From positions 1 through 33,508 of the forward strand of contig JASJBC010000046.1 in assembly GCA_030066715.1 (NCBI GenBank): a stretch of 33,508 nucleotides of DNA, given 5' to 3'. Made by a program: the position numbers and the translations under genes. The notes beneath the pieces were generated by a model. It did not search any database and was not told where the DNA came from. It saw nothing but the letters and a program-made list of their open reading frames with translations. Of the stretch, positions 1 through 33,508 are shown one piece after another. The first letter of the stretch is position 1. The number at the start of each line of letters is the position of its first letter. This stretch comes from Acidimicrobiia bacterium (lineage in GTDB: Bacteria; Actinomycetota; Acidimicrobiia; Spongiisociales; UBA5794).

Positions 1-638
1 TCCGCATACAGACCTCGGGTGCGGTACGAGTAGCGACGGAAGGGGAGGACGCGGGCAAGTGGATCCTCCTTCATCTCCTCGAGTTGACCGGACAGCCGGC
101 TCTCTTCCGCTGCGATCGCGTCCGGGAAGGACAGGTCGTCGAGGCCGAGCCGGGCCATGTGGTGATAGTGCGAGAAGGCACGGGATACCGGCTCGCGCAG
201 CAGCACGATCAGCCGCGCCTCGGGCAGGAGTCGCTGGAGTCGTTCCGGGGCGCGCGGATCGAACAGATAGTCGGGCGTCGCCTCGAACGTGACGAGGCTC
301 CTGCCGAACAGCCGGCTGATCAGGCGACGGAGAGCGAGCGGGAAGTGGGCGCGGTACCAGAGCTCGCCGTTTCCGTAGTCGATCGTGAAGTACTCGATCT
401 CCTTGCGCAGGCTGGGTGCGATCTCGGGGTGCTGTCCCAGGTACTTGTAGAGCGAACTCGTCCCGCATCGTTGTCCGCCGAGGATCACGAACGTAGGGAG
501 GATGCGAAAGCGAGCGGTGACCCGACGCAGCCGGAGACGGAGGCGTACCAGGCGGCGCCGCATTCGCACCGGTGCGATCCGCTTCAGCGCATCGATGCCC
601 TTTTGCCGCAACGCGGTGGCGCTCAGCCGTCGTGTCAT
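1..638 (-). CDS. Sulfotransferase, C-terminus cut by window edge
   Basis: Partial gene: 212 residues are visible and the reading frame runs off the left edge of the window. It should transfer sulfate from PAPS to a hydroxyl or amino group, here probably on a sugar. The PAPS 5'-phosphosulfate loop is GGQRCGTSSL (about residues 54-63) and the 3'-phosphate motif is REPVSRAFSHY (about 148-158). Both are standard for the Sulfotransfer_1/heparan-type family. The first 48 residues are very Arg-rich and may be a basic extension. The ATG at 638 is preceded by GGAGGG at good spacing. It is divergent from the sulfotransferase at 775, and the 136-bp gap between them could hold both promoters. The family is clear; the acceptor is unknown. 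Confidence 0.9.
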   Translation of the reverse strand, partial: MTRRLSATALRQKGIDALKRIAPVRMRRRLVRLRLRLRRVTARFRILPTFVILGGQRCGTSSLYKYLGQHPEIAPSLRKEIEYFTIDYGNGELWYRAHFPLALRRLISRLFGRSLVTFEATPDYLFDPRAPERLQRLLPEARLIVLLREPVSRAFSHYHHMARLGLDDLSFPDAIAAEESRLSGQLEEMKEDPLARVLPFRRYSYRTRGLYA

Positions 639-737
639 GCCAGCCCTCCTGCTACCCCACGCCTGCCGGCGCGGCAGCGTAACAGCGGAGGGGGGCCGCG
701 TACATGGGTTTCCCGCTACCGGGCCCGGCCGCGTCCC

Positions 738-743
738 TATACT
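738..743 (+). promoter_or_regulatory. Possible -10 box for the sulfotransferase at 775
   Basis: TATACT matches five of six bases of the sigma-70 type -10 consensus and lies in an otherwise GC-rich gap, 31 bases before the GTG start. No convincing -35 box is found 16-18 bases upstream (GCTACC), so this is only a candidate. Confidence 0.3.
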
Positions 744-774
744 CGCCGCGCCGTGCGGGTCGAGGGAGAGCACT

Positions 775-1368
775 GTGCCGGAGAACAAGGTATTCGGGAT
801 CGGGTTCCACAAGACGGGGACGACCACGCTCGCCTCGGCCCTCCGCCTTCTCGGCTACGACATAGCCGGCCCCTTTGGGGTGCACGACGCCGATATCGCC
901 GAGACCGCCTTGCCCCGTGCCCTGGAGACAGCCGCCACGTGTGACGGAGCTCAGGACAACCCGTGGCCGATTCTCTACGCAGATCTGGATGCGGCATTCC
1001 CCGGCTCGAAGTTCGTGCTCACTGTGCGCGATCCCGACCGCTGGCTCAGGAGCGTGGTGAACCACTTCGGTGGGAAAACCACGCCGATGCGGGAATGGAT
1101 CTACGGGCGGGGCGACCCTGTCGGCAACGAGGACCTCTACCGGGAACGTTACGAGTCGCACAACGACGCGGTGCGCACCCACTTTGCGTCGCGTCCCGAC
1201 GATCTGTTGGTCCTCTCCATCGCCGATGGCGAAGGATGGGACGAGTTGTGTGGGTTTCTCGGTGTCCCGGTGCCCGACGTGCCGTTCCCGCATGCCAACG
1301 CACAGCGAGAGCGAAGCCTGTTGCGGGTGCTGCGCCGTCGGGGGAGACGGGCCTTCAGGCGGGGTTGA
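775..1368 (+). CDS. Small sulfotransferase-family protein
   Basis: A 197-residue protein of the compact P-loop sulfotransferase type (Sulfotransfer_4-like). The phosphosulfate loop GIGFHKTGTTTL is at about residues 8-19 and the 3'-phosphate-binding motif VRDPDRWLRS at 84-93. The C-terminus ends in an Arg-rich tail. I chose GTG at 775 because GAGGGAGAG lies just upstream and the P-loop then sits at the usual distance from the N-terminus. The frame is open much further upstream, but that would run across the promoter region. It converges with the hydrolase-like gene on the other strand, with a 14-bp overlap of coding ends. The substrate is unknown. It is distant from the other three sulfotransferases in the window, so a different acceptor is likely. 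Confidence 0.85.
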   Translation: MPENKVFGIGFHKTGTTTLASALRLLGYDIAGPFGVHDADIAETALPRALETAATCDGAQDNPWPILYADLDAAFPGSKFVLTVRDPDRWLRSVVNHFGGKTTPMREWIYGRGDPVGNEDLYRERYESHNDAVRTHFASRPDDLLVLSIADGEGWDELCGFLGVPVPDVPFPHANAQRERSLLRVLRRRGRRAFRRG

Positions 1369-2209
1369 GCGCCGCTGCCATCCACTCGGCCGATCGGGTG
1401 ACGAGTACTCGGCCACGCTCGTTCCGATCCTCAGTCGCTTGCTCGTCGAGCCACCACGCCTCACGCCCGGTTCCCTGTAGGTCGGTCACGTCGACACCGG
1501 CACCGCCCCAAGCCGCGGTGAGCGGCTCTACGTTTCTGGTGCCAAATGGCACGATGAGGACCGCGGCGCCTGTGGGCGGATCGTCGGCGAGATGCTTGCC
1601 CGCAATGGAGGAGTGGAAAGCTGAAGTCAGTTCGTATCCGAGCAGCTCGACCGAGCCCTCTCGCTCCAGCCGGTCCAAGACCTGGTCTACGCGCTCCGGC
1701 TTGGCTTCGCCCTTGAGTGCCGAGATGGCGTGGCTGCGGATGGCGTCTTTCATGAAGGCGTCGGCGTCGATGACCGGATCCCACAAGAGCAGCGGTGACC
1801 CTTCGTGCTCGGCAGCCAGCCTCGTCGCCGGAAAGGCGCCCATGCGAACCCCGACGTAAGCGAGCCGGGTGGCGCCGCTACGGTCGACCAGCCGCGTGGT
1901 GGCGCGCCGGGCCGCATCGATCATGGCCGGGAGATTCAGCTCGGTGTCGGCGCCGTCGCTGTTGCCGTCGCCGCGGTAGTGAAACCTGTGCACGGCAATG
2001 CCCCTGGCGGCGAGCTCCCGCGCCAGCAGGACCTCGAGGTGATATGCCTTGAGGAGCTCGGCGTGAGTGGAGCTGCAGATGACGACGGCAGCCTGCGCAG
2101 GTTGCTCGGGCAGATGGAGGCAGCCGAACATCTGCTCTTCGTCGCCGAAGAAACCTATTTCCTCGAGCACGCCGAGCGGTGTGCGCCTGTTCGCAGTCAC
2201 CCCGGTCAT
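1355..2209 (-). CDS. Alpha/beta-hydrolase-fold protein with Arg in place of the nucleophile
   Basis: A 284-residue protein with the layout of an alpha/beta hydrolase: a strand ending VVICSSTHAE, a HRFHYRGDGNSDG segment (about 75-87), and a nucleophile elbow. The elbow reads YVGVRMGAF, so the Ser of GxSxG is Arg122. As I recall, this Gly-x-Arg-x-Gly elbow is also seen in the 'hydrolase 2' family found with exosortase A/EPS loci, whose partner 'hydrolase 1' has Cys. The gene directly upstream here has Cys, which fits that pairing. The ATG at 2209 overlaps the upstream stop (ATGA), so the two are translationally coupled. Ordinary ester hydrolysis is unlikely without Ser; a binding or transferase role is possible. 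No exosortase is visible in the window. Confidence 0.8.
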   Translation of the reverse strand: MTGVTANRRTPLGVLEEIGFFGDEEQMFGCLHLPEQPAQAAVVICSSTHAELLKAYHLEVLLARELAARGIAVHRFHYRGDGNSDGADTELNLPAMIDAARRATTRLVDRSGATRLAYVGVRMGAFPATRLAAEHEGSPLLLWDPVIDADAFMKDAIRSHAISALKGEAKPERVDQVLDRLEREGSVELLGYELTSAFHSSIAGKHLADDPPTGAAVLIVPFGTRNVEPLTAAWGGAGVDVTDLQGTGREAWWLDEQATEDRNERGRVLVTRSAEWMAAALNPA

Positions 2210-3147
2210 GGGGCCAACCTGCCCGCCCAGGCCACGACTGAGTCGATGACCAGATTCTGGACACGCACTGAGAGGAAGCCGCGTACGGTACCGGGGACGG
2301 TGGCAACGTCGATGAGATCGCCGTGGCGGTCCAGCTCCTCTCCGAGCCTGCCACTTCTGGCCTCCTGGAACTCCGTCCAGAAGAAATCGTCCGTTCCGAA
2401 GAGGATGCGCACCGGGACACCGTCGCTCAACAACTGCCGCAAGGGGCGATGGAAACCTGGTGCTGCACCACGATCCTGCGATTCCTCATCCTGCTGGGAA
2501 GGCTGGGTCTTCATGCCGACGGCCGAGCGTGTCTTCTGGGTCAGTACCCGGACCGCTGCCTTGCGTGCCTGTTGACTCCGAAACAGCTTCCGCAGGATCC
2601 GCTTCGAGAACGCACGTTTCGCCAGAGAGGCGGTGCCGACGTACTCGGCCAGATGGTCGGCGCCTCCTACTCCTTTGGTCCCCGTCCGCACCGGTGGGAC
2701 GAGGAGATGAACACCACGGACACCTTGCCTGCCGACCGACCCGGCCAGGGCGGTGCGGGAGCCGTAACAGGTGCCGACGACGAGGTAGTCGGTGACGCCG
2801 CGCGAGGCGAGCAGATCGAAGCCGGCGTGGAGCTCGGGGATGGCGGGGCTCTCCAACTCGTAGCAGACGGCATCACCGGCGCTATCGCCGATCCCGGCGT
2901 AGTCGAACCGCAGGACGGGGTAGCCGCGATCGGCGAGAGCCTTGGCCATCTTCAGCCACATACGATTGCGCCCGAGCGTTGTCGTTCCGCCGAAGGTGCC
3001 CGACAACAGCACAACACCTGTTGTCTTCGCATCGGCCAAAGGCTCGGTGACGATCCCGAAGTACGTCCTGGTGTCTTCCGGGTAGAAGACGGGCGTGTCG
3101 GAGGACTTTGCCCCGAGTTCTTTGGCGACGCCGATATCGGTAGTCAC
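2206..3147 (-). CDS. Alpha/beta-hydrolase-fold protein with Cys nucleophile position
   Basis: A 313-residue alpha/beta-hydrolase-fold protein. The oxyanion-region strand VVLLSGTFGG (about 45-54), the RFDYAGIGDSAG segment (80-91) and the elbow VVGTCYGSR (123-131) are in the expected order. Cys127 replaces the usual Ser. The acid residue could lie in ILFGTDDFFW. Near the C-terminus, where a His is normally found (PGxxHGF), the sequence is VPGTVRGF, so the catalytic His also appears lost. The start is GTG at 3147, preceded by GGGGGAGG; the frame is open upstream but without a better site. It overlaps the next gene by ATGA and so probably works with it. It resembles the Cys-type 'hydrolase 1' of exosortase-A-associated EPS loci, by recollection. 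Confidence 0.8.
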   Translation of the reverse strand: MTTDIGVAKELGAKSSDTPVFYPEDTRTYFGIVTEPLADAKTTGVVLLSGTFGGTTTLGRNRMWLKMAKALADRGYPVLRFDYAGIGDSAGDAVCYELESPAIPELHAGFDLLASRGVTDYLVVGTCYGSRTALAGSVGRQGVRGVHLLVPPVRTGTKGVGGADHLAEYVGTASLAKRAFSKRILRKLFRSQQARKAAVRVLTQKTRSAVGMKTQPSQQDEESQDRGAAPGFHRPLRQLLSDGVPVRILFGTDDFFWTEFQEARSGRLGEELDRHGDLIDVATVPGTVRGFLSVRVQNLVIDSVVAWAGRLAP

Positions 3148-3179
3148 AGTCAGACCTCCCCCTGCTGGCAACCGCAGCG

Positions 3180-3185
3180 ATTGTA
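3180..3185 (-). promoter_or_regulatory. Candidate -10 box for the hydrolase pair
   Basis: On the minus strand this reads TACAAT, five of six consensus bases, ending 32 bases before the GTG start at 3147. The -35 region (TCACCA at 17-bp spacing) is a poor match. It lies in the divergent gap between the hydrolase pair and the lipoprotein gene. Confidence 0.35.
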
Positions 3186-3273
3186 AGCGCGCATCGACCA
3201 GATGGTGAGCGGTTGCCCGGGTCCGTGCCCCATAGTGAGTGGCGGCGGTACCATCGCCCCGGTGGAGGTCAGG

Positions 3274-4038
3274 ATGGGCAAGCTGCAAATGGTTCTCGCT
3301 GCCGCGCTGCTGACGAGCGCGTGCTCTGGCGGTGGCTCACCCGCAACGACAACCACGACCGTCGCAGAGGCGGCTCCGCCCCAGACGACAACCGAGGTGA
3401 CGACTACGACGACCTCCACCACGACCACCACGACAACCACCACCACGAGCGCACCCGCTCCTGAGGTGGTGGCCGGTCAGATCGGCGTTGTGGGGTGTTC
3501 GAACACCGCAATGGCAGCGGCAGGCTACGAGGTGCTGTCCGATCTCGATCTGCTCTCCCAGGGCGGTCTCACCGCAGGATCTGTTGCGGTGTGGGGCAAC
3601 GAGGGAACCGGTCGCAGTGCACGCTACTGGGGTCTCTACGACGAACGCCGCCCGGCCGGCGGCTATCAGGCCGCCTGGGTGCAGCTCTGCATCAGGGAGC
3701 AAGAGCATGAGGGGTCGTTCAACTCTCGCATCGAGGGATGGATCGAGCGCATCATCGCCGAGATCGAAGAGCGAGATCCGGGTATCCCAATTTGGGTTTC
3801 GGGCGTGAACACGTTCGAGGATGGCCACGTCTGTCGAACCATCGGCCCGGACGGCGCAGCCATTGCGGCAGAGGCCGCCGACTGGGCCGCAGCGACGATC
3901 GACGGCGTCGGGCGCGGGCCCGACCTGGGGCCGGTTCTGACGACTCACCTCGATCCGGGGGAGTCGTGTCATCCCAACCTCGCAGGTCAGGCCGTGCTCG
4001 GTGAGCAGCTGGTCGCCTTCTTCGATCGCGAGGCCTAG
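3274..4038 (+). CDS. Thr-rich lipoprotein with SGNH-hydrolase-like domain
   Basis: A 254-residue predicted lipoprotein. A hydrophobic signal segment ends in the lipobox LTSAC (Cys17), so the mature protein should be lipid-anchored outside the membrane. Residues about 25-60 are a Thr-rich, extracellular-type linker. The rest looks like an SGNH/GDSL-type domain: a strand ending GVVGCSNT (Ser76 as possible nucleophile) and a C-terminal SCHPNLAGQAVLGEQL, where His233 could be the catalytic His. The GVxxSN motif recurs in the secreted proteins at 29999 and 33130, so the three are probably related. I chose ATG at 3274 because GGAGG lies five bases upstream and the signal peptide starts there. It may remove or transfer acyl groups on a surface glycan. 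Its stop shares CTAG with the convergent gene. Confidence 0.75.
   Translation: MGKLQMVLAAALLTSACSGGGSPATTTTTVAEAAPPQTTTEVTTTTTSTTTTTTTTTTSAPAPEVVAGQIGVVGCSNTAMAAAGYEVLSDLDLLSQGGLTAGSVAVWGNEGTGRSARYWGLYDERRPAGGYQAAWVQLCIREQEHEGSFNSRIEGWIERIIAEIEERDPGIPIWVSGVNTFEDGHVCRTIGPDGAAIAAEAADWAAATIDGVGRGPDLGPVLTTHLDPGESCHPNLAGQAVLGEQLVAFFDREA
3346..3450 (+). repeat. ACN-rich low-complexity tract encoding Thr linker
   Basis: A run of about 100 bases made almost only of ACN codons (aca/acc/acg/act), encoding the Thr-rich linker of the lipoprotein. The mixed codons argue for selection on the protein rather than recent slippage. Its complement gives a spurious Val-rich reading frame. Confidence 0.8.
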
Positions 4039-4997
4039 AAGACCTCTCGCTCCCGCAGCACTCGGACGACCTCTTCTCCGATGGCCTTCTTGTGCAACGG
4101 CATGAACTTCACGAAGTCGCCCAAGCCCGAGACGCCGACCCCTTTGATGATGCGATCGACATCCACGACTGAGAAGTCCATCTTTGCTGCCAGCTCGATC
4201 AACCCGAGTGCGAACTCACGGCGCCGGGTGCGGTGCGGCGAATGGCTCAGCTTGTAGTCGAACACCTGGCGACCCGGGTCGACGGTGAGAGAGTTGAAGA
4301 CGATGACCTCGGCCCCGAGATCCTGGCGCACGAGGCCGACGATGCGCTCCATGTTGGCCATTGAGTCGTCGAGGCTGATCTTCCCGACCTTCTCGAAGTT
4401 GCGGGCGAACCACTTCACGGTGTCGAGGTCGCCGAGCGTCTCTTGGATGTCGCTGGCAAGCCAGAAGCCACCGGGGTCGGCGAGGAACCCGTGCTGGCGA
4501 TGGCGGTACATCGTGCGCACCAGGTCCGTCGATATCGTCAGCACAACGACGTTCTTCGGGTACCGGCCCAACCGCTCGTGACCGGGGACGACGAACTCCG
4601 GTTCGAACAACACCGGCTTGAACATCTCATCCTGGAGTTGCAGGCGTTCGCTCACCTCTGCCACGACTTCGGGATCGACCCCGTCGTAGGCCTGCAGAAT
4701 GAGGTCACTTCTGGTGAATTGAGCACGACCTGCCGCGTAGGCCGCTCCGCTGGCTGAGATCTCCTTACGCAGAGCCTGACCCGACTCGGCGATGGCCCAC
4801 ACGTCGCATCCGCCGTATCCGTAGATACCGAACTTGCCGCTGTCGCCCTTGAACACGACTGAGGTGGTCTGTTTGCTCAGCGCACCGGAGCGATACCTAG
4901 CTCGGGAGCGTGCGGCGCGCAGAGCCGTTTCGATTCGGCTGTCGTCCCCGGCGACTCGGCGAATCGCCCGGACGACTCTCTTGCTCACACTGGCCAT
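4035..4997 (-). CDS. Conserved-looking protein of unknown function, paralogue of the gene at 5011
   Basis: A 320-residue soluble protein that I cannot assign. The N-terminus is basic (VSKRVVRAIRRV). A strand-loop segment GIYGYGGCDVWAIAE lies at about 57-71, loosely like the first block of an SGNH fold but with Cys-Asp rather than Asp-Ser. The C-terminal half contains VIVFNSLTVDP and later VVDVDRIIKGVGV, then MPLHKKAIGEEVVRVL. The VFNxxTxDP and V(V/I)DVD elements occur in the same order in the upstream gene, so the two share a domain. The genes are 13 bp apart in an operon. It converges on the lipoprotein gene with a shared CTAG stop. A role in modifying the surface polymer is only inferred from neighbours. 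Confidence 0.75.
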   Translation of the reverse strand: MASVSKRVVRAIRRVAGDDSRIETALRAARSRARYRSGALSKQTTSVVFKGDSGKFGIYGYGGCDVWAIAESGQALRKEISASGAAYAAGRAQFTRSDLILQAYDGVDPEVVAEVSERLQLQDEMFKPVLFEPEFVVPGHERLGRYPKNVVVLTISTDLVRTMYRHRQHGFLADPGGFWLASDIQETLGDLDTVKWFARNFEKVGKISLDDSMANMERIVGLVRQDLGAEVIVFNSLTVDPGRQVFDYKLSHSPHRTRRREFALGLIELAAKMDFSVVDVDRIIKGVGVSGLGDFVKFMPLHKKAIGEEVVRVLREREVF

Positions 4998-5010
4998 CGT
5001 CGGCTCTCTC

Positions 5011-6009
5011 TCATGACTCCATCACCCGCGCTCCCACACGGAAATCGGCGCCCGCATCTGCCGCAGTGACATCCATGCCCCGCCCGGTTGTCATGATTGC
5101 TGCCACGTCGCCGGCGTTCACGGCGTGGCCCTCCGGGCACAAGATCTCGTTCACATAGGCTTCGGCGCCGGCCACAACCGATACCTGCATCGCATAGGAC
5201 CGCTCCGCCTTGGCACTGCGCCCCGACTTCTTGCGCTGGTTGGCGCGATCGTCGGCAGCGAGGTCGAAGCGATGTACCCGAGTCTCAAAACGGACGTCGA
5301 ACATGGCCTCACCATCGGTGACGAGTTGCCCCGGTTGCACCAGCCACCGGGCGACGGTCCCTTCGGTTGTGCGCCGGTCGAAGCTGGGGACACGGAGGCT
5401 CATCACGGGTGCCTGAATGGTGTCGCCGAGAGCCCCGGATTGGTCTATTGCCAGCACGGCCTCTTCGGTAACGAAGTCGACAGCCTCGCCGGCGAGGGCG
5501 CCGGCCTCCGGCACGTTGGCGACGGCACCCACCTCGGCAACGGCCCCGTCGACATCGATGACGTTGATGCCCGCCTGCGCCGCCGCGTTCTCCAACTCGA
5601 TGAGAAGACGGTGGGCACGCACGGCGTAGCTCTCGTGACCGGCCTCAAAAGTGTGGGTGTCGTCGTGCGGATCGAAGGTGGACACATTGAAGACGAACAG
5701 CTGGCTCTGGTTGTGAGCGAGGATCTCGCCAACCTCCTCGAGGTTGCGGATGATCTGGTCGGCGGGTGTGTCGCTGCGGACCTCAGGGAGGAGAGAGGTG
5801 ATCAGTACCTTGCCGGGGCGGAAGACGTCGTTGCGCAAGTCGGTGAGGAGTTGCTCGCTGTCCCCTGCCGGAAGCCGGTCGACCGAGCTCACGCCGCTGC
5901 GGTTGTCCAACAATCCCGGGCGGCCGATCGTGGCCAATACGTCGGGCGACCCAACGAGGGAGATCCCGCGCTGTCTGACATCGTCCTCTGCCATGTTGTG
6001 GTCGGCCAC
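5011..6009 (-). CDS. Unknown protein with degenerate lipoyl/biotinyl-like C-terminal domain
   Basis: A 332-residue protein of two parts. Residues about 15-190 contain LFVFNVSTFDPHDD and NVIDVDGAVAEVG, matching the domain in the downstream gene at 4035. Residues about 205-308 look like a barrel-sandwich (lipoyl/biotinyl) fold. The first half-motif is EGTVARWLVQPGQLVTDGE and the second is AYVNEILCPEGHAVNAGDV. Where a lipoylated Lys would be expected (ETDKA hairpin) the sequence is FETRVHRF, followed by a basic insert of about 30 residues. It therefore cannot carry lipoate in the usual way and may be a structural or membrane-fusion-like half barrel. The start GTG at 6009 has a GGGGGA site upstream; an internal ATG five codons later is an alternative. 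It is first gene of a two-gene operon. Confidence 0.75.
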   Translation of the reverse strand: MADHNMAEDDVRQRGISLVGSPDVLATIGRPGLLDNRSGVSSVDRLPAGDSEQLLTDLRNDVFRPGKVLITSLLPEVRSDTPADQIIRNLEEVGEILAHNQSQLFVFNVSTFDPHDDTHTFEAGHESYAVRAHRLLIELENAAAQAGINVIDVDGAVAEVGAVANVPEAGALAGEAVDFVTEEAVLAIDQSGALGDTIQAPVMSLRVPSFDRRTTEGTVARWLVQPGQLVTDGEAMFDVRFETRVHRFDLAADDRANQRKKSGRSAKAERSYAMQVSVVAGAEAYVNEILCPEGHAVNAGDVAAIMTTGRGMDVTAADAGADFRVGARVMES

Positions 6010-6152
6010 GATTCCCCCACTTGCCTGTCGGCGGGAGGATAACCAGCCGGGCTAGTTGGGGTAGACAGCATGGCGCGCCGTTCGGGTATAGGTGACCCAG
6101 GACGTGTATGGTCGTCGGCGGATGGCCTGGGCCCGGCACGGGGAGAGTGGGA

Positions 6153-6947
6153 ATGAGGCTTACGCAGTACGGAGAACGAGCGTTGCGTCGGGCGACGGCT
6201 CCGCTTCGCCATTACCCCAGTTTCCTCATCATCGGGGGCATTCGCTGTGGGACGACGTCGCTGATCAAGTACCTGGCCGAGCATCCCGACGTCGATATCG
6301 CCATCACCAAAGAGCCGCACTTCTTCGACTGGAACCATCAGCGCGGTGACAACTGGTACAGATCACTGTTCGGGATGAAGTACGGCCCGATGAAGAGCGG
6401 GGAGATCGCGGGGGAGTCGAGCCCTGCCTATTTGATGGACCCCGAGGCTCCCGCCCGCGCCGCTGCTGCGATCCCGGACGCAAAGCTGCTCCTCCTGGTG
6501 CGAAATCCTGTGGAGCGGGCGCACTCTCACTACCGGTATCGACGCGAGCGCGGCCATGAACGGGCCGAAACCTTCGAGGAGGCGCTTGCCGACGAGCCCA
6601 GACGCATGGCGCTCGCCGAGCAAGATCGTCCCCGCGCGCTGACTTTGCCCCGGTACTTCTACCACGGGTCGTATGCCGAGGGTCTGCAACGCTGGCTGGA
6701 GCACTTCGGCAGAGACCAGATCCTCGTGATCCCGAGCGAACGCTTCTATGCCCAGACCGACACCGAGTACCGGAGGGTATTGGAGTTCCTCGGACTAGCT
6801 GATTATGAGTTACGAGACTACGTGGTGCACAACTCAGCGGCGTCCTCGAGCATCGACCCCATCACCCGTAAGGAATTGGCAGATCGATACAGTCAGCCAA
6901 ACCAGCTCCTCTACGAGCTCGTTGGCGACGACTACGGCTGGGAGTAG
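6153..6947 (+). CDS. Sulfotransferase
   Basis: A 264-residue PAPS-dependent sulfotransferase of the same general type as the partial gene at the left edge. The 5'-phosphosulfate loop is GGIRCGTTSL (28-37), followed by an acceptor-region ITKEPHFFDW, and the 3'-phosphate motif is VRNPVERAHSHY (116-127). A C-terminal FYHGSYAEGLQRWLEHFG segment is typical of heparan/NodH-type members. The ATG at 6153 follows GGGAGAGTGGGA; the frame opens 15 codons upstream, but that extension is Gly/Pro-rich and lacks a site. It is divergent from the operon at 5011. It probably sulfates a sugar of the polymer or glycolipid made by this region. Confidence 0.9.
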   Translation: MRLTQYGERALRRATAPLRHYPSFLIIGGIRCGTTSLIKYLAEHPDVDIAITKEPHFFDWNHQRGDNWYRSLFGMKYGPMKSGEIAGESSPAYLMDPEAPARAAAAIPDAKLLLLVRNPVERAHSHYRYRRERGHERAETFEEALADEPRRMALAEQDRPRALTLPRYFYHGSYAEGLQRWLEHFGRDQILVIPSERFYAQTDTEYRRVLEFLGLADYELRDYVVHNSAASSSIDPITRKELADRYSQPNQLLYELVGDDYGWE

Positions 6948-7058
6948 CCGGCTGCCCTGATATCGGCGGGTGCCCCGGGAGAATTGTCAAATTTCTTACC
7001 AAGGGACTAAGCATTTGGCTAGTCTCGGCCTCCTGAGGGATAACGGGAGGGAATGGGA

Positions 7059-10000
7059 ATGCTGTTTTCCAGCCGTCGGCGCGTCTTTGCCTTGCTGGCC
7101 GCCTTGGTTCTGTTGATCACTGCGGCTCCGGCCACAGCCGAGCCGGGTGTGCCACCGGACATCGTCGCCATCATCGATGTCGACACCGACATCGACCCGG
7201 GGGAGACCCGCAGTCTGATCGCTGAGGTGGTTGGCTTCGACGAGGGAGGGACCTTCACTGTCTCCGGCTCCGACGTGACGGTGACCGACTATCGCCCCAA
7301 GAACGGCCGCTATCGGTTGACGGTGACTGCCGACGCCGGCGCCGCCGCCGGGCCTCGTGATCTGATCGCGACAAATCCGGACGGGCTCACCGGCACATAC
7401 ATCGGGGCACTGACCGTGACCGGCGATGTTCCCCCGCCCGACAGCGGCGACTTGACCGGTCACGTGTTCGAGGATCTCGACGGCAATGGCGTCGAGGACG
7501 GCGCCGACGCCGGGCTGGTTGGCGTCGCAGTGTCGGTTGTCGACTCGGCCGGGGTGACTCACAACATCGCAACCGACAGCGCAGGTGATTTCTCGCTTCT
7601 CAGCCTGCCGGTCGGCGACGCCACCGCCACCTATTCCACTCCTGCCGGCATGGCGCTGACCACGGGCAACTCGCTCCAAGTGATCACGATCGTGGCGGAC
7701 ACCTCTGCGGCAGCTGCGGATGTTGGCTACCAGGACACTCCCAACGGTGATCTCACCGGGTACGTGTTCCTCGATCTCAACGCAAACGGTGTTCCCGATG
7801 GTGCTGAGGGCGGGATCAGCGGCGTGGCGGTCTCCGTCACGGACGCGGCGGGCTCCTCCTTCAATGCATCGACCGACGCAACCGGCAACTACACGGTGAC
7901 GGGGCTCTCCGTTGGCGACGCAACGGTGACCTACACGGCCCCAGTGGATCACGTGCTGACCACAGGCAACGACGTGCAGACCGTGGCAATCTCCGCTGGG
8001 GCTACTGCCAACGCTGCCGACGTCGGCTACGACCCGCCTGCCGGTGGCGACATCTCCGGTCACGTGTTCAGCGACGTTGACGGCAACGGTGTCGAGGATG
8101 GCAGCGACATCGGTCTCGCCGGAGTCGAAGTGACCATCACCGACGCCGAGGGCGGCGTTCAGGTCACTACAACCGACGGAGCGGGAGACTTCTTTGTCGC
8201 CGGCATCGCCCCAGGGAACGCGGATGTTGTCTGGACGACTCCAGACAACTACACCCTCACCACCGGAAACGACATGCAGACGATCGAGGTCTTCGACCGC
8301 CTCGTGTCCAACGCCGTGGATGTCGGCTATCAGCCGCCATCCGGCGCGCTTCCCGAGATCGTTGCGGTACTCGGCAACAACGAGATCGACCCGGGCCAAA
8401 CCAGGAACATCAGGGTATCGGTGATCAACTACGTTGCCGGCGGCTCCTTCACCTTCTCCGGGGCAGGGGTCACCGCAGTCGTCATCGGCGAGCGCAGCGG
8501 GACTGTGCGCATGTCCGTGACGGCCGACGCCGGCGCCGCCGGTGGGCCCCGTGACATGACCCTGACCAATCCGGACGGGCTCTCTGACACCCTGGTCGGC
8601 GCAATGGTCGTCACCGGAGACGCCCCGCCGCCCGAGAACGGCGATGTGACCGGTCACGTCTTTGCCGATCTCGACGGCAACGGCGTCGAAGACGGGTCCG
8701 ACGTGGGCCTCAGCGGCGTGACCGTCGACTTCCTCGACGCAGCCGGCGACAACTGGCAAGCCGTCACGGATGGCAACGGCGACTTCACGATCACCGCCGG
8801 GGTCGGCGACGGAACGCTGACCGCGACCACGCCTGCGGGATACTCGCTCACCACCGGCAACGACGTGCAGGCCCTGGCCGTGACCGACGGCGGTTCGACC
8901 GCGGCAGCCGCAATCGGCTACGAACCAGGGGCGACAACATTCATGGACGTTGGTGGCGCCGCCGGGATAGTCCAGAGCCACACCCCCGGCGCCTTCTGTG
9001 GACCCCCGATCGGTGTGGGCTCGGCATGGGCGGACGTGGACAACGATGGTGATCTCGACCTGTTCACCACCGACTTCGCCGGAAGCGGCAACCACCTCTA
9101 CATCAACGAGGGAGACACAACCGGTGACGGGATCGTCGACTTCACCGACGTGGCCGCCGGGCTCGGCATCGATGCCGTGTCGCTCGACAGTTGGGCCACC
9201 GTTTTCGCCGACGTCGACAACGATGGGGACGCCGATCTCTATGTCGCCGACTCGAGCGGCGGCACCCTCTGGGAGAACCTGACGGTCGACACCGGCTCGC
9301 TTGCATTCCAGGTCGCTGCCGGCTCGGCTGATCTCTCGGACCTGGGCAGAGTGGAGACCGCAACGTTCGGCGACTTCGACAATGACGGCTGGCTCGACCT
9401 GTACCTGGCTAAGCACATGCACTGCGAGGGGACGACGCAGGATCGTCTGTTCCACAACGATGGTGACGGAACGTTCACCGATTGGACGACCTACCTGTGC
9501 GATGGCGGCGACCCGGCCACCTGCGACGACGTCAACGGGCTCGGTTTTGCCGCCGGGATGTTCGACTACGACCAGGACGGCGACTCGGACATCTATCTCG
9601 TCAACGACAACATCAGCAACGCCAACCAGCCGAACAAGATGTTCCGCAACGACGGATCGGACGGTGCCGGCGGCTGGGTGTTCACCGAGGTTGGAGCAAC
9701 GACCGGCACGGACCTATCGGTCAACGGCATGGGTCTCGGTCTCGGCGACTACAACAACGACGGCTGGACGGACATCGCCTTCTCCAACGTCGGCCCGGCC
9801 AAGCTGCTGATGAACGATGGCGACGGCACGTTCTCCGATGTCAGCGACGCCTCGGGAGTGACCGGAGAGTACGTACCGACGGACATCAGCTGGGGCACGG
9901 CCTTCCTCGACTACAACAACAACGGTTGGGAAGACCTGTTCATTGCGATGGGATACATCGGTGACGAGCTGCCCATGCCAAACACCCTGCTCGAGAACAG

Positions 10001-11960
10001 CGGTGGGACGTTCACCAATGTGGCCGCTCTGACCGGCATGGACGGAACCGACCGAGGCCGCAACGTGTCCATTGCCGATTTCAACGAGGACGGCTGGGTG
10101 GACGTCTTCGTCGGCAACTTCAACGCGGCACCAAACCTGATGCGGAACGAGAGCGCCTCCCTCGGCAACAGCAACGGTTGGTTGACGGTGACCGTGGAGG
10201 GCACCGAGTCGAACCGGGACGGCATCGGCACCGAGATGGCGCTGGTCACCTCGACCGGGACACAGCGCAGAGTCATCACCAGCGGTTCGAACCACGGTGG
10301 CGGTTCGCAGCAGGCTGCGTTCTTCGGTCTCGGCGGCGACGCCACCGGCAGCCTCACCGTGTACTGGCCCAATGGCCAGGTGCAGGTGGTCGGCACAGTG
10401 AGCGCCAACCAGGCAATTCACCTCGTCGAACCGGAGACGCCGGGAGCTACGGAAGGTCTCTTCACCAACGTGGCCGCGGCCGCAGGGATCAGCCACACCC
10501 ACACAACGGCTGCGGCCTGTGCCCCGGCGATCGGGGTTGGCGCCGCCTGGGCCGACGTCGACAACGACGGCGATCAGGATCTGTACACGACCGACCGTGA
10601 TGGTGCGAACCGCCTCTACCGGAACGAAGGCGACACCAGCGGCGATGGCATCGTCGACTTCACCGACGTTGGATCTGCCCTGGGCATCGACCACTCGGGC
10701 GAGGACAGCTTCGCCACGGTGTTCGTCGACTACGACAACGATGGCGACAGCGACCTGTTCGTCGCCAACGCGTCCGGCAACACGCTGTGGGAGAACCAGC
10801 TGATCGAGACCGGTGGGGTCAGCTTCATCGATGTCACCGCGACGGCAGGTCTGAATGACTCCGGGAGGATTCAGACGGCAACGTGGGGCGACGTCGACAA
10901 CGACGGCAACCTCGATGTCTACTACGCAAAGCACATGACGTGTGTCGGCGACGGCACCGACCGGCTGTTCCGCAACAACGGCGACGGCACTTTCGCCGAC
11001 TGGACGACGTACCTGTGCGCCGGTGGCGACCCCGCGACTTGCGACGACGTCAACGGATTGGGGTTCGCGGCCGGGATGCTGGACTACGACGGCGACGGTG
11101 ACACCGACATCTATCTGGTCAACGACAACATCGCCGGCAACTTCCAGCCGAACAAGCTGTTCCGCAACGACGGCTCCGACGGCGGCGGTGGCTGGCTGTT
11201 CACCGAGGTCGGCGCTGCGGCGGGCGCCGATGCATCGGTCAACGGCATGGGTCTCGGCGTCGGTGACTACAACAACGATGGGTGGCTCGACCTGGCGTTC
11301 TCCGACGCAGGCCCGGCACATCTGCTGCTCAACGACGGCGACGGGACCTTTACCGACGTCAGCGACTCGTCCGGAGTGACCGCCGGCACTGCGGACGGCG
11401 TGAGTTGGGGGTCGGCATTCCTCGACTACGACAACGACGGCTGGCAGGACCTGTTCTTCGTGCAGGGCTCGATCGCGATCGATTCCCCGATCGCCAACGC
11501 CCTGCTGCGCAATCAAGGCGACGGGTCGTTCGTGAACGTCTCCAATGAGACGGGAATGGGCGACACGCAGCGCGGCCGCAACGTGTCGTTGGCCGACTTC
11601 AACGGTGACGGCTGGGTGGATGCCTTCGTCGGCAACTACGACGGCACGCCGTTGCTGATGCAGAACGAGAGCGTCTCCATCGGCAACACGAACGAGTGGT
11701 TGACGATCACCGTCGAAGGGACCGAGTCGAATCGCGATGCGATCGGGGCCGTCATCTCGGTGACGACAGGCGCCGGAACCCAGACCCAGCTCATCACGAG
11801 CGGCGGTCAGCACGGCGGAGGTTCGCAGAAGGCGGCCTTCTTCGGGCTCGGCACGGCCACCAGCGCCACGGTCACGGTCACGTGGCCCAACGGAGTCGTC
11901 GAGGACCTGGGGTCGCTGACCTCAGGCCAAGCCGTCCATCTCGTCGAACCGGCCGCATAG
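7059..11960 (+). CDS. Giant secreted protein: SdrD-B-like repeats plus two CRTAC1-like modules
   Basis: About 1633 residues. An N-terminal signal peptide (Arg-rich start, LLAALVLLITAAPATA) directs it outside the cell. Residues 33-129 form an IPT-like segment repeated at 431-527. Four SdrD-B/Cna-B-type domains with DLDGNGVEDG Ca2+-loop motifs start at about 131, 231, 331 and 529. Two CRTAC1-like modules follow (626-1130 and 1133-1633), each with many DxDNDGxxD FG-GAP/VCBS loops and a closing ASPIC/UnbV domain (TVEGTESNRD, ITSGxxHGGGSQ). Each module keeps four Cys. No LPXTG, PEP-CTERM or membrane anchor is seen. It is likely a Ca2+-bound adhesin or matrix protein. ATG 7059 lies 8 bases after GGGAGG; ATG 7053 is only 2 bases from it. 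Confidence 0.92.
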   Translation: MLFSSRRRVFALLAALVLLITAAPATAEPGVPPDIVAIIDVDTDIDPGETRSLIAEVVGFDEGGTFTVSGSDVTVTDYRPKNGRYRLTVTADAGAAAGPRDLIATNPDGLTGTYIGALTVTGDVPPPDSGDLTGHVFEDLDGNGVEDGADAGLVGVAVSVVDSAGVTHNIATDSAGDFSLLSLPVGDATATYSTPAGMALTTGNSLQVITIVADTSAAAADVGYQDTPNGDLTGYVFLDLNANGVPDGAEGGISGVAVSVTDAAGSSFNASTDATGNYTVTGLSVGDATVTYTAPVDHVLTTGNDVQTVAISAGATANAADVGYDPPAGGDISGHVFSDVDGNGVEDGSDIGLAGVEVTITDAEGGVQVTTTDGAGDFFVAGIAPGNADVVWTTPDNYTLTTGNDMQTIEVFDRLVSNAVDVGYQPPSGALPEIVAVLGNNEIDPGQTRNIRVSVINYVAGGSFTFSGAGVTAVVIGERSGTVRMSVTADAGAAGGPRDMTLTNPDGLSDTLVGAMVVTGDAPPPENGDVTGHVFADLDGNGVEDGSDVGLSGVTVDFLDAAGDNWQAVTDGNGDFTITAGVGDGTLTATTPAGYSLTTGNDVQALAVTDGGSTAAAAIGYEPGATTFMDVGGAAGIVQSHTPGAFCGPPIGVGSAWADVDNDGDLDLFTTDFAGSGNHLYINEGDTTGDGIVDFTDVAAGLGIDAVSLDSWATVFADVDNDGDADLYVADSSGGTLWENLTVDTGSLAFQVAAGSADLSDLGRVETATFGDFDNDGWLDLYLAKHMHCEGTTQDRLFHNDGDGTFTDWTTYLCDGGDPATCDDVNGLGFAAGMFDYDQDGDSDIYLVNDNISNANQPNKMFRNDGSDGAGGWVFTEVGATTGTDLSVNGMGLGLGDYNNDGWTDIAFSNVGPAKLLMNDGDGTFSDVSDASGVTGEYVPTDISWGTAFLDYNNNGWEDLFIAMGYIGDELPMPNTLLENSGGTFTNVAALTGMDGTDRGRNVSIADFNEDGWVDVFVGNFNAAPNLMRNESASLGNSNGWLTVTVEGTESNRDGIGTEMALVTSTGTQRRVITSGSNHGGGSQQAAFFGLGGDATGSLTVYWPNGQVQVVGTVSANQAIHLVEPETPGATEGLFTNVAAAAGISHTHTTAAACAPAIGVGAAWADVDNDGDQDLYTTDRDGANRLYRNEGDTSGDGIVDFTDVGSALGIDHSGEDSFATVFVDYDNDGDSDLFVANASGNTLWENQLIETGGVSFIDVTATAGLNDSGRIQTATWGDVDNDGNLDVYYAKHMTCVGDGTDRLFRNNGDGTFADWTTYLCAGGDPATCDDVNGLGFAAGMLDYDGDGDTDIYLVNDNIAGNFQPNKLFRNDGSDGGGGWLFTEVGAAAGADASVNGMGLGVGDYNNDGWLDLAFSDAGPAHLLLNDGDGTFTDVSDSSGVTAGTADGVSWGSAFLDYDNDGWQDLFFVQGSIAIDSPIANALLRNQGDGSFVNVSNETGMGDTQRGRNVSLADFNGDGWVDAFVGNYDGTPLLMQNESVSIGNTNEWLTITVEGTESNRDAIGAVISVTTGAGTQTQLITSGGQHGGGSQKAAFFGLGTATSATVTVTWPNGVVEDLGSLTSGQAVHLVEPAA
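7449..8348 (+). repeat. Three tandem 300-bp repeats encoding SdrD-B-like domains
   Basis: Repeat units start at 7449, 7749 and 8049, so the period is exactly 300 bp (100 residues). Each opens with D(L/I)(T/S)G(H/Y)VF and carries a DGNGVEDG-type Ca2+ loop (NANGVPDG in unit 2), LTTGN, and a DVGY close. A fourth diverged copy starts at 8643 after an inserted IPT-like segment. The exact period suggests in-frame duplication, since diverged. Confidence 0.85.
8934..10449 (+). repeat. Direct repeat, copy 1 (CRTAC1-like module)
   Basis: About 1.5 kb encoding a module that recurs immediately downstream at 10455. Long stretches match at protein level, for example DPATCDDVNGLGFAAGM and VNGMGLG in both copies, and the order of all FG-GAP loops and the ASPIC/UnbV end is the same. 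Confidence 0.85.
10455..11957 (+). repeat. Direct repeat, copy 2 (CRTAC1-like module)
   Basis: Second copy of the module at 8934, of nearly the same length. The copies differ at many codons, so the duplication is not recent, but the Cys positions and Ca2+ loops are kept. Confidence 0.85.
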
Positions 11961-11968
11961 ATCCCCCG

Positions 11969-12005
11969 GAGGATCGCCGGGGGTCACCAACTCCCGGCGA
12001 TCCTC
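11969..12005 (+). terminator. Hairpin after the giant secreted protein
   Basis: A perfect 13-bp inverted repeat, GAGGATCGCCGGG and CCCGGCGATCCTC, with an 11-base loop, starts eight bases after the stop codon. No T-run follows, which is common for actinobacterial hairpin terminators. It separates the secreted protein from the sulfotransferase starting 28 bases later. Confidence 0.75.
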
Positions 12006-12033
12006 ACTGAGGCGCTAGCGTTCGTGCCGCTCC

Positions 12034-12918
12034 ATGAATCCGACGTCAGCACTGATTCTCTCCGACAAGTCCTCCGGCTCCAGCGTTCTCCAGCGGGAGC
12101 TGGCGCGGCACAGCGCGGTGTCGATCATGAGAAAGCCGCAGCACCAGGAGGACGAGACCCTCTATTGGAGCAAGGCGGCGGCCGTTCTCGGCCTCGATCA
12201 GCCGCCGATGATCGACTCGACCATCCTCCCGATGGAGAGGGAAGTCGCTCTGGATTCGATGGAGACGCTCTTGGCCGACAACCTGCCGGAGCCGATCCCG
12301 GCGCCGCAGAGCCGCAGCGAGATCTTCTCGGCCTGGGAGCAACTCGCCGTGGAGTATGGGCCGGTGTTCCTGGAGAAGTCGCCGCACCACCTGCACAACG
12401 TCGCCGTGCTCCAGCTGCTCCTGGCGGCGCAGGACGCGACCCCGGACGTCGACTTTCGCTTCATCGGGTTGGTGCGGAACCCGGTAGACACGATGTACTC
12501 GATGTGGACGAGATGGCGCACCCCGCCCGAAGCGCGCGAGGGTGAGTGGTGTCGCGCCTACTCGAATCTGCAGTGGCTCAGCGAGCAGGCACCCGAGCAC
12601 ACTCATGTCATTCGCTACGAGGATCTCACCGGTGACCCGGGAGCGCTGCGCGACCTGTTTGGCTTTCTCGGGGTGGAGCCCGAGACCGGGGCAGGAGAGA
12701 CCCTGCATCGCCGCTCGGTTCAGGCATGGCGCAACGACCGCGGGTTCGGCTACCAGCCGTCGGAGCAGGTGCGCCGGATCGCAGCGAGTTTTGGGTACGC
12801 GGAAGACGATCTGGCCAATCCGCACCGCCTGACCTGGCCGCTGCGACGTACCGTCCTCAGCACCGGCCGCTCGCTGCGCACTGCGGCGGGACGGGCCCGC
12901 CGTTTGCTGCGTCGCTGA
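12034..12918 (+). CDS. Sulfotransferase-like protein (Sulfotransfer_3 type)
   Basis: A 294-residue protein. The N-terminal P-loop is LSDKSSGSSVLQREL (about 9-23), a variant phosphosulfate loop. FLEKSPHHLHNV (112-123) and VRNPVDTMYS (147-156) match the acceptor-side and 3'-phosphate motifs of Sulfotransfer_3-type enzymes. The C-terminus is Arg-rich (AAGRARRLLRR). It is clearly a different subfamily from the enzymes at 638 and 6153. No good ribosome binding site precedes ATG 12034, and a possible -10 (TAGCGT, 12016-12021) is so close that the mRNA may be nearly leaderless. The target is unknown; a sugar or lipid of the surface polymer is likely. Confidence 0.82.
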   Translation: MNPTSALILSDKSSGSSVLQRELARHSAVSIMRKPQHQEDETLYWSKAAAVLGLDQPPMIDSTILPMEREVALDSMETLLADNLPEPIPAPQSRSEIFSAWEQLAVEYGPVFLEKSPHHLHNVAVLQLLLAAQDATPDVDFRFIGLVRNPVDTMYSMWTRWRTPPEAREGEWCRAYSNLQWLSEQAPEHTHVIRYEDLTGDPGALRDLFGFLGVEPETGAGETLHRRSVQAWRNDRGFGYQPSEQVRRIAASFGYAEDDLANPHRLTWPLRRTVLSTGRSLRTAAGRARRLLRR

Positions 12919-13065
12919 TTTGACCTCTGCGGGTGCTGATAATGGGTCATTGCCGTCCCGAGATGCTGAGAAACTGTCTCCACGACAGCGTCCGTACCGA
13001 TACACTCTGCGCCGGGGATAGACCCCACGAACGGCCGATGGCCGTCCCACGTGGAGGATGAGGGA

Positions 13066-14211
13066 ATGACGGTAGGGGGAGACACCAGAACGCATCGCTC
13101 CCGGAGCCTGCTCGACACCGAGTGGCTCCGGCGTCGTGCTTATGGCATCGCGGTCACGGTGATTCTGGTCACCTGGACCACCTACATGATCCTGTCCAAC
13201 TCGTGGCACTACTTCAGCGAGTACTGGTCGGCTTCCGTGACCATGATCTTGGGATCGTTCGTCGCCGGAGCCACCGCCGAAGGGGGCGCAGCCGTCGCCT
13301 TTCCCGTCTTCACCAAGGTGCTCGGCATCGAGCCGGAGACGGCGCGGACGTTTGGCCTGATGATTCAATCCGTGGGGATGACGATGGCGGCGCTGGTCAT
13401 CGTCGTGCGGCGCATTCCGATCCTGCCCCGGGTGGTGTTCTGGGTGTCGCTCGGAGGAATCGCCGGCCAGTTCATCGGGGCGTACTGGATCGCCATCGGC
13501 AGCCCGGACTCAAAGATCCTGTTCACCTTCATCGCTGCGGTCTTCGGGGCAGCGGTGGTCGTGTCCCGCTGGGGGTTCGACCTGCCGACGATCGAGCGTC
13601 TTCCGACCTGGCGACTGAACGACAAGATCTTCTATACCGCAATAGGGGTTGTCGGTGGGACCTTTGCCGCCAACACCGGATCCGGGATAGACATGGTCAC
13701 GTTCATCGTGCTGACGCTGGCCATCGGAATCAACGAGAAGGTGAGCACGCCAACCACTGTCGTCATCATGGGTCTCAACTCGGTGGTCGGTTTTGCCATT
13801 CGCGGTCTTCTCATCGGTGACGTGGATGCGGCCTTCCCGTACTGGATCGTGTCCGTTCCGGTGGTCATCTTCGGCGCCCCGCTGGGGGCTTACGTAGCCT
13901 CGAAGGCAACCCGCGACCACATCATCATCCTGCTCGTCTCGCTGATCAGCCTCGAGCTGGTGACCACCTTGCTGCTGGTGCCGTTCTCGCCCGAGGCGCG
14001 ACGGGTCGCAGTGATTGCGGTCCTCGCCAGCATCCTGTGGTTCCTCGCCATGCTCACGTACCGGGTCACCCACATCGTCCCGAGCCTGGCAGCGCTCGAG
14101 GAGGCGAGTTGGCAGGACGACCAGACCGCCAAATCGCAGGATGATCCACCTGTAGAGTTCGCCGCCGTTGACACGAGCGACGGAGGGAACAGGGAGTTGG
14201 GGGAAACATGA
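13066..14211 (+). CDS. TauE/SafE (TSUP) family permease
   Basis: A 381-residue integral membrane protein with about 8-9 hydrophobic segments in two halves. The half-motifs FVAGATAEGGAAVAFPVFTK and VGGTFAANTGSGIDMVTF are those of the TauE/SafE family, which moves sulfite, sulfonates or other organic anions. The hydrophilic acidic C-tail (after about 345) is cytoplasmic. ATG 13066 follows GGAGG by eight bases. The stop overlaps the ATG of the halogenase-like gene (ATGA), so the two are translated together. Export of sulfite or a sulfonate would fit the many sulfotransferases, but the neighbour flavoenzyme equally allows an organic anion or halide-linked substrate. The family call is strong; the substrate is a guess. 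Confidence 0.88.
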   Translation: MTVGGDTRTHRSRSLLDTEWLRRRAYGIAVTVILVTWTTYMILSNSWHYFSEYWSASVTMILGSFVAGATAEGGAAVAFPVFTKVLGIEPETARTFGLMIQSVGMTMAALVIVVRRIPILPRVVFWVSLGGIAGQFIGAYWIAIGSPDSKILFTFIAAVFGAAVVVSRWGFDLPTIERLPTWRLNDKIFYTAIGVVGGTFAANTGSGIDMVTFIVLTLAIGINEKVSTPTTVVIMGLNSVVGFAIRGLLIGDVDAAFPYWIVSVPVVIFGAPLGAYVASKATRDHIIILLVSLISLELVTTLLLVPFSPEARRVAVIAVLASILWFLAMLTYRVTHIVPSLAALEEASWQDDQTAKSQDDPPVEFAAVDTSDGGNRELGET

Positions 14212-15530
14212 CCATTCCACAGTCAGCAGATGTCGTCGTCATCGGCGGCGGGCCGGCGGGATCGCTGGCATCCACCGTTCTGGCGCTCAAAGGCCACGAC
14301 GTCGTGATGCTCGAGAAGCAGCGTCATCCGCGCCCGCAAGTCGGCGAGAGCCTGATTCCCGACTTCTGGAAGTACGCAGATCTGATGGAGGTCACCGACA
14401 AGCTCCTGGCAGAGGGTTTTTTGTCCAAGGCGGGTGCAGTCATCGGCTGGGAAGGCCAGGTGCGCGCCCACTCGTTCGGCGACTTCGGCTACACCAAGCC
14501 CGCGATGCATGTCGAGCGGGAGCGTTTTGACCAAATCCTCTTCGAGCACGCCGCCGAGAAGGGGGTTACAACAGTCGAAGAGGCGACGGTCACCGGAGTC
14601 GACTTCACCGCAGCCGAAGAGAGCGGCGAGGGTGCGGTTGTTGCGGTCAAGGCTGAGGACGGGACACCTCATTCGATCTCCTGCCGCTACGTGCTGGATG
14701 CCAGCGGGCAGGCCGCGGTCCTGGGCCGGCAGCTCGGGCTCCGCCACATTGACGACGCGTTCCGCTATCTGAGCATCTGGGGTTACTGGACGGGTTCCCG
14801 CTTTCTCGATCTCGACGGGACGGCGCACAGCCGCGATGAGCTCGGGAGCACACGGCCCGTCACCTTCGTGACCTCACTCAACGAGGCCGGAGATGCCGGG
14901 TGGTCGTGGCACATCACGCTGCGCGAGGAGACCAGCATCGGTCTGGTTCTCCCCATCGATTTGGTTCGGACCGCCCGCGAGCCGAATGAGTCGTGGGAGT
15001 CGTACTACGAGCGGCGCTGCCGGGAGGTACCCATCCTCCAGGACCTGCTCGCCGACGCCACCCTGCGCCCGGGGAGTGTGTCCTCGATTCGTGACTACTC
15101 GCATCAGTCGAGCGCAGTCGCCGGCCCCGGTTGGTTCCTCGCCGGCGATGCAGCCGGTTTTGTCGATCCGATCTTCTCCGTCGGCGTGGTCTTGGCGATG
15201 TACGGCGCGGCCACGGCGGCCTGGGCAATCGACAGAGCGCTGACCAAACCGGAGCAGGCGGAGCGGGTGCGCGACATGTTCACCAGACAGCTCAACGGCC
15301 GCATCGAAGTTGCCAGGTCGCTGGCACTCCCGCGGTACTCGGGGGCGGGAGGTGAGGTCACCGATCTCGCCAAGAAGACGCTCGAGCTGGAGCGTTCGGC
15401 GGTAAAGGACATCATGTACGCGGTGTCCGAGTTCACCACCCGGTCCGACAACTGGGTCGAGATCGTCGGTACGGAGGCGCCCGACCTCACAGACGAGCAG
15501 CGGCGGATCATTGACGACATAGTCGTGTAG
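14208..15530 (+). CDS. Flavin-dependent halogenase-like FAD enzyme
   Basis: A 440-residue FAD-dependent monooxygenase-fold enzyme. The FAD dinucleotide motif is VVIGGGPAGS (10-19), followed by HPRPQVGESL (40-49). GFLSKAGAVIGW (70-81) holds Lys74 at the place of the catalytic Lys of flavin-dependent halogenases. The halogenase WxWxIP motif is seen as WSWHIT (232-237), with Pro lost. GDAAGFVDPIFSVGV (313-327) is the second FAD motif. These features fit carrier-protein or free-substrate halogenases of the PltA/CmlS/CndH side of the family; an oxidase or reductase without halogenation cannot be excluded. It overlaps the permease gene by ATGA and is followed four bases later by a membrane protein. 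A paralogue lies at 31462 beside an ACP gene. Confidence 0.82.
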   Translation: MTIPQSADVVVIGGGPAGSLASTVLALKGHDVVMLEKQRHPRPQVGESLIPDFWKYADLMEVTDKLLAEGFLSKAGAVIGWEGQVRAHSFGDFGYTKPAMHVERERFDQILFEHAAEKGVTTVEEATVTGVDFTAAEESGEGAVVAVKAEDGTPHSISCRYVLDASGQAAVLGRQLGLRHIDDAFRYLSIWGYWTGSRFLDLDGTAHSRDELGSTRPVTFVTSLNEAGDAGWSWHITLREETSIGLVLPIDLVRTAREPNESWESYYERRCREVPILQDLLADATLRPGSVSSIRDYSHQSSAVAGPGWFLAGDAAGFVDPIFSVGVVLAMYGAATAAWAIDRALTKPEQAERVRDMFTRQLNGRIEVARSLALPRYSGAGGEVTDLAKKTLELERSAVKDIMYAVSEFTTRSDNWVEIVGTEAPDLTDEQRRIIDDIVV

Positions 15531-15533
15531 GAC

Positions 15534-16373
15534 ATGTCGGACGAGACCTTCCGGCTGCTCACCTCGAGTGATGCGCTGGATGCGTACCTGGTTGGTCTCG
15601 GTGGCCTCCTTCTCCTCGGCCTTCTCGCCCTCCTGGGTAGGAGACCGGGTTTTGCCGGTGGTGTGGTGTTGAGTGCCTCCGCGGTGATTGCGCTGGCGTG
15701 GACCTACCGGGTCCCTGCCGAGGTCGTCGCCGGATTGGGAGTTCTCGCCCTGGGCGGCCTCGTGCCTGTGCGATCGCCCTGGTTGGCTATGGCCCTGTCG
15801 GTTCCCGGTGCGACGGTGGTGGGAGCGGCCTTCCTCGACTCGCCCCACCCCGAGCTCGTTGTGTTCGTCGTTGCCGGCACGGTCGTCCTCGGAGGTCTTG
15901 TCGCACGCTTTGATCGTTACGACGGTCCGGTGGCCGGCATGACATTGCTGGTCATCTCCTTTGTCGGGGTGCTTCTCGTCGTGCCGGATACGGACCAGGT
16001 CATCGTCGTTGCTGCTGCGGCCGCCCCCTTGCTCATCGTCGGCTACCCACTGCGACTCGCTCGGATCGGCCCCGGAGGTGCGCAGGCCGCAACGGGTCTG
16101 CTGCTTTGGTCGGTTGCGGTGGGCGGTGTGGCCCGTGCGGCGGCATTGATCTCAGGTGCTGCCGCGCTCGGCCTGCTGATCGCAGACCCGCTCTTCCGCA
16201 GATCGTCAGCGGGCGGCTCTGACCGGTCGCCGCTTCCGCTGGTCGCGATGCAAGCGCTGATCTGCGTCCTCCTGGCCCTCGCCATGAGTCTCTTCCCGGG
16301 CAGGCCCGTCGTTGTCGCCGTTGTGTCGGCCGGCCTGCTGCTTGCTGCGGGGATGTCGGCGCAACGAATCTGA
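15534..16373 (+). CDS. Hydrophobic membrane protein of unknown function
   Basis: A 279-residue protein made almost entirely of hydrophobic segments, about 8-9 possible transmembrane helices rich in Gly, Ala, Val and Leu. I recognise no family motif. It starts three bases after the stop of the halogenase-like gene, with only a weak AGGA site, so translation probably continues from upstream. Its last 168 bases lie antisense to the C-terminus of the polymerase-like gene. The hydrophobic C-terminal helix encoded there (LICVLLALAMSLFPGRPV) argues that this frame is truly coded to its end. It could help the permease or the flavoenzyme product cross the membrane, which is inference only. Confidence 0.72.
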   Translation: MSDETFRLLTSSDALDAYLVGLGGLLLLGLLALLGRRPGFAGGVVLSASAVIALAWTYRVPAEVVAGLGVLALGGLVPVRSPWLAMALSVPGATVVGAAFLDSPHPELVVFVVAGTVVLGGLVARFDRYDGPVAGMTLLVISFVGVLLVVPDTDQVIVVAAAAAPLLIVGYPLRLARIGPGGAQAATGLLLWSVAVGGVARAAALISGAAALGLLIADPLFRRSSAGGSDRSPLPLVAMQALICVLLALAMSLFPGRPVVVAVVSAGLLLAAGMSAQRI

Positions 16374-17669
16374 CCCGCCCGTAGCGCCCTCCGCCTCGTC
16401 GTCGGGAATCGCCCACCCGAGGCCGATGATCAGGGCGATGAAGTAGGGCATGACCTGCGATCTCTGCCGGGCCAGCAGCCCGAAGTTGTTGAACGAACTG
16501 AACGCAACGACAAACCCCAGCGTGAACACCAGGGCAAAGATCAGGTACGGCTGCCGTCTGATTCGGACCCCGTTCTTCAGCATCGGCAGGAAACGCCATG
16601 CGAACAGGCCGAGGAGCAACAGTCCTTCCATGCTGCTGGCCAGGGCTTGCTCGTTGTTCGCTTCCTGGGGGAAGGGACGGAACAGCACCTTGAGGAAACC
16701 GGCCGGGAAGTCGGCGGGTGTGCGAATGCCCGATCCCGTTACGCCGGACCCTCCCTTGGAAGTAGATCCCTCGACGTTGGTCAGCACGTTCTCGAAGTCC
16801 TCTGTGGCTTCGAGCCCGGAGGCGAAGTCGATACCGAACTTCTGCGCCGTGAATGCACCCACGACCGCGAGCACGGCGCTGATCAACGCGATCGCAGCGA
16901 GCTTCCTGCCCCCGAGGCCGGGGCTGCGGCTCCTCCCGAACAGGAGTGCGATCGCCAGCGATCCTCCGAAGAGCAGGGCGACATGGGGGCGGATCACCGC
17001 TGCTCCCAGCGCGCCTATGCCGAAGAGCGCCGCCCAGCGCAACCGGAAGTCGTCGAGCAGCCGCGACGCGCCCAGTGAGCCCATGCCAAGGAAGAAAAAC
17101 ATCAGCGACTCTTTGCCGATGCTGGACGGCCAGTAGATGATGGTCGGGAGGAACAACACGCCTGCGGCGTACCAGCCCGCCTGCTTGCCGTACGCCCAGC
17201 GCCGGAACGCCGCATAGAGCATCAACTGGCCGAAGAAGGCCAGCGTGGCGAACAGGAAGAACCCGCCCAGCAGGGTTGGGACGTATGGGATGTACAGGAA
17301 CGCGGTCGCCATGTTGACGAACTCGGTCCCGATGTCGAACTCGGGGATCTGGAACGATCGCCACAAGCCGACCAACCTGTTGCCCGACCCGTGGTACCCG
17401 ACGGCGTCGCCGACGCCGCGGTAGATGTACTCGAGCACCAGGAAGCGAGCGAGCGAGGCGAGCAGCTTCACCAGATAGGCGCCGACGATCACCTGCGGCA
17501 ACCAGTGGGCGTCCTCCTCCGTTGCCATCCGCTTGCCGATGGCGCCCACCACGAGGACGCCGCAGGCGGCGAAGATGACGGAAGCTCCCTCGATGTAGCC
17601 CAGGCCGAGGAGAACCAAGCCGGTGGCTAGCAGCGTCGTGCTGATGATCCAGGTCAGGCCGTTGTTCAC
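16206..17669 (-). CDS. Polysaccharide polymerase-like (Wzy/O-antigen ligase type) membrane protein
   Basis: A 487-residue protein with about 10-12 transmembrane segments and one large extracytoplasmic loop (about residues 290-350, containing TEDFENVLTNVEGSTSKGG). This plan is typical of Wzy-type polymerases and related O-antigen ligases. Conserved-looking features are IYWPSSIGKESLMFF and RPHVALL. GTG at 17669 overlaps the stop of the acetyltransferase gene (GTGA) and follows GGAG, so I prefer it to an ATG 33 bases upstream. The last 50 or so residues are charged, low-complexity and antisense to the membrane gene at 15534, and could be a junk extension. It should join repeat units of the surface polymer outside the membrane. 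Confidence 0.75.
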   Translation of the reverse strand: MNNGLTWIISTTLLATGLVLLGLGYIEGASVIFAACGVLVVGAIGKRMATEEDAHWLPQVIVGAYLVKLLASLARFLVLEYIYRGVGDAVGYHGSGNRLVGLWRSFQIPEFDIGTEFVNMATAFLYIPYVPTLLGGFFLFATLAFFGQLMLYAAFRRWAYGKQAGWYAAGVLFLPTIIYWPSSIGKESLMFFFLGMGSLGASRLLDDFRLRWAALFGIGALGAAVIRPHVALLFGGSLAIALLFGRSRSPGLGGRKLAAIALISAVLAVVGAFTAQKFGIDFASGLEATEDFENVLTNVEGSTSKGGSGVTGSGIRTPADFPAGFLKVLFRPFPQEANNEQALASSMEGLLLLGLFAWRFLPMLKNGVRIRRQPYLIFALVFTLGFVVAFSSFNNFGLLARQRSQVMPYFIALIIGLGWAIPDDEAEGATGGSDSLRRHPRSKQQAGRHNGDNDGPAREETHGEGQEDADQRLHRDQRKRRPVRAAR

Positions 17670-18619
17670 AGCAGCTCCAGGTCGCTGAGAGACAGATCCC
17701 AACTGTCGAGGCTCTCGATTCCGTCACCAAGATTGCGCAGCGGTCGGCACATGAGGGTCATTGTCGCGCCGGGCACGGGGACAAAACCCGAGCGCACGGT
17801 GGCGCGCCGCTCGGGTGATCCCTTGCTGAAGAAGGCGCCGACATAGCTGCTCGTCGCGCTCCGTTGTGCGAGGTGAATCGCCTTCCCGAGATGTTCCCCG
17901 TAGACCTCGGAGATCAGCAGCTCGCGCAGCCTGCCGCGGTGGGCGATGCGACCGACCGCCGTCGCAGTCCCGGCGGCGAACTGCACGTAGCGGGCGGTGG
18001 GGTGGCCGGTGAATCGCCAGGCGTGATACTCCTCCGTGCGCGGAGTGCGCAGGCCACGAAGTGTGCGGTCCGGCGTGGAGCGGGGAGTGACCGGTTCGGG
18101 TTGGGCCACAAAATCGGCCGGCTCCGGAAGCTGGGCCGTGTCGGGTCGCTTCCGCATCAAGCCGCGGGCGGGGAAAGCAAGGGGTCGGATGACTCCCACC
18201 TCCGACCATCCCATCGTCAAGTAGCCGGCGCCGGAGCGCGGGTTGGGCGTGTTGAAAACCATGTCCACACCGTCCGCCGTAGCCGCGTCGAGCGCAGCCA
18301 TCGTCAGGCTGCGGAAGATGCCGCGGCGTCGGTACTCGGGATGGGTGGCGGTATCAACGGCACGGACGCAACGAAGGGTGGTCCCGTCGGGTTGCAGCAA
18401 CTCCCACCTCATGAAGGCACGGAAGCCCGCGATGGTCGGCCCGTCGGCAGCAACGAGCATGATGGATCTGCCGAAGGGATTGTCGACATGCTTCCAGTTG
18501 AACAGCTCCGGTGTGCGCTGCAGCAACGCAGTCTCGCCGAGTGAGGAGCGCAGGAGATCGAGCACCTGCGGGAGATCGTCGGTGGCAAAGGGCCGGATGG
18601 TCAGGGTCTGCTCAGCCAT
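17666..18619 (-). CDS. GNAT-family N-acetyltransferase
   Basis: A 317-residue protein. The N-terminal half is a GNAT domain: ITIRPFATDDLPQVL-like start, VRAVDTATHPEYRRRGIFRSL with the acetyl-CoA pyrophosphate loop RRRGIF (97-102), and FNTPNPRSGAGYLTMGW at about 134-150. The second half (about 190-317) may be another, degenerate GNAT-like fold. It probably acetylates an amino sugar or another amine of the polymer precursor, using acetyl-CoA in the cytoplasm. ATG 18619 has GGAGG upstream and overlaps the end of the glycosyltransferase gene by eight bases. It is coupled downstream to the polymerase gene by GTGA, so the three form one minus-strand operon. Confidence 0.85.
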   Translation of the reverse strand: MAEQTLTIRPFATDDLPQVLDLLRSSLGETALLQRTPELFNWKHVDNPFGRSIMLVAADGPTIAGFRAFMRWELLQPDGTTLRCVRAVDTATHPEYRRRGIFRSLTMAALDAATADGVDMVFNTPNPRSGAGYLTMGWSEVGVIRPLAFPARGLMRKRPDTAQLPEPADFVAQPEPVTPRSTPDRTLRGLRTPRTEEYHAWRFTGHPTARYVQFAAGTATAVGRIAHRGRLRELLISEVYGEHLGKAIHLAQRSATSSYVGAFFSKGSPERRATVRSGFVPVPGATMTLMCRPLRNLGDGIESLDSWDLSLSDLELL

Positions 18620-19706
18620 CGAGCACCTCCGCATAGACCTCCTCGGTCGCCCGCACCATCGCTTCCAGGCTGTAGTCGGCTGCGACGAGCTCGCTTCCGG
18701 CCTGACCGAGCTTCTCTGCGTACTCCGGGTTGTCCAGCAGCCGCTCTATGGCTGCAGCCAGGGCGGCCGGGTCACCCGGGGGGACGAGGAGCCCGGTTTC
18801 GGCGTCACGCACGATGCTCGGCACGCCGCCCACCGCGGTCGCCACCACCGGCCGGCTTAGTGCCAGCGCCTCGAGAATGGAGACCGGCAAACCCTCGACG
18901 TCGGCCGGATTGACGTAGATGTCGGCGGCAGCCATGAACCGGATGGCATCCTCACGTCTGCCGAGGAATCGGATGCGCTCCGCTGCCTGCCGGTCGGCCG
19001 CAAACGACCGGATCTCCTCGAGATCCCCTTCCGTCTTCTCTCCGCCGATGGAGACGATGAGGACATGGTCCCGGTCCAGCAGGGTTGCCGCCGCGACGAG
19101 GTTGCGATGGCCCTTCAGCGGTCTGATGTTTCCAACATGAACAACGAGCCGGTCGTTGTCCCGTAACCCGAGCTCGCTACGCACGCCCGTTGTGTCGATG
19201 TCCGGTGGAATGGCAACGCCGTTCGGGATCACCTGCCGCCTCCGGGCGGGATAAGAGGCGATCGATTCGCCGACGGCGTCGGACACGGCCATCACGGCAG
19301 CGTTGCGCGAGTAGGTGGACCTATTGGCGATCTGCACGGGTCGTCGATAGGAATGCGCCAAGTTGTGCTCTGTGTAGACCACGGGGACCGGGGAGACGAG
19401 TCGAGCCGCGGCGCCCATGGCCGGCAGATGGGCGTGCACGAGCGCAGCATCGGCCTCACGCACGATGCGGCGGAAGCGGGCAACGGAGGCCGGCGTCATC
19501 CCCCGTTTCGACCCGAAGCAGACAACAGGGATCCCGATGTCTTCGAGGGTCGCAACGAGCTGGTTCTTCCACGGCAGCGCATATGCCACGCGGTAGTCGA
19601 ACCGGGTCCGGTCCCAGTAGCGCGCTCCTTCTGCGATCAGCTTTTCGGCGCCGCCGATGCCGAGGCCCTTGATGGCGACGACGACAGTAGGGCGTTCGGA
19701 ACTCAT
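18612..19706 (-). CDS. Glycosyltransferase family 4
   Basis: A 364-residue retaining glycosyltransferase of the GT-B fold. The N-terminal donor-side Gly-rich segment is KGLGIGGAEKL (13-23), typical of GT4 enzymes. NIRPLKGHRNL (193-203) and the E-x7-E motif EGLPVSILE (271-279) with PVVAT are in the nucleotide-sugar domain. It should add one sugar to the lipid-linked repeat unit at the inner face of the membrane. It is the first gene of a three-gene minus-strand operon with the acetyltransferase and polymerase. It is divergent from the deacetylase gene across a 173-bp gap, in which I see no clear promoter boxes. The donor sugar is unknown. Confidence 0.92.
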   Translation of the reverse strand: MSSERPTVVVAIKGLGIGGAEKLIAEGARYWDRTRFDYRVAYALPWKNQLVATLEDIGIPVVCFGSKRGMTPASVARFRRIVREADAALVHAHLPAMGAAARLVSPVPVVYTEHNLAHSYRRPVQIANRSTYSRNAAVMAVSDAVGESIASYPARRRQVIPNGVAIPPDIDTTGVRSELGLRDNDRLVVHVGNIRPLKGHRNLVAAATLLDRDHVLIVSIGGEKTEGDLEEIRSFAADRQAAERIRFLGRREDAIRFMAAADIYVNPADVEGLPVSILEALALSRPVVATAVGGVPSIVRDAETGLLVPPGDPAALAAAIERLLDNPEYAEKLGQAGSELVAADYSLEAMVRATEEVYAEVLDG

Positions 19707-19879
19707 GAGCTATACCCCACCCGGCTACCCCCTTCCCTCGGTGCGGGAATGTACTACGAGTCCCCCCGTCCGGCGAGCGGTTTTGAGGCTACGCTGGCGT
19801 TGTTGACCAACGGGTGGGGATAGATGGCCAGTCCACAAGCCAATGAGCTAGCTTCGTTCATGGTGGATGAGGTCACAAC

Positions 19880-20674
19880 GTGAAGAGGGCAATCAGAACG
19901 GCTGCCAAGAGCGGCTTCCTGGCCGCGGATCTGCTCTCGGGGCGGATGCCGGGACCGCGCCTGCTCATCTATCACCAGGTTGGCGCCGGGATGGGCCGGC
20001 AGATGGAGGTGACCGAGGAGGACTTTCGGCGTCACCTCGATTGGTTGGTGGCCCACGGCGAGGTCGTCAGCCTCGATCGGGCGATCGCCGAACGGGGGAC
20101 ACCGGGCGATGACCGCCGCTATGTGCTCACGTTTGATGACGGTTATGCGGATATGTACGACAACGCGTGGCCGCTGCTGCGGGCGCAGCGGCTCCCGTTC
20201 ACGCTGTACCTGACAACCGAGCCGGTCGAAACAGGTGTGGCCTTGACCCCCGGTGGGCAGGCCGAGCCGCTGACCTGGGCGCAGATCGACGAGATGCTCG
20301 CCTCCGGTCTCATGACGCTCGGTGCCCACACCCACCGGCATCGCGAGTTGGGCGACCTGGACCTGGCCGCCATCGAGGAGGAGATCAGCGTCTCCAACGA
20401 TCTGATCGAGGAGCGCACCGGTGTGACTCCGATCCACTTCGCCTACCCGTGGGGTTACTGGTCGCCTGTGGCCGACACGGTGCTGCGCCGGGTGTACGAG
20501 ACGGCGACGCTGGGAAGCGGAGCCCCCATCAGCGCAGACACCGACCTCTTCAAACTCAATCGTGTTCCGGTCCAACTCAGCGATGGGTTTGTCTTCTTTC
20601 GGCGGAAGATGAACACGGGGCTGATGATCGAGGACAAGCTGCGCCGCCGGCTGGCGAAATACGACGGGCCATGA
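19880..20674 (+). CDS. Polysaccharide deacetylase (NodB domain)
   Basis: A 264-residue carbohydrate esterase family 4 protein. The metal/catalytic Asp-Asp motif is TFDDGY (84-89) and the metal-binding His motif is GAHTHRHREL (148-157); PIHFAYPWGYWS (about 186-197) is the third NodB block. There is no signal peptide, so it may act on a lipid-linked precursor in the cytoplasm or at the membrane face. It removes N- or O-acetyl groups from a sugar; the resulting free amine could then be re-acylated or sulfated by neighbours. GTG 19880 has GAGG seven bases upstream. The stop overlaps the next glycosyltransferase start by ATGA. Confidence 0.9.
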   Translation: MKRAIRTAAKSGFLAADLLSGRMPGPRLLIYHQVGAGMGRQMEVTEEDFRRHLDWLVAHGEVVSLDRAIAERGTPGDDRRYVLTFDDGYADMYDNAWPLLRAQRLPFTLYLTTEPVETGVALTPGGQAEPLTWAQIDEMLASGLMTLGAHTHRHRELGDLDLAAIEEEISVSNDLIEERTGVTPIHFAYPWGYWSPVADTVLRRVYETATLGSGAPISADTDLFKLNRVPVQLSDGFVFFRRKMNTGLMIEDKLRRRLAKYDGP

Positions 20675-21834
20675 GCGAGGGACGAACCTTCGTATTCGTC
20701 ATCAACTCGCTGGGAGCGGGCGGGGCGGAGCGATCGTTGGCGGACATACTCCCGCACCTGCCCGAGCGGGGAGTCCACCCCCTGGTGGTCTGCTTCAAGG
20801 CGCCGGAGGTTGGCTTCGAGCGGGAAGTCCGGGACGCGGGCACGGAAGTGGTCGTGTTGCCATCCGGCGGCCTGCTGCGGCACATCCGGCCACTCCGCCG
20901 CATCATCAGGAGACGGCGGCCGGCACTGGTGTACACCGCTCTGTTCGATGCACATTTCGTGGGAAGGCTTGCTGCGGTGGGCACCGGTGTCCCGGTGCTG
21001 TCCAATCTCACCAACGTCGCCTATGACCCGGCCCGATTTGCCGATCCTCGTGTGAACACGCGCAAGCTGCGGATGCTGCGCACCATCGATGGATGGACGG
21101 CGCGACACCTGACGGCGCACTTCCATGCCGTCAGCGGAGCTGTGAAGGATTCGGCGGTCACGCATCTCGGCATCGCCGGCGACGACGTGACCGTTGTATA
21201 CCGCGGACGCGGGAGGGAGCGGCTTGGCGCCCCCGGCCCGGAGCGGCGCCGCGCGGTTCGGGAGAAGCTGGGGATTCCTCAGCAGGCTCCCGTGGTCGTG
21301 ACGGTCGGACGCCAGGAGTATCAGAAAGGCCATCGTCATCTGCTGGCCGCGGTCCCCGCTTTGCGGGAGCAGTTCCCGGATCTCGTCGTTCTCATCGTCG
21401 GGCGCGAGGGCCACTGCACTGGGGACCTTTGTGCCATCGTCGCAGAGCTGCAGATCGAAGAACACGTGCGGTTCCTTGGCCACCGCACCGATGTCGCCGA
21501 TCTGCTCAGTGCAGCCGACGTCTTTGCCTTCCCATCGGTCTACGAGGGTTTGGGCGGCGCCAACCTCGAGGCGATGGCCATGGGTCTGCCGATGGTCGTC
21601 TCGGACATTCCTGCGCTGCGCGAAGTCGTTGCCGAAGGGGAGAACGGACTGCTGGTTCCGCCCGGCGATCCTGATGCACTCGGTGGGGCCATCGCCGGGT
21701 TGCTTGCGGACCCGGAGCTGCGAACGCGTTACGGGACACGCAGCATCGAGATCTACGAGGAGAGCTTTCAGGCGACAGAGTCGATTCCGCGCACTGTCGA
21801 TCTGATGGTGCGGGTGGCCGACGCCGGCCGCTAG
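20671..21834 (+). CDS. Glycosyltransferase family 4
   Basis: A 387-residue GT-B glycosyltransferase. The N-terminal segment VINSLGAGGAERSL (10-23) is the GT4 donor/acceptor loop. GRQEYQKGHRHLL (213-225) and the E-x7-E motif YEGLGGANLEAMAMGLP (291-307) lie in the C-terminal domain. ATG 20671 overlaps the deacetylase stop (ATGA). The frame is open for 168 more codons upstream, but that part is the deacetylase gene in another frame. Coupling to the deacetylase suggests the pair act on the same sugar. It converges on the Wzz-like gene with both stops sharing one CTAG. Confidence 0.92.
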   Translation: MSEGRTFVFVINSLGAGGAERSLADILPHLPERGVHPLVVCFKAPEVGFEREVRDAGTEVVVLPSGGLLRHIRPLRRIIRRRRPALVYTALFDAHFVGRLAAVGTGVPVLSNLTNVAYDPARFADPRVNTRKLRMLRTIDGWTARHLTAHFHAVSGAVKDSAVTHLGIAGDDVTVVYRGRGRERLGAPGPERRRAVREKLGIPQQAPVVVTVGRQEYQKGHRHLLAAVPALREQFPDLVVLIVGREGHCTGDLCAIVAELQIEEHVRFLGHRTDVADLLSAADVFAFPSVYEGLGGANLEAMAMGLPMVVSDIPALREVVAEGENGLLVPPGDPDALGGAIAGLLADPELRTRYGTRSIEIYEESFQATESIPRTVDLMVRVADAGR

Positions 21835-23933
21835 CTCCGGGCGGCGTCGCTCTTGTCTCTCTCGGTCTCGGCTGTGTCGAGGACGGTTTTTGCGGGGTCC
21901 GCGACGGCGTCCCCCCCACGGTCTCGGTCTCCCGACGATGCGACGGGCTCCTCGTCGTCATCCTCTGCGGTTTCCTCGTCGCCGGCGTCGTCCGTCGCCA
22001 TCTCCGCCCCCTTCCTCGTGCTGGCAGGCGAGGGCAGCGGCGTCTCGTCGTCTGTCTCGGTTCCATCCGCGTCGGCAGATACCGGCTCCGGCTCCTCCTC
22101 GTCGCGACTGCCGCGTAGATAGTCGGCGATCTGCTCACGAACCGGCTGACGACGACCTTCGAGCAGGACGAGTCCGGCGACCTCGACGTTGCGATCAGCG
22201 AGGGCGTCGGCAACCGTCTCGACCCGGACCTTCTCGGTGTACCCGACGTAGCCGACGAGGGCAACGATGTCGACACGATGAATGACGGCGTCTGCGAGGG
22301 GATCGGATATCTCCGGCCCGGCCACGATCACCATGTCGAACCTGTTGGCGACAACGTCCATGAGAACGCGGCAATTGGGTGATGCGAACACGTCGATGGG
22401 ATCGTGCCGCTCGGCGTCGACCGAAAGCGCAGTCAAGCCCGGCGCCGCCGGCGACGCCAAGTCGAGGAAGCTGTTGAGACGTGACTCTGCCTCCTCCGGA
22501 GGCACGGCTGTCATCAGGACGTCGTTCAGCACGTTGTCGCCGGGACCGTACTCGGGCAGGCGGTTGGGGTTGAAGGAGTTGCCGTCGATGAGGAGTACTT
22601 CACGGTCCGCCATCGTGTACGAAGCGGCGAGATCCGCAGCCAGTTCGCCGACTTCCTCGCCGGCGACGCCCACGCCGAACAAGCCGACGATGGCCGGCCG
22701 TTCCCCGGTGACGCCGTCCATCGCCGCCCGCAGCGTCTGGATATCACGGCGGCGTTGCGAGAGAGCTGTCGGGTACCAGATGGCGTCGTCGGTAGCTTCG
22801 TCTCGTTTTCTGTTGACGAAACCGAGCGAAATCAAGCCGTCGAGGTCCGTGCCGGCCCACACCGGTTGGCGCACCTGGTCGTACCCGACAATGGCGAGAC
22901 CAGCAAGAAGCGACCCAACCAGCAGGCCGAGGAAAGCAAAGAGACCGACGGAGCGCTCGGACTGTGTCTCGTCGGTGACGACGGGTTCCTCCACGAAGCC
23001 GCCGGGCGGGCGGCCGTCGAGACGACGCAGCAAGCTCACGTATTGGAGCTCGAGCTCGTCGAGATCGAGTTGCAGCGCCTCTAGCTCGAGTTCGTCGACG
23101 ACGCTCAGGGTGTCTGCCGTCGGCGGGTCGGGAAGCTGGTTGAGGGCGTTGCGAAGCCGGAGCAGGATGATGTTGTTGCGACCCTGTTCGTCCTGGAGCT
23201 GCTCTAGCGAGACAATCGGAGGTGGTTCCTCTTCCTCCTCGGACTCCTCCTCTTCGTCGGCGGCACGCGTGGTGGAGGTCTCCGGCTCGACACCGAAGAA
23301 ATCGTCCTCGGTCGGTCGCAACTCGGGATTCAGGATCCAAATCGCTATCTGGGCTTGGCGCTGATCGAGGGTGGCTATCTCGGTTTCGAGCGCAGTCCGC
23401 TCGGCCGTGATGGAGGGATCTTCTGGTTCCGGCTCGCTCAGGCTGAGGGCGGCGATCTCCTCTTTCAGCCGGTCGATGTCGACGAGCACCGTCGCCATGG
23501 TCGCCTCGATCTGGTCGACGCTCAGCACGGTGGCGCCGAGCGCCTCGTACTCATCCCGCAGTGCCAGGGCTTCGGCGAGCGTCTCCTCGCCGTCCCGTCC
23601 CACTGCGATGAACAGCAGCGCGTTGTCCTCCCGGTCGACCTGGATGGACAGCCGCGGGTTGGCTGCGAGCGTCTCCTCGAGAAGAAGACCGGCCCGAGCC
23701 CGTTCGTTCTCCGCATCCACGGTGCCGCCGGACGTGTTGCTGCGGCTGCTGCTCGAATCCTCCTCTTCTTCGATCTGGAAGAAGGTGACCGGCGCCTCGG
23801 CTCGCCACCGTGGCCGGATTCCGTCGTTGTGATTGTTGGCCAGGATCGCACCGATGGAGGCACCGGCGACGGCGAGGATCACGACGATGACCCACTTCGC
23901 CGTGAGCGTCTTGATGACCCGCCCTAACTGCAT
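21831..23933 (-). CDS. Wzz/BY-kinase-like chain-length protein with degenerate P-loop
   Basis: A 700-residue protein laid out like a polysaccharide co-polymerase fused to a tyrosine autokinase. TM1 is at about 13-31, followed by a long extracytoplasmic coiled-coil-like region (about 75-310) with very acidic patches, TM2 at 329-351, then a cytoplasmic ATPase-like domain. In that domain the Walker A region is GLFGVGVAGEEVG (417-429) with no Lys/Ser-Thr, Walker A' is VLLIDGNSFNPNRLPEYG (446-463), and Walker B is MVIVAGP (534-540). No C-terminal Tyr cluster exists; the tail (about 608-700) is rich in Asp/Glu. Kinase activity is therefore doubtful and the protein may regulate chain length by itself. 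It lies 24 bp after the dehydratase gene. Confidence 0.85.
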   Translation of the reverse strand: MQLGRVIKTLTAKWVIVVILAVAGASIGAILANNHNDGIRPRWRAEAPVTFFQIEEEEDSSSSRSNTSGGTVDAENERARAGLLLEETLAANPRLSIQVDREDNALLFIAVGRDGEETLAEALALRDEYEALGATVLSVDQIEATMATVLVDIDRLKEEIAALSLSEPEPEDPSITAERTALETEIATLDQRQAQIAIWILNPELRPTEDDFFGVEPETSTTRAADEEEESEEEEEPPPIVSLEQLQDEQGRNNIILLRLRNALNQLPDPPTADTLSVVDELELEALQLDLDELELQYVSLLRRLDGRPPGGFVEEPVVTDETQSERSVGLFAFLGLLVGSLLAGLAIVGYDQVRQPVWAGTDLDGLISLGFVNRKRDEATDDAIWYPTALSQRRRDIQTLRAAMDGVTGERPAIVGLFGVGVAGEEVGELAADLAASYTMADREVLLIDGNSFNPNRLPEYGPGDNVLNDVLMTAVPPEEAESRLNSFLDLASPAAPGLTALSVDAERHDPIDVFASPNCRVLMDVVANRFDMVIVAGPEISDPLADAVIHRVDIVALVGYVGYTEKVRVETVADALADRNVEVAGLVLLEGRRQPVREQIADYLRGSRDEEEPEPVSADADGTETDDETPLPSPASTRKGAEMATDDAGDEETAEDDDEEPVASSGDRDRGGDAVADPAKTVLDTAETERDKSDAARS

Positions 23934-23957
23934 CTCAGTTGCACCTCGTTGAGAGTT

Positions 23958-25922
23958 CTACCCGGCCTCGGTCACGGTCTCGCTCGTCATCGGGGCGAAG
24001 GTGATGGTTTCGTCCTCGCTCCACTGCCGGTTCGATACAGAGAGAAGGAACTCACGCAATTCCGCGGCCGTGCCGGAATCCACCATTCCCTGAAGGCTCT
24101 CGACCATGTCGAGGAGCGTCACAATACCCGGGTGGCCGGGGCGTGCAACGTGAATCTTCTTCTGCTCGCTCGGCTCGAGCGGGTTCACCGAGAGGATCTC
24201 GGCCTTCTTCTCGCCGGGGCGGGCGCCGGTGATCCTCACCTCGATGTCCCGGCCCGGGACCAGCCCGGCGAGACGGATCATCCGCCGAGCCAGATCGCCG
24301 ATTCGCACCGGCTCGCCCATGTCGAGCACGAACACCTCTCCGCCCTTGGACAGGGCAGACACCTGCAGCACGAGTTGCACGGCTTCGCTGATCGTCATGA
24401 AGTAGCGCAGCATGTCCGGGTCGGTCACCGTCACCGGGCCGCCTGCCTGGATCTGCTTCATGAACGTCGGAACGACGCTGCCGCGGGAGCCCAGGACGTT
24501 GCCAAAACGAACCGCGGTGTGGGTGCATCCGTCGCCCCACCGCTGCGATGCGGATTGCGTGAGCATCTCGGCGACCCGCTTCGACGCCCCCATCACGCTG
24601 GTCGGCTCGACGGCCTTGTCGGTCGAGATGAGGACGAACTGCTCGACCTCGTGCTCCCGGCACGCCTGGAGCAGGTTGTCCGTCCCGAAGATGTTGGTCT
24701 TCACCGCCTCTTCCGGGCAGGTTTCGAGGATGGGAACATGCTTGTGCGCGGCGGCGTGGAAGACGACTTGTGGCTTGTGGTCGCGGAACACACGATCCAG
24801 CCGCTCCGTGTCGCGGATGTCGCAGAGAATCGGCCGCAGGTCCGCCGTGTAGTCGTTCCAGGTGAACTGCCCGTCGTGAAGGTGGGTTTCGTCGTTGTCG
24901 ACGGCAACCACCATCTCGGGGGCGAAGCGCAGCACCTGGCGGGTGATCTCAGCCCCGATCGATCCGCCCGCTCCCGTGATGAGGATCCGCTTGCCGGAGA
25001 GGAGCTCCGAGATAGGGGTGAGGTCGGTGTCGACGGCAGGCCGCGGCAAGAGGTCCGACACGGCGAGGTCGCGAACGTCCTGGAGCCTGCCATCAGTGCC
25101 GAGAACGTCCTCCAACTGGGGCACGATACGGAGGCGGACATCCACCTCGACGAAGAGGTCGACCAGATCCCGCAGTGTGGAAGGGTCGAGCTGGGCTGCG
25201 ATTAGGACCTGTTCGATCTCATGATCGGCGACGATCTGATCGATCTCGTCGAGCGAGCCGAGGACGGGCAGATCGGCAATGCGCTTCCTTGTGTAACCCG
25301 GGTCGGTGGCGACGAAGCCGATGACGCGAAGCGGCTGGTGGCCGCGGCTGCCGCTGCGGGCGAGGCCGGCTGCGGTCCTGCCGGAACCCACGATGACGGT
25401 GGGCGCCGAGTCGACCATTCCTTGCACCCGACGGAACGAGAACATGCGGGCCCGGAACCGGGCGGCACCCATGCCGCCGAGCGCCAGGATGCTGCCGAGG
25501 ACGACAACCCCGATGGGAAGGAGCCGGAGGTTTGATCCGGTGACACGTTGCAGGAAGACGATGCCCACTACCAGCGTCGTGGCTGCCCCGGCGGAGGCGA
25601 AGAGGAGACGCATCGCCTCTTCGAAGGATGCGTGCTCCCACTCATGCCCGTATACCCCGGCGATGAAGTTGGCAACGAGATGGACGAGCACGATCAGGGG
25701 GAGCAAGAAGACGAAGCCGAGCCGGTAGTCGGACACCGCGGCCGGTGCGTCCATAGCCCTGATGCCCAATGCGGCCGCATAGGTGACGAGAACTGTCACG
25801 GCGTCCATCGCCGCAAAGGTCAGGTCAGAGCGAAGCTGCGCCGATGCGCGCGCAAAGCGTGTGCTGAGCCGTGGCTTCCGATCAGAATTGTCCGTCCCTA
25901 CCTTGCTGGCGATCCCCCGCAC
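23958..25922 (-). CDS. WbpM/CapD-type UDP-sugar 4,6-dehydratase (membrane form)
   Basis: A 654-residue protein of the long FlaA1/WbpM/CapD class. The N-terminal part (about 35-165) holds four transmembrane segments, followed by a CoA-binding-like Rossmann domain (TVIVGSGRTAAGL, 175-187) and the dehydratase domain. NAD(P)-binding is by LITGAGGSIGAEI (314-326), and the active site is STDKAVEPTSVMGASKR (433-449), with the Met and Lys of the SMK-type triad. It turns UDP-GlcNAc into a 4-keto-6-deoxy sugar, the usual first step toward diacetylated or amino deoxy sugars. The GNAT enzymes nearby would fit acetylating such a product. GTG 25922 is the likely start, with AGGGG upstream. Confidence 0.93.
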   Translation of the reverse strand: MRGIASKVGTDNSDRKPRLSTRFARASAQLRSDLTFAAMDAVTVLVTYAAALGIRAMDAPAAVSDYRLGFVFLLPLIVLVHLVANFIAGVYGHEWEHASFEEAMRLLFASAGAATTLVVGIVFLQRVTGSNLRLLPIGVVVLGSILALGGMGAARFRARMFSFRRVQGMVDSAPTVIVGSGRTAAGLARSGSRGHQPLRVIGFVATDPGYTRKRIADLPVLGSLDEIDQIVADHEIEQVLIAAQLDPSTLRDLVDLFVEVDVRLRIVPQLEDVLGTDGRLQDVRDLAVSDLLPRPAVDTDLTPISELLSGKRILITGAGGSIGAEITRQVLRFAPEMVVAVDNDETHLHDGQFTWNDYTADLRPILCDIRDTERLDRVFRDHKPQVVFHAAAHKHVPILETCPEEAVKTNIFGTDNLLQACREHEVEQFVLISTDKAVEPTSVMGASKRVAEMLTQSASQRWGDGCTHTAVRFGNVLGSRGSVVPTFMKQIQAGGPVTVTDPDMLRYFMTISEAVQLVLQVSALSKGGEVFVLDMGEPVRIGDLARRMIRLAGLVPGRDIEVRITGARPGEKKAEILSVNPLEPSEQKKIHVARPGHPGIVTLLDMVESLQGMVDSGTAAELREFLLSVSNRQWSEDETITFAPMTSETVTEAG

Positions 25923-26070
25923 CAGTTACCCCTGTCTGTCGTGGGTCCGCAACTTAGCGTGGCGAACCAAATGGAGAGGGATAGTTGTCCCCCACCCGAG
26001 TTGACTAGTGCCTAACTTATCAACATCCCGAGCAAAATGTGTGAAGTCCGGGTGAAGAGCTGACTCGGGG
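25923..26070 (-). promoter_or_regulatory. AT-richer gap likely holding the dehydratase/Wzz promoter
   Basis: This 148-bp gap is the largest between the minus-strand genes here. It has an AT-rich patch at about 26000-26040 with a short inverted repeat (GTTGA at 26000-26004, TCAAC at 26020-26024). The region just after the upstream stop has a small hairpin (CTGAC/GTCAG, 5 bp) that may be a weak terminator. No -10/-35 pair is convincing, so only the general role is claimed. Confidence 0.3.
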
Positions 26071-27021
26071 TCAGGGGCGGACAAAGCCGAGCCGCCACAC
26101 GACGCCGAAGCTCACGACGCCGACCGCGGCCAGCAATCCCACGGATCCGAGCCAGTCCGGGTCGGTCGCGGCGAACCCGACCAGAACGGCGACGAGCAGT
26201 CCCTGCACTGCCGCGGCGGCGAGATCGATCTGCGGAATTGACCAACCTCTGTCCCGCAATTGGTCATAGATGTGGCTGCGGTCGCCGGCGAACAGCGCCT
26301 TGCCGGAGAGACGCCTGCGCAAGATGGTGACGGCGAGGTCGATGGCAAAGACCCCGAGTACCCCCGCTGCGATCAGCAGCATGGGGCCGATGCCGGCCGG
26401 TGTGGCGGTGAGAGCTCCGTAGGCGAGCGTGAGACCGATGAGGTAGGCACCGTTGTCGCCGAGGAAGATGCGTGCTTTGGGGCGGTTGAGAACGAGAAAG
26501 CCGGCGATCGCTCCCGCCAGGACGGCACCGAGACTCGCAGCAACCAAGCCCTGCCCACTCGCCCAGGCCAGTCCGGCTGCGGAGGCGAGCGTCACTGAGC
26601 CAACCAGACCATCGAGCCCATCGAGCAGATTGACTGCGTTGATGGCAACCACCACCAGCACCAACCCGAAGAGGCTCGCACCCACCGACCCCAAGTCCAT
26701 CAGTGTGACCAGGACCGCCGCTGCGGCTACCTCGGCCACCAGCCGCAGGCGGGGAGAGAGGTCATACCTGTCGTCGGCGAGACCGAGGAGCAGGACGAGC
26801 GACGACCCGGCGAAGAGGGCGCCGGAGAAGGCATCCTCGACCAGAAGTCCTGAGTGAATCCCTGCGTACACACCGACACCACCGAGCAGCGGTGTTGGCT
26901 GCTTGTGGATCTTCAGCTCGGTGCCGCCCGGCATGTCGACCAGCCCGATGCGGGGACCCACCCACAACGCGGCGTATGACCATGCAAGCGCAACAAAGAA
27001 GGCAACGACTAGGCCGGCCAC
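26071..27021 (-). CDS. WecA/MraY-type undecaprenyl-phosphate sugar-1-phosphate transferase
   Basis: A 316-residue membrane enzyme with about 10 transmembrane segments. The family motifs are present in order: KIHKQPTPLLGG (37-48), LADDRYDLSP (81-90, catalytic DD), NAVNLLDGLDGL (128-139), FLGDNGAYLIG (186-196) and GDRSHIYDQL (246-255). It should transfer a HexNAc-1-phosphate from a UDP-sugar to undecaprenyl (or decaprenyl) phosphate, starting the repeat unit. This is the only priming enzyme visible here, since the dehydratase is not a transferase. GTG 27021 overlaps the upstream gene by 13 bases, with only a weak GGTGAT site, so translation is probably coupled. A housekeeping WecA role for wall polymers is an alternative. 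Confidence 0.9.
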   Translation of the reverse strand: MAGLVVAFFVALAWSYAALWVGPRIGLVDMPGGTELKIHKQPTPLLGGVGVYAGIHSGLLVEDAFSGALFAGSSLVLLLGLADDRYDLSPRLRLVAEVAAAAVLVTLMDLGSVGASLFGLVLVVVAINAVNLLDGLDGLVGSVTLASAAGLAWASGQGLVAASLGAVLAGAIAGFLVLNRPKARIFLGDNGAYLIGLTLAYGALTATPAGIGPMLLIAAGVLGVFAIDLAVTILRRRLSGKALFAGDRSHIYDQLRDRGWSIPQIDLAAAAVQGLLVAVLVGFAATDPDWLGSVGLLAAVGVVSFGVVWRLGFVRP

Positions 27022-28754
27022 AGCATCACCGTCGATTCCTCTCCCGCGTGCACCTCGATGGTTCCCGCGGTGGCGAAGCCCATCTTGCGATAGGCGGCGA
27101 TCGCCTGGCCGTTGCTGGAGCCCACTACCACGCGAACGGCCTCGGCCCCCCTCTCCCCGAGTTGTGTCAGGAACCGGGCGCCTAGCTCAGTGCCGAGGCC
27201 GCGGCCCCGCATCTCCGGCTCCAGGGCGGTAGCCAGCAGCTCGGCGGCGGCGTCGTCGGCACCCTCGTAGCGCAGGCTCTCCCAAGCCCGCTTGCTGACG
27301 CTGGGGCGAACCGCCCGAGGCAGCGCCGCCATGCCAGCGGCGATGCCGTGGTGTCTCAGGAAGTGCTTGTAGAAGGCTCCGGTGTCGAGGACGCCCGCAA
27401 CAAAGCCAACCGGCCCGCTGCCGTCGTCGAGAACGAGAACCAGCCCGTCGGAGAAATCGATGAGCGCCCGATACAGACGGGTCATGAATCTCGGGCCCAG
27501 GCTGGGCAGAAACCCGGTGGAGATCCCTTCGGAATGCAGCCGGGCCAGGGTAGGAGCATCAGCCGCGACGGCCGTTCTCACTGCGACATCGCCACCGGCG
27601 GCGCCCGGCATGCTCACACCCTTCTGCTGCGCAAGACGACGGTACGTGGCGAGCACTCTGCCCACAACCGAGCTTTCGTCGAAGTGAGTCAGGGCCCGTC
27701 GCCGGCCGGCCTCGCCCATCCGCCTGCGGAGTTCGCCGTCGTTGCCGAGCCGCTCGATCGCGGCGACCAACTCGGTGGCGGCTCCGACCCCGACCAGGAT
27801 CCCGTTCTCGTCGGGCGCGACTACGTCGCGACAGCCGCGGATATCCGTGGCTATCACCGGCAGTCCCATGGCCGCGGCCTCCATCGCGCTGCGGGGAAAG
27901 CCCTCGCGATGGGACGGGAGCACAAACACGTCCATGGCGGCGTAGAGGCGATCGACGTCGGTGCGCATGCCCAGGAACCGGACCCCCTGCTCCTCGGCCT
28001 TGGCGACGAGGTCGCGGGGGAGAGCATCAGATTTGTCTTCGTCGTCCGGGCCAATGCAGACGGCAACGTAGCGATCGTCGAGCCTGCCGACGGCCTCGAG
28101 GAACTCCGGGTAGCCCTTCTCGGCGACGAGGCGTCCCACCATGCCAACGACGACCTCATCAGGCCCGGCGCCGATCTCCTTACGGGCTCGGGTGCGCTCC
28201 TCGTTGCTGAATCGGTCGGGATCGAACCGAGCCAGATCGACGCCGTTGCCGAGATGATGCACCCGGCCGGCCGGGGCGAGGTGGAGACGTTCGATCGTCG
28301 CCACGTCCTCGGCGCTCTGCACCAATTCCGCATGGGAGAACCGAGACGCAACAGCCTCGAGCGCGTAGACGACGAGCCTCTTCAGGAACCGATCCTCCGG
28401 CGTCGCATAGAGGCCATGAACGGTGTTGACCACGATCGGCACGCCGGCAAGGCGCCCGAGCACTCGCCCGTAGAGACCGGGCTTGGGGTTGTGCGTGTGC
28501 AGGATGTCCGGCCGTTCCCGGCGCACGACTCGCCAGAGCTGTCCCGCGGCCCTGAGATCGGCGAGCACATTCATCCCGCGAGTGGACGCGGGGAGGGGGA
28601 TGTGACGAATTCCGTCCTCCTCGAGGCCCGGTACCCACGGTCCCGGAGCGCTGACGCCGATTGTGTCGATCCCGAGATCGCGGGTGGCGGCAAGCTGGGG
28701 AAACACGAGATACCGGAGGCTCAGATCCACGGTGGTGAGATGGGCGACCTTCAC
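27009..28754 (-). CDS. Fusion of GT4 glycosyltransferase and GNAT acetyltransferase
   Basis: A 581-residue two-domain protein. Residues 1 to about 375 are a GT4 enzyme: MVGRLVAEKGYPEFLEA (205-221) and the E-x7-E motif in SHREGFPRSAMEAAAMGLP (281-299). After a short linker, residues about 388-581 are a GNAT domain with EPEMRGRGLGTELG (512-525) for acetyl-CoA and SNGQAIAAYRKMGF (547-560). The likely role is to transfer an amino sugar and acetylate it, or acetylate its donor, in one enzyme. I find no stop or frameshift between the parts, so this is a true single frame. GTG 28754 overlaps the upstream stop as GTGA and follows GGAGG. Confidence 0.9.
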   Translation of the reverse strand: MKVAHLTTVDLSLRYLVFPQLAATRDLGIDTIGVSAPGPWVPGLEEDGIRHIPLPASTRGMNVLADLRAAGQLWRVVRRERPDILHTHNPKPGLYGRVLGRLAGVPIVVNTVHGLYATPEDRFLKRLVVYALEAVASRFSHAELVQSAEDVATIERLHLAPAGRVHHLGNGVDLARFDPDRFSNEERTRARKEIGAGPDEVVVGMVGRLVAEKGYPEFLEAVGRLDDRYVAVCIGPDDEDKSDALPRDLVAKAEEQGVRFLGMRTDVDRLYAAMDVFVLPSHREGFPRSAMEAAAMGLPVIATDIRGCRDVVAPDENGILVGVGAATELVAAIERLGNDGELRRRMGEAGRRRALTHFDESSVVGRVLATYRRLAQQKGVSMPGAAGGDVAVRTAVAADAPTLARLHSEGISTGFLPSLGPRFMTRLYRALIDFSDGLVLVLDDGSGPVGFVAGVLDTGAFYKHFLRHHGIAAGMAALPRAVRPSVSKRAWESLRYEGADDAAAELLATALEPEMRGRGLGTELGARFLTQLGERGAEAVRVVVGSSNGQAIAAYRKMGFATAGTIEVHAGEESTVMLWPA

Positions 28755-29830
28755 TTCGCCTCCTGCAACGCCGACGACAGGAAATCGTCAAAGCGGTCGA
28801 TTGCCTGTTCGAGCGTGTAGTGGGTGCGAACGTAGTCGCGCTGCGCCTTCCCCATCTCCTCCAATCTCGTCCGATCTGCCGTCAGCTCGCGGGCGGCAGC
28901 GACCATCCCGGCGACATCTCCGGGGCGGAACAGCATGCCGGTTTCACCGTCGATCATCGTCTCTCCCGTCCCTCCAACCGCAAAAGCCAGCGCCGGGACG
29001 CCTGCCGCACCCGACTCCAGGACCGCCCCGGGAAGACCCTCGCTGTGTGACGTCAGTAGCAGCAGATCGGCCCAGTCGAGATGGGGGGTGACGTCGCCGA
29101 CCGAACCTGTCAGCTCCAGCCCGACGTCACCGGGCATGGTTGCCGACCGGGCCGCGAGCTCCTCGGCGAGCGGGCCGGCGCCGACGAGACGCAATCGTGC
29201 GTTGCCCCCGATGCCCGCGGCGACGTCGACTGCGGCGTGAGGGTTCTTCTCGTTCGAGAGGCTTCCGAGGAAGAGAAGCCGCAGCTCCCCCGAACGTGGC
29301 CTCTTTTCCATGAAGAACTCGGGGGGGACACCCGTGGGAGCGACCTTGATCCGAGCGGGCTTGACGCCGAGGTCGCTGATGAGCTGCTCTCGGGTTTCTC
29401 TTGACACTGCCAGGACCAGGTCGGCTCGCTGTTGAAAGAACCGCTGCAGAAGCCGGTGCCGGGGAGACCGCAGCCAGTAGCGAGGTTCACCGATACTGCC
29501 GTAGGCGAGGAGGGGACGGCGACGAAGTAGGCTGCGGGCAATGACCGCATAGCGGAGTGTCGCCCCTCCGTTGGCGAGAACGATGGCCGGATTGCTTTCT
29601 GCCATCCTGCGGCGGAGGGCTGCAACGGTGCGGCGGTTGATACGCCCCCCGGCTTCGGGCGGAGAGAGCGGCTCGGCAGCGACGACCCGGTCGGAGCCCG
29701 ACGCTTGGATTGCCGCAAAGTCGACATCCCAGCCACGCCGGCGCAGGCCGTCTCCCAGCCTTTCCCCAAAGACCTCGGCTCCCCGCCTGCGGTCGCTGGC
29801 GACGAGCAGCAGCAGCGTCTTCTCTCTCAC
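28751..29830 (-). CDS. Glycosyltransferase family 4
   Basis: A 359-residue GT-B glycosyltransferase. The N-terminal strand TLLLLVASDRRRGAEVF starts the acceptor domain. LFLGSLSNEKNPHAAVDVA and the E-x7-E motif SEGLPGAVLESGAAGVPAL are in the donor domain. I chose GTG 29830 because AGAGGGG precedes it and the fold begins there; the frame continues 25 codons upstream through an Arg/Cys-rich stretch unlikely to be coded. It leads a minus-strand run (this gene, the GT4-GNAT fusion, the priming transferase) whose overlaps imply one mRNA. The sugar added is unknown. Confidence 0.9.
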   Translation of the reverse strand: MREKTLLLLVASDRRRGAEVFGERLGDGLRRRGWDVDFAAIQASGSDRVVAAEPLSPPEAGGRINRRTVAALRRRMAESNPAIVLANGGATLRYAVIARSLLRRRPLLAYGSIGEPRYWLRSPRHRLLQRFFQQRADLVLAVSRETREQLISDLGVKPARIKVAPTGVPPEFFMEKRPRSGELRLLFLGSLSNEKNPHAAVDVAAGIGGNARLRLVGAGPLAEELAARSATMPGDVGLELTGSVGDVTPHLDWADLLLLTSHSEGLPGAVLESGAAGVPALAFAVGGTGETMIDGETGMLFRPGDVAGMVAAARELTADRTRLEEMGKAQRDYVRTHYTLEQAIDRFDDFLSSALQEAK

Positions 29831-29963
29831 ACATCCCCTCTGATCGCGGGCGCAACGGTACCGGAGTCGGCGGCACCGTGCCGCTCTCCTCAGGGCTCGG
29901 CCCACATTGGGTCACCCGCGGCGCCTGTGTCGGGCCACGGCAATCATTGACATGAATGCTGTG

Positions 29964-29969
29964 TATTCT
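29964..29969 (+). promoter_or_regulatory. Possible -10 box for the secreted SGNH-like gene
   Basis: TATTCT lies 29 bases before the ATG at 29999, inside the divergent gap 29831-29998. A TTGACA is found 11 bases upstream, too close to be its -35, and the hexamer at 17 bp (CAATCA) is poor. It is kept as a low-confidence candidate. Confidence 0.3.
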
Positions 29970-29998
29970 CCGCGGCCGAAAGGGGCCGGAGAGAGGGA

Positions 29999-31342
29999 AT
30001 GCGAAAGAGCCGAGCAGCAACCGTTGTCATAGTGTTCCAGCTCGTTCTTGCGCTGGGCCTGCCCGCCCAGGCGCAGGAATCCCCGCGGAGTTCGGCGGAC
30101 TGCTCGCTGTCGTCGACCGGGTCGGTTCCGATCCCCGACCTGGGTGGCGACACCTACCAGGGGGAGGCAGGCGGCCTCTATCCCGATGGCAGCAACGACC
30201 TCCCCGCCGACCACGCCAGCCTCGGGTTGTGGCATGCCGCCCAGATCGAGCCGCTGGACGGTGCCGGTGATCCTGATCCCAGCGGCAGCATCGTCCTGCT
30301 TTCGATCGGCGTCTCCAACACCCGCAGCGAGTACGGCATGTTCGCCCGCAGGGCGCGGGATGTTGTCGACAGCGACGTGATGCTCATCAACGGCGCACAG
30401 CCCGGCGAGGACATCAGCCAGTGGCAAAGCGCCGACAGCCGCGCCTGGCAGGCCATCGACGGGGCGCTGGGGCAGAACGGTGTCACCGCCGAGCAGGTGC
30501 AGGCGGTATGGATCAAGCTCCCCGACATTGTCAATGGACCTGCGGAAATCCTCCCGTTCCCGACCAACTCTCTGACCTATCGAGATCAGCTCGCAGTGGT
30601 GGTGCAGCACGCCCGGGATGCCTACCCCAATCTGCGTCTCGCCTATCTGTCGAGCCGGATCTATGCGGGATACAACACGAGCGGTCGCCCCAGCCCGGAA
30701 CCGCTGGCCTACGAGAACGGCTTTGGTGTGAAGTGGCTGATTGCCGACCAGATTGCGGGTGACGCGAGCCTCAATGCCGATCCGCGCCGTGGCGAGGTCG
30801 AGGCGCCATGGTTGGCGTGGGGCCCCTACCTGTGGGCCGACGGCACTAACCCGCGCAGCGACGGTCTGATCTGGGAGTGCGGCGACCTCCAGGACGATGG
30901 GATCCACCCCTCGCAAAGTGGTGCCGTCAAGGTTGCGGACATGCTTGTCGCACACTTCACCACGCATCCCACCGCGGCGCCTTGGTTTGCCTCCGACGGC
31001 ACGCCGATCGGTGAGGTGGTGCTGCCTCCCCCGGCCGACGTCCCGGTGACCACGATGCCGCCGGAGACCACGACCACGACTACTACGCAGCCGCCCGTGT
31101 CCACCACCACCACGACGGTCGCTGCGGGTGCGGAGACTGCCCGTCCGGGACCGCCGGACCGGACCCAGCGAGAGGAAGAGCGTCTCGCCCGGCAGGAGGA
31201 CAACTCCTCGGCAAATTCCAACGAAGGTGTGCTGATAGCCACGGCCATCGGTCTGCTCGTGCTTCTTGGTGCGGGCGCCATGGTCAGTCGCTACCGGCGT
31301 GAGCAAGAAGAGCAAGACGAGGCAATCGAGGCAGGTGGATAG
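29999..31342 (+). CDS. Secreted SGNH-hydrolase-like protein with Thr linker and C-terminal membrane anchor
   Basis: A 447-residue surface protein. A signal peptide ends near LPAQAQE (21-27). The N-terminal motif GLYPDGSNDLPADHA (59-73) is followed by a strand ending LLSIGVSNT, with Ser106 as possible nucleophile, and by DDGIHPSQSG (299-308), a DxxH-type SGNH block with Asp300 and His303. A Thr-rich linker spans about 350-375, and one transmembrane helix (411-430) with RYRR behind it anchors the protein; no LPXTG is present. It probably acts on acyl groups of surface glycans, as esterase or acyltransferase. ATG 29999 follows GGAGAGAGGG. The same motifs recur in the partial gene at 33130. Confidence 0.8.
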   Translation: MRKSRAATVVIVFQLVLALGLPAQAQESPRSSADCSLSSTGSVPIPDLGGDTYQGEAGGLYPDGSNDLPADHASLGLWHAAQIEPLDGAGDPDPSGSIVLLSIGVSNTRSEYGMFARRARDVVDSDVMLINGAQPGEDISQWQSADSRAWQAIDGALGQNGVTAEQVQAVWIKLPDIVNGPAEILPFPTNSLTYRDQLAVVVQHARDAYPNLRLAYLSSRIYAGYNTSGRPSPEPLAYENGFGVKWLIADQIAGDASLNADPRRGEVEAPWLAWGPYLWADGTNPRSDGLIWECGDLQDDGIHPSQSGAVKVADMLVAHFTTHPTAAPWFASDGTPIGEVVLPPPADVPVTTMPPETTTTTTTQPPVSTTTTTVAAGAETARPGPPDRTQREEERLARQEDNSSANSNEGVLIATAIGLLVLLGAGAMVSRYRREQEEQDEAIEAGG

Positions 31343-31382
31343 GGGCTGGTCTTCGTCTACCCAAAATGGGGCATGACCGACA

Positions 31383-31399
31383 CGTCAAATACGTTGACG
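31383..31399. promoter_or_regulatory. Inverted repeat upstream of the halogenase-like gene
   Basis: CGTCAA and TTGACG form perfect 6-bp arms around a 5-base centre, in the gap before the GTG start at 31462. TTGACG itself resembles a -35 box, so a repressor bound here could control the halogenase-ACP pair. No good -10 is found at 17-18 bp, so the role is only suggested. Confidence 0.3.
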
Positions 31400-31461
31400 G
31401 TCTGCTGAAGACCTGGCACCCTAGCGCCCGCACGACTCAGGGATATGGGGGAAGATTCACC

Positions 31462-32733
31462 GTGGCAGATGTGATCATCATTGGAGGGGGACCGGCCGGG
31501 TCGGTTCTCGGCAGCTACCTCTCCATGGCTGGGGTCAGCAACATCATTCTCGAGAAGGCGGTACATCCCCGTCCGCATGTTGGAGAGTCGCTCGTTTCTT
31601 CAACGGTCCGGATCTTCGACGAGATCGGATTTCTCCCGACCATGGAGGAAGCCGGCTTCACCCGCAAGTACGGTGCGGCCTGGCGTCCCACCAAGAAGGA
31701 AGGGGAGTTCTCGATTCGCTTCGCAGAGTTCCCACAAGAGGGTGTCAACCAGGACTACACCTACCACGTGGAGCGGAGCAAGTTCGATCATCTCCTTCTG
31801 TTGCACGCCCGTGATCTCGGGTCGAAGGTCGTGCAGGGCGTCGAGGTTCGGGAAGTGCTCTTCGACGACAACAACGCCGCAACGGGAGTTCGTGTTTCGA
31901 TCGACGGGGCTTCGACCGAACTCTCCTCCAAGTTCGTCATTGACTGCAGTGGGCGCAACACGATTCTCGGCAACCAGCTGGGGCTGCGCCAGAAGGATCC
32001 GGTCTTCAACCAGTTCGCTGTCGCCGCATGGTTCGAGAACGTGCACCGCAGTGACAACCCGGAGACCGAGGAGTACATCCACATCTACTTCCTTCCCACC
32101 GAGCGGGGCTGGGCCTGGCAGATCCCGCTGACGGACGAGATCACGTCGATCGGTGTCGTTGCCGAGCGCGAAGTGTTCAAGCAATCGCGGCAGCGCAAGG
32201 AGGAGTACTTCTGGGACATGGTCGCCACGAGCCCGGCTCTGGCCACCGCGATGGAGAACGCCAAGCAGGTCGAGGATTTCAACACCGAGGCCGACTACAG
32301 CTACGTGATGGAGAAGTTCGTCGGCAACAGCTGGATGCTGGTCGGCGATTCGGCCCGGTTCGTCGACCCGATCTTCTCGTCAGGGATTTCGATAGCAGCC
32401 GAGGCAGCCAAGTACGCCTCGAAGTCGATCGTCGAAGCGCTGCAGACCGGGGACCGCAGCGAAGCGGCACTCCAGCCTTATGAAGACAAGATCAAGGCGG
32501 GTGTTGCCATCTGGTACGAGTTCATCTTGCTGTATTACAAGCTGATGCACCTGTTCACCTACTTCATCGATCACAAGGAGCACCGTCTCCAGATCCTGCA
32601 ACTCCTCCAGGGTGAGGTGTACGAGCGCGAAAATGCACCGGTCCTCGATGCCATGCGCGAGATGATCAAGACCGTGGAGGAGACTCCGGGCCACCTCTGG
32701 GCCGGACACCTCACCGACATTCCCATCGACTGA
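31462..32733 (+). CDS. Flavin-dependent halogenase-like FAD enzyme paired with an ACP
   Basis: A 423-residue FAD enzyme. VIIIGGGPAGS (4-14) binds FAD, followed by HPRPHVGESL (35-44). GFTRKYGAAW (65-74) has Lys69 at the catalytic position of flavin halogenases, and WAWQIP (217-222) is a full WxWxIP motif. DSARFVDPIFSSGI is the second FAD motif, as in halogenases of the PltA/CndH type that act on carrier-bound substrates. GTG 31462 follows GGGGGAAG; the frame is open 32 codons further, but the FAD motif would then be too far in. The acyl carrier protein gene starts 11 bases downstream, which favours a carrier-bound substrate. Desaturase or oxygenase activity without halogenation remains possible. 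Confidence 0.85.
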   Translation: MADVIIIGGGPAGSVLGSYLSMAGVSNIILEKAVHPRPHVGESLVSSTVRIFDEIGFLPTMEEAGFTRKYGAAWRPTKKEGEFSIRFAEFPQEGVNQDYTYHVERSKFDHLLLLHARDLGSKVVQGVEVREVLFDDNNAATGVRVSIDGASTELSSKFVIDCSGRNTILGNQLGLRQKDPVFNQFAVAAWFENVHRSDNPETEEYIHIYFLPTERGWAWQIPLTDEITSIGVVAEREVFKQSRQRKEEYFWDMVATSPALATAMENAKQVEDFNTEADYSYVMEKFVGNSWMLVGDSARFVDPIFSSGISIAAEAAKYASKSIVEALQTGDRSEAALQPYEDKIKAGVAIWYEFILLYYKLMHLFTYFIDHKEHRLQILQLLQGEVYERENAPVLDAMREMIKTVEETPGHLWAGHLTDIPID

Positions 32734-32744
32734 AGGAGCCAGAC

Positions 32745-32990
32745 ATGGCGGTTGAAGTACGCCCCATCATCACCGAGTACATCAAGAGCGAGTTCGTCAA
32801 AGGCGACACCGGCGTCGATGTCGATTCAGCGAACCTGCTGGAGGAGGAGATCATCGACTCGCTCGGGATCTTCACCCTCGTCAGCTTCATCGAGGACAAG
32901 TTCGGCGTGTCGGTCGAGCCGGAGGAAGTGAATCTCGACAACTTCGAGACCGTGTCCGCCGTCACCACGCTCGTCGAAGGCAAGCTGTAA
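32745..32990 (+). CDS. Acyl carrier protein
   Basis: An 81-residue acidic protein of normal ACP/PCP size. The phosphopantetheine attachment site is DSLG, with Ser39, in IIDSLGIFTLVSFIEDKFG; the following EDKFGVSVEPEEV helix and the rest of the four-helix pattern agree. It would carry a thioester-bound acyl group in the cytoplasm. ATG 32745 is preceded by GGAG, and the gene sits between a halogenase-like flavoenzyme and a secreted SGNH-like protein. No ketosynthase or adenylation enzyme is in the window, so its loading enzyme lies elsewhere. A DltC/AlgI-like system passing acyl groups to the cell surface is one possibility. Confidence 0.92.
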   Translation: MAVEVRPIITEYIKSEFVKGDTGVDVDSANLLEEEIIDSLGIFTLVSFIEDKFGVSVEPEEVNLDNFETVSAVTTLVEGKL

Positions 32991-33033
32991 CGCTGTCCGT
33001 CTCGCGCTTGCGAGAGGATTGCGCCGGACGTTG

Positions 33034-33062
33034 GACCGCCTGTCCTGCTGGGACGGGCGGTC
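33034..33062 (+). terminator. Hairpin terminator after the ACP gene
   Basis: GACCGCCTGTCC and GGACGGGCGGTC form a 12-bp stem with one G-U pair and a 5-base loop, 44 bases after the ACP stop, followed by TGTCATTT. This probably ends the halogenase-ACP transcript. Confidence 0.8.
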
Positions 33063-33129
33063 TGTCATTTGTGGTCTATTGAGGAGACGGCCCACTTAAC
33101 AACCACACATCACTACGCTCGCTATCGCT

Positions 33130-33508
33130 ATGGAAGCGGCCACACATCGCACCCTCCGGCGAAGGGTCGTCTGGCTGACCGGGTTGGCTCTGGCGGCGAC
33201 TCTTGCGTCTGCGATCCCGCCTCAGGTCGAGCCGGCGGTCGCCTTCGGGGGCAACTGCTCGAACTCATCGGTCGGATACACGCCACTATCGGATAGCGGC
33301 GACCTCTATGCGGCCGGCAACACGATGCCGTCGAGTCATGCGGCGGCGGCGCCCGACATCACCCCGCAGGGCGGCGTCATCGGCGTTGTCTCCCTGGGCA
33401 TGTCCAATGCTGCTCAGGAATGGCAGGCATTCATGGGGATGGCCGAGTCATCTCCGGCTGTGGCGAGCTCTCTCCGGTTTGGCAACGGCTCGATCGGCGG
33501 ACAGACGA
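33130..33508 (+). CDS. Secreted SGNH-hydrolase-like protein, 3' end cut by window edge
   Basis: 126 residues are visible and the frame stays open to the window end. A signal peptide is likely (RRRVVWLTGLALAATLASA, 10-28). After it, DLYAAGNTMPSSHA (58-71) matches the GLYPDGSNDLPADHA motif of the protein at 29999, and GVVSLGMSNAAQEW (85-98) matches its LLSIGVSNT block, with Ser92 as possible nucleophile. It is therefore a paralogue of that surface protein. An in-frame TAA at 33097 limits the start, and ATG 33130 is the first Met; no clear ribosome binding site precedes it, so the mRNA may be leaderless. The catalytic His block and any anchor would lie beyond the window. Confidence 0.75.
   Translation, partial: MEAATHRTLRRRVVWLTGLALAATLASAIPPQVEPAVAFGGNCSNSSVGYTPLSDSGDLYAAGNTMPSSHAAAAPDITPQGGVIGVVSLGMSNAAQEWQAFMGMAESSPAVASSLRFGNGSIGGQT

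Follow-up and report, generated by a model that had tools for sequence, protein, structure and literature searches.

The window analysed here is 33,508 nucleotides long and equals a complete contig (G000:C177); the draft genome it comes from (3.14 Mb, 239 contigs, 76% complete) has its relatives among the Acidimicrobiia. It contains a flavoenzyme gene followed by a gene for a stand-alone acyl/peptidyl carrier protein (ACP), and both lie between genes for secreted SGNH-like proteins (SGNH1 and SGNH2). Glycosyltransferase, deacetylase, WecA-like, PseB-like and sulfotransferase genes were identified upstream of the flavoenzyme and ACP, and by its gene content the region is a surface-polysaccharide locus, in agreement with the setting given in a preliminary description of this DNA. 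The features are as follows.

502-1368 (+), sulfotransferase
1355-2209 (-), hyd2, alpha/beta hydrolase with Arg in the nucleophile place (GVRMG), TIGR03101-like but below the cut-off
2206-3288 (-), hyd1, alpha/beta hydrolase with a Cys nucleophile (GTCYG), candidate acyl transferase, TIGR03100-like but below the cut-off
3202-4038 (+), third secreted protein with a G-x-S-N motif; homologue beside an ACP in G329:C198
4035-4997 (-), conserved recurring protein (63% in G049:C20; 37% in G049:C129, G021:C70, G090:C13 and G124:C35)
5011-6009 (-), biotin/lipoyl-like domain protein (PF00364, 24 bits), paired with the 4035-4997 gene
6108-6947 (+), sulfotransferase
7053-11960 (+), secreted protein of 1635 aa with SdrD B-like, FG-GAP and UnbV/ASPIC repeats
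12034-12918 (+), sulfotransferase
14208-15530 (+), second flavoenzyme with a Trp_halogenase fold
18612-19706, GT4 glycosyltransferase
19880-20674, polysaccharide deacetylase
20671-21834, GT4 glycosyltransferase
23958-25922, PseB-like dehydratase
26071-27021, WecA-like enzyme
27009-28754 (-), GT4 glycosyltransferase fused to a GNAT acetyltransferase
28751-29905, GT4 glycosyltransferase
29999-31342 (+), SGNH1, secreted, membrane-anchored SGNH-like protein with GVSN and DGIHP motifs, conserved in G021, G022, G049 and G179
31462-32733 (+), PltA-type flavin-dependent halogenase, short-loop variant, 423 aa, GTG start
32745-32990 (+), stand-alone ACP, 81 aa, Ppant Ser in IIDSLGI
33130-33508 (+), SGNH2, SGNH-like and secreted, truncated where the contig ends

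The flavoenzyme was assigned to the PltA-type halogenases from PDB matches, tree position, motifs and Foldseek. Its motifs are intact, comprising the FAD-binding IIGGGPAGS (GxGxxG), the conserved Lys in TRKYGA, WAWQIP (WxWxIP) and FVDPIFSSG (FxxPxFSxG), and the Pfam Trp_halogenase model scored 111.6 bits against a cut-off of 21. Comparison with all PDB chains returned PltA (1.1e-125), ChlB4 (1.9e-119) and Mpy16 (1.9e-116) at 423-393 bits, after which the scores dropped to 198. Identity to PltA was 48.8% over 418 aligned residues, and the C-terminal helical region of PltA is retained. A Foldseek search with a modest AF2 model (pLDDT 62) also placed PltA first, with ChlB4 and Mpy16 completing the top three. 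Orthologues of the flavoenzyme were identified in other genera at 77% and 62% identity. PltA, Mpy16 and Bmp2 are 'variant B' halogenases, the substrate of which must sit on a carrier protein (PMC8407142). The window enzyme is like PltA, Mpy16 and ChlB4 in sequence, fold, Lys and both halogenase motifs, C-terminal helical region and a stand-alone carrier nearby. It differs from them in its polysaccharide locus, in its tree position and in the loss, seen by alignment, of about 15-20 residues that follow GAAWTS in PltA. This segment is missing from a clade made up of four genomes of the Acidimicrobiia family f1 (the window's, G021, G022 and G049) and a Colwellia member. In the tree, PltA, ChlB4, Mpy16, Brasilonema and G234 sequences formed a clade (support 96/100), and the sequences from the window, from Acidimicrobiia f1 and from Colwellia fell outside it. 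Given the missing segment and the position outside this clade, we describe the flavoenzyme as a PltA relative and short-loop variant and not as a proven member.

The ACP scored 23.5 bits with Pfam PP-binding (cut-off 20.8), and its PDB matches include PigG, PltL and 6cxt_A, the carrier in the Bmp1-Bmp3 complex. The preliminary description had reported halogenase WxWxIP and Lys motifs in a flavoenzyme 11 bp from a stand-alone ACP, and both were seen; the gap spans 32734-32744, with AAGGAG ahead of the ACP ATG. The closest ACP relatives in the class were found in G049:C332 (61-64%), G124:C35 (58%), G090:C13 (57%), G033:C189 (51%) and G021:C70 (44%). Since both the flavoenzyme and the ACP have orthologues in other genera, their reading frames are not chance. 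In G124, G090 and G033 the orthologue of the window ACP (50-58%) has PltE-like and PltF-like genes as its immediate neighbours. The G021:C70 ACP lies about 3.5 kb from a PltE-like gene and adjoins homologues of the window pair at 4035-6009. This pair recurs in several related loci, and the G021:C70 homologue of the 4035-4997 protein matched GDSL at 5.8e-4, below the cut-off. A homologue (54%) of the large secreted protein at 7053-11960 adjoins PltE in the same contig, G021:C70.

PltE- and PltF-like genes were sought in 395 genomes of the class, with the dehydrogenase and ligase of a Brasilonema plasmid as probes. The halogenase was identified in five of these genomes (the window's, G021, G022, G049 and G234), and all five carry a PltE-like gene (1e-75 or better) compared with 22 of 395 overall (naive P = 3e-7). 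The PltE-like proteins matched the prolyl-ACP dehydrogenase 4IRN first (1e-111 to 1e-124), above ordinary acyl-CoA dehydrogenases; their best NCBIfam models were PigA and RedW, yet the scores fell below the equivalog cut-offs. Four of the five halogenase genomes (G021, G022, G049 and G234) also encode a PltF-like A-domain whose code is close to that for proline. Aligned to PltF, these four, which lie in polysaccharide-type cassettes, read DLFYLALVCK and differ from PltF (DLLYLALVCK) at a single position. Such proline-type A-domains occur in about 13 of the 395 genomes overall and in 9 of the 10 other genomes with a close ACP. A second A-domain group, with the code DLLN(A/L)GVG(V/C)K, belongs to NRPS-type cassettes and includes contig C17 of the window genome. 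No proline-type A-domain was detected in the window's own, 76% complete assembly; its sole PltF-like gene lies on C17 and has the code DLLNAGVGVK, and its own PltE-like copy is part of the same NRPS-type cassette. The C17 genes were ruled out as the missing partners by this code and by the likely continuation of the cassette into NRPS genes on C182. The two contigs are probably contiguous, as PltE-PltF-ACP-NRPS run on without interruption in G049:C338 and G021:C191. C17 (L046) and C182 (L025) encode a Cys alpha/beta hydrolase, PltE-like and PltF-like proteins, an ACP, large NRPS genes and an Sfp-type PPTase, probably as one cluster split by contig ends, and this cassette is conserved in several Acidimicrobiia.

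We also examined the SGNH-like proteins that flank the flavoenzyme and ACP. SGNH1 begins like a signal peptide and is anchored in the membrane at its C-terminus; the SGNH2 gene is incomplete and nothing downstream of it can be read, because the window is the whole contig. The preliminary description had called the two proteins paralogous, and this is weak in a direct comparison (26%, E about 0.5) and clear through the fuller G049 SGNH2, which matches SGNH1 at 3.9e-23. They are called SGNH-like from their motifs, namely G-V/M-S-N near the N-terminus and DGIHP near the C-terminus. Pfam GDSL gave sub-threshold matches in the SGNH homologues, a four-sequence profile of SGNH1 returned no PDB relative, and a single-sequence AF2 model of SGNH1 (pLDDT 31) was too poor to show the fold. 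In the G179 protein, Asn occupies the expected block V His position. Relatives of SGNH1 were found in 5 of 335 genomes, namely all four short-loop halogenase genomes and G179. The gene lies beside the halogenase, upstream on the same strand in the window and in G022 and divergent in G021:C98. In G179, PltE-ACP-PltF is followed directly by SGNH1 and then by Wzz and sulfotransferases. The order in G049:C332 is ACP, SGNH2 and SGNH1, followed by homologues of the window membrane protein at 15534-16373 and of one gene from G022; behind SGNH2 is an ORF with an S-layer homology domain. The G049:C332 and G179 orders indicate that the ACP and SGNH proteins stay together even when the halogenase is elsewhere. 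Naive hypergeometric values for co-occurrence ranged from 1e-14 to 1e-6 and are only indicative, as they overstate independence with few halogenase genomes, four of the five in one family. Within that family (50 genomes) the values were 4e-6 for halogenase-SGNH1 and 1.5e-4 for halogenase-PltE. The SGNH1 co-occurrence and the G049 gene order support the earlier view that the SGNH-like proteins are part of the same unit as the ACP and halogenase.

An MBOAT acyltransferase had been expected as a further partner; PF03062 was instead absent from 6 of 9 genomes (the window's own, which is incomplete, G021, G022, G033, G090 and G179). A different candidate is hyd1. The hyd1 and hyd2 matches to TIGR03100 and TIGR03101 reached 64.7 and 71.5 bits (cut-offs 168 and 203). 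The hyd1 Cys (GxCxG) is kept in 8 readable sequences, and the gene order in G234 is hyd2-hyd1-PltE-ACP-PltF. The acyl-transfer enzymes CmaE and SyrC use a Cys. Side enzymes of NRPS pathways, such as CouN7 and CmaE, pass acyl groups on from one carrier to a second one or to a sugar (PMC8748450), and pyrrole-2-carboxyl is moved from carrier to sugar in clorobiocin and coumermycin (PMC11218499, PMC8748450). Clorobiocin (CloN1, CloN2, CloN7) and coumermycin (CouN7) thus offer a precedent for delivery to a sugar hydroxyl, although the acceptor there is an antibiotic deoxysugar and here would be a surface glycan, and the likeness drawn is one of function. From the absence of MBOAT in the six genomes, the Cys nucleophile, the G234 order and the side-enzyme precedent, we put forward hyd1 as the transferase and a glycan or glycan precursor as the acceptor. 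A pair of the hyd1/hyd2 type (Cys and Arg) is conserved across ACP-bearing polysaccharide and NRPS loci.

Families, motifs, the A-domain code, gene neighbourhoods and co-occurrence suggest a pathway in which each chemical step, the halide and the acceptor are proposals. A PltF-like A-domain would load L-proline onto the ACP, and a PltE-like flavoprotein would oxidise the prolyl group to pyrrole-2-carboxyl. PltA and Mpy16 halogenate a carrier-bound pyrrole. As a PltA-type, FADH2-dependent halogenase, the window enzyme would act on an acyl thioester on a small carrier, with the ACP as that carrier or a close sister, and would add chlorine or bromine to the carrier-bound pyrrole. A cytoplasmic transferase, best represented by hyd1, may then attach the (halo)pyrrolyl group through an ester or amide bond to the surface glycan or a precursor of it; for the SGNH proteins we propose a role outside the cell. 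Kinship with PltA, ChlB4 and Mpy16 makes it likely that the flavoenzyme performs carrier-bound ring halogenation. The earlier suggestion of a halogenated carrier-bound acyl group gains support from this kinship and can be sharpened, in that the group is probably pyrrole-2-carboxyl derived from L-proline. Because the set lies in surface-polysaccharide loci and is coupled to SGNH-like surface proteins, a glycan or its precursor is the most likely end point, and we assign this destination tentatively. The scheme as a whole, a proline-derived (halo)pyrrolyl-ACP pathway in surface-polysaccharide loci that ends on a glycan, has in our judgement about an even chance of being correct. That an antibiotic-type module for pyrrole halogenation was taken over for glycan decoration, so that the surface polysaccharide of these Acidimicrobiia bears halogenated pyrrole-2-carboxyl groups which secreted SGNH-like proteins set or trim on the cell surface, is a speculative extension that may well be wrong.

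The preliminary description had named no described system with this set; however, systems of the PltA/PltE/PltF/PltL kind are already known. With a proline A-domain, a prolyl-carrier dehydrogenase and an ACP, the sets of the window genome's relatives resemble the PltE-PltF-PltL cassettes (CloN3-N4-N5, PigA-PigI-PigG, Bmp, anatoxin), but they occur with glycosyltransferases, sulfotransferases and secreted SGNH-like proteins, and no intact set was found in the window's own assembly. The exosortase A-associated exopolysaccharide set (TIGR03098, TIGR03100, TIGR03101) likewise combines, within polysaccharide loci, an ACP with a neighbouring AMP ligase and a pair of alpha/beta hydrolases; in contrast, all matches here were below the family cut-offs, the ligase is proline-coded and there is a prolyl dehydrogenase in addition. 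Dlt D-alanylation shares an A-domain, a carrier and an extracellular SGNH-type protein acting on a surface polymer, and differs from the present set in its MBOAT protein, absent from the six genomes listed above, and in the proline code found here. The enzyme chemistry is therefore of a known kind, and what is new is the setting and the partners. The literature searched turned up no halogenated pyrrole on a bacterial surface polymer, and nothing direct on pyrrole- or halogen-bearing polysaccharides or on the exosortase ligase-ACP set. If true, the proposal would add a type of decoration new for glycans and give an antibiotic pathway another role. The recurrent ligase-ACP-hydrolase set of polysaccharide loci also receives a use that can be tested, and enzymology gains halogenases whose substrate loop is trimmed.

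Alternatively, the same halogenase and ACP could serve to make a diffusible natural product, either a halogenated pyrrole or another halogenated aryl compound, with the polysaccharide neighbourhood incidental. The characterised PltA, Mpy16 and Bmp2 pathways lead to small molecules (PMC8407142), a 46.6% halogenase homologue on the Brasilonema plasmid lies in a PltE-PltF-ACP-halogenase row beside NRPS and PKS genes, and the window genome has its own NRPS cassette with PltE- and PltF-like genes on C17 and C182. However, in seven genomes (G124, G090, G033, G179, G234, G021 and G049) the stretches read around the proline-type cassettes contain neither NRPS nor PKS genes, and glycosyltransferases, sulfotransferases, deacetylase or Wzz lie about 10 kb away or closer; G136, with an NRPS next door to its proline-type cassette, is the exception. 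Together with the co-occurrence of SGNH1 and SGNH2 with the ACP or halogenase, this makes a diffusible product a possible but rather unlikely outcome.

The short-loop clade may instead halogenate or hydroxylate a different acyl group on the carrier, such as an aryl acid supplied via a CoA-ligase-like enzyme. The loop deletion, the separate tree position and the lack of a proline A-domain in the window assembly are consistent with this. The Colwellia halogenase, moreover, is accompanied by an ACP and an AMP ligase of non-proline code, with the best dehydrogenase there at 36%, and this different pairing suggests that short-loop enzymes may also accept groups other than pyrrole. On the other hand, a proline-type A-domain is present in 3 of the 4 short-loop Acidimicrobiia genomes (G021, G022 and G049) and a PltE-like gene in all four, and we consider a different acyl group unlikely, somewhat more so than a diffusible product. 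The Colwellia MAG locus (L017, 6857-12993) comprises a PEP-CTERM gene, a phosphodiesterase-TPR protein, the short-loop PltA-like halogenase, the AMP ligase and a convergent stand-alone ACP.

A third reading, in which the ACP carries an unhalogenated prolyl or pyrrolyl group for the glycan while the halogenase acts on something else, would make their adjacency a matter of chance. Among the Acidimicrobiia homologues, direct adjacency was found only in the window; the two genes lie apart in G049 and G021, and members of the ACP group are also present where the halogenase is missing, for instance in G033, G090 and G124. Against this, the two genes of the window are 11 bp apart with a ribosome-binding site before the ACP, both associate with SGNH1, and a close ACP is present in 4 of the 5 halogenase genomes (none in G022 at the threshold used), which renders chance adjacency improbable. 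The pairing given in the preliminary description thus fails as a conserved adjacency, which taken literally is one of the refutations that description had set, and stands as an association, as the halogenase and the carrier and pathway genes travel together across genomes although their adjacency is not kept.

Finally, a geranylgeranyl reductase or LodB/QhpG-like monooxygenase, although from the same FAD superfamily, is a very improbable identity for the flavoenzyme, as TIGR02032 (136.6 bits, cut-off 158.8) and QhpG (136.2 bits, cut-off 240) both scored below their cut-offs and the halogenase motifs are intact, and by sequence (422.9 bits to PltA compared with 66.6 bits to the reductase-like 3oz2) and fold it groups beside PltA and is clearly not a geranylgeranyl reductase. 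The second flavoenzyme of the window (14208-15530) is about 30% identical to the first, has the motif WSWHIT without the Pro and lies beside a TauE/SafE permease; 56% homologues of it were identified in the G021 and G049 genomes.
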